DNA of 64,000 nucleotides from Vicinamibacterales bacterium (lineage in GTDB: Bacteria > Acidobacteriota > Vicinamibacteria > Vicinamibacterales > UBA2999). The stretch is taken from NCBI GenBank assembly GCA_030680175.1, contig JAUXWO010000076.1, forward strand, positions 1 through 64,000. Reading direction: 5' to 3'. Positions 1-64,000 of this stretch are shown here, one piece after another. Each line of letters begins with the position of its first letter. The stretch's first letter is position 1. The translations under genes and the position numbers were made by a program. The notes beneath the pieces were generated by a model that was not told the origin of the DNA, did no database searches, and saw only the letters and a program-made list of their open reading frames with translations.

Positions 1-1065
1 CCCGCCGCTGGCGGTGGCCGCTTCGGCGCGCCGAACCCGAATGCGGTGGCCGGTCGTGACCGCCAGTTCCGCTTCAACGAGCTCGTCGGCTATCAGGGCG
101 GCCTCACGCCGCTGCTCTTCGCCGCGCGCCAGGGCCACACCGAGGCCGTCAAGGCGCTCGTCGCCGCGGGCGCCGACGTCAACCAGGTGAGCGCCGGCGA
201 CCAGACGAGCCCGCTGCTCATCGCCACCATCAACGGCCACTTCGACCTCGCCAAGTGGCTGCTCGACCAGGGCGCCGACCCGAACGCCGCCAGCTTCGGC
301 GGCGCGACGCCGCTCTACGGCGTGCTGAACGTGCAGTGGGCCCCGAAGGCGCTCTACCCGCAGCCGCGCGCCTACCTGCAGCAGCAGCTGAGCTACCAGG
401 ACATGATGAAGGCCCTCATCGACAAGGGCGCCGACGTCAACGCGCGCCTCAAGATGAAGGTCTGGTACAGCGGCTACAACTTCGACCTCGCCGGCGTGGA
501 CGAGATCGGCGCGACGCCGTTCTGGCGCGCCGCCTACGCCAACGACGTCGAGGCCATGAAGATGCTCGTCGCCGCCGGCGCCGACCCGCACATCCCGACG
601 ATGCGCCCGGCCGGACGGCCGCGGACGGGCGATGCCGCGGACCGCGACACCATCGGCGACATCTCGGGCCTCCCCCCGGTCCCGACCGGCGGCCCCGGCG
701 TCCCGCCGCTGCTGGCCGCCTCGGGCGTGGGCTACGGCGAGGGCTTCGCCGCCAACTCGCACCGCTACGCCCCGACGGGCTTCCTCCCGGCCATCAAGTA
801 CCTCGTCGAGGAACTCGGCGCCGACGTGAACGCCGTCGACCATGAGGGCAACACCGCCATCCACCACTCGGCCGCCCGCGGCGACACGGAGAGCATCCTC
901 TACCTCGTGTCGAAGGGCGCGGACGTGACCAAGGTCAGCCGCGAGGGCAAGACGACGGCGGATATGGCCAACGGCCCGGTGCAGCGCGTGCAGCCGTTTC
1001 CCGAGACGCTGGCCCTGCTGATGAAGCTCGGGTCGAAGAACAACAACAAGTGCGTGTCCTGCTGA
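1..1065 (+). CDS. Ankyrin-repeat protein, C-terminal part
   Basis: The frame is open from base 1, so the gene starts upstream of the window; the GTG at 46 is only an internal codon. At least four ankyrin-type units are visible, with cores such as TPLLFAARQGHTEAVKALV and the recurrent GADVN/GADPN turn, plus a long insertion (about residues 195-250 of the visible part) rich in Gly and Pro. The product ends in CVSC. Ankyrin repeats mediate protein-protein contacts; no catalytic domain is visible. In related genomes such proteins sit beside DUF1592/DUF1552 genes, as here, so a role with the next two modules is plausible but inferred. Confidence 0.85.
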   Translation, partial: PAAGGGRFGAPNPNAVAGRDRQFRFNELVGYQGGLTPLLFAARQGHTEAVKALVAAGADVNQVSAGDQTSPLLIATINGHFDLAKWLLDQGADPNAASFGGATPLYGVLNVQWAPKALYPQPRAYLQQQLSYQDMMKALIDKGADVNARLKMKVWYSGYNFDLAGVDEIGATPFWRAAYANDVEAMKMLVAAGADPHIPTMRPAGRPRTGDAADRDTIGDISGLPPVPTGGPGVPPLLAASGVGYGEGFAANSHRYAPTGFLPAIKYLVEELGADVNAVDHEGNTAIHHSAARGDTESILYLVSKGADVTKVSREGKTTADMANGPVQRVQPFPETLALLMKLGSKNNNKCVSC

Positions 1066-1095
1066 CGCCACCAGATCACAAGATCTAGAGATCGA

Positions 1096-1124
1096 GACGG
1101 GCCGGGGCGACCCCCCGGCCCGTC
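1096..1124 (+). terminator. Hairpin terminator after ankyrin gene
   Basis: Perfect 12-bp stem GACGGGCCGGGG / CCCCGGCCCGTC around a 5-nt loop, 30 bases after the ankyrin stop codon. The following bases are ttgcgt, so the U-tract is weak. Confidence 0.6.
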
Positions 1125-1247
1125 TTGCGTACAGATTCCCCACGCTCTTCCCGTAGCCGCCCCTTCGCCGTATACTCCCCCTTGGCTCCCGGTCGAGCTT
1201 CGTCCCCGCCCTCGTCGTCGGCAACGGTTGGTGGCTCGGGAGTGCGC

Positions 1248-3677
1248 ATGCAGAGACTCGTCGTGACCCTGGCGGGGGCCCTCGTGCTGGGCCTGGCGTG
1301 GACGGCCGCCATCCCGGAGGCCCGCCAGAGGCCGGTCGCCTCGCATGCGCCGGGCCCGCTGCCCGCCGGGGGGCAGACGGCCCTCGTCAAGCAGTACTGC
1401 GCGACCTGCCACGGCGACCGCGCGAAGGCCGGCGGCCTCACGCTTGCGTCCTTCGACGCCGCCCACGACGGCACCCCCCTCGAGATCCGCGAGAAGATGA
1501 TCCGCAAGCTGCGGACCGGCATGATGCCGCCGGCCGGCGCCACGCGGCCGGATGCGGCGACGCTGCTGCGGCTGGCCGCGTCGCTCGAGGCCGACATCGA
1601 CCGGGCCGCCGCCGCCCACCCGGATCCCGGCTGGCGTCCCTTCCAGCGGCTGAACCGCGCGGAGTACGCGCGCGCGGTCCGCGACCTGCTGGATCTCGAC
1701 GTGGACGTCGCGCCGTACCTGCCCGCCGACACCATCAGCGAGGGGTTCGACAACGTCGCCGATGCGCAGGCGCTCTCGGCGACGCTCACCGAGGGCTACC
1801 TGCGCGCCGCCAGCCAGATCAGCCGCCTCGCGGTGGGCGACCGCGACGCGACGCCGGGCTCGGCCACCTACATGGTGGCGCGGACCACCTCCCAGATGCG
1901 GCACGTCGAGGGCACGCCGATCGGCACGCGCGGCGGCCTGTCGGTCGTGCACGTGTTCCCGGCCGACGGCGAGTACACGTTCCGGATGATGCTCTTCGGC
2001 AGCCCCACGGGTGAGCTGTTCGCGGGGACCACCATCGGCAGCCGGTCGCCGTGGTGGGAGGGCGTCACGGGCGAGCAGATCGAGGTGTCGATCAACGGCG
2101 AGCGCGTGGCGCTGGTCGACATCAACCCGCAGATGACCGAGTCGGACCCGAACGGGCTCAACCTCCAGACGGGGCGCATCCACGTCGCGGCCGGCCCGCA
2201 GCGCGTGTCGGCCGCCTTCGTCCAGCGCTTCGACGGCCCCATCGACGATCTGATGGCGCCCATCGAGCACTCACTGGCCGACAGCCGCATCGGCACGGGG
2301 CTCGGCATCAGCGTGCTGCCGCACCTGCGCGATTTCGCCGTCAACGGCCCGTTCGTCGTCACCGGCGTGTCCGAGACGCCGAGCCGCCGGCGGATCTTCT
2401 CGTGCCGTCCGACCGGCAGCGGCGACGAGGCCGCCTGCGCGGCGGCGATCATCCGCCGGCTGGCGGGACAGGCCTACCGCGGCCCCGTGAGCGCCGAGGA
2501 CTTCGAAGGGCTGATGCGGTTCTACGAACTCGGCCGCGCGAAGGGCGGGTTCGAGCCCGGCGTGCGCATGGCGATCGAGGCGCTGCTCGCCAGCCCGCGG
2601 TTCATCTTCCGGATGGAGCGGGCGCCGGCCGCGCTCCGGGCGGGGCAGACCTATCCCGTGTCCGGGCACGACCTCGCCTCGCGCCTGTCGTTCTTCCTGT
2701 GGGGGACGGCTCCAGACGCCGCCCTGATCGAGGCGGCCTCGCGCGGGCGCCTCGACACGACGGCCGGGCTCGACGCCGAGGTGCGGCGCCTGCTCGCCGA
2801 CCCGCGATCCGAGGCGCTGGCGACGCGCTTTGCCGGGCAGTGGCTGCGCCTGCAGGATGTGGACAAGGTGCGTCCCGACTCCCTCGCGTATCCCCACTGG
2901 GATCTGTCGCTGGCGGAGGCGCTGCGGCGCGAGACCGAGCTCTTCTTCGACAGCCTGGTGCGCGAGGACCGGAGCCTGCTCGATCTGCTCACGGCCGACT
3001 GGAGCTACGTGAACGAGCGCGTGGCGCGCCACTACGGCATCCCGAACATCAACGGCAGCCACTTCCGCCGCGTGGCGATGCCCCCGGAGCGGCGGGGGAT
3101 TCTGGGCCACGGCAGCATGCTGCTCCAGACCTCCACCGCCGACCGCACGTCGCCGGTCAACCGCGGACGATGGGTGATGGAGGTGCTGCTGGGATCGCCG
3201 CCGCCCGCGCCGCCGCCGAATGTGCCGGAACTCGAAGAGGCCAAGGTCGGGCACGGCGGCCGGCTGCTCACCGTGCGTGAGCGCATGGAGGAGCACCGTG
3301 CGAACCCGGCGTGCACGTCGTGCCATCGCGTGATCGATCCGCTCGGGCTCGCGCTCGAGAACTACGACGTCACCGGCAAGTGGCGGATCAAGGACCACGG
3401 CGTGCCGGTGGAGACGGCGGGGCAGCTGTACGACGGCACGCCCATCGACGGCCCGGCCGGACTGCGCGCCGCGCTCCTGACGCATCAGGATGCGATCGTG
3501 TTGAGCTTCACCGAGAGCCTGATGACCTACGCGCTGGGCCGCCGCGTCGAGGCCCCCGACATGCCGACGGTCCGCCGCATCGTCCGCAGCGCGGCGGCCG
3601 AGGACTACCGTCTCTCGTCGTTCGTGCGTGCCATCGTCGCCAGCCCGGCCTTCCGCATGAGCCGGCAGACGAATTGA
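1248..3677 (+). CDS. DUF1592-family c-type cytochrome (copy 1)
   Basis: 809-residue secreted protein. The frame is open further upstream, but ATG 1248 is followed by a clear signal peptide (MQRLVVTLAGALVLGLAW), so I start there. Domains in order: a cytochrome-c-like segment with CATCH haem motif (about residue 50), DUF1587 (FQRLNRAEYARAVRDLL), a carbohydrate-binding-like middle, DUF1595 (AIIRRLAGQAYRGPV), DUF1592 (LASRLSFFLWG), DUF1588 with a second haem-type motif CTSCH, and DUF1585 (FTESLMTYALGRRVE). This is the standard planctomycete/acidobacterial domain set; the substrate is unknown. It is followed 142 bp later by its DUF1552 partner, and the pair is repeated downstream. Confidence 0.9.
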   Translation: MQRLVVTLAGALVLGLAWTAAIPEARQRPVASHAPGPLPAGGQTALVKQYCATCHGDRAKAGGLTLASFDAAHDGTPLEIREKMIRKLRTGMMPPAGATRPDAATLLRLAASLEADIDRAAAAHPDPGWRPFQRLNRAEYARAVRDLLDLDVDVAPYLPADTISEGFDNVADAQALSATLTEGYLRAASQISRLAVGDRDATPGSATYMVARTTSQMRHVEGTPIGTRGGLSVVHVFPADGEYTFRMMLFGSPTGELFAGTTIGSRSPWWEGVTGEQIEVSINGERVALVDINPQMTESDPNGLNLQTGRIHVAAGPQRVSAAFVQRFDGPIDDLMAPIEHSLADSRIGTGLGISVLPHLRDFAVNGPFVVTGVSETPSRRRIFSCRPTGSGDEAACAAAIIRRLAGQAYRGPVSAEDFEGLMRFYELGRAKGGFEPGVRMAIEALLASPRFIFRMERAPAALRAGQTYPVSGHDLASRLSFFLWGTAPDAALIEAASRGRLDTTAGLDAEVRRLLADPRSEALATRFAGQWLRLQDVDKVRPDSLAYPHWDLSLAEALRRETELFFDSLVREDRSLLDLLTADWSYVNERVARHYGIPNINGSHFRRVAMPPERRGILGHGSMLLQTSTADRTSPVNRGRWVMEVLLGSPPPAPPPNVPELEEAKVGHGGRLLTVRERMEEHRANPACTSCHRVIDPLGLALENYDVTGKWRIKDHGVPVETAGQLYDGTPIDGPAGLRAALLTHQDAIVLSFTESLMTYALGRRVEAPDMPTVRRIVRSAAAEDYRLSSFVRAIVASPAFRMSRQTN

Positions 3678-3808
3678 ATTGCAGATTGCAGATTGCAGAT
3701 TGCAGATTGGTCCAGAGCAAGATCGATAGATCGAACGATTTGCACAAGAGCCGAAATCCGAGAGCCGAAAGCCGATAGCCGAGAGCCGATAGCCGATAGC
3801 CGATAGCC
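3678..3808 (+). repeat. Two 7-bp-period arrays in the intergenic gap
   Basis: Directly after the stop codon of the cytochrome gene lie about four and a half ATTGCAG units (3678-3709). At 3750-3808 follow eight GCCGANN units (gccgaaa, tccgaga, gccgaaa, gccgata, gccgaga, then three gccgata) in strict 7-bp register. The second array ends 11 bp before the next start codon. Same family as the array at 13166-13350. Confidence 0.85.
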
Positions 3809-3819
3809 TGGAGACCACC

Positions 3820-5223
3820 GTGAGCTACCTGACTAAGCGACACCTGTCGAGGCGAACCGTCCTGAAGGGCATGGGCGTGGGCGTGTCGTTGCCCTTGCTC
3901 GATGCCATGCTGCCGGCGCGCACGGCGTGGGCGGGGACGCGGGCCACGGGGCGTACGCGACTGGCCGCGATCGAGATGGTGCACGGATCGGCCGGCGCCA
4001 CGACCTACGGCGCGTCGAAGCACATGTGGTCGCCCGCGGCGGCGGGGCGCGCGTTCGACCTCGGGCCGACGAGCCTGAAGCCGCTCGAGCCGTTCCGGGA
4101 GGCGCTGACCATCATCAGCAACACCGATGTGCGGAACGCCGAGGCGTTCGACCTGCCCGAGATCGGCGGCGATCACTTCCGATCGAGCGCCGTGTTCCTG
4201 ACGCAGGCGCACCCGCGGCAGACGCAGGGGTCGGATGTGCGCGTCGGGACCTCGCTCGACCAGCTCTACGCGCAGCGGGTGGGCCGCGAGACGGCGATCC
4301 CCTCGATGCAGCTCTGCATCGAGAACGTGGATCAGGCGGGCGGCTGCTCCTACGGCTACTCGTGCGTCTACACCGACACGATCAGCTGGGCCACGCCGAG
4401 CCAGCCGCTGCCGATGGTGCGCGATCCGCGCTTCGCCTTCGACCAGCTCTTCGGCATCGGCGCCACGCCCGAGGACCGCGCCGAGCGGCGCGCCAATACG
4501 AGCAGCATCCTCGACTGGATCACGGGCGAGGTCGCGCGGCTGCGCCAGGATCTCGGGCCGGCCGACCGCGTCCGGCTCGGCGAGTACCTCGAGAACATCC
4601 GCGAGATCGAACGCCGCATCCAGGCCATCGAGGCGCGGAACGCGAGCGGCGAGAGCCGCGAGATGCCCGAGGCGCCGATCGGCGTGCCGGACTCCTTCAC
4701 GGACCACGTGACGCTGATGTTCGACCTGCAGGTCGTGGCGTTCGCCTCCGACATCACGCGGGTCTTCTCGTTCAAGATGGGCCGCGATGCCTCGGGCCGC
4801 GTCTACCCGGAGAGCGGCGTCTCGACCGGCTTCCACCCCGCCTCCCACCACCAGGAGCGCGAGGACCGGATCACGGAGTTCCAGAAGATCAACACGTACC
4901 ACGTCGGGCTCATCCCGTATTTCCTCGAGAAGCTGAAGGCGACCCCCGACGGCGACGGCACGCTGCTCGACAACACGCTCGTGCTCTACGGCTCCCCGAT
5001 GGGGAACCCCAACGTCCACAACCACAAGCGCTGCCCGCTGTTCCTGGCCGGGCACGCGGGCGGGGCGCTCACGGGCGGCCACCACCTCGTCACGCCGGAT
5101 GGCACCCCGATGGCCAATGCCATGCTCAGCGTCCTCCACGTGCTGGGCCTCGAGGACGTGCAGGCGTTCGGGGACAGCACCGCGCCCCTCAACCTGAACG
5201 GGCCAGGCGCAGACAGCCGATAG
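3820..5223 (+). CDS. DUF1552 Tat-exported protein (copy 1)
   Basis: 467 residues, GTG start preceded by ggag. The N-terminus carries a twin-arginine signal (SRRTVLKGMG) followed by a hydrophobic stretch and an AWA cleavage-like site, so a folded protein is exported. The body matches DUF1552: GDHFRSSAVFLT, a conserved Cys segment (ENVDQAGGCSYGYSC), DLQVVAFASDITRVFSF and the C-terminal VHNHKRCPLFLAGHAGG. The fold relates to the sulfatase/DUF1501-type group, but no reaction is established. It probably works with the cytochrome encoded upstream. The TAG stop lies inside a GCCGATA-type repeat unit. Confidence 0.9.
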   Translation: MSYLTKRHLSRRTVLKGMGVGVSLPLLDAMLPARTAWAGTRATGRTRLAAIEMVHGSAGATTYGASKHMWSPAAAGRAFDLGPTSLKPLEPFREALTIISNTDVRNAEAFDLPEIGGDHFRSSAVFLTQAHPRQTQGSDVRVGTSLDQLYAQRVGRETAIPSMQLCIENVDQAGGCSYGYSCVYTDTISWATPSQPLPMVRDPRFAFDQLFGIGATPEDRAERRANTSSILDWITGEVARLRQDLGPADRVRLGEYLENIREIERRIQAIEARNASGESREMPEAPIGVPDSFTDHVTLMFDLQVVAFASDITRVFSFKMGRDASGRVYPESGVSTGFHPASHHQEREDRITEFQKINTYHVGLIPYFLEKLKATPDGDGTLLDNTLVLYGSPMGNPNVHNHKRCPLFLAGHAGGALTGGHHLVTPDGTPMANAMLSVLHVLGLEDVQAFGDSTAPLNLNGPGADSR

Positions 5224-5437
5224 CTGGATCGCCGGCAGGCGTGCATCGTCCGGCGGGGCGGTGCACGCTAACCTGCTGAAACCGCTGCTATTTGCGGCCT
5301 TCGGCAGAGACAAAACATTACAACCCAAGACGAAAAATGCCGGGACAGCCCTGCCGTGCCCCCCGTATACTTCGGGGGAACGGTACAGGAGCCCTAAACA
5401 GGTCTGTACGCACGGGTTGGCGTCACAGGGACGAGGC

Positions 5438-7975
5438 ATGAAGAGACTGATTGTCGGGATGCTCGGCGCGGCGGTGGCCGCGTTCGGATTGGGCCTGGCG
5501 GCCAGCGAGCCGGCCGCGGAGCGGCGGGACGCCGTGGAGGCCGTCGAGGTGCAGGCGGTGCCCGCGCCGGCGGCGACGGCGCCGCGTATGGCGCGCTCGC
5601 GCGTGGCCGCGCCGGCCTCGGCCGCAACGGCATCCTCCCTGACCGTCGAGCAGCAGAACCAGATGGTGGCGCAGTACTGCGGCACCTGCCACAGCGATCG
5701 CGCGAAGGCCGGCGGGTTGTCGCTGGCGTCGTTCGACGCGGCGAAGGTGGTCGAGCACGCCGGCGAAGCCGAGAAGATGATCCGCAAGCTGCGGACGGGC
5801 ATGATGCCGCCGGCCAACGCGAAGCGCCCGGAGGGCGACGGCCTGCTCGCGCTGGTGACCGCGCTCGAGACCCGGATCGACCGCGCGGCCGCGACGAACC
5901 CGAACCCCGGCACGCGTCCCTTCCAGCGGCTGAACCGCGCCGAGTACACGCGCGCGGTCCAGGAGCTGCTCGACCTGCCCGTCGACGTCACGGCGTTTCT
6001 CCCCTCCGACACGATCAGCGGCGGCTTCGACAACGTCGCGGACGTGCAGGCCTCGTCGGCCACGGTGATGGAAGGCTACCTGCGCGCCGCGAGCCACATC
6101 AGCCGGCTGGCGGTCGGCGACCGCGGCGCGTCCGCCGGGTCGACCACCTACAAGGTGGGCCGGACGATGTCGCAGATGCGGCACGTCGAGGGCGCGCCCA
6201 TCGGCACGCGCGGCGGCATCTCGGTGGTGCACACGTTCCCGGCCGACGGCCAGTACGTCTTCAAGATCAACCTGCACAACGAGCCGCTCGGCGGGCTGTT
6301 CGGCCGCTCCACGGTCGGCGCGATGTCGCTGACGGAGGTGGTCGAGATCTCCATCAACGGCGAGCGCGCGGCCCTGCTGCCGCTCAACGTGCGGATGAGC
6401 GAGTCCGACCCGGCGAACAACCTCGAGCCCGAGACGCCGCCCATCTACGTGCAGGCGGGGTCGCAGCGGGTGTCGGCGGCGTTCGTGAGCAACTTCGAGG
6501 CGCCGCCGGACGACCTGCTGGCGCCGATCGAGAACACGCTGGCCGACGTGAGCATCGGCCTCGGGATCACGGTGCTGCCGCACCTGCGCGACTTCACGGT
6601 CCGCGGCCCCCTCAGCGTGACGGGCATCTCGGATTCGCCGAGCCGCCGCCGCATCTTCACGTGCCGTCCGACGACGGCGGCGGAAGAGGCGCCGTGCGCG
6701 GCGGAGATCGTGCGCCGGCTGGCCACGCAGGCGTTCCGGGCGCCCGTGGGCGCCGAGGACTTCGAGGGCCTGATGGGCTTCTACGAGCGCGGCCGCGCCG
6801 ACGCCGGCGACTTCGAGAGCGGCATCCGCTTCGCGGTCCAGGCGATCCTCGCGAGCCCGCAGTTCCTCTTCCGCACAGAGCACGCGCCGGGCGCGCTGCG
6901 CGCGGGCGAGAACTACCGCCTGACGGATCTCGACCTGGCCTCGCGCCTCTCGTTCTTCCTCTGGGGCACCGTGCCGGACACCGAACTGCTGCAGGTGGCC
7001 TCCGAGAACCGCCTGTCGACGCCCCGGGTGCTGCGGGCGCAGGTCGCGCGGATGCTTGCGGATCCGCGGTCCGAGGCGATGTCGACGCGCTTCGGGGCCC
7101 AGTGGCTGCGGCTGCAGGACCTCGACCAGCTGATTCCCGACTACCTGCACTTCCCGCAGTACGACGACACGCTCGCGGCCAGCTTCCGCCGCGAGACCGA
7201 ACTGCTGTTCGACAGCATCGTGCGCGAGAACCGCAGCGTGCTGGACCTGCTCACGGCCGACTACACGTTCCTCAACGAACGGCTGTCGCAGCACTACGGG
7301 TTCGGCCAGGTGACCGGCAACGGCTTCCGGCGCGTGCCGGTGCCGGACGAGCGGCGCGGGCTGCTCGGCCAGGGCAGCATCCTGGCGATGACCTCGATTG
7401 CCGACCGCACGTCACCGGTGCGCCGCGGGCTGTGGGTGATGGAGGTGCTGCTCGGCACCGAGCCGCCGCCGCCGCCGCCGAACGTCCCGGCGCTCGAAGA
7501 GGTCGGCGCCTCGGCGGGGGGGCGCCTGCTGTCGGTGCGCGAGAAGATGGAGCAGCACCGGGCGAACCCGGCGTGCACGTCGTGCCACCGCGTGATCGAT
7601 CCGCTCGGCCTCGCCCTCGAGAACTTCGACGTGACGGGCGCCTGGCGCATCAAGGACAACGAGGTGCCGATCGATTCGTCGGGCGACCTCTACGACGGCA
7701 CGAAGATGAACGGCCCGGCGGGCCTGCGCAACGCGCTCCTGAAGCACCAGGATGTCGTGCTCATGAGCTTCACCGAGAGCCTGATGACCTACGCGCTCGG
7801 GCGCCGGGTCGAGGCGTACGACATGCCGACCGTGCGCGCGCTCGTGCGCGATGCGGCGGCCGAGGGCCACACGATGACCGCCTACATCATGGGCGTCGTC
7901 AACAGCCCCGCCTTCCGCATGGGCCGGGCCGTCGAGATGACGGACCTGGACATGATGGCGAGCCACCGCCGGTAG
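5438..7975 (+). CDS. DUF1592-family c-type cytochrome (copy 2)
   Basis: 845 residues from ATG 5438 (aggc just upstream); the signal peptide MKRLIVGMLGAAVAAFGLGL fixes this start although the frame is open to 5261. Domain order equals that of copy 1: CGTCH haem site (about residue 82), DUF1587, DUF1595, DUF1592, DUF1588 with CTSCH, DUF1585. Most core motifs are identical to copy 1, while the N-terminal Ala/Pro-rich linker (residues 25-70) is specific. A palindromic cccGTATACttcggg at 5352-5370 could hold the promoter; copy 1 has gccGTATACtccccc at 1168-1182 in a comparable place. Confidence 0.9.
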   Translation: MKRLIVGMLGAAVAAFGLGLAASEPAAERRDAVEAVEVQAVPAPAATAPRMARSRVAAPASAATASSLTVEQQNQMVAQYCGTCHSDRAKAGGLSLASFDAAKVVEHAGEAEKMIRKLRTGMMPPANAKRPEGDGLLALVTALETRIDRAAATNPNPGTRPFQRLNRAEYTRAVQELLDLPVDVTAFLPSDTISGGFDNVADVQASSATVMEGYLRAASHISRLAVGDRGASAGSTTYKVGRTMSQMRHVEGAPIGTRGGISVVHTFPADGQYVFKINLHNEPLGGLFGRSTVGAMSLTEVVEISINGERAALLPLNVRMSESDPANNLEPETPPIYVQAGSQRVSAAFVSNFEAPPDDLLAPIENTLADVSIGLGITVLPHLRDFTVRGPLSVTGISDSPSRRRIFTCRPTTAAEEAPCAAEIVRRLATQAFRAPVGAEDFEGLMGFYERGRADAGDFESGIRFAVQAILASPQFLFRTEHAPGALRAGENYRLTDLDLASRLSFFLWGTVPDTELLQVASENRLSTPRVLRAQVARMLADPRSEAMSTRFGAQWLRLQDLDQLIPDYLHFPQYDDTLAASFRRETELLFDSIVRENRSVLDLLTADYTFLNERLSQHYGFGQVTGNGFRRVPVPDERRGLLGQGSILAMTSIADRTSPVRRGLWVMEVLLGTEPPPPPPNVPALEEVGASAGGRLLSVREKMEQHRANPACTSCHRVIDPLGLALENFDVTGAWRIKDNEVPIDSSGDLYDGTKMNGPAGLRNALLKHQDVVLMSFTESLMTYALGRRVEAYDMPTVRALVRDAAAEGHTMTAYIMGVVNSPAFRMGRAVEMTDLDMMASHRR

Positions 7976-8024
7976 CCGAGTTTCGAGTCCCTACGTTCCA
8001 CAACCCCGTCGAGGAGTAGACGCG

Positions 8025-9425
8025 ATGTACATCACGAAGAATCACATGTCCCGCCGCACGGTGCTGCGCGGCATGGGGGTGACGGTCGCCCTCCCGTTGC
8101 TCGAGGCGATGGTGCCCGCGGGCACGGCGACGGCGCAGACGGCGGCGGCGCCCCGCACGCGGCTCGCCGCGATCGAGATGGTACATGGCTCGGCCGGCAG
8201 CACGACGTACGGCATCCAGCAGCACATGTTCGCGCCGGCCGCGGTCGGCCGCGAGTTCGACCTGACGCCGAGCACGCTGAGCCCGCTGGACCCGTTCAAG
8301 GAGCACCTGACGATCGTCAGCAACACCGACGTGCGGATGGCCGAGGCGTTCGAACTGGCGGAAATCGGCGGCGACCACTTCCGGTCGAGCGCCGTGTTCC
8401 TGACCCAGTCGAAGCCGAAGCAGACGCAGGGCTCCGACGTGTTCGTGGCCACCTCGCTCGACCAGATGTACGCGCAGCGCTTCGGGCAGGACACGCCGAT
8501 CCCGTCGATGCAGCTCTGCATCGAGAACGTGGACCAGGCGGGCGGCTGCTCCTACGGCTACTCGTGCGTCTACACCGACTCGATCAGCTGGGCGTCGGCG
8601 ACGCAGCCGCTGCCGATGGTCCGCGACCCGCGCTACGTCTTCGACCAGCTCTTCGGCGTCGGCGCGACGGCCGCCGAGCGATCGGCGCGCCGGGCCGAGG
8701 ACCGCAGCATCCTGGACTGGGTGAGCGAGTCGGTCTCGCGCCTGCGCAAGGATCTCGGCGCCGCCGACCGCGCGCGGCTGGCCGACTACCTCGAGGATGT
8801 GCGCGAGATCGAGCGCCGCATCCAGAAGGTCGAGGCCTATAACGCCAGCGGCGAGATGCGTGAGCTGCCCGAGGCGCCGATCGGCGTGCCCGACGACTTC
8901 GAGGAGCACGTCAAGCTGATGTTCGACCTGCAGGTCGTGGCCTTCGCGTCCGACATCACCCGCGTGTTCGCCTTCAAGCTGGGCCGGGACGCGTCGAACC
9001 GCGTGTTCCCCGACAGCGGCGTCCGCACGGCGTTCCACTCGGCGTCACACCACCAGGGGCGCGAGGACCGCATCACGCAGTTTGCGGCCATCAACAAGTA
9101 CCACCTGAGCATGATGCCCTACTTCCTGGAGAAGCTGAAGAACACGCCCGACGGCGACCGTTCGCTCCTGGACAACAGCCTCGTGATCTACGGCTCGCCG
9201 ATGGGCGACTCGAACGTCCACAACCACAAGCGCTGCCCGCTGTTCTTCGCGGGCCACGCCGGCGGGCGGCTGAAGGGCGGCATCCACATCAAGGCGGCCG
9301 ACGGCACGCCGATGGCCAACCCGATGCTGACGGCCGTCCACGCCCTCGGCATGGACGACCTCGCCTCCTTCGGCGACAGCACGGCCCCGCTGGACCTCAA
9401 CAGCGTGACCACCGCCACCGACTAG
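8025..9425 (+). CDS. DUF1552 Tat-exported protein (copy 2)
   Basis: 466 residues, ATG with a gaggag Shine-Dalgarno. Twin-arginine signal SRRTVLRGMG and an Ala-rich cleavage region. Closely similar to the first DUF1552 protein along its whole length, including GGCSYGYSCVYTD and the VHNHKRCPLFFAGHAGG segment. It lies 49 bp after the second cytochrome gene, so the cytochrome/DUF1552 order is kept in both modules. Function unknown; export and pairing with a c-type cytochrome suggest a periplasmic redox process. Confidence 0.9.
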   Translation: MYITKNHMSRRTVLRGMGVTVALPLLEAMVPAGTATAQTAAAPRTRLAAIEMVHGSAGSTTYGIQQHMFAPAAVGREFDLTPSTLSPLDPFKEHLTIVSNTDVRMAEAFELAEIGGDHFRSSAVFLTQSKPKQTQGSDVFVATSLDQMYAQRFGQDTPIPSMQLCIENVDQAGGCSYGYSCVYTDSISWASATQPLPMVRDPRYVFDQLFGVGATAAERSARRAEDRSILDWVSESVSRLRKDLGAADRARLADYLEDVREIERRIQKVEAYNASGEMRELPEAPIGVPDDFEEHVKLMFDLQVVAFASDITRVFAFKLGRDASNRVFPDSGVRTAFHSASHHQGREDRITQFAAINKYHLSMMPYFLEKLKNTPDGDRSLLDNSLVIYGSPMGDSNVHNHKRCPLFFAGHAGGRLKGGIHIKAADGTPMANPMLTAVHALGMDDLASFGDSTAPLDLNSVTTATD

Positions 9426-9477
9426 CCGTCCAGGCCGGTGTCCGCACGCGCGGGCGCCTGAACTCCACGCACCGCAC

Positions 9478-9502
9478 GGGCCGCTCCATCGAGGAGCGGC
9501 CC
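9478..9502 (+). terminator. Hairpin after second DUF1552 gene
   Basis: Perfect 10-bp stem GGGCCGCTCC / GGAGCGGCCC with loop atcga, 52 bp after the DUF1552 stop. There is no U-tract, so it may also act as an mRNA 3' stabiliser. It ends 3 bp before the first possible start of the next gene. Confidence 0.5.
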
Positions 9503-9505
9503 GTC

Positions 9506-11905
9506 GTGCAAGGAGCCACAGGCCTGCGACATCCCCATTTGATCCGTCTAGCCCCGCCGAGTCCCTTGCCGATCAGCCAGCCGCCTCGTTCGTCCCTTGC
9601 CCTCGTCCTGCGCCGTGTCCTGCCGTGCGTGGCCGCCTGCACCCTGATCCTCGCGGGCCTGCCCGCCCGGTCTGCGGCGCAGCCGGCCGCCGGGGGCGCC
9701 GTCGTCATCGACGGGTCGCCGCGGCCGGTGCCGCCCGAAACCATCACGCGTGACGCGTTGCGCCGTCCCACGGTGCGCGCCATCAAGCTGACGGAACCGC
9801 TCAGGGTCGACGGGCAGCTCGACGAGGCGATCTACAGCACCGTGCCGCCCTTCGGCGGGTTCATCCAGGTCGTGCCGGAGACGGGGGCGGAGGCGTCGGA
9901 GCGCACCGACGTGTGGATCTCGTTCGACGACAGCCATATCTACGTGTCGGCCCGCGTGTGGGATTCGGCCCCGCCGGAGCAGTGGGTGGCGAACGAGCTC
10001 CGGCGTGACACGAACCAGCTGCGCAACAACGATCACCTCGGCGTCATGTTCGACACGTTCTACGATCGGCGCAGCGGGTTCATGTTCTACAGCAATCCGC
10101 TCGGCGCGCTCGCCGACTATTCGGTGATCGACGAGGGGCAGTCGAACACGGACTGGAATCCGGTCTGGGAGGTGCGGACGGGGCGCTTCGAGGGGGGCTG
10201 GACGATCGAGATGGCCATCCCCTTCAAGACGCTGCGCTACCGCTCCGGCACGAACCAGACCTGGGGCATCCAGATGCGGCGGTCGATCCGGCGCAAGAAC
10301 GAGTGGGCCTACCTGTCGCCCGCGCCGGCCTCCATGGCCGGTCCGCAGGCGTTGAACCGCATCTCCGCGGCGGGCACGCTGGTCGGCCTCGACCTGCCCG
10401 CCGCCAGCAAGAACTTCGAGCTCAAGCCGTACGTCATCGGCCGCAGCGAGACCGACCGGGCACGCGTGCCGTCGCTCTCGAACGACCTGAACGCGGCCTT
10501 CGGCGGCGACGTGAAGTACGGCGTCACGGCGAACCTGACCGCGGACTTCACCTTCAACACGGACTTCGCCCAGGTCGAGATCGACGAGCAGCAGGTGAAC
10601 CTGACGCGCTTCAGCCTCTTCTTCCCGGAGAAGCGTGACTTCTTTCTCGAGGGGCGCGGCGTGTTCGACTTCGGCCGCGGGGGCACGGGTGCCGGCGGCC
10701 CCGGCGGGGGCACGAGCGACACGCCGTACCTGTTCTACAGCCGCCGCATCGGGCTGAACGCCGGCCGCGTCGTCCCCATCGATGCCGGCGGCCGCCTCAC
10801 CGGCAAGGTCGGGAACTTCGGTGTGGGCGTGATGAACATCCAGGCCGGCGACGAGGAACTCTCGGGGACGCCGTCGACCAACTTCACCGTGCTCCGCGTG
10901 AAGCGCGACATCCTGCGCCGCAGCACCGTCGGGGCGATGTTCACGAACCGGTCGGTCTCGGCCACGGGCGGCGGCGCCAACCAGGCCTACGGCGTGGACG
11001 GGTCGTTTTCGTTCTACCAGAACGTGACGGCGTCGGCCTACTGGGCGCGCACCGAGTCCGAGGGGCTGGACGGCGACAACGAGAGCTACCAGGCGCGCAT
11101 GAACTACAACGCCGACCGCTACGGCGCTCAGGCCGAGTACCTCAAGGTGGGCGACGCGTTCAACCCCGAGGTCGGATTCCTGCGGCGCGACGACTTCACC
11201 CGGTCGTATGCGCAGCTGCGATTCAGCCCGCGTCCGGCGCGCCTCCGCGCGGTGCGGAAGTTCAGCGTCCAGGCGGACGTCGAGTACTTCGAAAACGGCG
11301 CCGGTGACGTCGAGACGCGCATCCAGTCGGGCCGGTTCAACACCGAGTTCGAGAACAGCGACCAGTTCACCATCAACGTCGACCACACCTACGAGGGGCT
11401 CTTCAGGCCCTTCGCCGTCCGCCCGGGCGTCGTCATTGCCCCAGGGGGATATACGTTCACGGATGCGCGGGTGTCGTACCAGCTCGGGGCGCAACGGCGC
11501 CTGTCGGGCACGTTCGCGCTGCAGCAGGGCGGCTTCTACGACGGCACGATCACCGTGGCCAGCTACAGCGGCGGCCGCGTGAGCGTCAGCCAGCGCTTCT
11601 CGCTGGAGCCGAGCGTCTCGCTCAACAAGGTGGACCTGCCTGCCGGTGAGTTCACGACGACGCTCGTCCGGTCGCGGATCGACTACGGCTTCTCCCCGCG
11701 CATGTTCGCGAGCGCGCTGCTCCAGTACAACTCGAGCGACCGGCTGTTCAGCAGCAACGTACGCTTCCGCTGGGAGTACCGGGCCGGGAGCGAGGTGTTC
11801 CTCGTCTGGACCGACGAACACGACACGCTGCGACGGGTGCAGGGCGGCGGATCGCTTCGCAACCGCGCGTTTGTGGCGAAGGTGACACGCCTGCTGCGAT
11901 TCTAG
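9506..11905 (+). CDS. DUF5916 outer-membrane-type protein
   Basis: 799 residues at most. The GTG at 9506 is the only conventional far-upstream start, but the signal peptide (LRRVLPCVAACTLILAGLPA) begins about 33 residues in, so a shorter TTG/GTG start near 9600 is possible. Residues about 90-240 look like a family-9 carbohydrate-binding fold (VDGQLDEAIYSTVPPFGGF, DDSHIYVSARVWD). The rest matches DUF5916, which predicts a beta-barrel with alternating aromatic strands and a terminal aromatic residue (VTRLLRF). Such proteins are common in Acidobacteriota and Bacteroidota; the ligand is unknown. Confidence 0.8.
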   Translation: MQGATGLRHPHLIRLAPPSPLPISQPPRSSLALVLRRVLPCVAACTLILAGLPARSAAQPAAGGAVVIDGSPRPVPPETITRDALRRPTVRAIKLTEPLRVDGQLDEAIYSTVPPFGGFIQVVPETGAEASERTDVWISFDDSHIYVSARVWDSAPPEQWVANELRRDTNQLRNNDHLGVMFDTFYDRRSGFMFYSNPLGALADYSVIDEGQSNTDWNPVWEVRTGRFEGGWTIEMAIPFKTLRYRSGTNQTWGIQMRRSIRRKNEWAYLSPAPASMAGPQALNRISAAGTLVGLDLPAASKNFELKPYVIGRSETDRARVPSLSNDLNAAFGGDVKYGVTANLTADFTFNTDFAQVEIDEQQVNLTRFSLFFPEKRDFFLEGRGVFDFGRGGTGAGGPGGGTSDTPYLFYSRRIGLNAGRVVPIDAGGRLTGKVGNFGVGVMNIQAGDEELSGTPSTNFTVLRVKRDILRRSTVGAMFTNRSVSATGGGANQAYGVDGSFSFYQNVTASAYWARTESEGLDGDNESYQARMNYNADRYGAQAEYLKVGDAFNPEVGFLRRDDFTRSYAQLRFSPRPARLRAVRKFSVQADVEYFENGAGDVETRIQSGRFNTEFENSDQFTINVDHTYEGLFRPFAVRPGVVIAPGGYTFTDARVSYQLGAQRRLSGTFALQQGGFYDGTITVASYSGGRVSVSQRFSLEPSVSLNKVDLPAGEFTTTLVRSRIDYGFSPRMFASALLQYNSSDRLFSSNVRFRWEYRAGSEVFLVWTDEHDTLRRVQGGGSLRNRAFVAKVTRLLRF

Positions 11906-11943
11906 GGCCACGACGGGCGCGAAGTCGTGGCAAGATGAGGCCC

Positions 11944-13098
11944 ATGAACCGCCGAGCTGCACTCAAAAGTGGGACCACCGCGGCGCTGGGCCTCGTCCTC
12001 GGGGGCTGCGCGACGCGGCCCGCGGCCACAGTGGCGCCCGTGCGGGCGGCCCGTCCGATGGTGCGCCTGCCGCGCGTCCACGCCTCGCTCGAACGCGTGA
12101 TTCGCACGACGGTCGGCCTCCGGCCGTATCGTCCGTCGGGCTTCGTGCTCAGGGCCGAGCGCCTCGACGACACGACCCTGGTGCACAACTACGGGCACGG
12201 GGGCGCCGGCTGGTCGCTCTCGTGGGGCACGGGCCTGATGGCCACGGAGCTGGCGCTCGAGACGGGCCACCGCCGCGCCGTCGTGATTGGCGCCGGCGTC
12301 GTCGGCCTCACCACGGCGCTGCAGCTCCAGCGGCGCGGCGTCGACGTCACCATCTACGCCGCGAGCCTCCCGCCGGAGACGACCTCGAACATGGCGCTGG
12401 CCGGCTTCACGCCGACCTCGGGGCTCGTGAACTTCGCGACCCGGTCCCCGGCGTGGGAGGCGCAGTTCCGCCGCGCGGTGACCATCGCCTACCGTCACTG
12501 GCAGCTGCTGGTGGGGCCGCACTGGGGCGTCTCGTGGGTCCCGAACTACGCGCCGACCGACACTGCCGGGTCGGCCGCCGGGGCCAACCCGCTGCTCCCG
12601 GACGAGGTGCGGGCCGCGCGCGAGCTGCTCGGACCCGGCGAGCATCCCTTTCCGATGACGTACGCGGTGCGCCGCGACGAGATGCGCTTCGAGCCGTCGA
12701 TCTTCCTCGACGCCGCCCTGCGCGATTTCCTCGTCCTCGGCGGCCGCGTGGTGGTCCGGCGCTTCGCGTCGCTGCGCGAGGTGGCGGCGCTCGGCGCGCC
12801 CGTGGTGGTCAACTGCGCGGGGCTCGGCGCGCGGGATCTCGTCGGCGACCAGGAGCTCACGCCCCTGCGCGGGCAACTCGTGGTGCTCGTGCCGCAGCCG
12901 GAGGTCCAGTACGCCACCAATGGCGGCGTCCGGACCGACCGCAACACCCCGGGCGGCTTCCTCCACATGATGCCGCGCAGCGACGGGATCATCCTCGGCG
13001 GGACCTCCGAAGAAGGCGAGTGGTCGCTCGAACCAGACCCGGCGGAAATCCGCCGCGTGGTCGAGCGCCACGTCGAGCTGTTCGACTCCATGCGCTGA
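11944..13098 (+). CDS. D-amino-acid-oxidase-like flavoprotein, permuted
   Basis: 384 residues from ATG 11944 (agg 5 bp upstream); ATG 11935 is the alternative. N-terminus: twin arginines (NRRAALKSG) and lipobox LGGC at Cys22, so a Tat-exported lipoprotein. Residues 58-96 hold GLRPYRPSGF and HNYGHGGAGW, motifs that form the C-terminal end of ordinary D-amino-acid oxidases. The FAD-binding VVIGAGVVGL follows at about 113. The protein ends after GIILGGTSEEGEWS and VVERHVELF, the segment that normally precedes GLRPYRP. The order is therefore that of a circular permutation. Oxidase activity on a D-amino or D-aspartyl-type substrate is inferred from the family. Confidence 0.75.
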   Translation: MNRRAALKSGTTAALGLVLGGCATRPAATVAPVRAARPMVRLPRVHASLERVIRTTVGLRPYRPSGFVLRAERLDDTTLVHNYGHGGAGWSLSWGTGLMATELALETGHRRAVVIGAGVVGLTTALQLQRRGVDVTIYAASLPPETTSNMALAGFTPTSGLVNFATRSPAWEAQFRRAVTIAYRHWQLLVGPHWGVSWVPNYAPTDTAGSAAGANPLLPDEVRAARELLGPGEHPFPMTYAVRRDEMRFEPSIFLDAALRDFLVLGGRVVVRRFASLREVAALGAPVVVNCAGLGARDLVGDQELTPLRGQLVVLVPQPEVQYATNGGVRTDRNTPGGFLHMMPRSDGIILGGTSEEGEWSLEPDPAEIRRVVERHVELFDSMR

Positions 13099-13105
13099 TC
13101 GATTC

Positions 13106-13140
13106 ATTGCAGATCGTAGATTGCAGATTGCAGATTGGGC
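13106..13140 (+). repeat. ATTGCAG heptamer array
   Basis: Five 7-bp units (attgcag, atcgtag, attgcag, attgcag, attgggc) starting 8 bp after the oxidase stop. Same family as 3678-3709. Confidence 0.8.
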
Positions 13141-13165
13141 CGGAGCAAGATCAACGGATTGGCTA

Positions 13166-13350
13166 GCCGATAGCCGATAGCCGATAGCCGATAGCCGATC
13201 GCCGAGAGCCGAGAGCCGAGAGCCGAAAGCTGATAGCTGATTGCTGACAGCCGATAGCCGATAGCCGATAGCCGATCGCCGACAGCCGATCGCCGAGAGC
13301 CGATCGCCGAGAGCGGAAAGCCGATTGCTGACAGCCGATAGCCGATAGCG
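13166..13350 (+). repeat. 26-unit GCYGANN heptamer array
   Basis: Twenty-six consecutive 7-bp units plus 3 bases, with no insertion or deletion. The first five positions are almost always GCCGA (GCTGA in five units, GCGGA once); positions 6-7 vary (ta, tc, ga, aa, ca, tt). It fills most of the gap between the oxidase and the next gene and ends 20 bp before that gene's ATG. Shorter arrays of the same family lie at 3750-3808, 17164-17226 and about 24619-24646. Confidence 0.9.
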
Positions 13351-13369
13351 TGTGGACCAGGAGAGACCG

Positions 13370-14233
13370 ATGACGTTCAGGACGTGGGTGGTGGCGGTGG
13401 TGGCGGTGGCGGCGTGTGTGGTGGCGGCGCCTGCCCAGGCGCAGGGACGACTGCCGATTCTCGACGTGTGGGAATCGGGGAAGACGGCATTCGGTGTCTT
13501 CGTGCCGAATGAGAACCCCGCGCCGCCGCGTGGACAGGGCGGGCCGCCGGCGCCCGGCACCCCGCGCCCGGCGCCGCTGTACACGCGCGAGGGTGGCGAG
13601 CGGCTCGCGATGAACCCGCTCTATGACTATGTCTTCCTCAACCTCGAAGGCAGCTACGACCCCGACGCCATCACGGCGATCGCCGAAGGCCTGCGGAGTC
13701 CGAAGGCCGTGGGTCGCAAGATGCTGCTCGTTCGCATCCCGACCGTCGAGGCGGCAGGCGCCGAGGTGACACGGGCGCGGATCAAGGAAGTGTTTGCGCG
13801 CGGCGCCGACGGCGTCACGGTGCCGCACGTGCGCAGCGTCGAGGAGGCGCAGCTCGTTGCCGGGTTCTTCAAGGAGACCGGCGTGAACATCTGGACGCCG
13901 AAGAACCGCGGCGGGGACAAGCTGGCGATGATCATGATCGAGGATCCGGACGCCCTGGCGCAGGCAGCGCAGATCGCGGACACGCCCGGCATCAGCATCC
14001 TCGCGTGCGGGATCGGCAGCCTGACCGGTGCGCTCAAGGGCGACCGCGTGGCCGCGGAAGCCGGCAACCAGGCCATCCTGGCCGAGAGCAAGCGCGTCGG
14101 CCTGCCCAACATGCTCACCGCCTCCCCGGCCGACGTCGAGAAGCGCGTCGCCGAAGGCTTCCTTGCGCTGCTCGGACAGGGGCCGCCGGCCGAGGAGATG
14201 ATCAGGCTTGGGCGGAAGGCGGCAGGCAGATAG
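13370..14233 (+). CDS. Secreted HpcH/HpaI aldolase-family protein
   Basis: 287 residues from ATG 13370, preceded by ggagag. A signal peptide (VVAVVAVAACVVAAPAQA) is followed by a Pro/Gly-rich linker (residues 45-65). The remainder follows the HpcH/HpaI aldolase/citrate-lyase pattern: FLNLEGSYDP, a conserved R in LVRIPTVEA, GADGVTVPHVRSVEEA and the metal-ligand region MIMIEDPDAL. The family cleaves or forms C-C bonds of oxo-acids with a divalent metal, normally in the cytoplasm, so a signal peptide is unusual. No neighbouring pathway gene indicates the substrate. Confidence 0.75.
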   Translation: MTFRTWVVAVVAVAACVVAAPAQAQGRLPILDVWESGKTAFGVFVPNENPAPPRGQGGPPAPGTPRPAPLYTREGGERLAMNPLYDYVFLNLEGSYDPDAITAIAEGLRSPKAVGRKMLLVRIPTVEAAGAEVTRARIKEVFARGADGVTVPHVRSVEEAQLVAGFFKETGVNIWTPKNRGGDKLAMIMIEDPDALAQAAQIADTPGISILACGIGSLTGALKGDRVAAEAGNQAILAESKRVGLPNMLTASPADVEKRVAEGFLALLGQGPPAEEMIRLGRKAAGR

Positions 14234-14433
14234 ATAGATCACGACATCTGCTGACGTGGTGATGTCGTGATGTGGTGATCTCGGATGTGCGATGTCAGAT
14301 GTCAGATCTATCTCGTGATCTCATGTGCGCATCGCGGCCGCGCGGCGGTCGCGAGATCAGAAGCTGGATTGACCGATCTTCACATCGACGCATTCGATCA
14401 CCACATCACCACATCACGACATCGTCAGATGTA
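14234..14433 (+). repeat. 8-bp-period repeat-rich gap
   Basis: Right after the TAG stop come TAGATAGATCACGAC and octamer runs such as GTGATGTC GTGATGTG GTGATCTC (about 14258-14282) and ACCACATC ACCACATC ACGACATC (about 14399-14423). The two runs are reverse complements in character, so a long hairpin could form across the gap between the two convergent genes. No gene seen. Confidence 0.65.
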
Positions 14434-16293
14434 TCATCGCCTTAGCCCCATCCTGGTGAGCAGCGCCTCGAATCGGGGCTCGCGTCGCAGTGGCACCCAG
14501 GCTGGATCGACACCGAGAAAGACCATTCGCACATCCTTCTCCGCGTAGGCGCGCTCGAGCCAGGTCAGCGCCTGCAGCCGGTCGCCCAGCCCGAGGTGCA
14601 CGAGCGCGACGAGAGACGGCGGGGCCGCGGCGTGCTCAGTCCGCGTCAGCATTCCAAGGATCGCCTGTGCCCGCCCCGGGTCTCCTGCCACGGCATGAGC
14701 GTGGCCTTCGAGGGCCAGCGGTGCCCAGACACCGCCCCCGCCGCCGGCCTTCTGGAACGAGGCGATGGCCTCCTCGATCTGACGGGCGTCGAGCTGCAGC
14801 TGGCCGAGGACGCTGTGGGCAATCCAGAACCCCGGGTTCGTTTCGATGAGGCCCCGCAGCTGGCCCGCGGCCTCGTCGACACGACCCGCGTGAAAGAGGA
14901 ACTGGCCGCGCAACGTGCCGGCCAGGGGCGACAGCGGGTCGGCGGCGAGCGCCTGATCGACCTGGGTGATCGCTTCCTCGGCACGGCCGGTGTTCGAGAG
15001 CAGGTGTGCATAGCCGAGGCGCGCCGAGAAATCCAGGGGATCGAGCTCGAGCGCGCGTCGGAACTGGCGTTCGCTGGCGGCCCAGTCCCAGTCGTAGTAA
15101 AACGCGACCCAGCCAAGAGCGGTGTAGGCCTCACCAAGGCGGTCGTCGAGCCGCAGCGCTTCGAGCGCAGCCGCCCTGGCCCGCATCATCGGTTCCCTCG
15201 GGGAGGCGTCGGTGGCAATGGGCACGCGGCTGAGCGTGTCGGCCAGCCCCGCATGAGCTCGCGCAAACCCTCGATCGAGTTGCACGGCCTGCTCGAACAT
15301 CTCGATGGCGTTGCGCGGCTGCGCGAGGCTGATGAAGAAGCGGCCCCGCAGATAGGCCTCGTACGCGGCCGGGTTCGTCGTCGGGGAACGCGTGACGCTC
15401 GCTGACTCCTCCGCGCTCAGCTGCACGGCGAGCTCGCGCGTGATCCGTTCGGAGATGGCATCCTGAATGCTGAAGATGCCTGTGAGCGGCTCGTCGAACT
15501 GGCCGGCCCAGAGCTGTCGCTCGTCGGCCACCCGAACCAGGCGAACGGTGACCCGAATCCGGTCCTCGTCGCGGTGGATGTGGCCATCGAGGATCGCGTC
15601 CACGCCGAGTTCACGGCCAGCCGCCAGCGGGTCCTCTGTGGGATCGCCGAATCGCCGCACGGCCGCGAGTGGGCGCACCGTGAGGTCCCGTAGGTGCCCC
15701 AGCCTGCCGATGAGGCTATCGGCCATCCCGAATTCGAGTGCTTCGTTGCGCGTGCCCGATACCAGCGGCTTGAACGGCAGCACGGCAAGCGTGCGCGGCG
15801 GCGCGAGCGCGCCGGCGTCGTCCGCGGTGCGGAACGAGAACGAGACAGCGAACGCGACCAATGCCGCTGCTGCCGCGCCGATCGCGGCAACCGCCCAGGC
15901 ACGCGTCCGGCGTCCAGGCGCAGCATCCGAGGCGACCTGCACCGAAGCGGCGGGGGCCGCTGCCGTCACGTCGGCGGCGAAACGGTATCCCTGCCCGGAC
16001 ACGGTGACGATGAACCGGTTGTCGCCGGGGGCTTCTCCGAGCACCTGGCGCAACTTGCTGATCGCCTGTCCGAGGTTGTTTTCCTCGACCGCCACATCCG
16101 GCCACAACGCCGTGAGCAGCTCGTCCTTGGTGAGCACCCGTCCGCGATGCTCGACCAGAAACAGCAGCGTGTCGAAGATCTTCGGCGTGAGCGGGACGGG
16201 CTGACCGGCCTTTTCGAGGCGTCGCCTATCAGCGTCCAGACGGAAATCACCGAACAGGTACACGCGAGGCGAGTCGAGATCAGCCGGTTTCAC
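14434..16293 (-). CDS. CadC-like winged-helix regulator with TPR domain
   Basis: 619 residues. Residues 8-105 form an OmpR/PhoB-type winged helix (VYLFGDFRLDADRRRLE; DELLTALWPDVAVEENNL; GQGYRF). A single membrane segment follows near residues 130-155 (AIGAAAAALVAFAVSF). Then comes the FKPL...GMADSLIGRL...DAILDGHIHR domain and a series of tetratricopeptide repeats to the C-terminus (AYTALGWVAFYYDWDWA). This arrangement is that of membrane-anchored one-component regulators: DNA binding inside, TPR sensing outside. No receiver domain is present. It diverges from the secreted protein at 16406, which is a plausible target. Confidence 0.85.
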   Translation of the reverse strand: MKPADLDSPRVYLFGDFRLDADRRRLEKAGQPVPLTPKIFDTLLFLVEHRGRVLTKDELLTALWPDVAVEENNLGQAISKLRQVLGEAPGDNRFIVTVSGQGYRFAADVTAAAPAASVQVASDAAPGRRTRAWAVAAIGAAAAALVAFAVSFSFRTADDAGALAPPRTLAVLPFKPLVSGTRNEALEFGMADSLIGRLGHLRDLTVRPLAAVRRFGDPTEDPLAAGRELGVDAILDGHIHRDEDRIRVTVRLVRVADERQLWAGQFDEPLTGIFSIQDAISERITRELAVQLSAEESASVTRSPTTNPAAYEAYLRGRFFISLAQPRNAIEMFEQAVQLDRGFARAHAGLADTLSRVPIATDASPREPMMRARAAALEALRLDDRLGEAYTALGWVAFYYDWDWAASERQFRRALELDPLDFSARLGYAHLLSNTGRAEEAITQVDQALAADPLSPLAGTLRGQFLFHAGRVDEAAGQLRGLIETNPGFWIAHSVLGQLQLDARQIEEAIASFQKAGGGGGVWAPLALEGHAHAVAGDPGRAQAILGMLTRTEHAAAPPSLVALVHLGLGDRLQALTWLERAYAEKDVRMVFLGVDPAWVPLRREPRFEALLTRMGLRR

Positions 16294-16405
16294 GATTTTC
16301 AGGACCGTTTCACGCCGGAATTAAAGACCTTCATGGGCTCCGCGGTCCAGAGTAACCCCTAACGGCACTCCCCGGGGATGTCTCGGAACGCAAAGGGAGA
16401 GAATC

Positions 16406-16927
16406 ATGAGAACACGCATCGGACGTACGGCTGGTCAACACGTGGCGATCGCAGTGGCCCTGACCATCGGGCTTGGGGCGGGCTCGGTCGTGGCGGCCGG
16501 ACCAGAGTCGCTCGGAGGGGCAGGGAGCCAGTCGCCGGCCGCCACCCTTCAGGGCTCGTGGCGGGTGGAAATCACCGTGCGCCATTGCCTCACAGGCGAC
16601 GCGTTGCTGAGCCCGTTTCCTGCGCTGGCGACGTTCGCGCAGGGCGGGACGGTCACGACTTCGGACGGAGGGATGAGCCCGGCGGCGCGGAGCACCGGCC
16701 TCGGCCTCTGGCAGCGCCTGAGAGGCCGCACCTTCGCGGCCCGCACGGAGGCCTTCACGTTCAGTCCTACCGGCACCCTGAGCGGCCGGCAGCGGATCAC
16801 GCAGGAGATCACGCTCGACCGCGAGGGAGCGACGTTCGAGGCCCAGGTGTCGAGCGAGGTCGTGAACACCATGGGACAAGTCGTGTTCACCGGCTGCGCC
16901 ACATCCGTGGGACGGCGGCTCGACTGA
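16406..16927 (+). CDS. Secreted protein of unknown function
   Basis: 173 residues, ATG with gggagag Shine-Dalgarno 6 bp upstream. A signal peptide spans about residues 1-32. The mature part has two cysteines (HCLTG and TGCAT, residues about 55 and 164) that could form a disulfide, and alternating hydrophobic strands suggesting a small beta-barrel (GSWRVEITVRHC, TFAQGGTVTTSDGG, FEAQVSSEVVN). I do not recognise a named family. It is divergent from the CadC-like regulator, sharing a 112-bp control region. Confidence 0.7.
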   Translation: MRTRIGRTAGQHVAIAVALTIGLGAGSVVAAGPESLGGAGSQSPAATLQGSWRVEITVRHCLTGDALLSPFPALATFAQGGTVTTSDGGMSPAARSTGLGLWQRLRGRTFAARTEAFTFSPTGTLSGRQRITQEITLDREGATFEAQVSSEVVNTMGQVVFTGCATSVGRRLD

Positions 16928-17019
16928 CGTGAGGAGGTGCCCTCATCGGCGCGGCCATGGGGCGGCGCCGGTGAGGCGCCCGCAGACAAACATGTCTCCG
17001 GAATGGACCCTGTCTGATC

Positions 17020-17096
17020 TGGTCGGGGCGACTGGATTCGAACCAGCGACATTCCGCTCCCAAAGCGGACGCTCTACCAGGCTGAGCCACGCCCCG
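17020..17096 (-). tRNA. tRNA-Pro (anticodon UGG)
   Basis: Complete cloverleaf on the minus strand: 7-bp acceptor stem CGGGGCG/CGCCCCG, D-arm GGCTCAGCCTGGTAGAGC, anticodon stem TCCGC/GCGGA around TTTGGGA (anticodon TGG), T-loop GTTCGAATCC, discriminator A and an encoded CCA. No integrase or repeated 3' end is seen beside it. Confidence 0.95.
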
Positions 17097-17163
17097 ACCC
17101 GGGATCCATTCTAGCCGCCTTCGCCCCGACCTCAAAGAAGGCGGCAGAAGCCGGGAGCTGGTC

Positions 17164-17226
17164 GCTGATCGCCGAAAGCCGACAGCCGATCGCTGACAGC
17201 CGATCGCTGACAGGCGAGCGCTGACA
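17164..17226 (+). repeat. Nine-unit GCYGANN heptamer array
   Basis: Nine 7-bp units in register (gctgatc, gccgaaa, gccgaca, gccgatc, gctgaca, gccgatc, gctgaca, ggcgagc, gctgaca), between the tRNA and the radical SAM gene. Confidence 0.85.
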
Positions 17227-17302
17227 GCGCCGCGCCGAAGGCGCGGCGCCTCCGTATGACTGGCGTCATACCCTCCGTCTCCCTCCCGGGGAACGATGGA
17301 GC

Positions 17303-18448
17303 ATGTCTGCCTCCCCGGCCCCCCTTGTCCCGCAGCCGGCGCCCGGCGGCCCGCGCCGGTTCCCCTCCGACTTCGCCGCCGCCCCCTTCATTGTCATCTG
17401 GGAGGCGACGCGTGCGTGTGCGCTGGCGTGTGTGCACTGCCGCGCCGATGCCATCCCGCGACGCGACCCGAACGAGCTGACGACGGTCGAGGCGTGCGGG
17501 CTGATCGACCAGGTGAAGGCATTCGGCGAGCCCTCGCCGCTCTTCGTGCTCACCGGCGGCGACCCGATGTGGCGCAAGGACCTCGTGGAGATCGTCGGCT
17601 ACGCCACCGCGCAGGGGGTGAGCGTCGCGCTGACGCCGAGCGGCACCGGGGCGCCGACGAAGGCGCGCCTCGCGGAGCTGCAGCAGGCGGGGCTGAGCCG
17701 GGTGGCCGTCAGCCTCGACGGGCCGGACGCCGCCACGCACGATCTGTTTCGCGGCGTGCGCGGTTCGTACATGTACACGATGAAGATCATCGACGCGGTG
17801 GCCGAGCTCGGGCTGCCGCTGCAGATCAACACGACCGTGAGCCGCACGACGCTCCCGCGCCTGCGCGCGATGGCGGCGCGGGTGGCGGAGTTCCCGCTGA
17901 CGCTCTGGGCCGTGTTCTTCCTCATCCAGACCGGCCGCGGCCGCGACCTCGACCAGATCTCGTCGGCGGAGTGCGAGGATGTCCTGGTGTGGCTGGACGA
18001 GCTGTCGTCGCGCGTGCCCTTCGGGATCAAGACGACGGAGGCGCCGCACTATCGCCGGGTCATCTGGCAGGCCGAGCAGGCCCGCGCGGCCGCCGGCACG
18101 CCACAGGCGGCCGGCGTGTTCCGCCGACCCCAGCTGCGCGCCACGCGCGCGGTGAACGACGGCAACGGGTTCGTCTTCATCGACCATGTCGGCGCGATCT
18201 ACCCGAGCGGCTTCCTGCCGATGCCCTGCGGCAGCGTCCGGACGGCGCAGCTCGCCGACGTGTATCGCGACCACCCGGTCTTCACGCACCTCCGGAACGC
18301 CGACGGGTTCGGCGGCCGCTGTGGCCGCTGCGAGTTCCGCGAGCTGTGCGGCGGCTCCCGCTCCCGCGCCTACGCCGCCACCGGCAACGCCCTCGGCGAA
18401 GATCCGCTGTGCAGTTACGAACCGAAGACGAATCTGGTGATCTCGTGA
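17303..18448 (+). CDS. Radical SAM/SPASM protein (TIGR04053-like)
   Basis: 381 residues. The [4Fe-4S] motif CALACVHC (Cys39, 43, 46) follows PFIVIWEATRA, and the SAM-binding GGDPMW lies near residue 95. The C-terminal SPASM region carries CGSV..., CGRCEFRELCGG and a final DPLCSYEP cysteine, for auxiliary clusters. The sequence resembles the TIGR04053 group related to haem-d1/AhbD-type enzymes, but the substrate is not known. The gene is alone between the tRNA and a repeat-rich gap; its TGA stop lies within an octamer array. Confidence 0.85.
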   Translation: MSASPAPLVPQPAPGGPRRFPSDFAAAPFIVIWEATRACALACVHCRADAIPRRDPNELTTVEACGLIDQVKAFGEPSPLFVLTGGDPMWRKDLVEIVGYATAQGVSVALTPSGTGAPTKARLAELQQAGLSRVAVSLDGPDAATHDLFRGVRGSYMYTMKIIDAVAELGLPLQINTTVSRTTLPRLRAMAARVAEFPLTLWAVFFLIQTGRGRDLDQISSAECEDVLVWLDELSSRVPFGIKTTEAPHYRRVIWQAEQARAAAGTPQAAGVFRRPQLRATRAVNDGNGFVFIDHVGAIYPSGFLPMPCGSVRTAQLADVYRDHPVFTHLRNADGFGGRCGRCEFRELCGGSRSRAYAATGNALGEDPLCSYEPKTNLVIS

Positions 18449-18753
18449 TGTGGTGATCTGGTGATGGATGTGGCGATCCTCAGATCTCCCGGTGGTGTCA
18501 CTGTGATCTAGCTGTTGATCTCGCCATCTACCTGTTGACCTTCCAGTGGCGCCGCTGTTGATCTCGCGGATCGATCTGTCGCCCTACCGAGTGGGCCGTC
18601 GCAGCCAACGATGGTGGGTTCCGCCGACACATCGACACATCGACACATCGACAGATCGATAGATCAGAAGTCAGATCGTCACATCCCACATCAGTACATC
18701 AGATCTCCAGCTCACCACATCACGAGATCACCAGATTCTGCTAATGTTCCCCC
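18449..18753 (+). repeat. Octamer-repeat gap before the epimerase gene
   Basis: Non-coding. GTGATCTC/GTGATGTG-type octamers run from the preceding stop codon to about 18475. CGACACAT octamers lie at about 18630-18660, followed by short GATAGATC and CACATCA pieces to 18735. No gene is seen. The last 12 bases before the epimerase hold its likely -10 box. Confidence 0.7.
18742..18747 (+). promoter_or_regulatory. Extended -10 box of a leaderless gene
   Basis: TGcTAATGT ends exactly 6 nt before ATG 18754, so transcription should begin at or next to the start codon. No Shine-Dalgarno is present. No convincing -35 box is seen, which fits an extended -10 promoter. Confidence 0.5.
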
Positions 18754-19743
18754 ATGTCTCGCTACTTCGTGACGGGGGCGACGGGCTTCGTCGGCGGTGA
18801 GCTGGTCAAGCAGCTCCTCGGGCGCGGGCACGATGTCGTGGCACTGGTGCGGGCGCCGGCGCGCGCGACGTTCCTGAAGGCGCTCGGCGTCGAGATGCAC
18901 ACGGGAGATATCACCGATCGCGCGAGCCTCCGCCGGCCGATGGAGGGCGTGGACGGCGTGTTCCACGTGGCGGCGTGGTACCAGGTGGGGGTGCGGAACC
19001 CCGACGCCGAGCGCATCAACGTGGAGGGCACGCGTCACGTGCTGGACGTGATGCGCGAGCTCGGGATCCCGAAGGGCGTCTATACAAGCACCGTCGCGGT
19101 GTTTGGCAACACCCGCGGGCGCGTGGTGGACGAGACGTACCGGTTCGCCGGGCCGTTCGACAGTGAGTACGGCCGCACCAAGTGGAAGGCGCACTACGAG
19201 GTGGCGGTCCCGGCCATCGAGGCGGGCCTGCCCCTGGTGATCGTGCAGCCGGGCGTCGTGTACGGGCCCGGGGACACGAGCGGCATTCGCCAGCTGTGGG
19301 TGCAGCACCTGCGCGGCCGGCTGCCGGCCGTGCCGGGCCGCACCGCGTACTGCTGGGGCCACATCGAGGACACGGCGCGCGGGCACATCCTCGCGATGGA
19401 ACGCGGCCAGGCCGGCGAGAGCTACATCCTGACCGGACCCGCACATACCATGCGCGATGCCGTGCGCACGGCGGCGCGGATCTCCGGACGCCGTCCGCCC
19501 CTGCTGTCGATTCCGCCGATCGTGTTCCGGGCGCTGTCGCCGGTGATGGGGCTGGTCGAGCGGGTCACGGAGGTGCCGGCCTCGATGACCGCCGAAGGGC
19601 TGCGCGTGCTGGCCGGATCGACCTACCTGGCCTCGCCGGCCAAGGCGCATCAGGCGCTCGGCTTCGAGACGCGGTCGCTCGAGGAAGGGTTGCGCCACAC
19701 GATCGAGCACGAACTCCGCCAGCTCGGACGGACCGCGACGTAG
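18754..19743 (+). CDS. NAD-dependent epimerase/dehydratase (extended SDR)
   Basis: 329 residues. The N-terminal FVTGATGFVGGELV holds the TGxxGxxG nucleotide-binding motif. An acidic GDITD segment, VFHVAA and the catalytic pair Tyr-Lys in YGRTK (about residues 143-147) with an upstream Ser/Thr in YTSTVAVFG identify an extended short-chain dehydrogenase. Close relatives act on nucleotide sugars or on dihydroflavonol-like ketones; the substrate here is not determinable. The gene reads towards a convergent TetR gene, 7 bp apart. Confidence 0.85.
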   Translation: MSRYFVTGATGFVGGELVKQLLGRGHDVVALVRAPARATFLKALGVEMHTGDITDRASLRRPMEGVDGVFHVAAWYQVGVRNPDAERINVEGTRHVLDVMRELGIPKGVYTSTVAVFGNTRGRVVDETYRFAGPFDSEYGRTKWKAHYEVAVPAIEAGLPLVIVQPGVVYGPGDTSGIRQLWVQHLRGRLPAVPGRTAYCWGHIEDTARGHILAMERGQAGESYILTGPAHTMRDAVRTAARISGRRPPLLSIPPIVFRALSPVMGLVERVTEVPASMTAEGLRVLAGSTYLASPAKAHQALGFETRSLEEGLRHTIEHELRQLGRTAT

Positions 19744-19750
19744 GCCGGTC

Positions 19751-20371
19751 CTACGCGTCGCGCACGAGCATCCCGTGCTTCAGCACGTCGGTGATGATGC
19801 GGGTCGCCTCGTCGCTGCTCATGCCGTAATGGTTCGGCACCCCCCACAGCTGCTCGACCACGAAGTAGTAGATGAAGACGCGCATCGTCATCATCAGCGC
19901 CGCCTCGGGCGGGATGCCCGGGCGCAGGCGCGCGGCGAGCCTCGGGGCATCGCCGCGTTCCTCGAAGATCCGGGCGAAGCGGTGGGACAGGTCCGAGTAG
20001 AACCGGTGGATGTGACGGCCTTCGAACTCCACGACATCCACGTAGATCAAGGTGACGTGGCGCCGCCAGTTGGTGATGATTTCGCGCGCGGCCTCGCCGA
20101 GCGCGGCAAGGTCGTCAGGAAACGCCCCCTGTTCGATCGCGCGGTTCATCGGGAAGTCCTTCTCCTCCGTCGCCGCCCAGAACTGGTCGAGCAGCGTCTG
20201 GAAGATCGCTTCCTTGTCCTTGAAGTGGTGGTAGACGCTGCCGGTCGAGACGGCGGCCGCGCCCGCGATGTCCCTGATGCTGGTGGCGCCGTAGCCCCGG
20301 TGCGAAAACAACTCGAGCGCGGCGTCGAGAATGACGGTACGGCTGCGCTCGGATCGTTCTTCCTGAAGCAT
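19751..20371 (-). CDS. TetR/AcrR-family repressor
   Basis: 206 residues. The N-terminal helix-turn-helix follows the TetR pattern: ILDAALELFSHRGYGATSIR, IAGAAAVSTGSVYHHFKDKE. The C-terminal two thirds are helical and variable, as expected for a ligand-binding/dimer domain. It is convergent with the epimerase; its regulated gene cannot be told from position. Confidence 0.85.
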   Translation of the reverse strand: MLQEERSERSRTVILDAALELFSHRGYGATSIRDIAGAAAVSTGSVYHHFKDKEAIFQTLLDQFWAATEEKDFPMNRAIEQGAFPDDLAALGEAAREIITNWRRHVTLIYVDVVEFEGRHIHRFYSDLSHRFARIFEERGDAPRLAARLRPGIPPEAALMMTMRVFIYYFVVEQLWGVPNHYGMSSDEATRIITDVLKHGMLVRDA

Positions 20372-20516
20372 CCTCTCCCCGTGGGCTGTCCTGGGCGCCG
20401 GACGGGCTCAGCTTACCTCAGCGGGATGCCCCCGAGGCCGGGAAGTCGGCTTCAATCTTGTCATGGAGAGGATGCGCCGGGGTGATGGACTCCAGGCGCA
20501 TCCCGGCCGGTGGGTG

Positions 20517-23500
20517 TCAGCGGCGCCGGCCCTGACTGTGGGGCACGGTGACTGTCGTGTGCGTCGCCGTCGTGTTGCCGGCCGCGTCGTCGCAGGCAAC
20601 CGTCACGGTGTAGATGCGGCCGCTGCCGCCGCCCTGCCGCTCGGCGCGCAGGCTCACGCGCAGGGCTCCGTCGATGATCCAGTCCGGGGACGTCTGGCCG
20701 GCGCCCGGTCCGAGCACCGGCTCGTTGCTCGACACGCCGGTCACGGCGCACGTGACGGTGGACCGGTTGTCGGTCGCGCTGACCGTCAGCGTGATCGGCA
20801 CCATCTGATGGTTCGGCGGCCACAGCATCGTCGCGCTCGGGACGAGGGACTGGATCTGCGGCGGCGTCGTGTCGGCGGGCAGCCAGAAGGCCACGAGTGC
20901 CGGGTCGTGATCCGAGACCCGCTCGGGGCGCGTGCCGTCGCTCTTGAAGCTGAGCGGGAAGTCGGCGTTGACGCGCGCGTGCCCGAAGCCGGCCACCGAG
21001 GACGCCGCGCTCGTCGAGTAGAGCACGTGGTCCAGCGACTGCGCGTTGCCGTCGAAGACGTACGAGTAGCGCTCGCCGGCGGGGAGCAGGTGCGCCGCGT
21101 TCGCGAAGTCCGGGTCCAGCAGATCCGGCGAGGCCACGACGACCTCCTCGGGCGGCGTTGGCACGCCGCGGATCGTGGCGAGCACGTCCACGTAGCCGTC
21201 GTTCATATCGAACGCGTTGTAGTCGCCCACGGAGACGAGGGGCGTGGCCGGATACGCCGACTGCAGCTGGTGCAGGACCCCGGCCAGGTACTCGGCCTGC
21301 GCGGCGCGCTTGGCCCGCACGCGCTCGCCGCCCGGTTCGTCCATGCCGAGCAGCGACCGCAGGTGGTTGTTCACCACGATGACGTCGGCGGGGAGGCGCG
21401 ACGGCGGGCCGGTGATCGTGCCGCGCAGCGAAATCGAGGGCCGATCGTTCAACAGCTCCGGCTGGCCGTTGAGCGGGTTGATGTAGGTGGCGCCGGCGCC
21501 CCACTGCACGAACGCGTGCACCGTGACGCGCGCGCTGGCGAGGAAGCCCACGTCGATGCCGCCGACGTCGTTGCCCTCCTCGAGGTAGGCGCTGTAGCCG
21601 GGATCCGGCCCGCCGCCGGCCACCGCGTCGGCGTTGACGCGCGCGGCCAGCGCCTGCAGCACGGCGAGGTTCTCGACCTCCTGCACGCCGAGGACATCAG
21701 GCGTGTGGAGGTAGTCGCGGATGATCTGCGACGCCTTGCCGAGCCGTCGGTCGAGCGCCTCGGGCGTGACGATCGGGCCCGGCGCCACCGAGTCGAAGAG
21801 GCGCTCCAGGTTGAAGGACGCGACGGTGAACTGCTCCGCGCCGGGTGCGGGCGCCGGCGCGGCGACGATTCCGCCGACGGCCGTCAGGGCCGGCACGGGA
21901 TCCGGGACGATCGTCCATGTGCCGAAGTCGTAGTCGAGGATGCCGGTGACGTTCGAGATGACCGTGCCGGTCGTCACGGAGAGCAGCGGCGCGCCGAGCT
22001 GACCGCGGCTGTCGACACGGACCCGCTCGGGGTTGGCGTCGAACACCGGGATGGCGCACGGCGCGCCCGCGGCGCACACCGGCGGTGTCGCTGGCGCCTG
22101 GATGCCGGCCTCGCGGAAGGGACGAGCTTCGCCAGCAAGGACGGCGAAGAAGATCCCGTTGTCGGTGCCGGTGGACTGCTGCTCGTTGGTGCTGCCGAGT
22201 GTGGGCGAGACCGCCACCAGCGTATCCATCGAGACGCGCATGCCCTCGAGGCGTTCGAGCTGCAGCAGCCCGCCGTCAGGGGTGAGGTCGGCACGTGTCA
22301 CCGGCACCGGCGCTGGCAGCGTCGCGCCGTCGGCGAGCAGCTCGACGCCCGAGATGCTGGTCAGCTCCGTCACCGACGCGGCATTGGCGCGCGCGAACTC
22401 CGTCACGCGGCCGCGCAGGCGCAGCACGTGGCCGACCTCGGCCAGCGGCGGCACGTTCCCGTTCCCCGTGAAGACGAGCAGGCCCTCCGATGTCTGCGGG
22501 TCGCCGTCCTCATCCTCGGGCGTCGACTGCAGGTAGAAGCCGTTGAACTTCACCCCGGTGACGATGCCCTGGGTCGACACGACCTGGCCGTCATAGGGGG
22601 AGGTGGCGCCGGCGCCCTGGATCTCGTGGATCAGCACGAACGGCGTCGGGTCGACGGCGCAGTCGCGGCGCGGGGCGGCGCTGTTGCGCGGCGCGGCGGC
22701 GTCCGCGAAGAAGTCGGCGCGGTTGTCGTCCGTGTCGACGCAGCCGTCCTGCAGGCGGAAGGCCGCCGTCTGGTTGTTCAGCGTCGGCGCGGCCGCCAGG
22801 CCCTCGAAGCAGTTGGCGACCCCAAACCCGACGAAGTCGAGCAGGTCGGGGCTCGAGGGGCACTGGCCCGTCAGGCCCGCCGTCGAGGCGACGAGCGCCA
22901 CCTTGCCGCTGGCAGCCGACAGGTTCGTCGTGCCCGTCGCATCCGGCGTGGGCAGCGGGACGACGGCGCCGGCGCCGGCGGCGAGTTGCACGAGGTAGTA
23001 GCCGCCGGCCGGCAGGCTGCCGTTGATCGGCGTCACCTGCCAGGAACTTCCGGCTGAGGAGGCGTACTGCACCGACCAGCCGGTCATCGAGACGCTGTCC
23101 GGGCCCGGGTTGAAGATCTCGATGAAGTCGTGGGTGTAGACCGCGCCGGCGTTGCCGCCGCCGCCGAACACCTGGCTGATCACCGCCGTCGGCGGCGCGC
23201 ACGACTGGGTCGGCGAGGCGCTGTTGCGCGGGAGCGGCGCGCCGGTGGCGAAGTCTGCCACGTTGTTGTTGGTGTCGAGACAGCCGTTCCCGGCCCGCAG
23301 CGCCGCCGTCGTGTTCGACAGCGTGGGCGCGGCCGCCACGCCCTCGAAGCAGGTCGCCGACGTGCCGAAGCCGACGAAGTCCACGACGTCCGCCAGCGGG
23401 CACCCACCGGCGAGCGTCGTGCTCGAGGAGACGAGCGCGACCTTGCCGCTGGTCGCCGCCATCGGGATGGTGCCGATCGCGTCCGCCATGGGAAGCGGGG

Positions 23501-23846
23501 TGGAGCCGCCGCTCCCCTGGGCCTGCTGCACAAGGAAGTAGCCGCCCGCGGGCACGACCCCGGCCAGCAGCGTCCGCTGCCAGCTCGTGCCGCCCGACGA
23601 GGCGTACTGCACCGACCAGCCCGTCACGTCCACCGGGGACGCCGTGGGGTTGAAGATCTCGATGAAGTCGTGCGTCAGCGTGGCGCCGGTGTTGCCGCCG
23701 CCGCCGTACACCTGGCTGATGACGAGGGTCGCGGATCCCTGGGCCGACACGCGTGCCGTTCCCGGCAACCACGTGGCAAGGGCGAGGAGCGTGAGCGCGC
23801 CGGTCGCGATCAGACGGCGGAGGACAGCAGGCGTGTGGGTCGTCAT
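20517..23846 (-). CDS. Secreted ExeM-like nuclease with two lamin-tail domains
   Basis: 1109 residues from ATG 23846 (ggggg Shine-Dalgarno); an upstream start at 23945 is possible but lacks a signal-like start. Signal peptide about residues 1-38. Two lamin-tail domains follow (VISQVYGGGGNTGATL..., again VISQVFGGGGNAGAVY...), each with DFIEIFNP and WSVQYASS. Next is a nucleotide/OB-like segment and an endonuclease/exonuclease/phosphatase domain: FNLERLFDS, GVQEVEN, VVNNHLRS, VSVGDYNAFD, YVFDGNAQSLDHVL, RVSDHDPALV, containing the expected Glu, Asp, Asn and His residues. The C-terminus is an Ig-like domain after LWPPNHQMVP. Likely cleaves extracellular DNA. Confidence 0.85.
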   Translation of the reverse strand: MTTHTPAVLRRLIATGALTLLALATWLPGTARVSAQGSATLVISQVYGGGGNTGATLTHDFIEIFNPTASPVDVTGWSVQYASSGGTSWQRTLLAGVVPAGGYFLVQQAQGSGGSTPLPMADAIGTIPMAATSGKVALVSSSTTLAGGCPLADVVDFVGFGTSATCFEGVAAAPTLSNTTAALRAGNGCLDTNNNVADFATGAPLPRNSASPTQSCAPPTAVISQVFGGGGNAGAVYTHDFIEIFNPGPDSVSMTGWSVQYASSAGSSWQVTPINGSLPAGGYYLVQLAAGAGAVVPLPTPDATGTTNLSAASGKVALVASTAGLTGQCPSSPDLLDFVGFGVANCFEGLAAAPTLNNQTAAFRLQDGCVDTDDNRADFFADAAAPRNSAAPRRDCAVDPTPFVLIHEIQGAGATSPYDGQVVSTQGIVTGVKFNGFYLQSTPEDEDGDPQTSEGLLVFTGNGNVPPLAEVGHVLRLRGRVTEFARANAASVTELTSISGVELLADGATLPAPVPVTRADLTPDGGLLQLERLEGMRVSMDTLVAVSPTLGSTNEQQSTGTDNGIFFAVLAGEARPFREAGIQAPATPPVCAAGAPCAIPVFDANPERVRVDSRGQLGAPLLSVTTGTVISNVTGILDYDFGTWTIVPDPVPALTAVGGIVAAPAPAPGAEQFTVASFNLERLFDSVAPGPIVTPEALDRRLGKASQIIRDYLHTPDVLGVQEVENLAVLQALAARVNADAVAGGGPDPGYSAYLEEGNDVGGIDVGFLASARVTVHAFVQWGAGATYINPLNGQPELLNDRPSISLRGTITGPPSRLPADVIVVNNHLRSLLGMDEPGGERVRAKRAAQAEYLAGVLHQLQSAYPATPLVSVGDYNAFDMNDGYVDVLATIRGVPTPPEEVVVASPDLLDPDFANAAHLLPAGERYSYVFDGNAQSLDHVLYSTSAASSVAGFGHARVNADFPLSFKSDGTRPERVSDHDPALVAFWLPADTTPPQIQSLVPSATMLWPPNHQMVPITLTVSATDNRSTVTCAVTGVSSNEPVLGPGAGQTSPDWIIDGALRVSLRAERQGGGSGRIYTVTVACDDAAGNTTATHTTVTVPHSQGRRR

Positions 23847-24003
23847 GGTACCCCCAAGGGCATCTCGGATCGCAGTTCCGGCCACTCGTGCAAGCATGCG
23901 GCCACAGTAGCCCAGGGCCGTGACGTTGGCGTAAAGAAGCTGCACGGGTTCATCCGCGTTCGGGACCCGCGCGGGCTGAAGTTGTGCAGCGATGCCGGAT
24001 CCG

Positions 24004-24609
24004 TCAGCCGGCGTTCAGTCCTGACGGTTGGGTGAGCCAGGCCGCCAGGCGCCGGAACGCCTCACCCCGGTGGCTAACGGCGGCCTTCTCGTCGCCGGCC
24101 TCGGCGAGCGTCAGGCCGAGGGGTGGGTGGAAGAAGATCGGGTCGTACCCGAAGCCGCCCGTGCCGGCCGGCCGGTCGGCGATGAGGCCTTCGACCGTCC
24201 CGCGCGTTTCGAACACGACCTGTCCGGCGTCCACGACCGCGATGGCGCAGACGAAGCGCGCGGTCCGTTGGTCGCGGGGGACGTGCGTGAGCCGCCGTGC
24301 GATCTCGGCGAACCGCTCGGGGTAGGTCGCATCGGGCCGCAGGAAGCGGGCGGAGCGCACGCCCGGCTCGCCGCCGAGCGCATCGATCTCCAGCCCCGAG
24401 TCTTCCGCCACCGTGAGCATCCCGGCGTGGGCGGCGTAGTACTCGGCCTTCAGCCGGGCGTTGGCCTCGAACGTGTCACCCGTCTCCTCGGGTTCCGCGA
24501 TGGCAGGGAACGCGCCGAGATCGACAAGCGTGACGCCGGCCGGCCCCAGCAGCTGCCGGATCTCCCGGATCTTGTTGGCGTTCGTCGTGGCCAGTAGAAG
24601 GGTCTGCAC
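24004..24609 (-). CDS. rdgB: dITP/XTP pyrophosphatase
   Basis: 201 residues, the usual length. Family motifs are complete: LLLATTNANKIREI at the N-terminus, GDTFEANARLKAEYYA, VAEDSGLEIDALGGEPG, GTGGFGYDPIFF and the terminal SHRGEAFRRLAAWL. The enzyme hydrolyses non-canonical purine triphosphates to monophosphate and pyrophosphate, in the cytoplasm. It lies 39 bp after rph and is the last gene of the amidase-gerM-rph-rdgB group. A short GCTGATC/GCCGAAA repeat (24619-24646) fills the rph-rdgB gap. Confidence 0.95.
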   Translation of the reverse strand: MQTLLLATTNANKIREIRQLLGPAGVTLVDLGAFPAIAEPEETGDTFEANARLKAEYYAAHAGMLTVAEDSGLEIDALGGEPGVRSARFLRPDATYPERFAEIARRLTHVPRDQRTARFVCAIAVVDAGQVVFETRGTVEGLIADRPAGTGGFGYDPIFFHPPLGLTLAEAGDEKAAVSHRGEAFRRLAAWLTQPSGLNAG

Positions 24610-24648
24610 TGTGGTGAGCCAAGCTGATCGCCGAAAGCTGATCGCCGC

Positions 24649-25371
24649 CTACCGCCCGAGGATCGTGCCGACGATCGCGCGCTGTTCCTCGATGAGCCGG
24701 CGGATGCCCTGGTCCGCAAGATCCAGCAGGCCCGTGAGCGCCTCGGCGCCGAACGGCTCCGACTCCGCCGTGCCCTGGATCTCGATGAAGCGGCCGTCGC
24801 CCGTCTTGACGATGTTCATGTCCACCTCGGCCTTCGAATCCTCCTCGTAGGCCAGGTCCAGCAGCGGCATGCCGCCGACGATCCCGACGCTCGTCGCGGC
24901 GACGTAGTCGCCGACCGGGATGGCGCGGAGCACCTCACGCTCGCGGAGCCGGCCGAGTGCCAGCACGAGCGCGACGAACGCGCCGGTGATCGACGCCGTC
25001 CGCGTGCCGCCGTCCGCCTGAATGACGTCGCAGTCGAGCCAGACGGTGCGCTCGCCGAGTTGCTCGAGCCGCACGACCGACCGCATCGAGCGGCCGATGA
25101 GCCGCTGGATCTCCATCGTGCGTCCGCCCACCTTGCCCTGCGACGCCTCGCGCGTCGTGCGGGTCGTCGTGGCACGAGGCAGCATGCCGTACTCCGCCGT
25201 GACCCAGCCCTTGCCGGTGCCGCGCAGGAACGGGGGCACGCGCTCTTCGACGCTGGCGGCGCAGATGACGCGCGTGTCACCGACTTCGATCAGCACGGAG
25301 CCTTCGGCGTGTGCGAGGTAGTGGGGCGTGATGCGGGTGGGGCGAAGTTCGTTCGGCGCGCGATCTCTCAT
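24649..25371 (-). CDS. rph: Ribonuclease PH
   Basis: 240 residues from ATG 25371 ([14 protein letters not shown], the typical family start); an in-frame ATG lies 9 bp upstream. Motifs: [65 protein letters not shown] and [15 protein letters not shown]. The phosphorolytic 3'-5' exonuclease trims tRNA 3' ends. No Shine-Dalgarno is visible, but TAGAAT ends 7 nt before this ATG, so the gene may be transcribed leaderless from its own promoter, which would matter because repeats separate it from gerM. Confidence 0.95.
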
Positions 25372-25378
25372 GCCGATC

Positions 25379-25384
25379 ATTCTA
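25379..25384 (-). promoter_or_regulatory. Possible -10 box for leaderless rph
   Basis: On the minus strand TAGAAT is followed by gatcggc and then ATG (25371). Spacing equals that at 36207 and 18742 within one base. No clear -35 box. Confidence 0.4.
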
Positions 25385-25411
25385 CCGGCACTGGCGTCCG
25401 TCGTGGGTACG

Positions 25412-25515
25412 AGGGGAGTGTCGTTGACGATTTACTACGGGCCGTGGAGCGGCCCGTAGAATCACGGCTCAACAGAAGCGCTGGGCATACCGCTTCAGTC
25501 GATACCGTCCACTAG
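25412..25515 (-). repeat. MITE-like repeat, copy 1
   Basis: Read on the minus strand it begins CTAGTGGACGGTATCGACTG, contains AAGCGGTATGCCCAGCG, a hairpin of GGGCCG...CGGCCC type, and ends AGTAAATCGTCAACGACACT. It is the inverted mate of copy 2 and shares the CTAG at 25512-25515 with it. Its outer end is the most degenerate. Confidence 0.8.
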
Positions 25516-25622
25516 TGGAGTGTATCGACTGAAGCGGTACGCCCAGCGCCTCTGCTCAACCGCGATTCGGCGGGCCGCCCAACGGGCGGCCCGGTAGTAA
25601 ATCGTCAACAACACTCCACTAG
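25512..25622 (+). repeat. MITE-like repeat, copy 2
   Basis: 111 bp bounded by perfect 12-bp inverted ends CTAGTGGAGTGT / ACACTCCACTAG. Internally ATCGACTGAAGCGGTACGCC, then the hairpin GGGCCGCCC aac GGGCGGCCC and GTAGTAAATCGTCAACA. The right-hand CTAG supplies the TAG stop codon of the neighbouring minus-strand gerM-like gene. No coding capacity; a transposase would have to act in trans. Confidence 0.85.
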
Positions 25623-26215
25623 TCGACAATCAGCGCGTCGTTGCGTGTCAGGGGGCGGCGCAGATCGACGTGGCCGGCGAGCGTGTCCACCTCCTGGCCG
25701 TCGATCAGGATCTGCACGGCCGGCACCGACGGGAGGTTGACGGTGACGGCGTTGACGATCGCGTAGATGGTGAACAGCTCGTACATCGACCCGCCCGGAT
25801 GGGTGGTGCGGACGGCGCCGTCCAGATCCACGAACGCGTCGCCGCGCTCCGAGAGGTACACGCCGCGCAGCGTGACGCCCTCCGGCACCGTGGCCAGCAG
25901 CGGCTCCGCCGGGCGTGTGCGGAGCTGCGCCTCGACGATCGCGCGCGCCTGTTCCGCCGGCGTCGCGGCGAGCGGCACCTGGTACTCGACGCCCTGCAGG
26001 CCGAGGCCATCGGCCGAGGCGAAGTACAGCGTCACCGTGATGCGGGCGACGTCGTCGCCCGGCGTGGCCACCCCCAGGACGGCCTCGCCCCCGCCATCCG
26101 CCACGGCGGCAGGCGGGGTCGCGAGCCAGCGCTCGAGCGCGGTGAACAGCGACCAGCCGAAGCCGAGGGCCGCCACGGCCACCACGGCGCTGAGGACCAG
26201 TGTGCGGAGCGTCAT
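25619..26215 (-). CDS. GerMN-domain protein
   Basis: 198 residues from ATG 26215, which overlaps the upstream amidase stop (ATGA). One N-terminal membrane anchor or signal (LVLSAVVAVAALGFGW). The GerMN domain spans about residues 65-195: VTLYFASADGLGLQGVEY, AIVEAQLRTRP, GVTLRGVYLSERGDAFVDL, YAIVNAVTVNLPSVPAVQIL, DGQEVDTLAGHVDL. In spore formers GerM acts in peptidoglycan remodelling; outside them the domain is found next to amidases, as here. The stop codon lies in the terminal repeat of the MITE-like element. Confidence 0.85.
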   Translation of the reverse strand: MTLRTLVLSAVVAVAALGFGWSLFTALERWLATPPAAVADGGGEAVLGVATPGDDVARITVTLYFASADGLGLQGVEYQVPLAATPAEQARAIVEAQLRTRPAEPLLATVPEGVTLRGVYLSERGDAFVDLDGAVRTTHPGGSMYELFTIYAIVNAVTVNLPSVPAVQILIDGQEVDTLAGHVDLRRPLTRNDALIVD

Positions 26216-27765
26216 CGGGGTTCGGGTGCGCCGCCGCCGGGGGTGGGGGTGCTGCCGCGCTCGACGTGATCGCGGAAGCGCGCGACGGCGTCGTACAGCG
26301 CCTGCGCGATCTGGTCCTGATAGGACGCCGAGGCGAGCGCCGTTTCCTGCTCGCCGTTCGAGAGGTAGCCGATCTCCACGAGGACGGCCGGCATGTTGGC
26401 GCCGACGAGGACGCGGAAGGGCGCCTGTTGCACGGCGTGGGGGCTCATCTCGACGCGGCCCCGCAGCGCCTGCTCGACGAGCCCGGCCAGCACCGACGAC
26501 TGCTCGAGATGCCGCGCCTGCGCGGCCTCCCACAGGATGAGGTCGATCGACCGTGTGCCGCCGCCGAGCGCCGGGAGGCGTGTGGCCGGGCCTTCGGCGA
26601 TGCGCTGCGCCTCGCGGCTCGCGCGATCGAGGCTGAGGTAGTAGACCTCGGCGCCGCGCACCGCGGCGCGCACCGCGGCGTTGGCGTGGATGCTGATGAA
26701 CAGATCCGCGCGGTTGTTGTTGGCCAGCGCCGCGCGCTCATCGAGGCCGAGCGTCCGGTCATCGTCGCGCGTGAGCAGGACGCGAAGCCCGAGACGCGTC
26801 TCGATCAGCGTGCGGAGCCGGCGCGCGACGCCGAGCGTGACCGTCTTCTCGAGCGTGCCCCGGGGGCCCTGGGCGCCGAGTTCCTCGCCGCCGTGGCCCG
26901 GGTCGATCACGATCGTCCGCACCCCCGTGGCCGGTGCGGGCGCGAGCAGCGGCGGCGTCGCGGGCGCCGGCAGGGAGGCGGACGGGGCGGCTGGTGTGTC
27001 GGGCTCGGTCGTCGTGATGGCCGGCAGCAGTTCGATGACCAGCCGCGACGAGCTGGCGTCGGCGGGCACGGTCGTCACGCGGTGGGTGCTGAAGCGCGGG
27101 CCGGTGGCCAGCCGCACCGTCGTGGGCGTGTCGCCAGCCGTCACCGCCAACAGGAACGTCTGCGCCGGCAGGGTGGGCACGGACAGGTCGATCGCATCCG
27201 CGTCGAAGCGGACGGTGAGGCCGCCGGACCCGGCCGTGACCTCGGCCGTGGTCGTGGGCGTGATCTCGAAGGTCACCTGCGCCCCGGTCGTCCCCGCCTG
27301 GATGCGGGTGACGACGCGCGGCACGCGCAGGTCGCCGAGGACGAGCAGGCGCGAGGCGCGCCGCAGATCGAGGCGTTCCGGGTAGATGAGGCCGAGCGCC
27401 TGCGGCAGGAACTCGACCGGGACGAGCCAGCGGGCGCCCTGACGGCGCGGCGGCGCGGGCAGGGAGACGAGCCGTCCCGCCACCGAGACGACGGGCTGGT
27501 CGGCGGTCAGGACGATCGTCTGGCCGGCGTAGGTGAGCGTCATGCCGCCCGCGAGGTCGTCCTCGCGCGCCGTGAGCCTGAAGAGCCCTGCCAGCTCGTC
27601 GATCGTGACGTAGTCGCGGTTGGCGAGGGTCGTGAGGGGCAGGGTGCGCTGGCCGTCGCGCGTGAGGATCGTCAGCGCCGCGGCGCCCGGCGCCTGCGAG
27701 GCAGGCGCCGGATGCGCCGTGACGGCGAGCATGACGGTGAGGGCCAGGAGCATCAGCGGACGCAC
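26212..27765 (-). CDS. N-acetylmuramoyl-L-alanine amidase with AMIN domain
   Basis: 517 residues. Signal peptide about 1-22, a copper-amine-oxidase-like/SLH-type N-terminal segment (RDGQRTLPLTTLANRDYVTI), an AMIN-type domain (about 140-240), a Pro/Ala linker, then an Amidase_3 catalytic domain: IVIDPGHGGEELGAQGPRGT (His and Glu zinc ligands), ADLFISIHANAA (His) and VLVEIGYLSNGEQE (Glu). It cuts the bond between muramic acid and the stem peptide, for cell separation. The gene starts the group amidase-gerM-(repeats)-rph-rdgB and overlaps gerM by 4 bp. Confidence 0.9.
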   Translation of the reverse strand: MRPLMLLALTVMLAVTAHPAPASQAPGAAALTILTRDGQRTLPLTTLANRDYVTIDELAGLFRLTAREDDLAGGMTLTYAGQTIVLTADQPVVSVAGRLVSLPAPPRRQGARWLVPVEFLPQALGLIYPERLDLRRASRLLVLGDLRVPRVVTRIQAGTTGAQVTFEITPTTTAEVTAGSGGLTVRFDADAIDLSVPTLPAQTFLLAVTAGDTPTTVRLATGPRFSTHRVTTVPADASSSRLVIELLPAITTTEPDTPAAPSASLPAPATPPLLAPAPATGVRTIVIDPGHGGEELGAQGPRGTLEKTVTLGVARRLRTLIETRLGLRVLLTRDDDRTLGLDERAALANNNRADLFISIHANAAVRAAVRGAEVYYLSLDRASREAQRIAEGPATRLPALGGGTRSIDLILWEAAQARHLEQSSVLAGLVEQALRGRVEMSPHAVQQAPFRVLVGANMPAVLVEIGYLSNGEQETALASASYQDQIAQALYDAVARFRDHVERGSTPTPGGGAPEPR

Positions 27766-27856
27766 AACACGTCCATGATAGAACGTCGCGTCCGTTTTGT
27801 GCAGGCGGCCGCCCTGGGGTCTGATCCCGGCCCATCACCGGCGGCGTGGCGAATGA

Positions 27857-28207
27857 TCAGGACGCCCGCTTGAGGACGACTTTGATGACCTCGGGCTTGA
27901 GCGTCTCCTTTTCGACGACGATGCGGACGCGCCGTGTCTCGTAGCCGGCCTTGGCGAACTCGACCGACCAGTCGCCTTTGCCGATGCCGCCGAGCGCCCA
28001 GGCCCCCTTCTCGGTGGACGTGGCCTGCAGCACATCGCCGCCGCTGGTCGGCGTCTTCACCGCCACGCCGTCGAGCGGGTCGCCCGACTCCGACACGGTG
28101 ACGCCGTTGAGGCGGCCCATGCCGCGCGACTGGGCGAGGGCCGCCGGTGCGAGGGTGGTGGCGCCGAGGACGAAGGCCAGCAGGACAAGCACGGAGATTC
28201 TACGCAT
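27857..28207 (-). CDS. Secreted carboxypeptidase-regulatory-like domain protein
   Basis: 116 residues from ATG 28207 with aggag Shine-Dalgarno. Signal peptide about 1-26 (VLLAFVLGATTLAPAALA). The rest is one Ig-like carboxypeptidase-regulatory domain: LNGVTVSESGDPLDGVAV, ATSTEKGAWALGGIGKGDW, FAKAGYETRRVRI. Such single-domain proteins are binding modules rather than enzymes. Ends in a Lys/Arg-rich strand. Confidence 0.75.
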   Translation of the reverse strand: MRRISVLVLLAFVLGATTLAPAALAQSRGMGRLNGVTVSESGDPLDGVAVKTPTSGGDVLQATSTEKGAWALGGIGKGDWSVEFAKAGYETRRVRIVVEKETLKPEVIKVVLKRAS

Positions 28208-28474
28208 GGGAACCAACTCCTGTGATGGGCCGCGCACGCGCGGCGAGACGCAGTACTTCGGGAACGTGCCTCCCCAATCGGCGTCACCGGAGTGAGCATG
28301 AATGGGGGGCCGCGCGGTGATGTCGAGTGGACTCGAGGGTGCACCACGCGCGTTGGGCGACAGGGGGCGCGTGCGCCGATGGGCGGCGGCGCACCGGCCT
28401 GGTGCGCGCGTGCACACCGCGGGGCCGTCCCGCAGGGGGTGGTTGACGGCGGCGGGAACCGTCGCTATTCTTAT

Positions 28475-28490
28475 TTCGTCGAATAACGAA
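28475..28490. promoter_or_regulatory. ArsR-type operator 1
   Basis: Perfect inverted repeat TTCGT-cgaata-ACGAA, followed by TAA, 55 bp before the arsR start. The second identical half-site pair lies at 28912. Confidence 0.7.
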
Positions 28491-28545
28491 TAACAGCCGC
28501 CGCGGGGGCCGCCCCGCCCCGGCGCCACCGCGTCCCGGAGACGAG

Positions 28546-28872
28546 ATGTCGAAGACCCGCACGCTCACGCTGCATCCGCATCGCCCGCCGCACGCGGGGG
28601 ACGAGCGCTCCGACCACGAGCTGGCGGTGCTCTGCAAGGCCCTCGGCCATCCGGCGCGCGTCCAGCTCCTGCGCTTCCTCATGCAGCACGAGGCGTGCTT
28701 CTTCGGCGACCTGTCCGAGGCCGTGCCGCTCGCGGCCTCCACCGTGTCGCAGCACCTCGCGATCCTGAAGGAGGCCGGGCTCGTGGAGGGCAGCGCCGAT
28801 CAGCAGCGTGTCTGCTACTGCGTCGTGCCGAAGCGGCTGGCCGCGCTCAAACGCCTCATCGCTGCGCTCTAG
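28546..28872 (+). CDS. ArsR-family repressor
   Basis: 108 residues. Winged-helix pattern of ArsR/SmtB: LCKALGHPARVQLLRFLMQH, DLSEAVPLAASTVSQHLAIL, KEAGLVEGSADQQRVCYCVV. Cys in HEACFFGDL and the CYC near the C-terminus are candidates for metalloid binding, but the classical CVC motif is not in its usual place. It precedes a flavoprotein and a transporter, and both the promoter of arsR and the arsR-flavoprotein gap carry TTCGT-N6-ACGAA, so autoregulation plus control of the operon is likely. Confidence 0.85.
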   Translation: MSKTRTLTLHPHRPPHAGDERSDHELAVLCKALGHPARVQLLRFLMQHEACFFGDLSEAVPLAASTVSQHLAILKEAGLVEGSADQQRVCYCVVPKRLAALKRLIAAL

Positions 28873-28911
28873 CCTTCGGGCCCCCTGGGAGGGAACCGTC
28901 CGGGCCAGTTG

Positions 28912-28927
28912 TTCGTAGTTCGACGAA
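28912..28927. promoter_or_regulatory. ArsR-type operator 2
   Basis: Perfect inverted repeat TTCGT-agttcg-ACGAA followed by TAA, in the gap between arsR and the flavoprotein gene, 23 bp before its ATG. Confidence 0.7.
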
Positions 28928-28950
28928 TAAGGAACATGGAGACCGTAATC

Positions 28951-30321
28951 ATGACCACGCTCGACACGCAGCACCCCGTGGCCGTCCTCGGCGCCGGCCC
29001 CGTGGGCCTCGCCGCCGCCGCCCACCTCGTCTCACGCGGCCTCACGCCGCTCGTCCTCGAGGCCGGCGACGAAGTCGCCGCCAGCTTCCGCAGCGTGGCC
29101 CACGTCCGCCTGTTCTCGCCGTGGCGCTACAACCTCGATCGGGCGGCGCGGCAGCTGCTCGAGGCACAGGGCTGGACGCCGCCGGACCTCGACGCCCTGC
29201 CGACCGCCGGGGCGCTCGTCGACGACTACCTCACGCCCCTTGCGGCGCATCCCGCGCTGCAGCCGCACATGCGCTTCGGCGCGCGTGTCGAGAGCGTCTC
29301 GCGGCAGGGCCTCGACAAGGTGAAGACCGACGGGCGTGCCGGGGCCCCGTTCGTGATCCGGACCGTCGAGGACGGCGTCGCGCACGAGTACCTGGCCGCG
29401 GCCGTGATCGACGCGACGGGCACCTGGCAGCAGCCGAACCCCGCGGGGGCCGACGGCCGGCCCGCGCTGGGGGAGATCGAGGCCCGCGCGCGGATCGCCT
29501 ACGGGATGCCGGACGTCGCCGGCGCGATGCGCGCACGCTACCGCGGCCGCCGGGTGCTGGTCCTCGGCGCCGGGCACTCGGCCGCCGGCAGCCTGCTGGC
29601 GCTGGCGAGGCTGGCGAATGAGGAACCCGCCACGCGCATCGTCTGGGCCGTGCGTGGGGCCAGCCTCACGCGCATCTTCGGCGGGGGCGACCGCGACGGC
29701 CTGCCGGCGCGTGGCGCGCTCGGCGCCGACCTGGCGCAGCTCGAGCGCGAGGGCCGCCTCGAAGTGCACCTGCGCTTCCAGCTCCGCGAGATCGTCCCGC
29801 ATGGCGACGCGCTGCGGCTGGTGGGACACGCGCGGGACGGCGTCGTGCCGCAGATCGACGGCATCGACGAGGTGATCGTGGCCACCGGGGCGCGTCCCGA
29901 CGTCACGATGTGGCGCGAACTGCGCGTCCGGCTCGATCCGTGGCTCGAGAGCACGGAGGCGCTGGCGCCGCTCATCGATCCGAACGTGCACAGCTGCGGC
30001 ACCGTGCGTCCCCACGGTCACCGCGAACTCGCGCATCCCGAGCCCGGCTTCTATGTGATCGGCGCCAAGAGCTACGGACGCGCACCCAACTTCCTGATGG
30101 CCACCGGCTACGAACAGGCCCGGTCGGTCGTCGCGGCCCTGGCCGGCGACCTTGCGGCGGCCGACGATGTGCAGCTGGAGCTGCCCGAGACGGGCGTGTG
30201 CAGCACTGACCTGGCACCGGCGGCCGCCTGCTGCGGCACGGCGCCGGCGCCCGCCGCCTCATGCGGTGACACGTGCGGCGTCGAGCGGCCCGCGCCCGCC
30301 GCCGCCGGGTGCTGCGGGTGA
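28951..30321 (+). CDS. ArsO-like flavin-dependent monooxygenase
   Basis: 456 residues from ATG 28951 (ggaga 8 bp upstream); ATG 28936 is an alternative. Two nucleotide-binding motifs: AVLGAGPVGLAAAAHL near the N-terminus (FAD) and VLVLGAGHSAAGSLLAL near residue 200 (NADPH), with VIVATGARPD between later strands. This is the architecture of class B-like monooxygenases. The last 40 residues are very Cys-rich (CSTD, ACC, SCGDTCG, GCCG), suggesting metal or metalloid binding. Placement between arsR and a transporter supports a role in arsenic or organoarsenical handling; the exact substrate is inferred. Confidence 0.75.
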   Translation: MTTLDTQHPVAVLGAGPVGLAAAAHLVSRGLTPLVLEAGDEVAASFRSVAHVRLFSPWRYNLDRAARQLLEAQGWTPPDLDALPTAGALVDDYLTPLAAHPALQPHMRFGARVESVSRQGLDKVKTDGRAGAPFVIRTVEDGVAHEYLAAAVIDATGTWQQPNPAGADGRPALGEIEARARIAYGMPDVAGAMRARYRGRRVLVLGAGHSAAGSLLALARLANEEPATRIVWAVRGASLTRIFGGGDRDGLPARGALGADLAQLEREGRLEVHLRFQLREIVPHGDALRLVGHARDGVVPQIDGIDEVIVATGARPDVTMWRELRVRLDPWLESTEALAPLIDPNVHSCGTVRPHGHRELAHPEPGFYVIGAKSYGRAPNFLMATGYEQARSVVAALAGDLAAADDVQLELPETGVCSTDLAPAAACCGTAPAPAASCGDTCGVERPAPAAAGCCG

Positions 30322-31538
30322 CGACCGCCGGCGCCTCCGACGGCCTCGAGCCCGCACGCGAGCCGTGGTCGCTCGTGGCCGTGCTGTCGGTCACCGAGGT
30401 CATCTCGTGGGGCACGCTCTACTACACGCCGACGGTGCTCGCCTCGCACATCGAGGCCGGCACCGGCTGGCGCCTGCCGATCGTGCTGGGCGGCTACTCG
30501 GCCGGCATCCTCGTCTCGGGGCTCGCGGCGCCGTTCGTCGGCCGCTGGATCGACGCCGCCGGTGGACGGCGCGTGATGGCGGCCGGCTCGGCCCTGGCCG
30601 TCGTCGCGCTGCTGCTGACGGCGTGGAGCACGAGCGTGGCCGGCTACTACGCCGCGTGGGGGGTGATGGGGCTCGCGATGGCCGCCACGCTCTACGAGGC
30701 CGCCTTCGCCACGCTCAACCAGCACTTCCCGGTGCACTACCGGCGTGCGCTCACCGCGTTGACGCTGCTCAGCGGGCTGGCGAGCACGGTCTTCTGGCCG
30801 GTGACGTACGCGCTGGCGGGCGCCTACGGCTGGCGCACCACGCTCGTGTGCTTCGCCGCCCTCCATGCCGCGGTGTGCCTGCCGCTGCATGCGTGGGGGA
30901 TTCCGCGCGCAGGCGACTGGCGTCAACGGCTCGCCGCCGCAGCCGCCGGGGTCGCGGCGCCCCCGATCACGCCGCCCCGCCGCCGCGTCGTCGTGCTGCT
31001 GGCCTCGGCCTTCGCGCTCAACAGCCTGGTGACGACGGGCGTGCTGACGCAGCTCACGCGCCTGCTCGCGGCGACGGGCCTGACCGCGGCGCAGGCCGTG
31101 GGGCTGGCCGCGCTCCTCGGCCCGATGCAGGTGACGGGCCGCGTCCTGGAGTTCGTCTTCGCGACGCGGCTGACGGCGGTGCGGCTGGCGCTCCTGGCGC
31201 TCGGCGCCCTGCCGCTCGCGCTGCTGGTGCTGGCCTTCGGGGGCGGCGGGCTCGCCACGGCCGTTCTGTTCGTGATGTTGCTCGGGCTGTCGAACGGCGT
31301 GATGACGATCGTCCGCGGGCTTGTGCCCGCGTCGCTCTTTGGCCGCGAGCGGCTGGCCACGGTGCTCGGCCTGCTGGCGGCCCCCACGCTCGGCGCCCGC
31401 GCCGCCGCCCCGCTCGTGATCGCGCTCCTCGTCGCGTCGTTCACCGGCCCGCGCGGCGTCCTGCTGGTCCTGGCCGCGCTGGCGGCGACGGCCATCGCCG
31501 CGTTCGTCGCCAGCACAACGGTGGACGGTGGGCGGTGA
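30318..31538 (+). CDS. MFS transporter of the ars-type operon
   Basis: 406 residues from GTG 30318, which overlaps the stop of the flavoprotein gene (GTGA), a sign of coupled translation. About 12 membrane segments; the MFS loop signature appears as GRWIDAAGGRRVMAAGS between segments 2 and 3. Segment starts include VLSVTEVISWGTLYYTP and VVVLLASAFALNSLVTTGVL. Efflux of the product of the upstream monooxygenase is the likely job, by position only. Confidence 0.8.
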   Translation: MTTAGASDGLEPAREPWSLVAVLSVTEVISWGTLYYTPTVLASHIEAGTGWRLPIVLGGYSAGILVSGLAAPFVGRWIDAAGGRRVMAAGSALAVVALLLTAWSTSVAGYYAAWGVMGLAMAATLYEAAFATLNQHFPVHYRRALTALTLLSGLASTVFWPVTYALAGAYGWRTTLVCFAALHAAVCLPLHAWGIPRAGDWRQRLAAAAAGVAAPPITPPRRRVVVLLASAFALNSLVTTGVLTQLTRLLAATGLTAAQAVGLAALLGPMQVTGRVLEFVFATRLTAVRLALLALGALPLALLVLAFGGGGLATAVLFVMLLGLSNGVMTIVRGLVPASLFGRERLATVLGLLAAPTLGARAAAPLVIALLVASFTGPRGVLLVLAALAATAIAAFVASTTVDGGR

Positions 31539-31720
31539 ACGGACCAGGGATCGGGATCAGGGATCGGGGATCGGGGGAAGGGGTCCCCGTCGGGTTTCAT
31601 TTCAATCCAGGGTTGCCGTAAGAAGGCAAAGTCTTCGTGTCGCCTTCGTGGCCTTCGTGACCTTCGTGTTTGTCCCTGATCCCTGATCCCCGATCCCCGA
31701 TCCCCCTCGACGTCCCCGCC
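31539..31720 (+). repeat. Three short-period arrays in one gap
   Basis: Starting 4 bp after the MFS stop: GGATCNN heptamers (about 31547-31578), CCTTCGTGN nonamers (about 31633-31671) and NNGATCC heptamers (about 31675-31710). The first and third arrays are reverse complements of each other, so the 3' region can fold into a long hairpin. No gene seen. Confidence 0.7.
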
Positions 31721-31775
31721 CCCATCCCCCGTGAGGCATAATCGATTCGATGCCTGAGCGTCGTCGCGGCGGCGG

Positions 31776-33251
31776 ATGCCGATGGTGAACACCCCGCCCC
31801 TGCTGATCGTGGCCGTCCTGCTGCTGCTGGGCGTCTTCCTCAGCAAGACCTCGTCTCGCATCGGCGTGCCGAGCCTGCTGCTGTTCCTGGGCCTCGGCAT
31901 GCTGGCCGGTTCCGATGGGCCGGTGGGCATTGCGTTCGATGACTTCGCCCTCGCGCAGCAGGTGGGCATCGTCGCGCTGGCCTTCATTCTGTTCAGCGGC
32001 GGCGCCAGCACTGGATGGGCCGGCATCCGCAGGGTGCTCGTCCCGGGGGTGGCGCTCGCGACGATTGGCGTGCTGCTGACGGCCGGCGTCCTCGGCGTCC
32101 TGGCGAGCGTCATCCTCCGAATCCCGATGCTGGAAGGCCTGCTGCTCGGCGCGATCATCGCGTCGACCGATGCGGCGGCGGTGTTCTCGATCCTGCGGTC
32201 ACGCGGGGTGGCCCTCGGGGGAGGCCTGCGACAACTGCTGGAGCTCGAATCGGGCAGCAACGATCCCACCGCGGTCTTCCTCACCGTCGGCATCATCGGC
32301 CTCATCCAGCAGACGACCGGGGGCGTCACGCTGGTGGGGGCGTTCGTCCTGCAGATGGGGCTCGGCCTCATCGTCGGCCTGGCCTTTGCGTTTGCCGCCA
32401 CGCGGCTCATCAACCGGCTGAACCTCGAGTACGACGGGCTGTACCCCGTGCTGACGATCGCGATCGTGTTGCTGACCTATGAAGGCGCGACGTGGATCGG
32501 CGGCAGCGGCTTCCTCGCGACCTACGTCGCAGGCCTGGCGGTGGCGAACGCGGACTTCCTGCACAAGCGGAGCCTCCTGCGGTTTCACGACGCCCTGGCC
32601 TGGCTGATGCAGATCTCGATGTTCGTGTTGATGGGCCTGCTCGTGTTCCCCTCGCGGCTCGTCCCCGTGGCTGGACAGGCCCTGCTGGTGGCGGCGCTCC
32701 TGATGTTCGTGGCGCGCCCGGTGGCGGTGTTCCTCACGCTCGGCCCCCTGCGGCGGCCGGTACGCGAGATGGCGTTCGTCTCCTGGGTCGGGCTGCGCGG
32801 CGCGACGCCGATCATTCTGGCCACGTTTCCGGTGGCCGCGGGTATCCCAGATGCTCACACCATCTTCGACGTGGTGTTCTTCGTGGTGCTGATGTCGGTC
32901 CTGGTCCAGGGCACGACGATTCCGGCCGCGGCCCGGAGGCTCGGCGTCGCGAGCACGCTGCTGCCGTCTTCGACATACAGCTTCGACCAGGTGATCGCCG
33001 GCGACGAAGGGCACAGCCTGCGGACGTGGATCGTTCGCGAGGGCGCCCCGGCGATCGGGCGGACGCTCGTGAGCCTGGGCCTGCCCCAGGGCGTGCTGGT
33101 CGTGCTGGTGCGGCGCGGGGAACAGCAGTTCGTTCCGCAGGGGGGGACCAGCCTGGAGGCCGGCGACCGGCTGCTGGTGCTGGCGGAGGACGACAGCTAC
33201 GCGTCGGCGCGCCGGCTGCTGACCGGCCACGACGAGGACGGAGACGACTGA
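31776..33251 (+). CDS. Potassium/proton antiporter, CPA1/NhaP2 type
   Basis: 491 residues; ATG 31776 or 31782. About 12 membrane segments in the CPA fold (LLIVAVLLLLGVFLSKTS, GIVALAFILFSGGAST) with the conserved IIASTDAAAVFSILR and ELESGSNDPTAVFL segments, whose Asp residues are the ion-binding pair. After residue 390 comes a soluble RCK C-terminal-type domain (IVREGAPAIGRTLVSLGL, GDRLLVLAED). It exchanges cytoplasmic K+ or Na+ for H+. The start overlaps a 12-codon reading frame (31750-31788) that begins 7 nt after a CATAAT box. The following gene overlaps by one base. Confidence 0.85.
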   Translation: MPMVNTPPLLIVAVLLLLGVFLSKTSSRIGVPSLLLFLGLGMLAGSDGPVGIAFDDFALAQQVGIVALAFILFSGGASTGWAGIRRVLVPGVALATIGVLLTAGVLGVLASVILRIPMLEGLLLGAIIASTDAAAVFSILRSRGVALGGGLRQLLELESGSNDPTAVFLTVGIIGLIQQTTGGVTLVGAFVLQMGLGLIVGLAFAFAATRLINRLNLEYDGLYPVLTIAIVLLTYEGATWIGGSGFLATYVAGLAVANADFLHKRSLLRFHDALAWLMQISMFVLMGLLVFPSRLVPVAGQALLVAALLMFVARPVAVFLTLGPLRRPVREMAFVSWVGLRGATPIILATFPVAAGIPDAHTIFDVVFFVVLMSVLVQGTTIPAAARRLGVASTLLPSSTYSFDQVIAGDEGHSLRTWIVREGAPAIGRTLVSLGLPQGVLVVLVRRGEQQFVPQGGTSLEAGDRLLVLAEDDSYASARRLLTGHDEDGDD

Positions 33252-34063
33252 TGTTCGATCGCGTACTCGTGCCCATTGACGGCGCGCCGAGGTCGCGCGA
33301 TGCGATTGCGGTCGGGCGGCGGCTGGCCCGGCTGCACGGCGCGCGGCTCTGGCTGGTGACCGTCGCGACGCCGGACGTCGACGACGCGGCGGCGGAGCTC
33401 GTCGTGCAGGACGGCCTCCGGGCGGCGGCCGACCCGGGCGCCGTGACGACCATCGTGCGGGGCGCGGACGCGGCGGAAGAGATCGTGCGGATCGACCGCG
33501 CACATCCCGGCGCGCTCGTCTGCATGGCGACGCGCGCGCGTGGCGCCATTGGGCGGACGCTGTTCGGGAGCGTGGCCCATGGGATCATCGGCCGTTCAAA
33601 CCTCGGTCAGGTCCTGGTCGGGCCGGCCTGTGATCTGGCCGACCGCCCCATCGATCGCATCATCGTGTGCCTCGATGGATCCCCCGAAGGCGAGGACGCC
33701 CTGGCGCACGGGGTCCGGTGGAGCGAGTCCACGGGCACGCCCCTCATACTCGTGCGCGTGGTCTATCCGCTGGTCGATCCGGTGGCCCGCATCCCGCCAA
33801 CCGATGCGCAGATGAGCGAACTCGGCTATGCGCGGCGGCTCTCGGCGCAACTCGAAGCCGGCGGCCACCCGGTCTCAGACGTAACGGTCCAGCATGTCTT
33901 CCCGCCCGAGGCGCTGGTCGACATCGCGGAGCGATGGCCGACGGGCCTGCTCGTCGTCGCCTCGTCCAATGCCGGGCCGGCGGCGGAGTTCGTCCTCGGG
34001 AGCACCGCCAACCGCGTGGTCCGGGCGAGTTCCGTCCCGGTGCTCGTCGTGCCCCGCGGCTAG
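33251..34063 (+). CDS. Universal stress protein, two UspA domains
   Basis: 270 residues, start overlapping the antiporter stop (TGATG). Two tandem UspA domains: residues 1-125 (FDRVLVPIDGAPRSRDAIAV; CMATRARGAIGRTLFGSVAH) and about 135-270 (DRIIVCLDGSPEGEDALAHG; LGSTANRVVRASSVPVLVVP). The G-x2-G-x9-GS-type ATP-binding signature is recognisable in both. Co-translation with a cation/proton antiporter suggests regulation of ion homeostasis under stress. Confidence 0.85.
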   Translation: MFDRVLVPIDGAPRSRDAIAVGRRLARLHGARLWLVTVATPDVDDAAAELVVQDGLRAAADPGAVTTIVRGADAAEEIVRIDRAHPGALVCMATRARGAIGRTLFGSVAHGIIGRSNLGQVLVGPACDLADRPIDRIIVCLDGSPEGEDALAHGVRWSESTGTPLILVRVVYPLVDPVARIPPTDAQMSELGYARRLSAQLEAGGHPVSDVTVQHVFPPEALVDIAERWPTGLLVVASSNAGPAAEFVLGSTANRVVRASSVPVLVVPRG

Positions 34064-34064
34064 A

Positions 34065-34250
34065 TTCGCTGTTCGCTATTCGCGATTCGCCATTCGCCAT
34101 TCGCTATTCGCCATTCGCTGTTCGCCGTTCGCCGTTCGCTGTTCGCTGTTCGCGATCCGCTGTGCGCCGTCCACCGTTCACTGTCCACTGTCCGCCCACT
34201 ACCCACTACCCACTACCCACCACCCACTACCCACCCCCCATTACCCTCTG
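34065..34250 (+). repeat. Two abutting heptamer arrays (TTCGCNN, CCCACTA)
   Basis: Nineteen TTCGCNN-type units run without indels from 34065 to 34197; the first 13 keep the core, the last drift to tccaccg/ttcactg. A second array of CCCACTA-type units (cccacta x3, cccacca, cccacta, cccaccc, cccatta) covers 34195-34243. The first begins 1 bp after the usp stop; the second contains the stop codon of the convergent aminotransferase gene. Confidence 0.9.
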
Positions 34251-35381
34251 CAACCCCTCAAAGAGTCGGTCGACGTCGTCGCTGGTGTTGTAGACGTGCG
34301 GCGTGACGCGGAGGGTCTGGCCACCGCGCACGCTGACGTAGATCTGATCGGCCGCGAGCCGCTCCGACAGGCGGTCGGGGAGCGGGCGGGCGGCGCGGAG
34401 CCCCACGTAGTGGCGCGCGCGGCGCGACGGTGGGGCGGCGGAGAAGCCGAGCGCCTCCCCGCGGCGGACGATCTCGTCCGCGAGCGCACCGGCCGTGTCG
34501 GCGATGTTCGCCACGCCCCACGCCAGGATCTGATCGATGGCCGCCACGGCCGCCGGCAGCAGCGCGAAGTTCGACGGCTCGCCCATGTCGAACCGGCGCG
34601 CGCCGGGCTGGAACCGCTCGGGGTAGTCGATCAGCCCGCCGAAGTTCTCCGACCCCTCGCGCGCGTACCAGCTGTGCTCGAGCGGCCGGCCCTCGTGCCA
34701 GCGCGGCGCCACGTAGAGGAACCCGATCGAGTACGGCCCGAGCAGCCACTTGTAGGCGGCGGCGACGAGGAAGTCCGGGTCGAGCGCGGCGAGATCGATC
34801 GGCTGCGCGCCGAGCGACTGGGTCACGTCGAGCGCGAGGGCGGCCCCCACCTCGCGCAGCCGTCCGCGGATCGCGGCGAGGTCGAGCGTGCCGCCGTCCA
34901 GCCAGTGCAGCGCCGGCAGCGCCGCCACCGCCGTCCGCGCGTCGATCGCCTCCAGCACCACCCGCGTCCAGTCCCCATCGTCCGGCCGCGGCAGCCGCAC
35001 CAGCTCCGCGCCGGCCTCGCGGGCGCGTTCCCGCCAGGTGAGGATCGTGGACGGGAACTCGCCCTCGAGGACGAGCACGCGCTGGCCGCTCGCGAGCGGC
35101 AGGTTCCGCGCCGCGGTGGCCATACCGTAGCTCGCCGACGAGACGATCGCGACATCGTCCTCGGTGGCGGGCGGGCCGAGCAGGGCGGCAAAGGCCCGGC
35201 GTCCCGCGTTCGTCGTGGCGAAGAAATCGGCCGGCGTCACCTCCCACGGCCGCGCCTTCCGCGCGAGGCCGGCCTGGCCGGCGGCCGTTACGTGCCGCAT
35301 GAGCGGCCCCATGTAGGCGCAGTTCAGGTAGCAGATCTCGTCGGGCATGTCGAAGAGCGCGCGCTGTGAAGGCAGGATCAT
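34227..35381 (-). CDS. Class V aminotransferase family PLP enzyme
   Basis: 384 residues. Fold-type I PLP enzyme: CYLNCAYMGPL at the N-terminus, VSSASYGMATAA for cofactor phosphate contacts, ALDVTQSLGAQP with the Asp that binds the pyridine nitrogen, and AAYKWLLGPY with the Schiff-base Lys near residue 225. It resembles the selenocysteine-lyase/isopenicillin-N-epimerase-like subgroup; substrate unknown. The last residues (VMGGG) and the stop codon are encoded by a CCCACTA array. Its ATG is only 15 bp from the divergent fluC gene, with CATAGT 7 nt before it, so it may be leaderless. Confidence 0.8.
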   Translation of the reverse strand: MILPSQRALFDMPDEICYLNCAYMGPLMRHVTAAGQAGLARKARPWEVTPADFFATTNAGRRAFAALLGPPATEDDVAIVSSASYGMATAARNLPLASGQRVLVLEGEFPSTILTWRERAREAGAELVRLPRPDDGDWTRVVLEAIDARTAVAALPALHWLDGGTLDLAAIRGRLREVGAALALDVTQSLGAQPIDLAALDPDFLVAAAYKWLLGPYSIGFLYVAPRWHEGRPLEHSWYAREGSENFGGLIDYPERFQPGARRFDMGEPSNFALLPAAVAAIDQILAWGVANIADTAGALADEIVRRGEALGFSAAPPSRRARHYVGLRAARPLPDRLSERLAADQIYVSVRGGQTLRVTPHVYNTSDDVDRLFEGLQRVMGGG

Positions 35382-35396
35382 GAGCGAAACTATGGC

Positions 35397-35786
35397 ATGA
35401 CCTCACTGGCGATTGCCATCGGCGGCGCGCTCGGCGCGCTTGCACGGCATGGCGCCTCGGCGTGGCTCTCCGCCGGGTCGCCCCTGCTCGCGACGTTCAC
35501 CATCAACATGGCGGGGTCGCTGCTGCTCGGGCTGCTCGTCGGCTGGCTGCCGGCCAGAAGGGCGCCGCTGGCCGTCCAGCTCGGGTTCACCGTCGGCGTG
35601 TGCGGCGGCTTCACCACCTTCAGCACGTTTGCGTTCGAGATGACGAACTTGCTGCAGCGCGGGCACGTGTGGGAACCGGTGCTCCTGGTCGGCCTGTCGC
35701 TGGTGCTCGGACCGCTGGTGATGATGGCGGGGCTGTGGATCTCGGGCGCGCTCCCGCTGCCGCACCACGACGGGAGGACGTCGTGA
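35397..35786 (+). CDS. crcB: Fluoride channel FluC, subunit 1
   Basis: 129 residues with four membrane segments. Family motifs: GGALGALARHG, TINMAGSLLLGLL (the pore Asn) and GGFTTFSTFAFE (the Phe-box/TFST segment). FluC channels export F- passively and work as antiparallel dual-topology dimers. A second, overlapping fluC follows, so the two may form a heterodimer. No fluoride riboswitch can be placed in the 15-bp upstream gap. Confidence 0.9.
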   Translation: MTSLAIAIGGALGALARHGASAWLSAGSPLLATFTINMAGSLLLGLLVGWLPARRAPLAVQLGFTVGVCGGFTTFSTFAFEMTNLLQRGHVWEPVLLVGLSLVLGPLVMMAGLWISGALPLPHHDGRTS

Positions 35787-36166
35787 CGTCGCTGGCGCTG
35801 CTGGCCGTCGGAGGCGCGTTTGGCGCGGTCGCGCGCTACAGGATGGCGACGTGGGTCCAGCGCCGAATCGGTCCGGGGTTCCCGTGGGGCACGCTGGCGG
35901 TCAACACGCTGGGCTCGTTCGCGCTCGGGTTCCTGCTCGCGGCCGTCGGCGCGCATCCGCTGCGGCCGGTGATCGTGATGCTGCTGGCGACGGGGTTCCT
36001 CGGCGACTTCACGACCTTCAGCACGTTCGCGTACGAGGCCGCCGCACTCGGGCACGCCCGCGCCTGGGGGCGGCTGACTGCGTATCTCGTGGGTACGTCG
36101 GCGGCGACCATGGCGGCTGTTGGCGCGGGCCTCTGGCTCGGCGGCGTCATCGAGCGTTGGATGTGA
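35783..36166 (+). CDS. crcB: Fluoride channel FluC, subunit 2
   Basis: 127 residues, GTG start overlapping the stop of the first fluC (GTGA). Motifs: GGAFGAVARYRM, AVNTLGSFALGFLL and GDFTTFSTFAYE, again four membrane segments. It is clearly paralogous to the upstream gene. Translational coupling would give a 1:1 ratio for a heterodimeric channel of fixed topology, as known for some paired fluC genes. Confidence 0.9.
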   Translation: MTSLALLAVGGAFGAVARYRMATWVQRRIGPGFPWGTLAVNTLGSFALGFLLAAVGAHPLRPVIVMLLATGFLGDFTTFSTFAYEAAALGHARAWGRLTAYLVGTSAATMAAVGAGLWLGGVIERWM

Positions 36167-36183
36167 CACACCCGCGGACGCTG

Positions 36184-36212
36184 TTGACAACCTGGCGGGG
36201 AGTGCCGATACT
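36184..36212 (+). promoter_or_regulatory. Sigma-70-type promoter of a leaderless gene
   Basis: TTGACA (36184-36189), 17-bp spacer, GATACT (36207-36212). ATG 36219 follows after only 6 nt, so the transcript should start at the initiation codon. No Shine-Dalgarno is present. Confidence 0.75.
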
Positions 36213-36218
36213 CCCGTC

Positions 36219-36830
36219 ATGGAGCAGCACCCGGCCCGGGCGGGCCTCGCGTGGGCGGCCGTCGTCGTCGCGATCCTGGCCGCAGGCGTGCCCGCCACAC
36301 GGGCGCAGGCACCCGCCGCGCCGGCCGGCAACGGCGTGTTCGTGCAGGACGGCGACACGTATGTGGCCTTGACGGCCTGGGGCCGGACGAGTGGCCAGCG
36401 CTTCGCGCTCGGCGAGGGCCGTCTCGAGGATGTCCCCGTCATCACCGACTTCAAGGGCCTGCTCGTGCGCGTGCCGACGATGACCCTGCACTCGGCGTTC
36501 GTGGGCACGGCCGGCAGCTTCACCGACCGTGGCGGCGAGTCGCGCACGCTCCGCACGTTCAGCCGCCGCCTTGACGCGCGGGCCAGCACCGTGCGCATCG
36601 CGGACCTCGAGAAGGCCACGCGTGTGGCGGACCTGCTGCAGCAGGTCGGAGCGACCGACGAGAACGCCGGCTACGTGTTCCTGGCGATCGGGGATGCGGG
36701 GCCAGATCAGCGCGGCGTCGAGCGCGGGTCGCAGCCGGGGCCGGAGCTCGACATGATGACCGCAGGCCGGCCTGGCGCCCCGGCGCGGATCTATCTCTTC
36801 CGTCTCGCAACGCCACCCCCCACGCGCTAG
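36219..36830 (+). CDS. Secreted protein of unknown function
   Basis: 203 residues. Signal peptide about 1-28 (AWAAVVVAILAAGVPATRAQ). The mature part begins NGVFVQDGDTYVALTAWGRT and has no cysteine or recognised domain; a charged stretch (RTFSRRLDARASTVRIADLE) sits in the middle. Likely transcribed leaderless from the promoter at 36184-36212. Confidence 0.65.
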   Translation: MEQHPARAGLAWAAVVVAILAAGVPATRAQAPAAPAGNGVFVQDGDTYVALTAWGRTSGQRFALGEGRLEDVPVITDFKGLLVRVPTMTLHSAFVGTAGSFTDRGGESRTLRTFSRRLDARASTVRIADLEKATRVADLLQQVGATDENAGYVFLAIGDAGPDQRGVERGSQPGPELDMMTAGRPGAPARIYLFRLATPPPTR

Positions 36831-36960
36831 CGCGCCTGTCAGGCCGCCGCCAACGCGGCATTCGGCCTCACGAATGCCCGTCACGGGCGCCCCGTCGCGG
36901 TATACCATTCCGGTCACGACACACCCAGGCGGCACTGAGCCCCGGGGAGACAAAGGAGCA

Positions 36961-38007
36961 ATGATGCGCGCGAATCGGTTGAGCTGGATGATCGGGACGG
37001 CGGCGATCGCCGTGGCGGCGATGGTGATGACGAGCGGCCCACGCCTGGATGCCCAGTCGATGACGACCAATCCATTCCGGCCGGATTACAACTGGGGCGA
37101 GCTGCCGGAGGGCCGCCAGTGGGGCGCCACCAGTGCGGTGGACATCGCCGCCGACGGGAACATCTGGGTGGTCGAGCGCTGCGGCGCCAACACCTGCGTC
37201 GGGTCGGATGTGGACCCGGTGCTGCTCTTCACGAAGGAAGGGAAGCTCATCCGCAGCTTCGGCAAAGGGATGTTCGCGTGGCCGCACGGGATCCACGTGG
37301 ACCGCGACGGCAACCTCTGGGTGACCGACGCGTGGCAGCAGAAGGCCACGACGACCGGCCACGTCGTCTACAAGTTCAGCCCCGAGGGCACGCTCCTGAT
37401 GACGATCGGCGAGCCGGGGATGGCGGGCGATCCGCCGAACCGCCTGACGCGCCCGTCGGACGTGCTCACCGCGCCGAACGGCGAGATCTACATCATCGAA
37501 GCGCACGACCAGTCGAAGAACCGCGTGACGAAGTGGACCGCCGAGGGCAAGTACATCGAGACGTGGGGCGAGGCCGGCTACGGTCCGAAGCAGTTCCACG
37601 ACCCGCACGCGCTGGCGATGGACTCCGAGGGCCGCATCTTCGTCGGCGACCGCTACAACAACCGCATCCAGATCTTCGACCAGAAGGGGACCTTCCTCGC
37701 GAGCTGGACGCAGTTCGGCCGTCCGAGCGGCATCTTCATCGACAAGGACGACACGATCTACGTCGCCGACTCCGAGTCGAGCCCCGCGCAGGACAAGTAC
37801 CAGGGCATGCGCAATGCCGGGTGGGAGAAGGGCATTCGCGTGGGGGATGCGAAGACCGGCTGGCTGAAGTACTTCCTGCCCGACGACCGCACCAACGTGC
37901 TCGGCTACAGCGGCCCCGAGGGCGTGGCCGTGGATAGCGACGGCAACATCTACGGCGCGGAGGTGACGCAGCGCCGCGTCGTCAAGTGGGTGCGGTTCCG
38001 TCCGTGA
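36961..38007 (+). CDS. Secreted six-bladed beta-propeller (NHL-type) protein
   Basis: 348 residues, ATG ATG with aaggagc Shine-Dalgarno. Signal peptide about 1-31. NHL-like blades recur with the D-x-DGN-x-WV pattern: DIAADGNIWVVERCG, HVDRDGNLWVTDAW, SDVLTAPNGEIYIIEAHD, AMDSEGRIFVGDRYNNRIQIF, DKDDTIYVADSES, AVDSDGNIYGAEVTQRRVVK. It resembles peptidyl-alpha-hydroxyglycine lyase-type propellers, but catalytic residues cannot be assigned safely. Probably periplasmic binding or lyase activity. Confidence 0.8.
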   Translation: MMRANRLSWMIGTAAIAVAAMVMTSGPRLDAQSMTTNPFRPDYNWGELPEGRQWGATSAVDIAADGNIWVVERCGANTCVGSDVDPVLLFTKEGKLIRSFGKGMFAWPHGIHVDRDGNLWVTDAWQQKATTTGHVVYKFSPEGTLLMTIGEPGMAGDPPNRLTRPSDVLTAPNGEIYIIEAHDQSKNRVTKWTAEGKYIETWGEAGYGPKQFHDPHALAMDSEGRIFVGDRYNNRIQIFDQKGTFLASWTQFGRPSGIFIDKDDTIYVADSESSPAQDKYQGMRNAGWEKGIRVGDAKTGWLKYFLPDDRTNVLGYSGPEGVAVDSDGNIYGAEVTQRRVVKWVRFRP

Positions 38008-38033
38008 CGTAGTCGGACGCCGCGTCGAACACT

Positions 38034-38066
38034 GGCCGGGTTCCTTCGCGGGACCCGGCCATTTTC
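38034..38066 (+). terminator. Rho-independent terminator
   Basis: Stem GGCCGGGT / ACCCGGCC with an 11-nt loop followed by attttcg, 26 bp after the propeller stop. Confidence 0.75.
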
Positions 38067-38163
38067 GTATTGAAGCCAGACGGCACATGACTTGCTTAAG
38101 GAAGGACACGGCCGCACGGAGCGGCTGGGATTGACCGTTCTCGGGGTCACGCGGAGGTTCACC

Positions 38164-38688
38164 ATGGATGCTCAGCGCGATGTGCTTGTCACCAATCACC
38201 AGCAGACGCTGGAGTTCTTCGTCGCCGGCCTGCAGGAACTGTCCGAGCCCGAGGTCGACGCGCACGAGATGCTCTACAACGCGAGCGTGCTCGCCCACTA
38301 TGCGCAGGTCTCGACGCAGTCGGCGATGGACCTTCCGGCGCCGGCCAGCCTGAGCGCCGTGTTCGACTGCTTCGTGTTCGACACCTCGCTCGCCAACGAC
38401 AGCACGATGATGGAGACCGCCGGCGCGCAGTGCCTGCTGCTTGCGGGGTTCTTCGAAGATCAAATGCGCGGGCGCCACAACATCCGCTGGTATGCGCAAC
38501 TCGGCGCGGCTTTCTACAGCCGCGCGGCGGCCCACGAGCGCCGCGCGACGAAGGCGCGGATGATGGCGGCGATGGCGGAGCGGTTCGAGCCGTGGCGGCG
38601 GCGCCACGCGAGGTTGAGCCGCGAGCTGCGCGACCAGCCGTTCCGGCTCGCGATGCCGGCACCGCCGGAGCCGGAAGGGCTGGTCTGA
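38164..38688 (+). CDS. Conserved-looking protein of unknown function
   Basis: 174 residues from ATG 38164, with ggagg 9 bp upstream. No signal peptide or membrane segment. Largely helical: TLEFFVAGLQELSEPEVDAH, LYNASVLAHYAQVST, and a basic helix AAAHERRATKARMMAAMAER near the C-terminus. Three cysteines (DCFVFD, AQCLLL). I do not recognise a family. It stands alone between a terminator and a convergent regulator. Confidence 0.6.
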   Translation: MDAQRDVLVTNHQQTLEFFVAGLQELSEPEVDAHEMLYNASVLAHYAQVSTQSAMDLPAPASLSAVFDCFVFDTSLANDSTMMETAGAQCLLLAGFFEDQMRGRHNIRWYAQLGAAFYSRAAAHERRATKARMMAAMAERFEPWRRRHARLSRELRDQPFRLAMPAPPEPEGLV

Positions 38689-38736
38689 GCGGCGCGTGAT
38701 GCTCCCCCGCACGGGATACCCAGACGGCGGGTGGCT

Positions 38737-39858
38737 TCAGGCGCCCTCACCGTCCGTGCGCCGCCTCGTCCCGAGGCCGGGTGATTCCCTGAAGCCGTGG
38801 TCGTGCGCAAACACGATCGCCTGGGCGCGGGACCATACGCCCAGCTTGTCGAACAGGTTGGAGGTGTGATTGCGGACCGTCTTCTCGCTGATGTCCAGGC
38901 GTGCGGCGATATCGGCGTTGCTTAACCCGTCTGTGAGGAGCGCCAGCACCTGGTGCTCGCGCGGGGAGAGGGCTGCGAACGCCGTATCCTGACCGGGCTG
39001 ATCCGGCCGTTGGAACGTGCGCACCGCGTCCTGGAACCGTTCCCATGCCGGTTCGTGCTCGAGCAGGATGTGATTGGGTGAGTCGAGCTCGACGAACTCG
39101 GCGCCGGGAATTCCGCTGGCGAGCATGCGCCCCTCGGCGACGGGGATGACTGCGTCATTGCGCGCGTGCAGCACGAGCGTTGGCGCTCGCACGAGACCAA
39201 GGAGCGTGGAGACGTCCACTCCGGCGCGTGCGTCGAGCAGGGTCGCGAAGATCGCGCCGGTAGTCGTCTTCCGGCAGAGGTCGTTGAACCATTGCAGCTG
39301 TTCGGGGCTGCCACCCGGAATGAAGCGCGACGTGAAGACCTGGCGGAAAGTCGGATTGTCGTCTCCCCAGGCGACCCGCACCAGGTCCACCATCGCCTTG
39401 TGCGCCACGACCGCGGCCGGCGTGCCGCGCCCCAACGCGCCGTGAACGTAGCCGCCGTACAGGATCATCCGGCCGACACGTTCCGGATGTCGAATCGCGT
39501 ACTGAATGCAGGTGGCAGCCCCCTGTGAGATACCGAGCAGCGTGACCGGTCCGTTCGGCCGCGCGGCCTCGACGACCGATCCGAGATCCGCCGCCCACTG
39601 GTCGAGCGACAAACCAGCCGGTTGCCAGTCGCTCATGCCACATCCGCGTTCGTCATAGCGCACGAACCGGCCGAGTGCGGAGAAGAACTGCATCCAGTGC
39701 CGCCAGACGGGGCTCTCCCACTCGTACTCGAGATGGGTCAGCCAGTTGGCGGCCTTGACGACCGTGGGCCCGGTGCCCGAGTCCGCCCACGCCAAGCGCG
39801 TGCCATCCGCGGCGTGGACGTAACGAACGCGCTGGCGAAGCTTGGAGTCCATGGTCAT
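38737..39858 (-). CDS. Alpha/beta-hydrolase fused to LuxR-type HTH
   Basis: 373 residues. Residues about 1-285 are an alpha/beta-hydrolase: FVRYDERGCGMSDW, nucleophile elbow LLGISQGAAT (Ser), a late Asp (LHARNDAVIP) and His (DSPNHILLE). Residues about 300-360 are a LuxR/FixJ-type HTH: LSPREHQVLALLTDGLSNAD, DISEKTVRNHTSNLFDKLGV. The hydrolase domain may sense or cleave a small ester or lactone ligand and so control DNA binding. It is divergent from the methyltransferase gene at 39977, a candidate target. Confidence 0.85.
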   Translation of the reverse strand: MTMDSKLRQRVRYVHAADGTRLAWADSGTGPTVVKAANWLTHLEYEWESPVWRHWMQFFSALGRFVRYDERGCGMSDWQPAGLSLDQWAADLGSVVEAARPNGPVTLLGISQGAATCIQYAIRHPERVGRMILYGGYVHGALGRGTPAAVVAHKAMVDLVRVAWGDDNPTFRQVFTSRFIPGGSPEQLQWFNDLCRKTTTGAIFATLLDARAGVDVSTLLGLVRAPTLVLHARNDAVIPVAEGRMLASGIPGAEFVELDSPNHILLEHEPAWERFQDAVRTFQRPDQPGQDTAFAALSPREHQVLALLTDGLSNADIAARLDISEKTVRNHTSNLFDKLGVWSRAQAIVFAHDHGFRESPGLGTRRRTDGEGA

Positions 39859-39976
39859 CTGCGCACCCGGGACGTTTGTCTCTCTCCCCAGGCAGGCATG
39901 TTACCGGAACCGGGACAAAGCACCCATGGCGATGGCGGCGGCGCTCAGGCACTCTCGCGGAAACAGGAGGGCTGGC

Positions 39977-40708
39977 ATGGCCAAACGTCTGGTGTTCTTT
40001 GCGTATGGCGTCGGGGCGTACGTGATCTTTCTTGGGACCTTTCTCTACGCGATCGCGTTTGTGGGAGGATTCGGCGTCTCGCGGCGTCTGGACGGCGAAC
40101 TGCAGACGTCCCTGCCCCTCGCCCTCGCCATCAACGCCGCCCTGCTCACGGTGTTCGCCGTGCAGCACAGCGTGATGGCCCGCCCCTGGTTCAAGGAGCG
40201 CTGGACCCGCGTTGTCCCGTGGGCGATTGAGCGTTCCACGTACGTCCTGTTCGCGAGCCTCGCGCTGCTGCTGTTGTTCTGGCAATGGCGCCCGATTGGC
40301 ATACCGATCTGGACGGTGGATCAGCCCGTGGCTCGCGCGGTGCTGTGGACGCTCTTCGGCGCCGGCTGGGCCACGGTCCTCGTCGTGACGTTCCTCATCA
40401 ACCACTTCGATCTCTTCGGGTTGCGGCAGGTCTGGCTGCCGCTCACCGGGCAACCCTACACGCGGGTTGCGTTCCGGACGCCACTGCCGTACCGCTACGT
40501 GCGCCACCCGCTGTACTGTGGATTCCTGCTGGCGTTTTGGATGACGCCGACGATGACGCTCGCGCACTTGATGTTCGCCGTCGGCACGACCATGTACATC
40601 GTGCTGGCCATTCAGTTCGAGGAGACGGATCTCGTCGCCGAACACGGCGCGACGTACGAGGACTACCGCCGGCGGGTGCCGATGCTGTTGCCCGGTCGTT
40701 TCAGATAG
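39977..40708 (+). CDS. mddA: MddA-like membrane S-methyltransferase
   Basis: 243 residues from ATG 39977 with aggagg Shine-Dalgarno. Start FFAYGVGAYVIFLGTFLYAI and the HSVMARPWFK, RYVRHPLYCGFLLAFWM and EETDLVAEHGATYEDYRRRV segments match the NnrU/isoprenylcysteine-methyltransferase-like fold, and the N-terminus resembles MddA, which methylates methanethiol to dimethyl sulfide with SAM. Five or six membrane segments. MddA is preferred over NnrU on overall appearance; activity is inferred. Confidence 0.7.
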   Translation: MAKRLVFFAYGVGAYVIFLGTFLYAIAFVGGFGVSRRLDGELQTSLPLALAINAALLTVFAVQHSVMARPWFKERWTRVVPWAIERSTYVLFASLALLLLFWQWRPIGIPIWTVDQPVARAVLWTLFGAGWATVLVVTFLINHFDLFGLRQVWLPLTGQPYTRVAFRTPLPYRYVRHPLYCGFLLAFWMTPTMTLAHLMFAVGTTMYIVLAIQFEETDLVAEHGATYEDYRRRVPMLLPGRFR

Positions 40709-41156
40709 CGCCGGATTCCCGAGGGGCGTGGTGACACGCCACCAGCGTCGCGTCGCCGCCGGCTTCGCCCCACACGATCGCGCGCTGCCCGAAGCGGGCG
40801 CCCAGGGCCACCGCGTCCTGTCTGGTGATGCCCGCGATGAACAGGCTCTCCTCCGGCGTCCAGTCCCCCGTGTCGGGCACGCCGCGGCCGGGCCACGATG
40901 GCCGCCGCAGGGCGGCGACCGCGCGCGTGAGCGCCAGGTGCCGCTGTCGATTGTCCTCGGCGGCCGTCTCGATCGACCCGGGATTCCACGCCGTCACGAA
41001 CCCCCACGTCGTCCATCCGTGCCGCGCGAGCCAGGCGTCCAGATCCGGATGGCGGTCGCCCACGCGAATGCGCACGCCGCCGGGCGGCAGGTCGGCCTCG
41101 TACGTCGTCTGCCTGTAGGCGGTCAGCAGATCGCCGTCGAGTGGTGGGTCTGCCAT
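40701..41156 (-). CDS. DUF3293 protein
   Basis: 151 residues. Motifs of DUF3293: LTAYRQTTYEADLPPGGVRI at the start, WGFVTAWNPGSIETAAEDNR in the middle and DWTPEESLFIAGI near the end. Soluble, function unknown. Its 3' end overlaps the convergent methyltransferase gene by 8 bp. Confidence 0.75.
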   Translation of the reverse strand: MADPPLDGDLLTAYRQTTYEADLPPGGVRIRVGDRHPDLDAWLARHGWTTWGFVTAWNPGSIETAAEDNRQRHLALTRAVAALRRPSWPGRGVPDTGDWTPEESLFIAGITRQDAVALGARFGQRAIVWGEAGGDATLVACHHAPRESGAI

Positions 41157-41208
41157 GCGCGCACCTTGGTAAGGGGGCGGGGGAGGGGAGGGGACGCCCT
41201 CAACGCAG

Positions 41209-41236
41209 CACGGCCGCCGGGAGGCCGGCGGCCGTG
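41209..41236 (-). terminator. Strong hairpin after 41264 gene
   Basis: Perfect 12-bp stem CACGGCCGCCGG / CCGGCGGCCGTG with loop gagg, 27 bp past the stop of the minus-strand gene. No U-tract. Confidence 0.55.
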
Positions 41237-41263
41237 CGCGTGAAACGTCAGTCGAGACGCGTG

Positions 41264-41713
41264 CTACTTGCGGCGGATGTAGGTCACGTGCGTGACGCCC
41301 GTGATCTTGCCATCCTTGTCCATGCGGATGTACTCGTTGCTGATCTGGTTGTTGTCGGCGGACAGTGTGTTGATGATCACCTGGGTGACGACGCCGTTCC
41401 GCTTGTTGTAGATGCGGGTGCTCTTCTCGTCGATGATCTCGACGGCCGTCTCGGCGTTCTCCTGGCCGGTGACGGGACGGTACTGGCCGTCGAACATCGT
41501 CACGTAGCTCCACGCCGCCTCGGGCTTGCGCGGATCGCTGACGGTGACCTTCATGCCGCCCTTCTCGTAGGGCTCGTAGGTCATGACGTTGTTGGGGTTG
41601 GTCGAGTTGTCCCAGATCCCGAATCGCGTCTCGCCCTGGGCCGAGGCCGGGCTGGCGGCGACGAGGGCGGCGGTGAAGACGGCCGTGCAGACGAGCAGAT
41701 TTCTGTATCGCAT
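41264..41713 (-). CDS. Small secreted protein of unknown function
   Basis: 149 residues from ATG 41713 (agagga upstream). Signal peptide about 1-26 (LLVCTAVFTAALVAASPASA). The mature protein is rich in Asn, Tyr and Thr: FGIWDNSTNPNNVMTYEPYE, GVVTQVIINTLSADNNQI, ending THVTYIRRK. The pattern suggests a lipocalin-like beta-barrel, but I cannot name a family. A MITE-like repeat lies 92 bp upstream. Confidence 0.65.
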   Translation of the reverse strand: MRYRNLLVCTAVFTAALVAASPASAQGETRFGIWDNSTNPNNVMTYEPYEKGGMKVTVSDPRKPEAAWSYVTMFDGQYRPVTGQENAETAVEIIDEKSTRIYNKRNGVVTQVIINTLSADNNQISNEYIRMDKDGKITGVTHVTYIRRK

Positions 41714-41804
41714 CGATTCAATCCTCTTGGAGCTCCGGCAGCCGGAGAATCTGGTCAGCATACTCAATGGCGGGGAGGGCTGCAACGCGCGATCGGCGGC
41801 CCAA

Positions 41805-41915
41805 CTAGTGGAGTGTATCGACTGAAGAGGTAATACCAGCGCCTCTGCTCAGCCGCGATCCTGCGGGCCGCCCAACGGGCGGCCCGGTAGTAAATCGTCA
41901 ACGACACCCTACTAG
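41805..41915 (+). repeat. MITE-like repeat, copy 3
   Basis: 111 bp, same length as copy 2 and nearly identical: CTAGTGGAGTGTATCGACTG at the left, the hairpin GGGCCGCCC aac GGGCGGCCC, GTAGTAAATCGTCAACG, and a right end ACACCCTACTAG with two changes. As with copy 2, the right CTAG provides the TAG stop of the adjacent minus-strand gene. Confidence 0.85.
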
Positions 41916-42946
41916 ACGGAGCGCTTCTCGTCCTCCCCGTCCTCTCCCATCAGCAATTGCCCCAGCCGCGCGAGCGTCTCGACCCCCGTCACATCGTCAG
42001 CCAGAAGCGGGATGTCGATGCGTGGCAGGTGGCTGAAGGCGCGGGCGATCGCCTCCCGGTGCACCGCCTCGCGCCGCCGCCGCGTGGCCGCGAACGCGCC
42101 GTCGGCGTCCTCGGGCGTCAGCCGGTTGACGATGGCCGCGGCCACGGGGATGCGGGCGCGCTCGAGCGACTCGAGGGCCTTCATGCTTTCAAGCAGCGAC
42201 AGCTTGTCGGCATTGAGGACCAGGAGGAACGCCGTGGCCGTCCGGTCGAGCAGCAGGTCGCGCGCCAGGCGCAGCTTCTGCTGGCGTGCTTCGAGCAGCC
42301 CCTGCAGGTGCTGTTGCCGCTCGTCGTCCGGGCCGCCGAACATCGAGAGGTCGTCGCCGGTCGAGGCCGGCCCGCCGCCGAACCGATCGAGCACGGACGA
42401 GAGCTGAGACGAGCGCTCGCGGTGGCGCAGCAGGCCGTCGGTCCACGCCGACATCAGCTCCGGCAGCCGGAGCAGCCGCAGCGTGTGGCCGGTCGGCGCC
42501 GTGTCGAAGACGATGAGGTCGAAGCGGGCGCCGGCCTCGGCCATCAGCTCCGCCATGCGCTCGAGCAGCGCGGCCTCCAGCGTCCCCGGCGCATCGCGGG
42601 CCAGGTCGAGCTGCTTCTCGACGACGTCGTACATGCGCGGATGCACGAGGCGCTTCATCTCGTTGATGACGGACGCGATGTGGCGGTTCGCTTCGGCCTC
42701 GGGCTCGATCTCGAGGCCCCAGAGCCGATCGCCGAGCGGCGTGACGCCGCCGCCGATGGCCCGGTCGAAGACGTCGCCGAGCGAGTGGGCGGGGTCGGTA
42801 GAGACGACGAGGCAGCGGCGCCCCTGCCTCGCCGCGCGCACGGCGAGTGCGGCCGCGACCGTCGTCTTGCCCACGCCGCCCTTGCCGCCAACGAAGAGGA
42901 CGCGCCCCGCCAGGGCCGCCTCGAGCACACGCCGGTTCAGCAGCAC
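41912..42946 (-). CDS. ArsA/Get3-type ATPase
   Basis: 344 residues. Deviant Walker A FVGGKGGVGKTTVAAALAV at the N-terminus, switch I VSTDPAHSLGDVFD, switch II FDTAPTGHTLRLLRLPEL, and the nucleotide-specificity Asn-Arg in AAIVNRLTPED. Belongs to the ArsA/Get3 group of soluble dimeric ATPases. No ars gene is adjacent; instead it follows a small CC-tailed protein and CstA, so a role in that group is more likely than arsenite efflux. Start overlaps the upstream small gene by 10 bp; its stop lies in a MITE-like repeat end. Confidence 0.85.
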   Translation of the reverse strand: MLLNRRVLEAALAGRVLFVGGKGGVGKTTVAAALAVRAARQGRRCLVVSTDPAHSLGDVFDRAIGGGVTPLGDRLWGLEIEPEAEANRHIASVINEMKRLVHPRMYDVVEKQLDLARDAPGTLEAALLERMAELMAEAGARFDLIVFDTAPTGHTLRLLRLPELMSAWTDGLLRHRERSSQLSSVLDRFGGGPASTGDDLSMFGGPDDERQQHLQGLLEARQQKLRLARDLLLDRTATAFLLVLNADKLSLLESMKALESLERARIPVAAAIVNRLTPEDADGAFAATRRRREAVHREAIARAFSHLPRIDIPLLADDVTGVETLARLGQLLMGEDGEDEKRSV

Positions 42947-43203
42947 TTGATCCCGTCGAGCGGGGAGTGGTCGAGCCCCATCCGCCGGTGCCAGTCGTGG
43001 AAGCGGTCGAGCAGCACGGGCTGCAGCTCGAGCGTGAAGTACGCGGCCGGGTTCGACACCCCCATCAGCTCCGAGAAGACGAAGAGCATCAGGAGGTCGT
43101 CCTCGTCGCGGCGCAGGCGCGCGATGGCGCCGCGGTACGGCGCCACGTAGAACTCGGCGAGCAGCGCGCGCGCCGTGGCGAACCCGGTCATCCAGCTGCT
43201 CAT
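42937..43203 (-). CDS. Small protein ending in CC (cory-CC-star-like)
   Basis: 88 residues, helical, no signal peptide: SELMGVSNPAAYFTLELQPV, FHDWHRRMGLDHSPLDGIKC and then a second Cys before the stop. The terminal Cys-Cys directly before the stop and the location next to CstA fit the family annotated as cory-CC-star protein. Function unknown; the C-terminal dithiol may bind a metal or be modified. Located 25 bp after cstA and overlapping the ArsA-type gene by 10 bp, so the three probably form an operon. Confidence 0.65.
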   Translation of the reverse strand: MSSWMTGFATARALLAEFYVAPYRGAIARLRRDEDDLLMLFVFSELMGVSNPAAYFTLELQPVLLDRFHDWHRRMGLDHSPLDGIKCC

Positions 43204-43228
43204 GCGCGCCGCCCTTCCTTGTCTTCCG

Positions 43229-44905
43229 TCACACGGCCTTCGCGGCGCTGGCCGCGCGCCGTTCGCGGAGCAGCGCCGACGCGGCTTCGAGCATCACGAA
43301 CACGGCGGCCCCGATGATGAGCAGGTCGATGAACACGAGGAAGTAGTTGCCCGACGTGTAGAGGTTCCACAGCTGGTAGAGCGCCGAGAGGAAGGCCATC
43401 GACGTGACGAACACCATCGGCGTGAGGGTGTAGCGCGACGGCCGGCCCTGCTTCACGAGGATCAGGCTGATGACGAGCAGCGTCAGGCCGGCCAGCAGCT
43501 GGTTCGTCGTGCCGAAGAGCGGCCAGATGATCATGCCGCCGCTGCCGTCGGCCCCGCCGGCGCCGAAGGCGAGCGTCAGGCAGGCGCCGACCGCCACGGC
43601 CGTTGCGACGTAGCCGTTCTGGAGCGGCGTGATGTTGTAGATGACCCCCCACTCCTGGACGATGTAGCGCTGCAGCCGGACGCCGGCGTCCATCGTCGTG
43701 CCGGCGAAGAGCACGGCCATCACCGTCAGCAGCGTCTGGGCAAAGGCCAGGGGCAGGCCCAGGGTGGCGAGGATGTTGCCGCCGCCGAGGACGAAGGCGC
43801 GGACGCCGCCCTCGCCGAACGAGGTGTACACCGCTTTCCACTCGGCCAGCGAGGCGAACCCGGCGCTCACGGCGATGATCGTCACGAGCGCGAGGGCGCC
43901 CTCGCCGAACGAGCCGAGGTAGCCGACGAAGCGGGCATCCGTCTCCTTGTCGAGCTGTTTCGACGTCGTGCCGGACCCGACGAGGCCGTGGAAGCCGGAG
44001 ATGGCGCCGCAGGCGATCGTCACGAACAGCAGCGGCACGAGCGGCGGCGTCCCGCTGGGCAGATCGGTGTTGAACGCCGGCGCGACGATGGTCGGGTTCG
44101 CGAACATCACGGCGCCGTAGAGCAGGCCGAGGCCGATGAAGAGCTGGATGCCGTTGATGTAGTCGCGGGGCTGGAGCAGCAGCCAGACCGGCAGCATCGA
44201 CGCCGTCGCCGCGTAGATGAACAGGATGACGATCCACTGCGCGCCGGGGGCCATGCCCAGGAACTGGTCCGGCACGGAGAGCGGCATGATCTCGCCGAAG
44301 TAGATCGCGACGTACAGGAGCGTGGTGCCGACGACGGTGGGCCAGAGGATGTGGACGCCGGCCTTGTAGATCAGGACGCCGATGACGAGGGCCACGGCGA
44401 CGGCGCTCCAGACCGGGATGACGGCGCTCGGCATCTCGACCAGCTCGCGCGAGATCGTCACCGCGAACACGGCGTTGACCATCAGCAGCAGCAGGAAGAT
44501 GACGATCATGAACAGCGCGCGGGCCCGCTGCGTCACGACGTCCCCGGTGAGCGCGCCGATCGATTTGCCCTTATTGCGCACGCTGGCCCAGATGGAGCCG
44601 AAGTCGTGCACGCCGGCGAAGAACACCGTGCCGAGCGTCACCCAGATGAAGGCCGGCACCCACCCCCAGATGATGGCGATGCCCGGGCCGATGATGGGCG
44701 CGGCCCCGGCCACGGCCGTGAAGTGGTGTCCCCACAGCACGATCCGGTGCGTCGGCACGTAGTCCACGTTGTCCCGCATCGCGTGCGCGGGCGTCGCGTA
44801 GTCGGGGTCAAGGCGATAGATCTTTTCGGCGATGAACTTCGAGTAGAAGCGGTAGCCGAGGAACATGGTGCCGAGGCCGAGCGTAGCCAGAATGATCGCG
44901 TTCAC
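43229..44905 (-). CDS. cstA: CstA-family transporter
   Basis: 558 residues from GTG 44905 (ggag upstream); a longer frame is open but this start gives the family N-terminus NAIILATLGLGTMFLGYRFY. About 16 membrane segments. Conserved pieces: DYVPTHRIVLWGHHFTAVAG, PIIGPGIAIIWGWVPAFIW, DFGSIWASVRNKGKSIG, GFHGLVGSGTTSKQL. CstA/BtsT proteins take up pyruvate or peptides during carbon starvation. First gene of a probable cstA-CC-protein-ArsA operon. Confidence 0.9.
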   Translation of the reverse strand: MNAIILATLGLGTMFLGYRFYSKFIAEKIYRLDPDYATPAHAMRDNVDYVPTHRIVLWGHHFTAVAGAAPIIGPGIAIIWGWVPAFIWVTLGTVFFAGVHDFGSIWASVRNKGKSIGALTGDVVTQRARALFMIVIFLLLLMVNAVFAVTISRELVEMPSAVIPVWSAVAVALVIGVLIYKAGVHILWPTVVGTTLLYVAIYFGEIMPLSVPDQFLGMAPGAQWIVILFIYAATASMLPVWLLLQPRDYINGIQLFIGLGLLYGAVMFANPTIVAPAFNTDLPSGTPPLVPLLFVTIACGAISGFHGLVGSGTTSKQLDKETDARFVGYLGSFGEGALALVTIIAVSAGFASLAEWKAVYTSFGEGGVRAFVLGGGNILATLGLPLAFAQTLLTVMAVLFAGTTMDAGVRLQRYIVQEWGVIYNITPLQNGYVATAVAVGACLTLAFGAGGADGSGGMIIWPLFGTTNQLLAGLTLLVISLILVKQGRPSRYTLTPMVFVTSMAFLSALYQLWNLYTSGNYFLVFIDLLIIGAAVFVMLEAASALLRERRAASAAKAV

Positions 44906-45267
44906 GGATGGGGGCTCCCTGCGGGAATGTGAGGACCGACGGGCATGGCGAGGGATTGTACCCTCACTGTCTGTCACGGGTCGTCACCGTTTGTCGCAGG
45001 ATTCCCGCGGTTGCCTCCTTCGGCGGCGCTTTGGGCGGCCCCGGGCACGGTCGAGGCGCTCGGGGCATTCGACTGGCCATATGGCTTGCCATGGGGCGAA
45101 TGGCTGAGGTGGCGGTCACGGAGGGCTGACGGGAGGCGCCTTCTCTCGGTCGGGCGTTCCAGGCGCGATGTCTCTACCTGGGCAGGGAACGCGGGTGATT
45201 CAACGAATTCAGCCACCGGCGTTCCCGGCACGGCTTCAGGTTCGACCATGCCACAATGGCGGGTTGC
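44906..45267 (+). other. Gap with a degenerate dispersed repeat
   Basis: No gene seen. About 45064-45115 carries CATTCGACTGGCCATATGGC and GGCGAATGGCTGAGGTGGCG, an imperfect copy of the palindromic repeat found at 46790-46870. Confidence 0.45.
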
Positions 45268-46497
45268 ATGAGATCCCGTTCCGCGTCCCTCCTCCTTGGC
45301 GCCGCCGCGCTCGCTGCGCTCGTCGCGTGCCGGCCGGCGCCGCCGCCGCCCCTCAACGCCGCTCAGGACTGGTCGGGCTTCGGCGATCTCGAGAACGTCC
45401 TCAACTGGACGCCGGAACAGCAGTTGCGGGGCTATCGCAACATGGACCGGATCCACCCGACGCGGCCCGTACCCGCCAGCGCGCATCCCTTCCCCCTTCC
45501 GGACAAGCCGGCCGACTTCTCGGGCCTTCGCTACACGGTCGATGCCGGCACGTTCGACGTCGACGCCTTCGTCTCGCACAACCACATCACCGGCCTGCTG
45601 GCCATCCGTGATGGCGATGTCGTGCTCGAGCGTTATGCGCAGGGGAACGCACGCGACACGCGCTGGTACTCGTTCTCGGTGGCCAAGTCCGTGGTGTCGA
45701 TGCTGGTCGGTGCAGCGGTGAGGGACGGATTCATCTCGTCTATCGACGTGCCGGTGAGCACCTTCCTGCCAGTGCTCCGCGGGTCGGCGTACGACGAGGT
45801 CACCCTGCGGCAGGCGATGACGATGTCGTCGGGTGTGGCGTGGGACGAGGACTACGCCGATCCGCAGTCGGATATCGCGCAGACGGGCGGGTCGGCCCTG
45901 GATCGCTTGCGCTATCTGCTGCGCAAGCCGAGCGTGGCGCCGCCTGGCAGCACGTTCAACTACAACACCGAGGAGACCAACCTCGTGGGCGCCGTGCTTC
46001 GCGCGGCGATCGGCAACAATCTGGCGACGTACCTCGACGACAGGATCTGGCGCCGGTTCGGCATGGAGCACGACGCCAACTGGCTGCTGCTCTCCGAGTC
46101 GGGGGCCGAGCACGGCGGCTGCTGCCTGAGCGCGACGCTGCGCGATTACGGGCGCCTGGGGCTCTTTGCGCTGCGCAACGGCCGGCTCACCGACGGGTCG
46201 TCGGTCCTGCCCGAAGGCTGGATGGACGCCTCGACCACCGCATCAGCCACCAACGACGGCTATGGGCTGCTCTGGTGGCTGCGGCGAGATCATGCGTTCG
46301 CCGCCATCGGCATCTACGGGCAGGCCATCTACATCAACCCGCCCTGCCGCCTGGTGATCGTGACCCACAGCGCGTGGCCACGCGCGACCGATCGCGAGCG
46401 CTCCGCGCACCGCGAAGCGTTCTTCGGCGAGATGGCGCGGTGGGCGGCGGCGCAGGATGGCGGCAGTTGCCAGGCGCGAGGCGACGACGCCGGGTAG
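45268..46497 (+). CDS. Beta-lactamase-fold serine hydrolase lipoprotein
   Basis: 409 residues from ATG 45268; ATG 45256 is an alternative. Lipoprotein signal with lipobox ALVAC (Cys about 21). Class C beta-lactamase/DD-peptidase fold: SVAKSVVSMLVG is the S-x-x-K nucleophile motif, YNTEETN the Y-x-N motif region, and the late DGYGLLWWLRR / GIYGQAIYINP strands replace the KTG box (here G-Q). Such proteins include esterases and 6-aminohexanoate-dimer-hydrolase-like enzymes; the substrate is not predictable. Followed by a repeat-rich gap and then the prophage boundary. Confidence 0.8.
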   Translation: MRSRSASLLLGAAALAALVACRPAPPPPLNAAQDWSGFGDLENVLNWTPEQQLRGYRNMDRIHPTRPVPASAHPFPLPDKPADFSGLRYTVDAGTFDVDAFVSHNHITGLLAIRDGDVVLERYAQGNARDTRWYSFSVAKSVVSMLVGAAVRDGFISSIDVPVSTFLPVLRGSAYDEVTLRQAMTMSSGVAWDEDYADPQSDIAQTGGSALDRLRYLLRKPSVAPPGSTFNYNTEETNLVGAVLRAAIGNNLATYLDDRIWRRFGMEHDANWLLLSESGAEHGGCCLSATLRDYGRLGLFALRNGRLTDGSSVLPEGWMDASTTASATNDGYGLLWWLRRDHAFAAIGIYGQAIYINPPCRLVIVTHSAWPRATDRERSAHREAFFGEMARWAAAQDGGSCQARGDDAG

Positions 46498-46867
46498 TCC
46501 CTGACGGGCCACGCGGAGGGCAGTGGCCTGGTCGCCCAGATGGCCTCGTCAAACAACGGGGGAAATTGCCCCCCTTGCGCCACCAAAACTGACCCCCTCC
46601 CAATTACTGTTTTCTGCAGCACAGGATGTAGACGTGCCACATGGACGACGACGATGGCATCGTCGGGAGTGGAAGTCGAGAGGGTAGAAAGAGCCAACGC
46701 GCCAGATCGCTGGTGGGGCAAGCCCTTCGACTCGTTCCGCTCGCTCCCTTCGACTGCGCTCAGGGAGCCCCGAGCATCGTCGAGGGGCTCAGGGCATTCG
46801 ACTCGCCAGATGGGCTCGCCATGAGCGAGCCTCCGGCTCGCCGCAGGCGATTTGGAGGCGAGTCGAA
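46498..46867 (+). other. Gap with dispersed repeats and IS-end-like remnant
   Basis: No gene seen. About 46556-46602, read on the minus strand, gives GGGGGTCAGTTTTGGTGGCG and GGGGGCAATTTCCCC, resembling the ends of IS21-family elements, without a transposase. From 46725 follow CCCTTCGACTCG / GCTCAGGGAGCC / GAGGGGCTCAGGGCA pieces and, at 46796-46868, the palindrome CATTCGACTCGCC ... GGCGAGTCGAATG, a second copy of the repeat at 45064. Confidence 0.4.
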
Positions 46868-46893
46868 TGGTGGAGGCGGCGGGAGTTGAACCG
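46868..46893 (-). other. tmRNA 3'-end fragment, probable att site
   Basis: The minus strand reads CGGTTCAACTCCCGCC followed by GCCTCCACCA, which is the T-loop, acceptor 3' strand and CCA of bacterial tmRNA (ssrA). The 5' half of the T-stem and the rest of tmRNA are absent, so this is not a working gene but the duplicated 3' end left by integration. Host repeats lie on the left (downstream of tmRNA), element DNA on the right. The intact tmRNA should be at the far end of the element, outside the window. Confidence 0.8.
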
Positions 46894-47200
46894 TGATGCA
46901 CGAATTCCCTCAATGATTTAGCCAAAAATAAAAACGCAGCATGCGGCAAAAAAGGCAGAAACACCCGGTGGACGCTCAGATCGCACTCAGCAGTTGAATG
47001 CCTCCATGCACTGATCTACCATCGAGGTAATTAACCCCGGCTGAGGGATTTCTACCAGCCGGCCGGCACGCGGACCTCGGTGAACCGTCAGGTGACGGCC
47101 CGGGTGCTCCCCTCGGTTAAGGCAAGGTCTCCCGACCTTGCTAGGTCCCGCCCAGGGACGCGCAAGACCGACTCCCAACTTTTCGATGGAGATGTGTGTC
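46894..47200 (+). promoter_or_regulatory. Left control region of the integrated element
   Basis: AT-richer start (46915-46960) after the att site, no gene. Contains the palindrome CCGTCA-gg-TGACGG (47085-47098), a candidate operator, and the perfect hairpin GCAAGGT-ctcccg-ACCTTGC (47122-47141), 59 bp before the HTH gene. Confidence 0.45.
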
Positions 47201-47467
47201 ATGGCGTCCAATGAACGTCCCCTGATCGATCCTTCGGCCCCGTTCCGCATCAAGGTCTACGCGAGCTATCGCGTGCGCGAAGTCGCCGAGCTCACCGGCA
47301 TCGGCGTCGACAAGGTGCGCGATCTTTTCGCCTCCGGCGAGTACGGCGAATGCATCAAGGTCGAGAGCCAGCGCACGCGGAAGTTCCGCAAGAACTACAC
47401 GACGCTGCTCATCCCCTATGACGCGCTGGCGAACTTCTTCAGCAGGTCCGTCCGCAAGAGCGCGTAG
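47201..47467 (+). CDS. Small helix-turn-helix protein
   Basis: 88 residues from ATG 47201 with ggaga 8 bp upstream; upstream in-frame ATGs at 47186 and 47192 are less well placed. The centre reads VREVAELTGIGVDKVRDLFA followed by a basic ESQRTRKFRKNYTTLLIPYD, like excisionase/MerR-type winged helices that read DNA with a helix and a basic wing. As the first gene beside the att site it could be an excisionase or an early repressor. Followed by a strong terminator. Confidence 0.7.
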   Translation: MASNERPLIDPSAPFRIKVYASYRVREVAELTGIGVDKVRDLFASGEYGECIKVESQRTRKFRKNYTTLLIPYDALANFFSRSVRKSA

Positions 47468-47473
47468 ATCCCC

Positions 47474-47504
47474 GGGCCCGGCTCACCACCGGGCCCTCTT
47501 TCTT
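47474..47504 (+). terminator. Rho-independent terminator
   Basis: Stem GGGCCCGG / CCGGGCCC, loop ctcacca, followed by TCTTTCTT; 6 bp after the HTH gene stop. Confidence 0.85.
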
Positions 47505-47865
47505 ATCCTTCGTCAATCTCTCGTGCCAACGCACGATTAGCTCCGGCAAGGCCGGATAGCCCCGCAAAAAATTTCGCTCGGCAAATGCCGGAAACAGGCT
47601 CGCCCACCGGCCCCCTCCTCACCGGAGGGTTAGTCCCATGTTCTCGCTATCCCTCGAACCCTATTGGGCTGGCCTTCGGCCGCATGGTCCTAACCCTCCG
47701 CTTCGCGGGCCCTATCGGGCTCCCTATCGGTCGGGCCGGCGGGCGACTGGCTCTTGAAATTTCGCGGAACGCTCCGCGACCTTCGGTCCACCGTATCTGC
47801 GACGGTCCCTAAACACCGCTTACACGTAAGCTCGCCGCCGCTTCTTCTCAGGGTAGCGCGTCGGC
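47505..47865 (+). ncRNA. Structured non-coding region, possible RNA or origin
   Basis: No convincing gene. A long imperfect stem pairs GGAGGGTTAGTCCCATG (47624-47640) with CATGGTCCTAACCCTCC (47683-47699), 15 of 17 positions matching, enclosing GGCCTTCGGCC. It is followed by CGCTTCGCG, CCTATCGGGCTCCCTATCGG and GCGGAACGCTCCGC hairpins. The density of stems, right after a terminator, suggests a structured RNA, a replication origin or a nick/packaging site; the sequence alone does not decide. Confidence 0.35.
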
Positions 47866-48092
47866 AAGGAGAATCCTCGGCATGGCTGCGCCGCCTCATC
47901 TCCTCCTTTCCCTCGACGCGCTGCCCTTGTTGCGAAGCGGCAAGCTTCGCAAAGGTCGAAAATCAAGATCACAATCCGATGCTTTTCTTTTGTCTCGAAT
48001 GCGAGCTCCTGACCTTGACGGAAATGGTGCCGCTCGGCGACGACGCAGGAGGTCCGTTGGCGGTGTGCTCCATCTGCCGCGTGCCTCGGTGA
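47754..48092 (+). CDS. Small zinc-ribbon protein A (start uncertain)
   Basis: The trustworthy part begins near 47883 (AWLRRLISSFPSTRCPCC). It carries three Cys pairs: CPCC, CLEC (LFFCLECELL) and CSIC just before the C-terminal RVPR. No ATG, GTG or TTG lies in frame between the aaggag at 47866 and this segment; the TTG at 47754 lies inside the structured region. A CTG start at 47886 is possible. It shares W-L-R-R then a CxxC with the next gene, so the two look like tandem paralogues. Function unknown; probably metal-binding. Confidence 0.45.
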   Translation: MKFRGTLRDLRSTVSATVPKHRLHVSSPPLLLRVARRQGESSAWLRRLISSFPSTRCPCCEAASFAKVENQDHNPMLFFCLECELLTLTEMVPLGDDAGGPLAVCSICRVPR

Positions 48093-48259
48093 TCACTTGG
48101 CTGCGCCGCTACCTCGCCACATATGGCGAGTGGAGCTGGTGTCTGAAGTGCAAGAAAAATACGCGCTCCTGGTTTCGCAAGGTGCGCTACTACGGAGAAA
48201 TTCAACGCCGTCCGATTTGCTCCGTGTGTCTCGATTGGAAGCCTTTCGACAGTCGATAA
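48089..48259 (+). CDS. Small zinc-ribbon protein B
   Basis: 56 residues, GTG start overlapping the stop of gene A (GTGA). Begins (V)ITWLRRYLATYGEW and has CLKC and CSVC pairs spaced like a zinc ribbon, with a basic linker (KKNTRSWFRKVRYYGE). The same frame is open upstream to ATG 47882, but that extension is Arg/Leu low-complexity read out of frame of gene A. The stop codon is inside a GTCGATAAATC motif. Confidence 0.5.
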   Translation: MITWLRRYLATYGEWSWCLKCKKNTRSWFRKVRYYGEIQRRPICSVCLDWKPFDSR

Positions 48260-48264
48260 ATCAA
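48252..48264 (+). promoter_or_regulatory. GTCGATAAAYCAA motif, site 1
   Basis: GTCGATAAATCAA ends 11 nt before ATG 48276. Three further copies with one or no change lie at 58038, 61758 and 62179, each 12-14 nt before a start codon. Confidence 0.5.
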
Positions 48265-48275
48265 TCAATATATCC

Positions 48276-48401
48276 ATGCCTCTTCCGATGTCGCCCGCGT
48301 GCGAAGACGGAGCGTGTGACGGATGCCGATACGGGGATTGCGCCTGCACCTGTCACGACGCAGACCCGTGGGACGTTGAGCCGGATTCCGCGATGCCGTA
48401 G
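48276..48401 (+). CDS. Tiny cysteine-rich protein
   Basis: 41 residues, ATG to TAG, without a Shine-Dalgarno. Six cysteines in the pattern C-x4-C-x2-C-x4-C-x-C-x-C (CEDGACDGCRYGDCACTC) then an acidic tail. It is followed 11 bp later by a terminator, which supports it as a real gene. Probably metal-binding. Confidence 0.5.
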   Translation: MPLPMSPACEDGACDGCRYGDCACTCHDADPWDVEPDSAMP

Positions 48402-48412
48402 CTGAAGGACGA

Positions 48413-48442
48413 GCCCCGCCTCACCCGCGGGGCTTTTCTTTT
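48413..48442 (+). terminator. Rho-independent terminator
   Basis: Stem GCCCCGC / GCGGGGC with loop ctcaccc and tail TTTTCTTTT. Confidence 0.85.
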
Positions 48443-48633
48443 CGGCGTCCCCTCGTGCCGTGCGCTGCGCGCTTGCCGGATTACCGGCAACGGTGTTGCT
48501 ACACCTGCGGCACTCGGGAACCGGCAAAACGAGCGTGTCACTTCCCGAGCCGAAGCCTCCGGTGCACCATGCCTCCATGGGTGAAGTTGCCCGGATGCCG
48601 CGCGTGCATGACGCGCTTTACGAGGAAGTGAGC

Positions 48634-49056
48634 ATGAGCTATTCCGATCTCAAGTTCGCGGAGCTCCTGCGAAGGCTGAAGTCTCTTCAGGAGGAAGTGG
48701 TGACCTGGAACGGGTCCCCGCCCGCGTTGACCATGCAGGCCGTGGTCGCCATCGTGCGCGAGCTGAATGCCTACGGCATCGACGAGACCGATCCCCGGAT
48801 GATTCTCAACCGCTTCTTCCCGCCCAAGGAAAAGCGCCGCCGCGTTCGCGTTGCCGAAGTCATTCCCGAGCCCGTCGAACCGATCCGCGACAAGACCGAG
48901 ATCGAAAAACACCTGGAGGCGTTGACCGAGGAGGAAGCGCATGTCGTCGGTTATCTCGAACGCATTGGCGATGAGAAATCGGCCCGGGCCGCCAAAGAGC
49001 TCTACGCTGGCGTCCGCGCTCGATTTTTTAAACCGTCGCGATTCCACGAAACATAG
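48634..49056 (+). CDS. Small charged protein of the ATPase module
   Basis: 140 residues from ATG 48634 (gaggaagtgagc upstream). Helical N-terminal half (DLKFAELLRRLKSLQEEVVT), a basic-Pro centre (PPKEKRRRVRVAEVIPEPVE) and an acidic C-terminal half (EKHLEALTEEEAHVVGYLER). No recognised family. Its last 116 bases overlap the start of the first ATPase gene, so the two are translationally linked; a DNA-binding or adaptor role for the ATPase is conceivable. Confidence 0.65.
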   Translation: MSYSDLKFAELLRRLKSLQEEVVTWNGSPPALTMQAVVAIVRELNAYGIDETDPRMILNRFFPPKEKRRRVRVAEVIPEPVEPIRDKTEIEKHLEALTEEEAHVVGYLERIGDEKSARAAKELYAGVRARFFKPSRFHET

Positions 49057-50821
49057 CCTCCACCTCGGACGATCCGCAGCCGGGGAATTCCGGCTCGCCG
49101 AGGCGGACCGCAAGGGCCATGTCGCCATGTTCGGCGGCACCGGCACCGGCAAGACGAACGACATGGGCGTGATGCTCGTGCAGGACATCGAGCACTTCGA
49201 GGGCGTCGGGGTTATCTGCCCGATGAAGGAGCTCGCGGACCGGGCGGTGGAATTCTGCTACCAGGCCGGCAGAAAGGACGTCATCTATTTCGAGCCGGGC
49301 GATCCGAACTGGGTCACCCCGTTCGATCTCCGCGAGCTCGAAGGCGAACCCCTGGTCGCCGCCGAACGCACTGCCCAGGCCCTGCTTGCCGCCTGGGGCA
49401 TCAAGGACACGAACCTGATGCCTCAGCTCGAGCAGTGGCTGACGATCGTCCTCCTCACCTCCCGCGATGCGGACATCGACCTGCCGTATGCGTGGCATCT
49501 CCTCGAGCACAAGACCAAGCTCCGCGAGAAGTTCGCGCCCTACATTTCGGACGACGCCGTGCGCGAGCTGCTCCTCTCGCTCGACAAATACAGGCACCAC
49601 GATCTCGTGCACGAGGTCGGGTCCACCCTGCGAAAACTTCTGCGCTTCACCTTCGACGGGCCCGTCGCCCGGTCAATGGGCCTCGGGGCCAACGCCATCA
49701 ATTTCAAACAGATCATGGACGAGGGGAAGGTCTTTATCGCCTCGCTCCCCGAGGGTAAGGGCCTTTCCCAGCCGATGCAGAAGCTTTTTGGAACCCTCAT
49801 CGTGAACGGCTTCTACCACGCCGCGATGTGCAGGACCGGCGAGGAAAGGCCCTTCTACCTCTACATCGACGAGGCGCCGATGTTCGCCACGCACACCTTA
49901 GGAAACGCCCTCGATCAGTGCCGTCAGAAAAAGCTGTATTTCACCTTCGCCGTCCAGCGGCCCGGGCAGTTCAAATCGAAAGACCCGGAACTTTACGACG
50001 CCATCAAGAACGGCGCGCAGACCAAGATCGTGTTCCGCGCGACGAACCGTGTCGATGCCCTGGAGATGATCGACGACATCGTGTTCGGCCTGGCTGAGCC
50101 GCAGATCAAATACGAGCTCTGGGGCATCGCGTATCGGCCCGTGAACACCTACCTGCCCTCATATTCCTCGACCCAGGGCGGCGGCGACACCTGGGACCAG
50201 GGGGAGAGCTACGGCATCAGCGCCGGCAGCACGAACGGCGGCAGCCTCGCCAAGACCGACGCCTGGTCCGACAGCCGGAACGCGAGCGATACGAAGAAAG
50301 AAAACGAGGTCATCCACCACACCGACGCGACCGGCCTCGTGCTGCAGGGCGGCACCACGGAGGGCCGGAATTGGGCGACGAGCCTTGCCACCACGCAGAC
50401 AAAAGGCTTCAGGAACGGCGGGTCCGGGAGTTGGAGCGACACGGTGACCTGGGCCCCCGGCACCATCCACATCCCCGAGAACGAGCTGAAGCAGGTCGTT
50501 CTTATGAGCCTGGAAGACCGGCGGCGGATGGAATCGGACGCGCTCATGCAGTTCCCCGACGGCGCGAAGTTCGTGAAGGTGAAGGGCCAGGGCGCGGTGG
50601 CGGTGAAGGGCCCCCTGGTCGTGAACTTGTCAAATCCGGAGGACATCGTAGAGTTTAAGCAGACCCTTCATCGAGCCCATTCCGTTCCCCGGGCCGATGC
50701 CGACCGCATCATCGCGGCGAGGCGCAAGGAGATCGCCACGATCCCGCCGAAGGAGCCGACCTTCGACGACGACTACACCTTTTCACCTTCAACGTCATGG
50801 CTGAAAAACAGCTCCGATTGA
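48941..50821 (+). CDS. TraG/VirD4-like DNA-translocase ATPase 1
   Basis: 626 residues; ATG with strong gaggagg Shine-Dalgarno. Walker A GGTGTGKTNDMG at about 66-77, Walker B FYLYIDEAP near 305, and TFAVQRPGQF as the conserved Gln motif. The strand after Walker A reads VICPMKELAD where relatives have D-P-x-G-D. Residues about 405-510 are a Gly/Ser/Trp-rich insertion typical of this group. Such hexameric pumps couple or move DNA in conjugation; no other type IV secretion gene is seen. No membrane segment is obvious. The next gene overlaps by 25 bp. Confidence 0.8.
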   Translation: MSSVISNALAMRNRPGPPKSSTLASALDFLNRRDSTKHSLHLGRSAAGEFRLAEADRKGHVAMFGGTGTGKTNDMGVMLVQDIEHFEGVGVICPMKELADRAVEFCYQAGRKDVIYFEPGDPNWVTPFDLRELEGEPLVAAERTAQALLAAWGIKDTNLMPQLEQWLTIVLLTSRDADIDLPYAWHLLEHKTKLREKFAPYISDDAVRELLLSLDKYRHHDLVHEVGSTLRKLLRFTFDGPVARSMGLGANAINFKQIMDEGKVFIASLPEGKGLSQPMQKLFGTLIVNGFYHAAMCRTGEERPFYLYIDEAPMFATHTLGNALDQCRQKKLYFTFAVQRPGQFKSKDPELYDAIKNGAQTKIVFRATNRVDALEMIDDIVFGLAEPQIKYELWGIAYRPVNTYLPSYSSTQGGGDTWDQGESYGISAGSTNGGSLAKTDAWSDSRNASDTKKENEVIHHTDATGLVLQGGTTEGRNWATSLATTQTKGFRNGGSGSWSDTVTWAPGTIHIPENELKQVVLMSLEDRRRMESDALMQFPDGAKFVKVKGQGAVAVKGPLVVNLSNPEDIVEFKQTLHRAHSVPRADADRIIAARRKEIATIPPKEPTFDDDYTFSPSTSWLKNSSD

Positions 50822-51660
50822 ACGAGCACGACGAGGACATCTTCGAGTTGTTCGAGACGCGCAGCACGGTGATGGTCGAGGACGTTGTGCAGAAGTACAA
50901 CCGCAACCGCAGATCCGCGCAGGCGGGATTCAAGCGTCTCGTGGAAAACGGTATTTTAATCGCCGCGCCCGTATTCGAGGGAAGGCATTTCAAGGGCTAC
51001 GCCTACTCGATCCCGGTCCACGCCCGGCAGCGTGTGACGGAGCGCATCGGCGGAAAGAAGGTGTTCGTGCGCGACGACGCGCCGAAAGACCCGGACCATG
51101 AAGTGACGCTCGGCCGCATCGCGGACGCCGCGATCTCCCAGGCCGATGCAGCGGGCTTCGAGCCGCCGTTCATCGAGCGCAGGAAGAAGTTCCTGCACGA
51201 CAGCGTCACCAAGGACGGCGAGAAGATCTCCATCAACCCGGACCTGTTCATCGCGCTGAAGCCCAAGGACCGGGACGTGCTGCTCATCATGCAGTTCGAG
51301 AACGAGGGAAAGCTCGGACGCTACCGCGAGGGCAAGTCGCAGCAGGACCGCAAGATGGCCGGCTACTTCCATTACCGGAATTCCGGCCGCGCGAAGGAGT
51401 TCTGGGCGGGCCGTAACATCCCCGTCCACGATTTCAAGACCGGCTTCGGCCATCAGACCACGGAGAAGCGGAACAACTGGGCGAGACGGAACTTGATCCC
51501 CTTCCGCTACCGGATGTTTTGGGGCGCGGCGAATGAGGACTTAATCCGCGACTTCTACGGCGACGTGTGGATCACACCTGCGGAATTCAATTCCAGCTAT
51601 CCCGAGGAGAGCCCTCGTACAGGTTTCAAAAACTTGGTTCAATCAAAGAGGCCCCTTTAA
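50797..51660 (+). CDS. Replication-relaxation family protein
   Basis: 287 residues. The N-terminal winged helix (NEHDEDIFELFETRSTVMVE; NRRSAQAGFKRLVENGILI) is followed by a domain with INPDLFIALKPKDRDVLLIM and QFENEGKLGRYREGKSQQDR, KMAGYFHYRN, the pattern of replication-relaxation (PF13814) proteins, with PD...E-x-E residues reminiscent of PD-(D/E)XK nucleases. In plasmids the family is needed for replication and DNA relaxation. It is sandwiched between two TraG-like ATPases, so it may prepare the DNA that they move. Confidence 0.75.
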   Translation: MAEKQLRLNEHDEDIFELFETRSTVMVEDVVQKYNRNRRSAQAGFKRLVENGILIAAPVFEGRHFKGYAYSIPVHARQRVTERIGGKKVFVRDDAPKDPDHEVTLGRIADAAISQADAAGFEPPFIERRKKFLHDSVTKDGEKISINPDLFIALKPKDRDVLLIMQFENEGKLGRYREGKSQQDRKMAGYFHYRNSGRAKEFWAGRNIPVHDFKTGFGHQTTEKRNNWARRNLIPFRYRMFWGAANEDLIRDFYGDVWITPAEFNSSYPEESPRTGFKNLVQSKRPL

Positions 51661-51671
51661 TGGGAGCGGCT

Positions 51672-51733
51672 CGGGTGTCCCCGGACCGCGAACCTCCGGT
51701 CCCTGCTCTCGCCTGCGGGACACACCCGCGGAT
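51672..51733 (+). promoter_or_regulatory. Structured leader before ATPase 2
   Basis: CGGGTGTCCC at the left pairs (one 2-nt bulge) with GGGACACACCCG at the right, enclosing the hairpin GGACCG...CGGTCC. It fills the 106-bp gap before ATPase 2 and could be a cis-acting RNA structure. Confidence 0.35.
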
Positions 51734-51766
51734 GGAAGGGAGAGGTGGGGCTTGAGGACCACGAAC

Positions 51767-52996
51767 ATGGAAACCCTTATCGGTCATCGCATGGGCTACT
51801 ACAACCGCGCGCCGTTCATGGTGAACGCGGACAAGCACACGCGCATCGTGGCCGAGACCGGCACCGGGAAGAGCGTGCTGATGGGCGACATGATGATCGA
51901 GGACATGCGTGCCGGCCGCGGGTTGCTCGCCATCGACCCGAACGGCACGCTGGTGCGCCGTGCGCTCCGTTACGTTCCTAAGCACCGCATACACCACGTC
52001 CGATGGTTCGACCCGCTTTCTGATCGCCCGCTCGGGCTGACCGTTCTGCGGGGGAACACCCGCGAGGAAAAGCTGAAGCGCGCGGACCAGTACATCGACA
52101 CCATTTCAAAGGTCTTCGAGAACGGCTGGGGCGGTTTGAGCGATTACATCGTTCGGAATCTCCTCTACACGATCATCGAGGTTGAACCCGAGCCGACGCC
52201 CGCGCACCTGTATCTCGCGCTCATGTCCGAGGAATACCGGGACAGTTTATTCGGCCGAGCGACGTCGGAGAACTTCCGGCTTTTCAAGAACAAGTTCGAC
52301 GAGGAATGGAAGGCATCGGACCGCGAGAACCGGTCGGCGGCGCCGATGAACAAGAGCGACATTCCGATCGCGAGCTGGATCATCAGGGACGTGTTGTGCC
52401 AGGCGAACGGCATGGACCTCGGTGAGGAGATGGCGAACGGCTCGATCATCCTGTGTGACCTGGATAAAGGCAGGATTGGCCCGAAGGCCTGTAGCCTGTT
52501 TGGCCGTTTCCTGCTTCAAGAGGTTCTCTTCGCGGGTTCCGCCCGCGAGGAAGGTTCGAAGCCGTTCTCGCTCTACATCGACGAGCTCCACAACTTCGTC
52601 GACGTGGATGCGCTCGAGACGGTGCTTCAGGAACTCCGCAAGCGGAATGTCCGTGCCGTCGGAGCTGACCAGGAAGCTCGTTACATTCCCCGAGCCAATT
52701 TCACCACGACGATCGTCGGTGCCGTGGACCCCGTTTCGGCCGAGGAGCTCGCGGCGAACTTCGCCAAACCTGACCTCGCCGAGTTCCTCACGAAGATCCC
52801 GGCATTTCATTGGGAGGTGCAGACGAAGGATGAGAACGGCGTGAAGTCCGACCCGACGTTCGTAAAGGGACGCACGCCGCTCAAGCGCATAGGGACCGAG
52901 TATCCGGCGGCGCGCGCCATTCAATACAGCGAGGAGAACTACGGCACGCTGCGGGAAAAGGTGGAACGCGAGATCAACCGCTTATTGGCAGCCTAA
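51767..52996 (+). CDS. TraG/VirD4-like DNA-translocase ATPase 2
   Basis: 409 residues from ATG 51767 (gagg upstream); a TTG at 51752 is also possible. Walker A AETGTGKSVLMG near residue 30, then LLAIDPNGTLVRRALRYVP, which matches the DPHGDLV segment of TraG/HerA-like ATPases except that the last Asp is replaced by Thr. Walker B FSLYIDELHNF near 265. No large insertion, unlike ATPase 1, so the two are diverged paralogues rather than a recent duplication. Possibly they form a mixed ring or act at different steps of DNA transfer or packaging. Confidence 0.8.
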   Translation: METLIGHRMGYYNRAPFMVNADKHTRIVAETGTGKSVLMGDMMIEDMRAGRGLLAIDPNGTLVRRALRYVPKHRIHHVRWFDPLSDRPLGLTVLRGNTREEKLKRADQYIDTISKVFENGWGGLSDYIVRNLLYTIIEVEPEPTPAHLYLALMSEEYRDSLFGRATSENFRLFKNKFDEEWKASDRENRSAAPMNKSDIPIASWIIRDVLCQANGMDLGEEMANGSIILCDLDKGRIGPKACSLFGRFLLQEVLFAGSAREEGSKPFSLYIDELHNFVDVDALETVLQELRKRNVRAVGADQEARYIPRANFTTTIVGAVDPVSAEELAANFAKPDLAEFLTKIPAFHWEVQTKDENGVKSDPTFVKGRTPLKRIGTEYPAARAIQYSEENYGTLREKVEREINRLLAA

Positions 52997-53005
52997 GGAG
53001 GCCAT

Positions 53006-53221
53006 GTGGAATCTTTCGAATCAGCAGCGAAGGCGCATGAAAGTTTTCAGCACGCCCGGCAGCAAGCCCTTGCCGATCTCCAGGCCGAGCGCGATCGCAT
53101 CGACGAGCGCATCAAGCAAGTGCTCGCCTGGGGCAAGCCGGCGAGCCTGCCGGTGAAGGACAAGAAGCGCGGCCGGCCGAGGAAGGAGGACTTGCAGAAA
53201 TCGGCCAGCGTGCTTAAGTAA
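53006..53221 (+). CDS. Coiled-coil protein with AT-hook
   Basis: 71 residues, GTG with aaggagg Shine-Dalgarno directly after ATPase 2. A helical, charged stretch (QQALADLQAERDRIDERIKQ) is followed by KDKKRGRPRKED, an AT-hook of the GRP core type. Probably a small DNA-binding or nucleoid-like protein acting with the ATPases. Confidence 0.7.
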   Translation: MESFESAAKAHESFQHARQQALADLQAERDRIDERIKQVLAWGKPASLPVKDKKRGRPRKEDLQKSASVLK

Positions 53222-53292
53222 ACCTGTCCCTCAATACGGGGCGCCTTCACCCGGCGCACCACCGGGCCACAGTAGGCGGGACGTCGGGTGAA

Positions 53293-53436
53293 ATGGCTAA
53301 ATTCAAACGACGAAAACCCAAGAGGCAGAAGTTCTCGCGAAGTGGGTGGCGAGCCGAGGGCATTTTTCAGAAGCGCGCAGTTTACGTTCGGATTTTCAAA
53401 CAGGAGAAACGACAGTTCGGTCTGCCCACCGCATAA
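53293..53436 (+). CDS. Very basic small protein
   Basis: 47 residues, ATG with gggtga upstream, TAA 5 bp before a terminator stem. Sequence start MAKFKRRKPKRQKFSRSG, later IFQKRAVYVRIFKQEKRQFG. Lys/Arg-rich; could bind nucleic acid. Supported only by its position, start signal and clean end. Confidence 0.4.
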   Translation: MAKFKRRKPKRQKFSRSGWRAEGIFQKRAVYVRIFKQEKRQFGLPTA

Positions 53437-53461
53437 AAAGAGACCCCGCATAAGCGGGGTC
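53434..53461 (-). terminator. Bidirectional terminator between converging genes
   Basis: Stem GACCCCGC / GCGGGGTC with loop ataa, A-run on the left (CTCTTTTT on the minus strand) and tttt-type run on the other side. It ends the minus-strand primase gene and probably also the small plus-strand gene. Confidence 0.85.
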
Positions 53462-54488
53462 AAAACAGTTCATAGAGATCTTCCGGGGGCCAGCGATCGG
53501 GCTGGCTCCATTCTTCTTCATCAGGCAAGAACATCACCTTCACGCTCTCGAAGTTCCGCGCGAGGAGCTTGCAGCCGGCCTTCGCCGCCTCCTCCTTGGC
53601 GTTGCCGTCGAACATGAGGATGACGTGGCGGAAGTGCCCAAGAAGGTCGGCCTGCTCATCGCTCAGATTCTTCCCGAGCGTGGCGACGCCGTTCTTGATG
53701 CCGGCGCGGGCTAATGCGAGAACCCCCCACGGACTCTCCACGATCACGGCGGTGTCGAAGTCGTGGCTGACCACGCGCTCGATGTTGAACAGCTCGAGGT
53801 GGGCGTGGAATTCGGCGGGGAGCTGCCAGCGCGGAGGTTGGAACTTCGGATTGTCCTTCGGCTTCCAGGCCAGCTTCTCATCGACGAGCCTGCCGGAATA
53901 TCCGACGATCTCGCCCTTCACGTTGGCGATCGGGAACGCGATGCGGCCGGCGTTGTAGCCCTTCGAGGTGTAGCCGACGCCGAATTCCTCGCACAGCTTC
54001 GGATCGAACCCGCGCTCCGCAAGATACGGATACGCGTGATCGAGCTTCAGTTTGCCGTCCCAGTCCTTGCCGGCCAGCCTGGCCTTCTCGCGGAGAGGGA
54101 TGTTGACGAGCGGCACCGGGGCGGTATTCTGAGATTGCTCCGACTTCGCAACGGTTACCTCCTGCCTCGCGGCCGGGGGTTTTCCGTTTCCATTCCCGAG
54201 CCCGAACCATCCGTAGATGCGCTCGGCCGCTTCCTTCGGGCCGATGTTGTCGGTGAGCTCCACGAACTTCAGCGCACCGCGGCCCTTGGCCTTGCACGAG
54301 AAGCACTGGAAGCGCCACTCGGCATCTACGGAGAGATCACCGGGATCGGGTTTACCGGAATGCCCGTGGAACGGACAGACGGTGCGAAGGTTCTTCCCCT
54401 GCGGCCTCGCTTCGAGCGAGTACTGAGCGAACACCATCTCGGGCGTCACTCGTTCGCGGATCACGGCGAAGTCAAAACGGTGAGCCAT
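53460..54488 (-). CDS. DnaG-like primase (CHC2 zinc finger plus TOPRIM)
   Basis: 342 residues from ATG 54488, with aaaggaggt 4 bp upstream; an ATG five codons earlier overlaps that site. N-terminal CHC2 zinc finger: CPFHGH ... FQCFSCKAKG (residues about 38-75). Middle PYLAERGFDPKLCEEFGVGY is the primase catalytic-core start. TOPRIM: VIVESPWGVLALARAG (Glu) and VILMFDGNAKEEAAKAG (D-x-D reduced to D-G-N). The altered TOPRIM Asp is unusual. No helicase domain. It makes RNA primers for element replication; transcribed divergently from the Vsr gene. Confidence 0.85.
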   Translation of the reverse strand: MAHRFDFAVIRERVTPEMVFAQYSLEARPQGKNLRTVCPFHGHSGKPDPGDLSVDAEWRFQCFSCKAKGRGALKFVELTDNIGPKEAAERIYGWFGLGNGNGKPPAARQEVTVAKSEQSQNTAPVPLVNIPLREKARLAGKDWDGKLKLDHAYPYLAERGFDPKLCEEFGVGYTSKGYNAGRIAFPIANVKGEIVGYSGRLVDEKLAWKPKDNPKFQPPRWQLPAEFHAHLELFNIERVVSHDFDTAVIVESPWGVLALARAGIKNGVATLGKNLSDEQADLLGHFRHVILMFDGNAKEEAAKAGCKLLARNFESVKVMFLPDEEEWSQPDRWPPEDLYELF

Positions 54489-54578
54489 CAGACCTCCTTT
54501 CAATGGTCTGACCTCACCGTACCAAGCCCACGGAATCTGACAAGCGAAGGAGAACCGGGAGAAACGACAGCGCGAATA

Positions 54579-54599
54579 AGTACGCAGATTTTGCGTACT
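54579..54599. promoter_or_regulatory. Perfect palindrome in the primase/Vsr divergent region
   Basis: AGTACGCA-gattt-TGCGTACT, 8-bp arms, between the divergent primase and vsr starts. A likely repressor operator controlling both directions. Confidence 0.55.
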
Positions 54600-54655
54600 A
54601 AAAAATAAATGAAGTTTCGATTGACGGCGTGATGTGGCGGCGCGATTCTCATCTC

Positions 54656-55024
54656 ATGACGACGTTCGCTCTCGAACGCCGCGCCACGAAACCGGAACGA
54701 GCCGTCCGGGCTGCGCTCCTACAACTAGGGGTGCGCTTCGAATGCAACGTGCCGGGGCTGCCTGGAACTCCGGACATAGTGCTCTCCGGGAAAAGAGCCA
54801 TCTTCGTCCACGGGTGTTTGTGGCATGCTCACGACTGCCCGCGCGGCAGGGTGTTCGGGAACCCGCCGCTGAGACTTCAACAGGCAAAGAACGTCGCGCG
54901 AGATCTCGCGAATTGCTCAATGCTCGCTGATCGCATGCATTGGCGACTTTTGATTCTCTGGGAGTGCGAGACGAAAGACTTCGACGCGCTCAAAGAGCGG
55001 ATTCAGGCCTTCCTCAACGACTGA
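54656..55024 (+). CDS. vsr: Very-short-patch repair (Vsr) endonuclease
   Basis: 122 residues from ATG 54656; GTG/ATG at 54629-54632 would add nine residues. Motifs of Vsr: RRATKPERAVRAALLQLGVR, PGTPDIVLSGKRAIFVHGCL followed by WHAHDCPRG with the metal-binding His/Cys, and MHWRLLILWECET. Vsr nicks T:G mismatches made by deamination of 5-methylcytosine. The typical partner is a C5-methyltransferase, whereas the next methyltransferase here is of the N4/N6 type. Its end overlaps a small minus-strand zinc-ribbon frame. Confidence 0.85.
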   Translation: MTTFALERRATKPERAVRAALLQLGVRFECNVPGLPGTPDIVLSGKRAIFVHGCLWHAHDCPRGRVFGNPPLRLQQAKNVARDLANCSMLADRMHWRLLILWECETKDFDALKERIQAFLND

Positions 55025-55305
55025 ATCTTCCGCATCTCGTCCGGGCTCCGTTTGCGGTGCTTCCTCGCCTGGTCGACGAGCGCCGCGGAAAGCAACGTGC
55101 CCAGGTCGAAGTCGCTCACGGTGAAGCCGTCGAGCCACGCCTCGTGATTGCAGCTCAGGCACTGGATTCGGACCCGGTTCGCGTTCCATTGGCCGGTCGT
55201 CAGCCGGTCCGATCCGCATTGGCAAAATAGAAGTAACGCCACGTTCCGCGAGCACGATAGCATGGAGGGCGAAAGTAGAGGCGAAACCGTGACCTCTCCC
55301 GTCAC
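55003..55305 (-). CDS. Small zinc-ribbon protein (minus strand)
   Basis: Up to 100 residues; the ATG at 55263 would give 86. Contains LLFCQCGSDRLTTGQ ... IQCLSCNHEAWLDG, a CxC/CxxC zinc ribbon, and a helical basic tail (QARKHRKRSPDEMRKIQSLR). Convergent overlap of 22 bp with vsr. The ordered Cys pairs argue against it being noise. Function unknown. Confidence 0.5.
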   Translation of the reverse strand: MTGEVTVSPLLSPSMLSCSRNVALLLFCQCGSDRLTTGQWNANRVRIQCLSCNHEAWLDGFTVSDFDLGTLLSAALVDQARKHRKRSPDEMRKIQSLRKA

Positions 55306-55411
55306 CGGTCTGCGCGAGAATTCGTGACCTTATGTGTCGAAAACTGCGTCCGTCGGTCTATACTTTGGGCTCGAAAGACATGAGAGCCCCATATGCAGTA
55401 GGAGGCGGCCT

Positions 55412-56413
55412 GTGACGCCACTACCAGCCGCAGCTCTGCCCGTCGTCGACCTGCCCGAGCAGGACAACACGAGCGAGGCTCTCGCGACCCTTCTCGCGGC
55501 CAATCGGCAGTATCGCGCGAGCACGTGGCCGGCGCCCTACGACCAGACCACGCACCGCCTCCACCTGGGCGACGCCCGTGACCTCTCCTGGCTGGCCGAT
55601 GAATCGGTTCACCTTGTGGTGACCTCGCCGCCCTACTGGACGCTCAAGGAATACGAGGACCACGAGGGTCAAATGGGCGCGATCGAGGAATACGAGACGT
55701 TCCTCGACGAGCTCGACAAGGTGTGGAAGGAATGCGCTCGAGTGCTCGCCCCGGGAGGGCGGATTTGCTGCGTCGTGGGTGACGTTTGCCTGCCGCGTAA
55801 GAAGAACGGCCGGCACTACATCATGCCGCTCCACGCCGACATCCAGGTCCGCTCACGGAAGCTCGGTCTCGACTGCCTCACGCCGATCCTGTGGCACAAG
55901 ATCTCGAACGGGGTGACCGAAGCGGAGGGCAACGGCGCGGGCTTCTACGGGAAGCCCTATCAGCCTGGCGCGGTCGTGAAGAACGACGTCGAGTACATCC
56001 TGTTCATGCGTAAGGGCACCGGCTACCGCTCCGTGACGACGGTGCAGAAGGCCCTCTCGATGCTGACGAAGGAAGAGATGCAGTCCTGGTTCCGTTCCTT
56101 CTGGTCGGACATCAAGGGCTCATCGACCCGAGCCGGTCATCCGGCACCGTATCCCGCGGAGCTCGCGGAGCGACTCATCCGCATGTTCTCGTTCGCGGGT
56201 GATTACGTGCTCGACCCGTTCGCAGGAACGGCATCGACGAGCGTCGCCGCGGCAATTACCGGCCGGCACTCCATCGCGAACGAGATCGAACCGAAGTATC
56301 TGAGCTTGGCGCAACAGCGAATCGAACGGGAGCTCGAAAAGCTCCGTTTCTCTAGCACCTCGAAGGCGACCTACACCGTCGACAAGCCTTCGCGTCTTCG
56401 CTCCCGGAAGTAA
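55412..56413 (+). CDS. DNA N4-cytosine/N6-adenine methyltransferase
   Basis: 333 residues from GTG 55412, with aggagg 6 bp upstream; a longer frame from 55334 has no ribosome site. Catalytic motif IV TSPPYWTLKEY at about residue 70, then CARVLAPGGRICCVVGDVCL, and the SAM-binding motif I DPFAGTASTSVAAA near the C-terminus. Motif IV before motif I is the beta-class order. TSPPYW is frequent in N4-cytosine enzymes. It is followed 20 bp later by a candidate endonuclease, so a restriction-modification pair is likely. Confidence 0.85.
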   Translation: MTPLPAAALPVVDLPEQDNTSEALATLLAANRQYRASTWPAPYDQTTHRLHLGDARDLSWLADESVHLVVTSPPYWTLKEYEDHEGQMGAIEEYETFLDELDKVWKECARVLAPGGRICCVVGDVCLPRKKNGRHYIMPLHADIQVRSRKLGLDCLTPILWHKISNGVTEAEGNGAGFYGKPYQPGAVVKNDVEYILFMRKGTGYRSVTTVQKALSMLTKEEMQSWFRSFWSDIKGSSTRAGHPAPYPAELAERLIRMFSFAGDYVLDPFAGTASTSVAAAITGRHSIANEIEPKYLSLAQQRIERELEKLRFSSTSKATYTVDKPSRLRSRK

Positions 56414-56433
56414 GGGCGCGCTCAAAGGATGTA

Positions 56434-57147
56434 GTGGACTATCGGCTTCTCGCCGCTTTCAAGGACACTTTCGACGGCAAGATCTACCGACACCGAAGCT
56501 CCACGCATGGTGATCGAGTGTCCCGTGAGCTGTATGAGGACCTCTACGCCGTCGGAAAATCGAAGGCGTTCAGCGAGGGCGTCAAGAACCAGGAAAAGCT
56601 GCTCAACGTCTCGAACCGCCGCCGCGGCGTGAAGGCCCGGCGCGGTGACGGCACGTTCGGTGAGCACGTTCCCGGCAAGAATCCCATCGTCGTCCCTGGC
56701 TTCTCGGTCGCGCGCGGCACCATCGCGAACGTGGAGATCGGCATGGAGGCGAAGTTCCTCTCCAAGGCAATGATCAAGCAGGTCGATCGCGTGATGAGCG
56801 ACCTCGAGAAACAGTTGAAGCACTTCCACCGCGGTGCGGCGAATCCCATCACCGTGGCTGTCGTCGGTATCAACTTCGCCGATCACACGGTGAGCTACGA
56901 AGGCAAGAAGGCGTGGCCGACCGATGGGAAAGATTACAAGCACCCGATTCAGGAAGCGGCCGAGGCCGAGCGTCGTCTCCGTGAGGAGATCGCCCCGAAG
57001 TTCTACGAGTTCATCATCCTGAAATACAAAGCCACGAACGAGGAACCGTTTCCCTTCGAGTGGCTGAACTTCGCAGACACCTATGAGGACTACGGTGCCG
57101 CGCTCATCCGGATCGCCCGCGAGTACGAAGTTCGCTTCGGAGAATGA
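56434..57147 (+). CDS. Candidate restriction endonuclease
   Basis: 237 residues, GTG with aaagga upstream. I do not recognise a named family. VEIGMEAKFLSKAMIKQVDR near residue 100 contains E-x-K in a strand-turn setting like the PD-(D/E)XK core, followed by VAVVGINFADHTVSYEG. Position 20 bp after a DNA methyltransferase and near vsr is the main argument. It could instead be an unrelated phage protein. Confidence 0.5.
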   Translation: MDYRLLAAFKDTFDGKIYRHRSSTHGDRVSRELYEDLYAVGKSKAFSEGVKNQEKLLNVSNRRRGVKARRGDGTFGEHVPGKNPIVVPGFSVARGTIANVEIGMEAKFLSKAMIKQVDRVMSDLEKQLKHFHRGAANPITVAVVGINFADHTVSYEGKKAWPTDGKDYKHPIQEAAEAERRLREEIAPKFYEFIILKYKATNEEPFPFEWLNFADTYEDYGAALIRIAREYEVRFGE

Positions 57148-57150
57148 CCC

Positions 57151-57360
57151 GTGAGTGACACCGAAACCGTGATGTGGAACGGTCGGCAGTTCGAGCTGAC
57201 CGTGCGCAAAGTAAACGAAGAGCCTGAACGATGGGTCGCGTGGATCAAGGTCGTCGGCAAAGACGATCTCGGCGGGCGAAATTCATCCTCCTTCACGGGC
57301 CTCATGGAAGGCGAGGTGCGTGAGAAAGCGAAGGAGTGGATGATCCGCTGGAGGAATTAA
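57151..57360 (+). CDS. Small protein of unknown function
   Basis: 69 residues, GTG start 3 bp after the previous stop. Sequence pattern ETVMWNGRQFELTVRKVNEE, then a C-terminal helix GEVREKAKEWMIRWRN. Looks like a small alpha/beta fold; no motif. Co-transcribed with the candidate endonuclease. Confidence 0.55.
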   Translation: MSDTETVMWNGRQFELTVRKVNEEPERWVAWIKVVGKDDLGGRNSSSFTGLMEGEVREKAKEWMIRWRN

Positions 57361-57409
57361 AACCTCCGCCCGAAGGGCGGCGCGAGCTCGCGCCGGTTGT
57401 TCCCTCCCC

Positions 57410-57437
57410 TTGACGAATAGCAATGGCTTGTTAACGT
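57410..57437 (+). promoter_or_regulatory. Promoter of the HNH gene
   Basis: CCCCTTGACGAATAGCAATG with TTGACG as -35, and TAACGT about 16 bp later as -10. A near copy (CCCCTTGACGAATGTCAATG) lies at 57989-58008 before the next gene. Confidence 0.55.
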
Positions 57438-57444
57438 TGAGGGA

Positions 57445-57975
57445 ATGACCGATTTCGAGCGCCAGAGGCGCGAATTCAAGAAGAGAAAGGAAGCAATCCT
57501 CCGATTACGCTCCCAGCGCTTCACCCTCCAATACATCGGCGACCTTTACGGAATATCTCGTGAACGTGTTCGCCAGATCATCACTGGCTACGTCTCTCCG
57601 AGAAAGAAACCGAAGCCGCCGGCCGAACACAAGATCCTAACGCCTGCAAAGAGGCACGCCCTTGGTCTGCCGGCCCTTGATCCATCGATCGGAATTGCTT
57701 TTCCAAATGGTCAGCGTGATCGAATTCGAGAGATGGTTCGCATCCGCGATAATCGCACGTGCCAAATGTGCGGGAAGGTGTGGGTTCCCGGCACTCGTCG
57801 GCTAGATGTCCATCACCTCGACGAGCGCATGGAGGGCAAAAGCAAAACGGCCGGCATTACTCGTTACGACATCGATAACATGGACAAGATGATCACCGTC
57901 TGCCACAAGTGCCACTACAGCCTTGACTGTGTTAGGAAAAAGATTTCTAAAGGTCTCTTAGCCGCAGCTGCGTAA
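57445..57975 (+). CDS. HNH endonuclease with sigma-region-4-like HTH
   Basis: 176 residues, ATG with gaggga just upstream. Residues about 15-50 (AILRLRSQRFTLQYIGDLYG, ISRERVRQIITG) look like the sigma-70 region-4 helix-turn-helix. Residues about 100-165 form an HNH nuclease: CQMCGK, LDVHHLDERM, DNMDKMITVCHKCHYSLD, with two zinc-binding Cys pairs. The HTH would select the site and the HNH cut it; this fits phage packaging-associated or homing-type nucleases. Confidence 0.8.
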   Translation: MTDFERQRREFKKRKEAILRLRSQRFTLQYIGDLYGISRERVRQIITGYVSPRKKPKPPAEHKILTPAKRHALGLPALDPSIGIAFPNGQRDRIREMVRIRDNRTCQMCGKVWVPGTRRLDVHHLDERMEGKSKTAGITRYDIDNMDKMITVCHKCHYSLDCVRKKISKGLLAAAA

Positions 57976-57992
57976 GTTATCAACAGCCCCCC

Positions 57993-58006
57993 TTGACGAA
58001 TGTCAA
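57993..58006. promoter_or_regulatory. -35 box within a palindrome
   Basis: TTGAC-gaat-GTCAA, perfect 5-bp arms overlapping the -35 TTGACG; TTACTT follows after 17 bp. A repressor bound here would block the promoter of the 58065 gene. Confidence 0.5.
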
Positions 58007-58037
58007 TGGCGTGCTTTACTTACCTTGTAGGACAAAG

Positions 58038-58050
58038 GTCGATAAACCAA
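58038..58050 (+). promoter_or_regulatory. GTCGATAAACCAA motif, site 2
   Basis: Ends 14 nt before ATG 58065; here an aaggagg Shine-Dalgarno lies between motif and start. Confidence 0.5.
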
Positions 58051-58064
58051 CACTACAAGGAGGC

Positions 58065-58433
58065 ATGGAACACACAACGCATCTGATCTTCCCCGCTCGC
58101 ACCGTTCAGCTCCGCCGCCCGTCCCGCAGTTCCTTCATCAAGAAGATCTTCTCCCGCGACCTTTTAACCTCGTTGAAGCTTTCCCTCACGGGAGCCATCA
58201 ACGATATGCAGGACGCGGTCGACGACGTGATGGAACTCGCCACGCGGCCGAACACGAAGCTTAGTGACCAGGACACGTACGGAATCGAAACGCAATTGAA
58301 GGTGCTCGAATCGAACGTCGCCATCCTTCGCTCACACATCAATGGATCAACCGCTCGACCATTACGCACCCGACGAGCTCGGCATGAGACCGGCCGAGGC
58401 GATCGACGAGGACCGGCTACCGGAGCTCGATAA
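58065..58433 (+). CDS. Phage protein of unknown function
   Basis: 122 residues from ATG 58065, aaggaggc directly upstream. The N-terminal part is basic (RRPSRSSFIKKIFSRD), then two amphipathic helices (LSLTGAINDMQDAVDDVMEL; GIETQLKVLESNVAILRSHI). The last 30 residues are Arg-rich and overlap the next gene in another frame, so the true functional end may be near residue 93. No family recognised. Confidence 0.5.
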   Translation: MEHTTHLIFPARTVQLRRPSRSSFIKKIFSRDLLTSLKLSLTGAINDMQDAVDDVMELATRPNTKLSDQDTYGIETQLKVLESNVAILRSHINGSTARPLRTRRARHETGRGDRRGPATGAR

Positions 58434-58500
58434 GGACGAAGAAGAATTCTTTGAGAGAGAAGCCGAACGCCTGAAGAAGATTCACCCCCGCAAGAAATAA
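58342..58500 (+). CDS. Small acidic protein
   Basis: 52 residues, ATG 58342 to TAA 58500, overlapping the preceding frame by 92 bp. Sequence pattern MDQPLDHYAPDELGMRPAEA, then acidic EELDKDEEEFF-type stretch and a basic end (HPRKK). Better coding character than the overlapping C-terminal part of the preceding frame. Function unknown. Confidence 0.5.
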   Translation: MDQPLDHYAPDELGMRPAEAIDEDRLPELDKDEEEFFEREAERLKKIHPRKK

Positions 58501-58575
58501 ACCCACTGTCGAACGAAAGTAACGTCACCGCTCGGAAGGGCCCAATCCTTTCCGGAAACATTAGGAGGAGTTCTG

Positions 58576-58641
58576 GTGAAGTTCGCCTCCGACCCTTCCG
58601 AGCCAATCACATCGCATGAAAAAGGAGATCGTCAGCATTGA
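58576..58641 (+). CDS. Possible leader peptide for the nuclease gene
   Basis: 21 codons from GTG 58576 with a strong aggagga Shine-Dalgarno. It overlaps the ATG of the nuclease gene (58616), which has no ribosome site of its own, so translation of the leader may deliver ribosomes to it. Confidence 0.3.
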   Translation: MKFASDPSEPITSHEKGDRQH

Positions 58642-59548
58642 TGAGAAGCGCGGCATCGCCCGCGTCACGACCGCAGATGAACGCTGGTATACGCGCGAGA
58701 CCACGAACCCGCAAACCGGCCTTCCGGAGATCGACTTCCGCAAGTCCGTAACCTACATCGGCCACTTCTATCCGAAGGGCAAGGGGTTCGAGAATTGGAT
58801 GAAGAAGAACGGCGAGGAAGCGGACATGCTCGTCGCACTCGCCGGAGAACGAGGCTCGAAGGTCCACCAGGCCATCGAGGCCCTGAACAACGGCGAGCAA
58901 GTGAAGATGACCGACACGTTCCTCAACACGAGGACGGGCGCGGTCGAACAGCTCACGCCGGAGGAATACGGCGCGGTCATGTCTTACCGCGACTGGTGGA
59001 TGACCGAGGGCTCAAAGGAATACGTTATCCTCGAAGCCGAGCAGACCATTTGGCCCGAGGGCAAAGGTGCCGAGCCGGGCGGCCCGCTCCATTTCGCCGG
59101 AACGCTCGACCTCCTAGTCAAGCGCGTCGCTGACGGCGCGATCGGCATCATCGACATCAAGACTTCGAAGGAGGTCTATACCGGCCACATCATCCAGCTC
59201 TCCGCTCTCCGCGAAGGCAAGAAGGCCGAAGGTGTGGACGTGCAGTTCCAGGCGATCCTCCAGGTCGGCTACAAACGGAACAAGCAGGGCTTCAAGTTCA
59301 CCGAACAGGAGCACCGCTTCGACCTCTTCCTGGCCGCGAAGAACATCGCCGATTACGAAACGTCCGGCGAGGCTCCGCTCCAGCGCGATTACCCGCTCGC
59401 CCTCACCCTCGGCCTTCCGAAGAAGAAGAGGGCCATCCCTTCCGTCACCGAACCCGCCGCTGAATCCGCACCAATCGCGGAGGAAGCTCCGGAGCAGCCA
59501 GAGCCGGCAAAGGTCGCAAAGAAAAAATCACCCAACAAACATGGATAA
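58616..59548 (+). CDS. PD-(D/E)XK nuclease, RecB/Cas4-like
   Basis: 310 residues. Core: early His in GERGSKVHQAIEALNNGEQV, LEAEQTIWPEGKG, FAGTLDLLVKRVADG (Asp), IGIIDIKTSKEVYTGHIIQL (D-x-K then Gln), which is the RecB/Cas4-type motif series His-Asp-(D/E)-x-K-Q. The last 50 residues are a Pro/Ala/Glu linker with a basic end. Phage relatives act as exonucleases in recombination. Followed by an OB-like protein overlapping by 8 bp, as expected for an exonuclease/single-strand-binding pair. Confidence 0.8.
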   Translation: MKKEIVSIDEKRGIARVTTADERWYTRETTNPQTGLPEIDFRKSVTYIGHFYPKGKGFENWMKKNGEEADMLVALAGERGSKVHQAIEALNNGEQVKMTDTFLNTRTGAVEQLTPEEYGAVMSYRDWWMTEGSKEYVILEAEQTIWPEGKGAEPGGPLHFAGTLDLLVKRVADGAIGIIDIKTSKEVYTGHIIQLSALREGKKAEGVDVQFQAILQVGYKRNKQGFKFTEQEHRFDLFLAAKNIADYETSGEAPLQRDYPLALTLGLPKKKRAIPSVTEPAAESAPIAEEAPEQPEPAKVAKKKSPNKHG

Positions 59549-59891
59549 AGAAAAGTACAAGCCCGTGGGCGGAGAGATGACCGACCGTAACTGGCCGGAG
59601 AAGGGCCAATCGCTCGTGGAGGGTCAGGTGATCGAAGGCATCTACGTTGCGGTCAATCGCAACGTCGGAGCGAACAAGTCCAACGTCTACGTGCTTGAGA
59701 CGGCGGAAGGCGACAAGGTCGGGGTGTGGGGTAACACCGTACTGGACACGAAGTTCGAGCAGATCGAACTGAACTCGAAGGTCGGCATCGAGTATCTCGG
59801 TAGCAAGACGAGCAAGAAGTCCGGCAAGCCGTATCACGACTTCTTCGTCGGAATCGAGGCGCCGGTCACAGACAACGAGCCTCCGTTCTAG
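59541..59891 (+). CDS. OB-fold-like, possible single-strand DNA-binding protein
   Basis: 116 residues, ATG 59541 overlapping the nuclease stop. Strand-rich: SLVEGQVIEGIYVAVNRNVG, NVYVLETAEGDKVGVWGNTV, VGIEYLGSKTSKKSGKPYHD. This is the look of compact OB-fold proteins; the acidic Pro-Phe end (DNEPPF) resembles the protein-interaction tail of single-strand-binding proteins. Assigned by pattern only. Confidence 0.55.
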   Translation: MDKEKYKPVGGEMTDRNWPEKGQSLVEGQVIEGIYVAVNRNVGANKSNVYVLETAEGDKVGVWGNTVLDTKFEQIELNSKVGIEYLGSKTSKKSGKPYHDFFVGIEAPVTDNEPPF

Positions 59892-59946
59892 TAAACCCGT
59901 CGCGTCCCTCGGCAATTGGCCGGGGGACAGGCACTACCACAAGGAA

Positions 59947-60246
59947 ATGAATAACAAACAATACCGGCAAGGAGATTTACTACTCACCTACGTCCAGCAC
60001 CGGCCGAAGGGAACGCCTACTCATAGCCTGGACATTCTGACGAGCTCCGTGACCGGCCACTCGCACACCCTGACCGCCGGGCAAATCTTCGTGAATGAGC
60101 CGAACTGGGAGGACAACGCGAATTTCTACGTCATGGTCCCCGAGGGCGCTCAGCTCGTGCACGCGGAGCACGCCGCGATCACGCTCCCGGAGGGTGTCTA
60201 CAAGGTCGTTCGCCAACGTGAAGTAACCGGCTATGTCCGCGATTAA
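59947..60246 (+). CDS. Conserved GHxH / RQRE-motif protein
   Basis: 99 residues, acaagga upstream. Motifs: YRQGDLLLTYVQ, SVTGHSHTLTAGQ (G-H-x-H), LVHAEHAAITLPEGVYKVV and RQREVTGYVRD. This pattern belongs to a widespread family, found beside DUF6745 proteins, and the next gene here is DUF6745-like. The ordered His residues suggest metal binding in a small beta-barrel. The two genes overlap by 14 bp. Confidence 0.6.
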   Translation: MNNKQYRQGDLLLTYVQHRPKGTPTHSLDILTSSVTGHSHTLTAGQIFVNEPNWEDNANFYVMVPEGAQLVHAEHAAITLPEGVYKVVRQREVTGYVRD

Positions 60247-60889
60247 GGAGAAGCTTAGGCGACTCATCGAACGCCGGCATCTGATCCCGGATGAGTTCTG
60301 GGTCGACGGTCGGTTATGGGTGTTGGACCAGGAGGATGGCACCGCCGGAGCCTACGAGGTTTCTCAAGAACGACTAGGCATCACACGGAGCGGCGAGATC
60401 GTATGGGGCTTTTCGTCCGGATGCTCGTGTTGGAGCGGCTGGGAAAATGGCGACTACTGTCCGACGAAGTCCTACAAGGAATTCTCCATTGTGGACTTCA
60501 CCGCAGCCCGCAACGAAAAGGCGGAGCCGTGGGAGGACACCGCGGAATCGAATCTGAACGGCTTCCTTCTTCTAGTCTCGGAGACACTTGATCCCCGCGA
60601 GGTACTCGGAATCGGCAACCAAGAGATCCGGAGGTATCTCATCAAGCGAATCGGTTTCCAGAAAATAAAGGATGCCGTCTCTGCCGTCGTTCTCCATACA
60701 GACGGAACGAGCGAGCTTCTCGAGTGCACCATCGGTGCCATAAAAGAGCGATACGTGAAGGTGAAGGACGCCTCGACCGAACGCGAATACCTCCTCTACG
60801 TCCCGGACAACGTCAAGACGTGCCGTGAGGGAATTGCCTGGACCTTCGGGCTGTCGGAAAAGGAGTACGACCCAGCCATCGAAACATGA
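60233..60889 (+). CDS. DUF6745-like protein, shortened
   Basis: 218 residues. The C-terminal half shows the DUF6745 signature: GIGNQEIRRYLIKRIGFQKI, KVKDASTEREYLLYVPDNVK and CREGIAWTFGLSEKEYDPAI ending in ET. The N-terminal half is different: FWVDGRLWVLDQEDGTAGAY and SGCSCWSGWENGDYC with three clustered Cys. Usual DUF6745 proteins are clearly longer, so this looks like a minimal phage version. Function unknown. Confidence 0.6.
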   Translation: MSAIKEKLRRLIERRHLIPDEFWVDGRLWVLDQEDGTAGAYEVSQERLGITRSGEIVWGFSSGCSCWSGWENGDYCPTKSYKEFSIVDFTAARNEKAEPWEDTAESNLNGFLLLVSETLDPREVLGIGNQEIRRYLIKRIGFQKIKDAVSAVVLHTDGTSELLECTIGAIKERYVKVKDASTEREYLLYVPDNVKTCREGIAWTFGLSEKEYDPAIET

Positions 60890-61068
60890 CCGACGACATC
60901 ATCTGTCGCTGCGGGCACAAGCATTCGGACCACGACGAGAGCCGGGCGAACGCGAATTACTCTGCCGGCGAATGCTCAGGCCGCGTCGTCGATCGAACGA
61001 AGTGGAACGAGTCGGTCTGGAAGCGATGCGCCTGTAAGCACTTCGTTATGGCGAAGGACCGACCATGA
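60886..61068 (+). CDS. Small zinc-binding phage protein
   Basis: 60 residues, ATGA overlap with the previous gene. CRCGHKHSDHDES, later AGECSGRVVD and KRCACKHFVMAK: four Cys plus His residues in the CxCGHxxxDH ... CSG ... CxCxxF pattern common in small phage proteins. Confidence 0.65.
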   Translation: MTDDIICRCGHKHSDHDESRANANYSAGECSGRVVDRTKWNESVWKRCACKHFVMAKDRP

Positions 61069-61400
61069 TCCAGGACACATCCCTCGCCGCGCACGAATCC
61101 ATCAAGCCCGAGATCAGTGAACGGCAGGCCAAGGTGCTCAAGGTGATCTCCGAGCTCGGCCCGGTCACGAACAAGCAGATCGCCCGCAGTCTCGGATGGC
61201 CGATCAACACCGTAACGCCGAGGACGTTAGAGCTCCGCGAGGCCAAGCTCGTCGAGGAAGCCGGGAAAGAGCGCGATCCGGACACCGGTCGTCATGCGAT
61301 CACCTGGCAGAAGGCGCCGCCGAGGATCATAGTGCCCGCGTTCCCGCCGCCACCTCCGGAGCCGCAGGTCGAAGAAACACGACAGCAGATACTCGCATGA
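61065..61400 (+). CDS. Winged-helix DNA-binding protein
   Basis: 111 residues, ATGA overlap upstream. ISERQAKVLKVISELGPVTN, KQIARSLGWPINTVTPRTLE, LREAKLVEEAGKERDPDTGR is a MarR-type winged helix. The C-terminus is Pro-rich (VPAFPPPPPEPQ) and may bind a partner. Possibly an element regulator. Confidence 0.7.
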   Translation: MIQDTSLAAHESIKPEISERQAKVLKVISELGPVTNKQIARSLGWPINTVTPRTLELREAKLVEEAGKERDPDTGRHAITWQKAPPRIIVPAFPPPPPEPQVEETRQQILA

Positions 61401-61576
61401 ACGACATCGAGATGAAGCACCGCGTCCTTCCGCCCGGTGGCATCACCGACCATCCGTGGAGGAACCCATGCGGATGCGGACGAAAGAGCGATCTCACTCT
61501 CCCATGCGACTACCGTTACGACGACTTCACGCTTTGCCTGAAGGACCGCACGTCGCACACCATCGATCAAACCTGA
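61397..61576 (+). CDS. Small Cys-containing phage protein
   Basis: 59 residues, third ATGA overlap in a row. Core HPWRNPCGCGRKSDLTLPCD and DDFTLCLKDRTSH: four Cys in CGC...C...C order. Probably metal-binding; no family named. Confidence 0.55.
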   Translation: MNDIEMKHRVLPPGGITDHPWRNPCGCGRKSDLTLPCDYRYDDFTLCLKDRTSHTIDQT

Positions 61577-61579
61577 CCC

Positions 61580-61765
61580 ATGTACCGCGGCGAACCCGAC
61601 GACAAATGCAGGAAGCGCGACTACACGAAGAAGGAGGCACAGACGATGAAGAACCTCCGGGAGAGCCAGCACAACGGCCACCGCCTCCGGGTCTATCAAT
61701 GCAATCGGTGCCCGCACTGGCACCTCACGCACCGGGGGACAAACCGGGACGTACTTAGTCGATAA
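61580..61765 (+). CDS. Small zinc-ribbon phage protein
   Basis: 61 residues. KRDYTKKEAQTMKNLRESQ then LRVYQCNRCPHWHLTHRG, the KxxY-tkkeA ... RvYxCxxCxxWHLT pattern of small phage zinc-binding proteins. Its TAA stop lies within a GTCGATAAACCAA motif. Confidence 0.65.
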   Translation: MYRGEPDDKCRKRDYTKKEAQTMKNLRESQHNGHRLRVYQCNRCPHWHLTHRGTNRDVLSR

Positions 61766-61770
61766 ACCAA
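61758..61770 (+). promoter_or_regulatory. GTCGATAAACCAA motif, site 3
   Basis: Ends 12 nt before ATG 61783, which has no Shine-Dalgarno. Confidence 0.55.
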
Positions 61771-61782
61771 AACACAACTTAC

Positions 61783-62211
61783 ATGAGAGAGATCAAATTC
61801 AGAGCGTGGGATGGCAGAGAGATGCACCACGAGCTTACGCATATGCTCGCACCGAACGGTCGCGCCTATCCGACTCTTCCGCTCGGAGCTGGTCTTCCGA
61901 AGGAAATCCGAGTAAAGAACTCTGCCGACCTGCATGTCGTTATTCAGCAATTCACCGGCCTCCATGACAAGAACGGGATGAAGATTTACGAGGGGGACGT
62001 TCTTCGGATCTTTGACGAGAACTATGAGGTGAAATTTGTTGTGAACGATAGCAAGTGCTTCGTCGATTACGGGTACCCCAACATCCATAACGGCCCGGCG
62101 CCGCATTGGGTCGAGGTCATCGGCAACATCTATGACAACCCGGAACTCTTACCGAGTTCAGATCCTGAACACCTCAAGGTCGATAAACCAACACATCACG
62201 ACAATGCTTAA
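61783..62211 (+). CDS. YopX-family phage protein
   Basis: 142 residues. REIKFRAWDGREMHHELTHM at the start, QFTGLHDKNGMKIYEGDVLR in the middle and VIGNIYDNPELL near the end are the YopX signature. YopX is widespread in phages and of unknown function. No ribosome site; the GTCGATAAACCAA motif takes that position. Confidence 0.85.
   Translation: MREIKFRAWDGREMHHELTHMLAPNGRAYPTLPLGAGLPKEIRVKNSADLHVVIQQFTGLHDKNGMKIYEGDVLRIFDENYEVKFVVNDSKCFVDYGYPNIHNGPAPHWVEVIGNIYDNPELLPSSDPEHLKVDKPTHHDNA
62179..62191 (+). promoter_or_regulatory. GTCGATAAACCAA motif, site 4
   Basis: Lies inside the end of the YopX gene and ends 12 nt before ATG 62204, which has no Shine-Dalgarno. Confidence 0.55.
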
Positions 62212-62449
62212 CGCTATTCTCGCGAAGCTCCTCGTGGGCCTCTCCCTGTGTGCGGCGGACGCGCAGCCTGTTACGCCGGTTTGCCAGAAGCACATCGCTG
62301 ACGCCCAGGCGATCATTCAGTCGGCCGAATACTACGGGCTCATCGATAACAGCTCGTACGCGCTCCCGACCCAGTTGAACCCGCTCTATGTCATCTACCG
62401 GATGGACGAGCGCGGCACGCGGACGAACATGCTTGAGTCGTCCCGCTAG
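62204..62449 (+). CDS. Small possibly exported phage protein
   Basis: 81 residues from ATG 62204, overlapping yopX by 8 bp. The N-terminus MLNAILAKLLVGLSLCAADA resembles a signal peptide with an AxA-like site; the rest has one further Cys (VCQKHIADAQ) and Tyr-rich turns. Followed by a terminator. No family recognised. Confidence 0.55.
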   Translation: MLNAILAKLLVGLSLCAADAQPVTPVCQKHIADAQAIIQSAEYYGLIDNSSYALPTQLNPLYVIYRMDERGTRTNMLESSR

Positions 62450-62462
62450 GCGACGAGTGCAG

Positions 62463-62486
62463 GGGGGAGCGCAGTGCTCCCCCTTT
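62463..62486 (+). terminator. Rho-independent terminator
   Basis: Stem GGGGGAGC / GCTCCCCC with loop GCAGT, then TTTG; 14 bp after the stop codon. Confidence 0.75.
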
Positions 62487-62491
62487 GCACG

Positions 62492-62519
62492 TTGACGGAT
62501 TCCGCACGCGCGGTAATCT
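62492..62519 (+). promoter_or_regulatory. Promoter for rusA and packaging genes
   Basis: TTGACG, 16-bp spacer, TAATCT, directly after a terminator and 17 bp before ATG 62536. Confidence 0.6.
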
Positions 62520-62535
62520 GAACTCAATCCCCTCC

Positions 62536-62955
62536 ATGACCGAACCGATCGTTTTAAAGCTCGGACAGGTGTGTACGTCGGGTTCGGATTGCCGGCGGAT
62601 TCCGCACAATTTCCAGAACAAGCGCGGTCCCTGGCAGGTGCGCTGGAAATGGAATACCGCCTGGAAGGGCGAGGTGAGCGCCCGCTGGTTGGAGATCCGC
62701 ACGAAGGTTCTCGCGAGCGGCATCCGGACGCCGCTCGAACGTCCGCAGATCACGTTCACGTTTTACAAGGCGGGCGTCCAGTTCGATTGGGATGGATTGC
62801 GCGGGGCCGCGAAGCCCCTCCTCGATGCGCTGACCGGCCGCGGCATCGGGCTCATCGTGGACGATAGCCCGGACTACATCCCCGAGCCGGTCTACAAGCA
62901 GATGAAGGTCGGAAAGATTGCGGAGGAACGAGTGGAGATCCAAATATCAACATGA
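62536..62955 (+). CDS. RusA-like Holliday junction resolvase
   Basis: 139 residues from ATG 62536. The C-terminal half has the RusA active-site pattern: FDWDGLRGAAKPLLDALTGR (Asp, Asp, Lys, Asp) and GLIVDDSPDYI (Asp-Asp). The N-terminal half is longer than in E. coli RusA and contains CTSGSDCRRIPHNFQNKRGP. It would resolve branched DNA before packaging. Promoter and terminator upstream make it the first gene of the packaging operon. Confidence 0.8.
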   Translation: MTEPIVLKLGQVCTSGSDCRRIPHNFQNKRGPWQVRWKWNTAWKGEVSARWLEIRTKVLASGIRTPLERPQITFTFYKAGVQFDWDGLRGAAKPLLDALTGRGIGLIVDDSPDYIPEPVYKQMKVGKIAEERVEIQIST

Positions 62956-63068
62956 CCGTCCGCTGTCCCAACTGCAAAACGAAATTCGACCGCGAGAGGG
63001 CCGACCAGGAGAAGTGCGGTGTCTGCGAGCAGGTCGTGAGAATGAAGCCTGTGAAAGAGAAACGTTGA
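62952..63068 (+). CDS. Tiny zinc-ribbon protein
   Basis: 38 residues, ATGA overlap with rusA. MTVRCPNCKTKFDRER, EKCGVCEQVVRM: CPNC and CGVC pairs spaced as a Com-like zinc ribbon, then a basic end. Likely co-translated with rusA. Confidence 0.6.
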   Translation: MTVRCPNCKTKFDRERADQEKCGVCEQVVRMKPVKEKR

Positions 63069-63088
63069 TTTCTTGATTCTTATCAATC

Positions 63089-63385
63089 ATGGCAAGAGGC
63101 GGAAAACGAGAAGGAGCAGGACGAAAGAAAGGCGCCGCCGCGCTCGCTGCTGAGGAGTATCGCAAGTTCATCGTCGAGGAGGTCCGGAAGAATAAGAAAG
63201 AGATCGTCGCCGCGCAGATCAAGAAGGCGAAGGACGGCGACACCCAGGCGTTCAAAGAGCTGAACGATCGCGCGCTCGGCAAAGCACCTCAGGGCATAGA
63301 CCTCACATCGAAGGGCGAATCGCTCGGAAAGGTCGTGATGCTGCCGACACGGCATGCAGACGGAGGTTCTGTGGTCCCCCAATAG
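63089..63385 (+). CDS. Terminase small-subunit-like protein
   Basis: 98 residues. Begins ARGGKREGAGRKKG, the Gly/Lys-rich motif frequent in proteins just before terminases, then a helical region VEEVRKNKKEIVAAQIKKAK, FKELNDRALGKAPQGIDL. Position directly before the large subunit, with a 32-bp overlap, supports a DNA-recognition role in packaging. It could also be a DUF5681-like protein. Confidence 0.6.
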   Translation: MARGGKREGAGRKKGAAALAAEEYRKFIVEEVRKNKKEIVAAQIKKAKDGDTQAFKELNDRALGKAPQGIDLTSKGESLGKVVMLPTRHADGGSVVPQ

Positions 63386-64000
63386 CTCGCCGCAGCGGAT
63401 GGTCCTCCAGCTCAAACCGGAGGACTTCTTCGAAGTCGGTTATGGAGGTGCGAGAGGCGGAGGGAAAACGGCCGCCGGCATCGCCTGGCTCCTCTACGAC
63501 AAGGACAACCCTCATCTTCGAGCCCTCATCATTCGTAAGCAGTCTAAGGACCTGAACGACTGGATCGATCGCGCGCGGCAGATCTACGAGCCGCTCGGCG
63601 CTGTCATCAAGGGCAACCCCGCGGAGTTCCACTGGCCCTCAGGTGCGATCTTCCGCACGGGCCACTTGAACGACGCGGGAGCGTATAGCGCCTACGTCGG
63701 TCACGAATACCAGCGGATGCTCATCGAGGAGCTGAACCTCATCCCGTCCGAGGAGAACTACCTGAAGCTCATCTCGTCCTGCCGTTCGACGGTGGCAGGC
63801 CTCCGGCCGCAGGTGATGAGCAACTTCAACCCGTCGGACGCGGGCTTCTACTGGATCAGGAAGCGGTTCGGGCTCCACGGCATTCCGAGGAAGGCCATCA
63901 CGATGGCCGACCCTTCGACCGGCCTCCGCAGGATCTTCATCCCGGCGCTCACGAGGGACAATCCGGCCCTCGCCAGCGATCCGCAATACAACGCGTTCCT
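63354..64000 (+). CDS. Terminase large subunit, N-terminal part
   Basis: Open from ATG 63354 to the window edge (215 codons), so the C-terminal nuclease part is missing. Walker A VGYGGARGGGKTAAG near residue 30, coupling and Walker B region RMLIEELNLIP near 120 with the catalytic Glu, then SSCRSTVAGLRPQVMSNFNP. This is the packaging ATPase of tailed phages and identifies the element as phage-derived. Head and tail genes are expected to follow outside the window. Confidence 0.85.
   Translation, partial: MQTEVLWSPNSSPQRMVLQLKPEDFFEVGYGGARGGGKTAAGIAWLLYDKDNPHLRALIIRKQSKDLNDWIDRARQIYEPLGAVIKGNPAEFHWPSGAIFRTGHLNDAGAYSAYVGHEYQRMLIEELNLIPSEENYLKLISSCRSTVAGLRPQVMSNFNPSDAGFYWIRKRFGLHGIPRKAITMADPSTGLRRIFIPALTRDNPALASDPQYNAF

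Follow-up and report, generated by a model that had tools for sequence, protein, structure and literature searches.

Several families of short tandem repeats form a polarised satellite at gene borders in a Vicinamibacterales genome

To our knowledge, bacterial heptamer arrays have long been reported and have no accepted cause. Among described systems, the GGGAATC arrays of Xanthomonas and the GGGGA(T/C)T arrays of Nostoc are intergenic, comprise 2 to 26 units, and keep some positions of the unit conserved while others are free (PMC4692102). They lie near the 5' neighbouring ORF whatever its orientation, and their paired sites are always convergent. They are unstable between related species, and their function was left open (PMC4692102). 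The TAACTGA direct repeats of Beggiatoaceae, cyanobacteria, and Bacteroidetes are intergenic heptamers too and are mostly oriented to start codons (PMC4679880).

The arrays analyzed here have their architecture, gene-proximity polarity, and instability in common with those of Xanthomonas and Nostoc. However, one G-rich, quadruplex-capable family per genome is found there, whereas about ten families with periods of 7, 8, and 9, mostly not G-rich, are found here. Judged from their letters, the units appear largely unsuited to quadruplexes: only TAGTGGG has a three-G run per unit, and GCYGANN, TTCGCNN, and other families have none. The TAACTGA repeats differ in having a single core and few units per set, and for the Orange Guaymas genome just one inverted repeat was described (PMC4679880). 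The STRR heptamers of cyanobacteria and other LSSRs resemble our arrays in their period of 7, intergenic position, and many copies, as cited in two papers (PMC4692102, PMC4679880). The polarised array pattern is known in part from Xanthomonas and cyanobacteria. Heptamer architecture and gene-proximity polarity are already known from Xanthomonas and Nostoc; new here are the many families in a single genome, the polarity across families, and the spread across phyla. No description of many families in a single genome, cross-family polarity, or cross-phylum handedness was found in the literature searched.

We use L for the unit form that reads 5' to 3' outward from the left-hand gene and R for its reverse complement. 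In the window (the whole stretch of 64,000 nucleotides that was analyzed), the following arrays were located:

3678 to 3709, plus strand: ATTGCAG array, L form, perfect, adjoining the stop codon at 3677
3748 to 3808, plus strand: GCYGANN array, R form, shortly ahead of a start near 3820
13106 to 13137, plus strand: ATTGCAG array, L form, 4.6 units, 8 nt past the stop codon at 13098
13164 to 13349, plus strand: GCYGANN array, R form (inward to the right-hand gene), 26.6 units, 0% indels, TRF score 225
14246 to 14296, plus strand: ATCTGGTG-type octamers, L form
14397 to 14423, minus strand: ATCTGGTG-type octamer family, R form, reading ATCACCAC on the plus strand
17148 to 17224, plus strand: GCYGANN array, R form, 11 units
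18432 to 18465, plus strand: ATCTGGTG octamers, L form, spanning the stop codon at 18448
18625 to 18665, minus strand: octamers CGACACAT, within 18625 to 18736
18700 to 18736, minus strand: octamers CAGATCAC, R form of the ATCTGGTG family, also within 18625 to 18736
24621 to 24648, plus strand: four GCYGANN units, flanked by two minus-strand genes
31541 to 31576, plus strand: GGATCRG array, L form, short, with an indel (TRF 6%)
31673 to 31705, minus strand: GGATCRG family, R form, reading TCCCYGA on the plus strand
34065 to 34197, plus strand: TTCGCNN array, L form, adjoining the stop codon at 34063
34195 to 34246, plus strand: CCCACTA array, R form, overlapping the end of a minus-strand aminotransferase gene (34227-35381)

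The GCYGANN array at 13164-13349, which a preliminary description had given as 26 units without an indel, was confirmed as such. Its sole core mismatch is GAGCGGA, and it lies between an FAD-dependent oxidoreductase gene ending at 13098 and an HpcH/HpaI-type gene starting near 13352. The CCCACTA array and the octamers at 14246-14296, 18432-18465, and 18625-18665 were also as described. Other entries needed revision. The TTCGCNN array exists, but of its reported 19 units only 13 are clean, and the last six, still in register, drift into CCCACTA. Both ATTGCAG arrays exist, but the one at 13106 has one diverged unit. Of two supposed GGATCNN arrays, the one at 31541 is real and the one at 31673 is the reverse complement rather than a second GGATC array. 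The GCYGANN arrays at 3748-3808, 17148-17224, and 24621-24648 had been missed. Within 34150-34246, the drift runs in register from TTCGCNN over TCCGCTG, TTCACTG, and TCCACTG to CCCACTA, as if one family had changed into another by base substitution with the phase kept.

De novo array tests covered 1.68 of the 4.98 Mb of the window's genome, DNA that is about 84% coding. The check for an enrichment of period 7, set beforehand, was positive: heptamers were the commonest class with 166 arrays, 162 of them intergenic, against 63 arrays of period 9, 46 of period 8, and at most 14 for each remaining period from 2 to 13. Periods 14, 21, and 28 were largely the heptamers again. First-order Markov shuffles gave no arrays at all, in agreement with the earlier suggestion that these are not chance microsatellites. 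Indels were rare as well, with 11 out-of-phase neighbouring same-family pairs among 348 arrays. In the whole genome, (GCYGANN)x4 had 370 forward and 325 reverse matches, compared with 83 and 54 for the reversed control. The array pattern is therefore real and far beyond chance. The LSSR/STRR class is defined by tandem units of 5-11 nt, longer than the chance expectation of the genome, with heptamers commonest. Since our arrays exceed chance, are most often heptamers, and are mostly intergenic, they are members of this known bacterial class of long simple-sequence repeats.

De novo clustering yielded about ten recurring core families:

Heptamers: GCYGANM; GCGAANN (reverse TTCGCNN); CCCACTA; GTGRACG; AWTGCAG (one or two clusters); GGATCRG
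Octamers: ATCTGGTG and GGTGCCGG
Nonamers: GAAGGNCAC and GTGCCCARG

A fixed five-base core with two free positions, proposed earlier for all families, fits TTCGCNN best. GCYGANN has a third variable position (Y/R), and in the remaining families between one and three positions vary, at other places in the unit. We compared neighbouring units, bearing in mind that array detection requires the core, so that low core variation is partly built in. In TTCGCNN, a difference was seen in 51% and 53% of pairs at the two free positions, in 10% at the first core position, and in 1-4% at the other four. In TCRGCNN, the corresponding values were 40% and 57% at the free positions, 45% at the R/Y position, 19% at the first position, and 2-4% at three further core positions. 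In GAAGGNCAC, N differed in 72% and every other position in at most 3%. The core mismatch rate was flat with array length. Selection acting on redundant units can hardly account for this, and the finding agrees with the copying or homogenisation of units that carry the core. Free dinucleotides of neighbouring units were more alike than when shuffled, as expected from unit duplication, and a period scan revealed higher-order repeats among the arrays. No gradient of mismatches or of unit identity was found along arrays, and directional array growth was rejected on this ground. When orthologous spacers were compared between two congeneric genomes belonging to the order, the families differed, or only one of the genomes had an array. 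The unit of some arrays in these spacers starts with the stop codon itself (TAACGCC, TGACGTC, TAACGTT), as though the end of the gene had seeded them.

The outward L forms include TCRGCNN, TTCGCNN, TAGTGGG, ATCTGGTG, and GAAGGNCAC, among others. When arrays were clustered without prior choice, same-family inverted pairs in one spacer had a uniform order in every family: 9/9, 4/4, and 9/9 pairs, 9/9 for the octamer and 16/16 for the nonamer, and one or two pairs in the others. This unanimity needs no assignment of L and R. Over ten families and all spacers, 79 of the 81 adjacent opposed pairs were LR and 2 were RL (binomial p 3e-21). Pairs joining different families were LR in 29 cases and RL in one, a count not fully independent because L and R were assigned from same-family pairs of the same genome. 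By gene context, the LR:RL ratio was 27:0 in convergent, 28:1 (++) and 21:0 (--) in co-directional, and 3:1 in divergent spacers. Spacers with at least three arrays mostly read L..L R..R with a single switch; two start with an R array.

Single arrays followed the side rule by 82 to 26, and in co-directional spacers the R strand was the sense strand in 51 and not in 20. Genes were called by our own codon-usage script, a simple caller that makes gene ends approximate; on this basis, 36/49 L arrays lay at most 20 nt from the stop codon behind them, and R arrays lay closest to the start codon ahead. In the window, all 5/5 multi-array spacers scored in the ten-family scan obeyed the rule. The orientation is thus near-strict: all families face away from the gene that lies nearer, irrespective of its direction. 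The polarity of Xanthomonas and Nostoc, with the strand set near the 5' neighbouring ORF and paired arrays convergent, was found here too. The constant architecture over unrelated cores noticed earlier is therefore real and stronger than claimed, extending to a shared polarity relative to flanking genes. Together, several families of this one genome make up a polarised satellite at the borders of genes.

Could this order arise with no dedicated factor? Neutral polymerase slippage would expand heptamers, and selection at gene ends, acting on start codons, ribosome-binding-like words, and stop codons, would remove the wrong orientation. The higher-order repeats and alike neighbouring dinucleotides show unit duplication, and arrays are quickly replaced between congeneric genomes. 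Moreover, in relatives with reversed GCTGA pairs the free dinucleotides are mostly AT, TT, or TG, so that ATG or TTG arises on the GCTGA strand. However, slippage alone does not yield a shared core with fixed free positions across dozens of arrays. Start- and stop-codon filters were rejected: they fit some families but fail in the convergent spacers, which have no start codon and yet are strictly polar (27:0), and in the two largest families, where no start- or stop-codon asymmetry predicts the handedness. We regard slippage with selection as possible but doubtful. Keto/amino strand skew was rejected as well, array-free spacers being unskewed and the nonamer family being of opposite composition. 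Selection against direct repeats around genes would, by reasoning, not fix one genome-wide handedness.

Many spacers are imperfect inverted repeats, and arms of the same family are enriched per spacer (25/41 versus 11.8 expected). The arms could therefore act in RNA as a hairpin (a terminator, an attenuator, or an mRNA-end stabiliser), or the R strand could serve as a tuned 5' leader. The excess of the R strand as sense among single arrays (51 to 20) agrees with such an RNA-level role, as do the TAACTGA arrays of Beggiatoa, which are placed immediately 5' of start codons and directed at them (PMC4679880). Against pairing, arms were no more complementary within a spacer than to arms of other spacers, with free positions unmatched, and 29/79 LR pairs joined different families. 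Despite the same-family enrichment, hairpin pairing was thus rejected, the arms being unmatched in detail. No terminator (stem-loop plus T run) was found in the stretch scanned around the 13164 array (12900-13500). Folding energies of L and R differed without a consistent sign, and RNA self-folding was rejected as the source of handedness. Overall, an RNA-level element seems improbable to us.

The same-family enrichment would also be expected if the arrays were decayed mobile palindromic elements (REP, MITE, or similar) that spread as L-loop-R with the order inherited, single arrays being half-elements. REPs and BIMEs mobilised by RAYT (Y1_Tnp) are likewise dispersed intergenic inverted pairs. 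REPs, though, are single short palindromes and not heptamer arrays, and here we found heptamer arrays with independent arms. The genome holds three Y1_Tnp genes, too few for RAYT transposases, which were rejected; reverse transcriptase was rejected as well, no such domain being found in the genome. Spacers with GAAGGNCAC nonamers have in common a dispersed palindrome some 110 bp long, so that the nonamer family does resemble REP/BIME in this respect, and octamer spacers share sequence too. In contrast, other shared sequence was present in only 24/93 spacers with heptamer families a-f, arms within a spacer were no more alike than between spacers, and the 29 LR pairs (with one RL) join different families. 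We consider a palindromic-element origin of the arrays to be of low probability. Gene-flanking inverted repeats as the unit were rejected too, for there was no family matching (5 versus 6.2 expected).

The octamer and nonamer families may have an origin different from that of the heptamers, since they often lie within larger dispersed or palindromic elements. The palindromic element that carries GAAGGNCAC nonamers reads ACGTACAAACACGAAGG...CGTCCGCCTC...GCGAGC; example spacers are L043 5424-5672, L051 13561-13974, L112 8475-8849, and L118 8276-8486. Separately, a dispersed repeat of about 110 bp occurs in array-free spacers at 41713-41911 of the window and in L060, L094, L110, L042, and L044. 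Its copies are 95-98% identical and form a GC-rich hairpin with ends like CTAGTGG...CCACTAG, and it looks like a MITE-type element.

The GCYGA pair was then followed in other genomes. Of 120 genomes in the order, 18 had the pair as LR and 9 had it as RL; the free dinucleotides of the reversed pairs were mostly AT, TT, TG, or GG. The window's own genome had 106 LR matches and no RL match, counts that include overlapping matches and hence are not independent events. A cross-group sample comprised 29 genomes of many groups, picked for a ten-unit GCYGANN array. Opposed GCYGA pairs were present in 20/29, and LR order was kept in 14/20, from many phyla and with cyanobacterial genomes among them. Twelve of the 14 genomes with LR pairs had no RL; both orders occurred at LR:RL 24:1 in Bacteroidia and 97:13 in Oscillatoria. 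Six genomes had RL only, namely three Oscillochloris bins (30, 11, and 1 matches) and three genomes with one match each. We also considered loss of the palindrome nuclease SbcCD. In the order, SbcD exceeded the curated cut-off in 0/18 LR genomes versus 16/102 others (p 0.13), and it was present in 18/29 genomes of other groups. This candidate was rejected because, outside the order, many genomes with LR pairs from other phyla do carry SbcD. Only 16/120 genomes of the order have SbcD above the cut-off, and the window's genome is not among them.

Ahead of slippage with selection filters, palindromic elements, and RNA elements, we tentatively favour a directional process that reads the core. Our best guess is a putative directional reader or writer acting in trans, most likely a sequence-specific DNA-binding or DNA-processing protein. 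Arrays would grow and shrink by whole-unit exchange through slippage or unequal recombination. The trans-acting factor would read the core and tolerate the free positions, so that only core-bearing units would be copied or kept. By acting one way along the outward strand, it would let arrays persist mainly with a gene behind them.

Directional reading is suggested by the enrichment in period and intergenic position, the discrete families common to many spacers, and the fixed positions of high and low variation (free 40-57%, most core 1-4%), independent of array length. The single order of same-family inverted pairs, the LR bias across families, the like handedness of GCYGA in many phyla, and the fast replacement of arrays between congeneric genomes point in the same direction. 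The same handedness has been published for GGGAATC-type arrays of Xanthomonas and Nostoc (PMC4692102). Several results count against directional reading. No reader or writer protein was found, and there is no gradient along arrays. Several cores in one genome would need several readers or a core-blind mechanism. In some genomes, GCYGA handedness is the opposite one, for the most part combined with other free dinucleotides; the Oscillochloris bins are reversed too, and the gene ends rest on a simple gene caller. The shared polarity supports the earlier proposal that one mechanism may underlie all families, but no enzyme or binding protein was found.

Polarity that is blind to the direction of transcription and common to unrelated cores argues against explanations that rest solely on the sense transcript, on hairpin pairing, or on G-quadruplexes. 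It is a strong constraint and points to a directional DNA process at gene borders. More broadly, and on present evidence rather unlikely, a core-independent process in many phyla could write or keep tandem satellites of short units at the borders of genes, with a single polarity that leads away from each gene irrespective of how it is transcribed; cores would be replaced fast, while polarity and the 7-9 nt pitch would be kept. The polarity rule itself provides a simple test for any array-bearing genome.

Follow-up and report, generated by a model that had tools for sequence, protein, structure and literature searches.

What is the 3' end of a tmRNA gene doing at 46.87 kb of this contig, detached from its gene at the point where gene content and GC (from about 0.70 to about 0.60) shift together? 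The window, i.e. the whole stretch of 64,000 nucleotides that was analysed, comprises bases 1-64000 of contig G000:C83 (103,463 bp), part of a 143-contig draft genome of 4.98 Mb. Its plus strand carries at 46868-46892 the sequence TGGTGGAGGCGGCGGGAGTTGAACC, the reverse complement of the tmRNA 3' end including CCA, and as no tmRNA gene was found in the 64-kb window by ARAGORN or Rfam, this is only a fragment. Position 46893 (G) mismatches the C of ssrA and position 46867 (A), outside the gene, matches, so that the exact repeat is 46867-46892, its 26 bp consisting of 25 nt of the tmRNA 3' end and one further base. An earlier note on this DNA had described the last 26 nt of tmRNA, CCA included, in place of the whole gene; the fragment and its CCA stand, and the number of repeated gene nucleotides is 25, not 26. 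On the minus strand this att core, the displaced ssrA 3' fragment ATGGTGGAGGCGGCGGGAGTTGAACC at the host-facing end of the element, is an exact copy of contig positions 87677-87702. With up to 3 mismatches allowed, the 25-mer has exactly two copies in the 4.98-Mb genome, at 46868 and 87678, where about 5e-8 per genome would be expected by chance from base composition; the same 25-mer read backwards had no match in the 4.98-Mb genome, and none of 100 shuffled versions of the window contained the 25-mer.

Intact ssrA and the extent of the element

The sole full tmRNA of the genome was located by ARAGORN beyond the window on the minus strand, at contig 87678-88024, with the tag AEPQLALAA. Rightward extension of the contig thus delivered what the earlier note had anticipated there, an intact ssrA on the minus strand, the same 26 bp as a second attachment site at 87677-87702, and a tyrosine integrase at this other end (86491-87594, minus strand). 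The element between the 26-bp copies measures 40,810 bp and reaches contig position 87676; its portion inside the window, 46867-64000, is delimited by the 26-bp repeats, GC and tetranucleotide distance. The GC of the element is 0.607 as against 0.703 in the host DNA on its left and 0.73 on its right, and its tetranucleotide distance to the host is about 0.2 as against about 0.05.

Recombining both repeats in silico left ssrA uninterrupted at the resulting attB and released a 40.8-kb circle bearing attP, the tmRNA being identical over 347 nt before and after excision. According to folding, the strong native 3' hairpin of ssrA is exchanged upon integration for a weaker one borne by the phage.

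The integrase and its relatives

The tyrosine integrase (367 aa; Phage_integrase PF00589, 6.9e-18; phrog_1, 3.2e-40) lies inside the element and is codirectional with ssrA, its start being 83 bp from the ssrA 3' end. The catalytic residues R, K, HxxR, H and Y are all present, in the motifs SGLRI, KTGTP, HMFRH, LLGHS and EKYY. Its closest relatives, at 51-58% identity, also adjoin ssrA, and in the ssrA-linked relatives G026, G054, G001 and L096 the integrase is 80-95 bp from ssrA and codirectional, as here. Most integrases at 41-47% identity adjoin tRNA-Ser genes. In a tree of 24 integrases the target label (ssrA vs tRNA-Ser) requires a single change, a value reached in none of 500 shuffles; the grouping of the ssrA integrases as one clade has weak tree support (64/29) in this tree of 24. 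As the T-arm sequence GGGTTCRANTCCC is common to tRNA-Ser and tmRNA, it is a plausible basis on which the integrases may have switched targets, and frequent target switching in general was noted by the authors of Islander (PMC4383910). The named genomes with integrase relatives are mostly labelled Acidobacteria; one is labelled Bifidobacterium breve, which we regard as a mislabelled bin. By these labels the host itself would be an uncultured acidobacterium.

A second integrase type, in the opposite orientation, adjoins ssrA in seven relatives (G018, G027, G020, G010, G042, G005 and G009), and these integrases were not among the ssrA-adjacent matches to the 86491-87594 integrase. The ssrA gene is therefore an integration hotspot in the host family. 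Another integrase, of the broad family to which the 86491-87594 integrase belongs, is encoded elsewhere in the genome studied (G000:C103:77760-78842; 38-40% identity), and alongside it no recognised tRNA or tmRNA gene was found.

Empty and occupied sites in relatives

The comparison with uninfected relatives that the earlier note had suggested could be made with G013, G037 and G039, which belong to other genera of the host's family and have empty sites. In G013 and G037 the sequence TTCGACTCGCC/TTCGACTCACC... and the palindrome GGCGAGCC follow directly 3' of an intact ssrA, and the host flank left of the fragment in the window is about 88% identical to that of G013 over 57 columns (counted manually on the alignment). 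The displaced 3' copy faces host DNA, as had been claimed, and this host DNA is the native ssrA 3' flank. The flank at 46790-46866 (minus strand), now cut off from ssrA by the prophage, contains a hairpin (TTCGACTCGCC...GGCGAGTCGAA) that is probably the native ssrA terminator, given its strong folding (z = -5.48).

About 5 kb left of the fragment, a conserved host gene of 173 aa and unknown function (41264-41785, minus strand) marks the native region downstream of ssrA. In G039 no element intervenes: the ortholog, similarly oriented, is found 1.75 kb downstream of ssrA. In G001, whose integrase is 51-53% identical, the ortholog is 2.4 kb from an ssrA fragment, and the region of this fragment shares 98% identity with the uninterrupted ssrA end of G039 along 115 bp and diverges in the T-loop. 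The break of this match in the T-loop, together with the shared ortholog, indicates that the two genomes show a single locus in two states, empty in G039 and occupied in G001.

The surroundings of ssrA in relatives hold further traces. G001 and G039, which are of one genus, have in common an ssrA 3' scar of older date, a GTTGCAC variant that lies 92 bp from the current site (L153, G001:C57:21559-21680; L155, G039:C23:204973-205090) and is the trace of an earlier integration. In G054 a second ssrA 3' fragment (L109, G054:C129:2166-2190) has integrase-side arm sequence after it (AACTTGCGG...GCTGGGGC) and may belong to a tandem or circular related element. Near-identical ssrA 3' flanks (L049, L052, L038, L042, L051) recur across genera, for example in G029 and G009 and in G018, G007 and G010, which suggests further element types at ssrA. 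Contigs of two relatives stop at the ssrA 3' end or 3 bp past it (G033:C19, end 94490; G032:C202, end 8819), as a variable site, or one repeated in the population, would lead one to expect. The beta-lactamase-like gene adjoining the boundary was also tried as a marker of the empty site and discarded: a 90% copy is present in G012, where its neighbours differ and the search for ssrA gave none; this copy is therefore uninformative on the empty site.

Phage genes of the element

The genes between the repeats include a large terminase subunit, TerL, which crosses the window end (contig 63354-64781, plus strand; phrog_979, 5.7e-26), and a major head protein (contig 69091-70284; phrog_267, 3.9e-19). 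A weakly matching portal-like protein (contig 64804-66798; SU10_portal E = 0.005, below cut-off) had no match in phage records, and a weak match to an SU10-like adaptor is encoded at contig 72615-73268 (SU10_adaptor, 1.7e-6). The sole tape-measure match, phrog_2276, is limited to a C-terminal stretch of a protein of 412 aa, for which endolysin matches were obtained too. Functions in DNA metabolism are represented by a DnaG-type primase (53460-54503, minus strand; Toprim, CHC2 and DNAG_N domains; phrog_47, 3.2e-40), a phage exonuclease of PD-(D/E)XK type (58616-59548, plus strand; phrog_298, 8.6e-18), a weakly matched RusA-like Holliday junction resolvase (62485-62955, plus strand; phrog_34, 1.4e-4) and HNH endonucleases, and a YopX-family phage protein is encoded at 61783-62211 (plus strand; PF09643, 2.2e-20). 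Close to the host-facing end, a small helix-turn-helix protein (47201-47467, plus strand; HTH_17 E = 0.005, below the Pfam cut-off) is a weak candidate for an excisionase or regulator.

TerL has relatives at 46-63% identity in IMG/VR viral contigs and distant, partial matches only among named phage records, while a close-relative search of IMG/VR returned none for the head protein. From these matches the element, with its TerL and major head protein, is best read as a prophage of a tailed phage (Caudoviricetes) without close named relatives, its predicted morphology being probably podovirus-like. No ssrA fragments were found in the integrase-bearing or TerL-bearing viral contigs, probably as these contigs are cut at the host boundary.

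Two groups of accessory genes were also observed. A Vsr-like endonuclease (54629-55024, plus strand; PF03852, 8e-17) adjoins an N6/N4 DNA methyltransferase (55334-56413, plus strand; PF01555, 2e-38) within the prophage, at 54629-56413 of the window. Near the integrase end, a GmrSD_N/DUF262-type protein (contig 82967-84648, i.e. L011:3967-5648, minus strand; PADLOC NsnA, 1.9e-35) has an overlapping 212-aa partner, and the two are a possible defence pair.

The earlier note had also placed a switch to phage functions at the boundary. The shift in content and GC is real, but the phage side also includes a conjugation-type ATPase module. It comprises a TraD/TrwB-like AAA ATPase at 48941-50821 (plus strand; TrwB_AAD_bind and T4SS-DNA_transf barely over cut-off; phrog_5156, 5.5e-17) and a TrwB-like ATPase at 51752-52996 (plus strand; phrog_5156, 1.3e-22), whose sole match among phage records is gp156 of Bacillus phage G (21%). 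Neither had relatives in a close-relative search of IMG/VR; with tblastx a weak ATPase relative was seen in the IMG/VR contig L100. No relaxase, mating-pair or type IV secretion genes were recognised among the element genes scanned. Between the two ATPases (48941-52996) lies a protein with a winged-helix-like N-terminus (50797-51660), the predicted fold of which was unusable (pLDDT 39).

Proposed mechanism and alternative explanations

We consider it nearly certain that the element is a 40.8-kb temperate tailed phage integrated at ssrA by its own tyrosine recombinase, with ssrA rebuilt at the integrase end. The phage would have entered the 3' end of the single host tmRNA gene; its attachment site would have carried the last 25 nt of ssrA, so that recombination would have made ssrA whole again next to the integrase, and the original ssrA 3' end with its native terminator hairpin would have been displaced to the far end, at 46.87 kb. 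The direction of recombination, the activity of the integrase and the inducibility of the phage are what we infer within this mechanism. As a tDNA-integrated prophage the element belongs to a known kind; ssrA has long been recognised as a site of prophages and islands, and no new principle is involved.

An integrative mobilizable or conjugative island, not a phage, might be proposed from the two TrwB/TraD-like ATPases, and the ssrA-linked integrase of G001 is indeed followed by genes of metabolic type, not by recognisable phage genes. However, the terminase, major head protein, SU10-like adaptor, phage primase, exonuclease and endolysin/tail-type gene, the occurrence of the TerL relatives (46-63%) in viral contigs of IMG/VR, and the fact that relaxase and mating-pair genes were not recognised among the genes scanned render an island very improbable. 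A chimeric contig, in which the assembler wrongly joined phage and host DNA, is still less probable: the assembly is a draft of 143 contigs with the join at a short repeat, and contigs of G033, G032 and G017 also stop at or near the ssrA 3' end, but the element is bordered left and right by host DNA of like composition, the native ssrA 3' flank of G013 and G037 recurs in the host flank here, and the integrase family adjoins ssrA in four other genomes. Even a join made by the assembler through the 26-bp repeat would presuppose that the attP of the phage had this core, and the claim of specificity would stand. The empty sites in G013, G037 and G039 make a misjoin at 46.87 kb very unlikely, in agreement with the earlier argument against a chimera.

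That the 26 bp match by chance, or are an old scar with no connection to the boundary of the phage, has negligible probability. Such scars do exist in relatives (G039, 204973-204997; G001, 21559), but the match here is perfect and unique in the genome, at the expectation of about 5e-8, and both composition and gene content break at the same place; this explanation is ruled out by the other copy, found at the intact ssrA beside an integrase. Beyond the integrated tailed phage itself, one may speculate on an undescribed prophage lineage in which the ATPases and the winged-helix-like protein act in phage DNA replication or transfer and tRNA-Ser and tmRNA have been exchanged as targets within the integrase clade by way of the shared T-arm; this broader proposal we hold to be rather unlikely.

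Comparison with known systems and significance

Among known systems, the P4-like prophage CP4So of Shewanella oneidensis also resides at the ssrA 3' end with an integrase adjoining ssrA and repeated attachment sites; on its excision one base is lost, and tmRNA function with it (PMC5148205), whereas excision in silico here gives back an identical tmRNA. The ssrA islands of Dehalococcoides, which carry reductive dehalogenase genes, are bounded by ssrA and a 20-bp ssrA 3' repeat, and resemble the present case in the T-loop breakpoint and in the presence of several islands and repeats at one site; they use the serine recombinase DsiB (PMC3146451), in contrast to the tyrosine integrase and phage described here. 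The tDNA-integrated elements of Islander (PMC4383910) likewise have a regenerated tmRNA gene, a displaced fragment and an internal tyrosine integrase, the combination for which Islander screens, but differ in host lineage, here uncultured Acidobacteriota, and in integrase clade. The best integrase match among phage records, in a comparison of the integrase alone, was to Tunturiibacter phage Tunturi_4 (PP885687; 33% over 99%), which is also acidobacterial and is a siphovirus of 88 kb (PMC11924767). The IMG/VR contig 3300045283_000419 (L100) has a TerL 63% identical and, in part, related primase, SSB-like and ATPase genes; it is, however, an uncultured contig in which no ssrA fragment was found.

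The locus thus gives a prophage whose limits are known exactly and whose attB and attP can be put to use, from an uncultured lineage of acidobacteria with few known phages, and presents at single-base resolution a known integration trick that leaves ssrA unbroken. Within the family ssrA is an integration hotspot, used by two or more integrase types that are unrelated and oppositely oriented, and the ssrA and tRNA-Ser integrases form a small natural series for studying target switching.

Follow-up and report, generated by a model that had tools for sequence, protein, structure and literature searches.

What is a conjugation-type DNA-processing module doing in an element that carries a terminase gene? 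The question arises from the window, a stretch of 64,000 nucleotides that forms the first 64 kb of the 103-kb contig JAUXWO010000076.1, which we also examined to the right of 64 kb. An original prediction had described five open reading frames in the window, encoding an adaptor-like protein, a first ATPase, a replication-relaxation protein, a second ATPase, and an AT-hook protein, and all five are found where it had placed them. Each lies on the plus strand: the small protein SM (48634-49056, 140 aa), which overlaps the start of the next gene; the VirD4/TrwB-like ATPase A1 (48941-50821, 626 aa); RR, assigned here as a diverged Replic_Relax (MOB_C relaxase-like) protein (50797-51660); the VirD4-like ATPase A2 (51752-52996, 414 aa); and an AT-hook-like small protein of 71 aa (53006-53221), which has a weak Pfam match below the cut-off.

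The A1-RR-A2 module sits in the left arm, near the edge, of an intact-looking prophage that is integrated in the genome of a soil-type bacterium of the phylum Acidobacteriota. This element spans 40.8 kb (contig 46867-87702) and is inserted at the 3' end of a tmRNA gene. Its left border, attL (46867-46892, no strand), is a 26-bp exact copy of the 3' end of that gene; its exact 26-bp repeat partner, attR, lies beyond the window (contig 87677-87702) and forms the 3' end of the tmRNA gene itself, which ARAGORN finds whole at contig 87678-88024. A tyrosine integrase gene adjoins attR (86491-87594, minus strand; phrog_1, E 3e-40), and G+C content is ≈60% between the att repeats versus ≈67 to 70% outside them. 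The predicted primase, RusA-like, and terminase genes are borne out by profile matches in the same element: a DnaG-type primase with zinc ribbon, DNAG_N, and Toprim domains (53460-54503, minus strand), a RusA-like Holliday junction resolvase (62485-62955, plus strand), and a large terminase subunit (63354-64000 in the window, complete at 63354-64781 on the contig; plus strand). A PHROG match (phrog_298) marks a phage exonuclease at 58616-59548 on the plus strand. At the left edge of the prophage, an open reading frame at 47201-47467 (plus strand) encodes a small helix-turn-helix protein that is probably excisionase-like, judging from its sequence and place.

To the right of 64 kb, where the prediction had proposed to look for virion genes, we found the end of the terminase gene, a portal-like protein of 664 aa that has no PHROG match, a major capsid protein gene (69091-70284; phrog_267, E 4e-19), and a lysis gene for a lysozyme-type protein. 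Integrase, att sites, terminase, and capsid genes, the features of a temperate phage, are thus all present. A type IV secretion system (T4SS) further right would point to an ordinary integrative and conjugative element (ICE), but neither VirB4 nor any other T4SS gene was recognized up to the contig end. Nor did the VirB4 family PF03135 match anything in the prophage's own genome (G000) or in three other genomes with an ATPase and RR, in a search that recovers this family in a control genome. The earlier statement that VirB4 is missing therefore holds for the contig and for the PF03135 genome search, and the broader view gains support: a phage element with a terminase gene and no recognized T4SS carries a DNA-processing module of the conjugation type. 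Given the capsid, portal-like, and lysis genes to the right and the negative search for a T4SS, we read the element as a prophage and reject an ICE with a degenerate terminase gene. The suggested phage-plasmid is likewise rejected: the element is an integrative prophage, inserted at the tmRNA gene with att sites and an integrase, and no plasmid replication (rep) or partition (par) gene was recognized among the prophage proteins searched.

Both ATPases match phrog_5156 strongly, in line with the prediction of two TraG/VirD4-like proteins. A1 lies barely above the Pfam cut-offs for TrwB_AAD_bind and T4SS-DNA_transf, and A2 lies below both. The Walker motifs are intact in the two proteins (Walker A GGTGTGKT and Walker B YLYIDE in A1; Walker A AETGTGKS in A2), and the frames of A1, RR, and A2 are all open. 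An AlphaFold model of A1, of low confidence overall (pLDDT 60) and better in the core than in the Ser/Gly-rich C-terminal tail, has TrwB as its closest structure (E 6.5e-9), followed by DotL, VirB4, and HerA. TrwB is also the top match when the ATPase-family profile is compared with the PDB. A RecA-type ATPase domain with Walker A and B motifs and a TrwB-like fold, as in coupling proteins, is therefore predicted for A1 from its model and for A2, whose assignment to the VirD4 type comes from sequence only. The N-terminal transmembrane segment of coupling proteins is not seen: A1, A2, RR, and SM of the window contain no transmembrane or hydrophobic segment, and SM belongs to no family.

Two other ideas about the ATPases were set aside. 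Identification of A1 as VirB4 is not favored, since TrwB and TraG-type profiles score better. The absence of the last Asp of the DP-x-G-D segment, pointed out in the original prediction, is real in both ATPases, but it is not special and has no diagnostic value because relatives have DPHGT too.

RR has no Pfam match of its own, and its identity was approached through its relatives. Their profile, built without the window protein and mostly from proteins above the PF13814 cut-off, finds RR at 91.6% (hhalign, E 8e-7), compared with at most 0.6% for 20 shuffles in a control run against a sister profile that scores the window RR at 74.5%. A wider profile, to which phage and plasmid members were added and from which the window RR was again left out, finds it at 95.5% (E 1.4e-8). 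The Replic_Relax family cut-off (PF13814) is passed by the positional equivalents of RR in loci L049 and L054, and by the RR proteins of L035 and L036, two elements that also encode a primase and a VirD4-like ATPase; the equivalent in L040 falls below it. At the profile level, RR appears to be a diverged member of PF13814, in line with the predicted replication-relaxation protein between the ATPases. The companion statement that the element has no relaxase of MOB type does not hold, because PF13814 is the MOB_C-type family, which PMC5357655 lists as the MobC relaxase superfamily.

MOB_C relaxases belong to the PD-(D/E)XK class, and one of them, TraX, has an N-terminal winged helix (PMC12857230). 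A low-confidence model of RR (pLDDT 61) has the same elements, a winged helix and a PD-(D/E)XK-like order of secondary structure, and its Foldseek matches comprise winged-helix proteins, FokI, VC1899, and XisH. RR keeps Asp149 and Lys186 at the catalytic acidic and Lys positions. In the best alignment, Gln166 stands where 14 relatives have an invariant Glu, so the nuclease of the window RR may be inactive for want of the catalytic Glu; under a shifted alignment register, Glu168 or Glu170 could replace it. A search for an oriT-like repeat array found none, giving just weak two-copy matches.

To what extent is the three-gene order peculiar to this prophage? Single-protein searches with A1 found no relatives in viral collections, genome collections, or phages, and a search of viral contigs with the exonuclease likewise found nothing. 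The module nevertheless recurs in the same order in other phages. A1-RR-A2, followed by a primase gene on the opposite strand and then an exonuclease gene, is complete in L040, a Thermoanaerobaculia prophage of the same phylum (genome G254), and in L054, an IMG/VR phage contig; L049, whose contig starts inside the module, has RR-A2-primase-exonuclease. The order thus occurs elsewhere with terminases, as the prediction had proposed to survey, in a two-motor sample that is small (three complete examples and one partial). L054 also resembles the window prophage in layout, module and integrase occupying opposite ends. The window exonuclease is 58 to 67% identical to those of L040 and L049 and ≈39% identical to that of L054. 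The module proteins are merely ≈20 to 45% alike across these phages, yet their order with primase and exonuclease is kept. Terminase PHROG groups and portal families differ among the phages; the different terminase groups imply that the cassette travels with the replication arm and not with the virion genes.

In the ATPase tree, the A2 proteins of all four loci form one clade (support 98/98), apart from single-ATPase relatives. The A1 proteins sit on long branches, which makes their shared ancestry less certain. In a further contig, L112, the A2 shares 63% identity with its L054 counterpart and lies close to a terminase-like gene, but its reading frame is broken. Over the aligned part of this pair, dN/dS is ≈0.15 with synonymous sites saturated, a value that shows, from the sequence comparison, purifying selection on A2 in relatives. 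In L040 and L054, a membrane-protein gene lies directly before A1 and is coupled to it, an arrangement that fits transport across a membrane better than use within the cell.

The location of the module at the prophage edge, a usual place for accessory genes, raises the idea of prophage-borne defense or superinfection exclusion, in which ring ATPases would feed DNA to a nuclease as in HerA-nuclease systems. HerA-type structures are indeed among the A1 matches, and A1 and A2 show weak similarity to mad8 of PADLOC (E 5e-9 and 1e-7, respectively). On the other hand, A1 is closer to TrwB than to HerA, RR has no PADLOC match, no complete known system is present, and the order with primase and exonuclease is kept across phages whose module proteins have diverged so far. 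We regard a defensive role as improbable.

Elements with a single motor place the module in a broader context. RR matches occur in 14 of 396 genomes of the Acidobacteriota, and in at least 8 of these 14, the window's genome included, a VirD4-like ATPase lies within ≈11 kb of RR. One such element is integrative, with ATPase, RR, helix-turn-helix, and integrase genes in a row. On the Embleya plasmid NZ_CP108778, the order is PrgI, an XF1762-family protein, an ATP-binding protein, a VirD4-like protein, and RR, and the B. subtilis plasmid CP121709 brings together a DUF87 ATPase, RR, a conjugal transfer protein, and an ATP-binding protein. SPO1-like phages, which are lytic and include the standard laboratory phage SPO1, encode the motor gp27.4 and gp27.3 ("replication initiation by nicking") in genes with overlapping ends; by profile, the SPO1 proteins are the motor (E 3e-41) and RR (E 2e-16). 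The VirD4-like and RR pair is kept in 18 SPO1-like records, some of them duplicate entries, and in phage PJN02, where the order is partition, ParG-like, TrwB-like, RR, and Xer recombinase. With the L054 RR as query, tblastn detected no relative in phages, but the profiles recover phage members of the RR family.

Published notes describe similar neighborhoods: tyroviruses have a type IV secretion protein next to a replication-relaxation protein (PMC9703825), the Izhevsk phage has Replic_Relax close to partition genes (PMC7685451), and phage 268TH007 carries an FtsK-like/RR insertion (PMC9476937). The portions of these reports that deal with the genes contain no experiments on them. Because it is annotated in Bacillus phages and plasmids and described in such notes, the ATPase-RR pair is a known, annotated but unexplained phage cassette. 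The claim that the module is new must accordingly be narrowed: it fails for the pair, and it stands for the two-motor A1-RR-A2 sandwich, a variant that we did not find described in the literature and collections searched.

In SPO1, PJN02, and D6E, the motor gene adjoins a gene annotated as a partition protein, with RR also present in SPO1 and PJN02, and the relevant portions of PMC9703825 and PMC7685451 read the region as plasmid-derived. The module could by this account be a leftover plasmid maintenance or partition cassette with no present function in this phage, and the catalytic Glu that the window RR may lack would fit. We consider this very improbable: partition and plasmid replication genes went unrecognized among the window prophage proteins searched, the three frames are open with intact Walker motifs, and A2 is under purifying selection in relatives.

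Transfer to other cells deserves more attention. RR would then be a relaxase, and A1 and A2 would serve as coupling proteins, passing the excised prophage on to a T4SS supplied by a helper element, as MobC and MobB do for plasmid CloDF13; the phage could thereby move both in particles and by conjugation. The listing of PF13814 as the MobC relaxase superfamily (PMC5357655) and the presence of a coupling-protein gene on MOB_C plasmids themselves, CloDF13 among them (PMC7431656), speak for such mobilization, as do the plasmid pairs that adjoin annotated conjugation genes in Embleya and B. subtilis CP121709, the phylum's integrative elements with ATPase-RR and integrase, and the membrane-protein gene before A1 in L040 and L054. 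However, mobilization by the window version alone is made less likely by its want of a membrane segment, since mobilization by CloDF13 MobB depends on the transmembrane domain of that protein (PMC7431656). In addition, G000 and G254 contain no VirB4 family member, lytic SPO1-like phages keep the pair, and the module is linked to phage replication genes and not to transfer genes. On balance, mobilization appears rather unlikely.

The reading we favor, with a confidence just short of even, is that A1-RR-A2 is a relaxosome-like DNA-processing cassette of a temperate phage, used in replication or processing of the phage DNA. A relaxase-type protein encoded together with motors suggests DNA binding and opening, then pumping. 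Building on what was computed (the prophage, family membership, which for RR is at the profile level, conservation of gene order, a common lineage of the A2 proteins, and occurrence of the pair in lytic phages), we infer that the winged helix of RR would bind a site on the excised, circular phage DNA and that its PD-(D/E)XK-like domain would nick one strand. A1 and A2, as ring motors, would form a complex by loading at or beside RR and would pump the DNA, which would become the substrate of the neighboring phage replication genes for primase and exonuclease; the two motors would probably have different tasks. A role inside the infected or induced cell, in starting or processing phage DNA replication, seems to us more probable than cell-to-cell transfer because lytic phages keep the pair, primase and exonuclease genes adjoin, and the proteins have no membrane segments and the element no T4SS. 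The low confidence of the two models, Gln166 in the window RR, the membrane-protein gene coupled to A1 in L040 and L054, the missing oriT-like array, and the long A1 branches weigh against the relaxosome-like reading.

Pairs of a motor and a relaxase persist in both lytic and temperate phages whose hosts are distant from one another, and the literature that we found offers no more than guesses as to their role. A part in starting or processing phage replication would make the pair a relaxosome-like way for phages to handle their DNA; a part in moving DNA to other cells would give prophages a conjugation route. More specifically, a lineage of temperate phages represented in Acidobacteriota and environmental phage contigs might possess, in a relaxase flanked by two distinct coupling-protein motors, a machine dedicated to its own DNA, whether for relaxase-started replication or for a second, conjugation-like transfer of the prophage between cells, a proposal that we make tentatively.

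Compared with known systems, A1-RR-A2 is a two-motor version of a gene pair annotated in Bacillus phages and plasmids. As in the window, the motor gene directly precedes RR in the phage genome in SPO1-like phages (gp27.4/gp27.3) and PJN02 (TrwB-like and "replication initiation by nicking"), and the SPO1 and SP8 pair is homologous to the window proteins by profile, at very distant sequence similarity. Unlike the window prophage, SPO1-like phages and PJN02 have one motor, of >900 aa, and partition-type genes alongside. Among plasmid systems, pAD1 TraX (MOB_C) resembles RR as a PD-(D/E)XK-type relaxase with an N-terminal winged helix (PMC12857230), and CloDF13 MobB/MobC likewise combines a MOB_C relaxase with a VirD4-type partner (PMC7431656). 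Both systems belong to transmissible plasmids, whereas the window holds a prophage with two motors and no known oriT, and the membrane domain essential in MobB (PMC7431656) has no counterpart in the window motors. Embleya NZ_CP108778 and B. subtilis CP121709 also have VirD4-like and Replic_Relax genes side by side or close, but with one VirD4-type motor and adjoining PrgI, conjugal-transfer, and further ATP-binding genes. Finally, Bacillus phage G (gp146/gp155/gp156) encodes, as the window does, an RR-like protein in the vicinity of two secretion-type ATPases, one of them VirD4-like. In its ≈500-kb genome, however, RR lies on the other strand, a few kilobases away, and gp155 is annotated as VirB-like, whereas the window ATPases are VirD4-like.

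At window positions 54629-56413, the early region of the prophage includes a gene for a Vsr-like nicking endonuclease (PADLOC Vsr match, E 5e-15), adjoined by an N6/N4 DNA methyltransferase gene. The product of a gene at window positions 57445-57975 fuses a sigma-70 region 4-like helix-turn-helix to a weak HNH endonuclease match. To the right of the window, a conserved protein encoded at contig positions 81128-81946 shares 45-49% identity with proteins of L039 and L042, two other elements from the same phylum, and of the L054 phage, an IMG/VR contig. Near the integrase, also right of the window, two minus-strand genes occupy contig positions 82967-84648 (970-2648 of L003). One matches PADLOC NsnA (E 2e-35) and phrog_2598, and the second encodes a 212-aa protein without a family; together they are perhaps an accessory defence pair.

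Single VirD4-like ATPases with their neighbours were found in two IMG/VR contigs (L073, 7449-10385; L072, 7932-10394). Each is preceded by a protein of 155-185 aa and has a tyrosine recombinase nearby, and no Replic_Relax family (RR) protein lies in between at either locus.

SPO1-like phages, which are lytic, carry two overlapping genes, one for a VirD4-like motor and one for an RR protein, of the families that also occur in the window prophage; in Bacillus phage SPO1 these are gp27.4 and gp27.3, respectively (L106, 4747-8284). The RR gene is labelled merely hypothetical in several records of these phages, including that of SP8. Bacillus phage G encodes two ATPases, gp155 and gp156 (L063, 3217-7359), one VirD4-like and the other, gp155, VirB-like by annotation, with the RR-like gp146 a few kb away. 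Besides the window module, phage G provides a further instance of an RR protein accompanied by two secretion-type ATPases.
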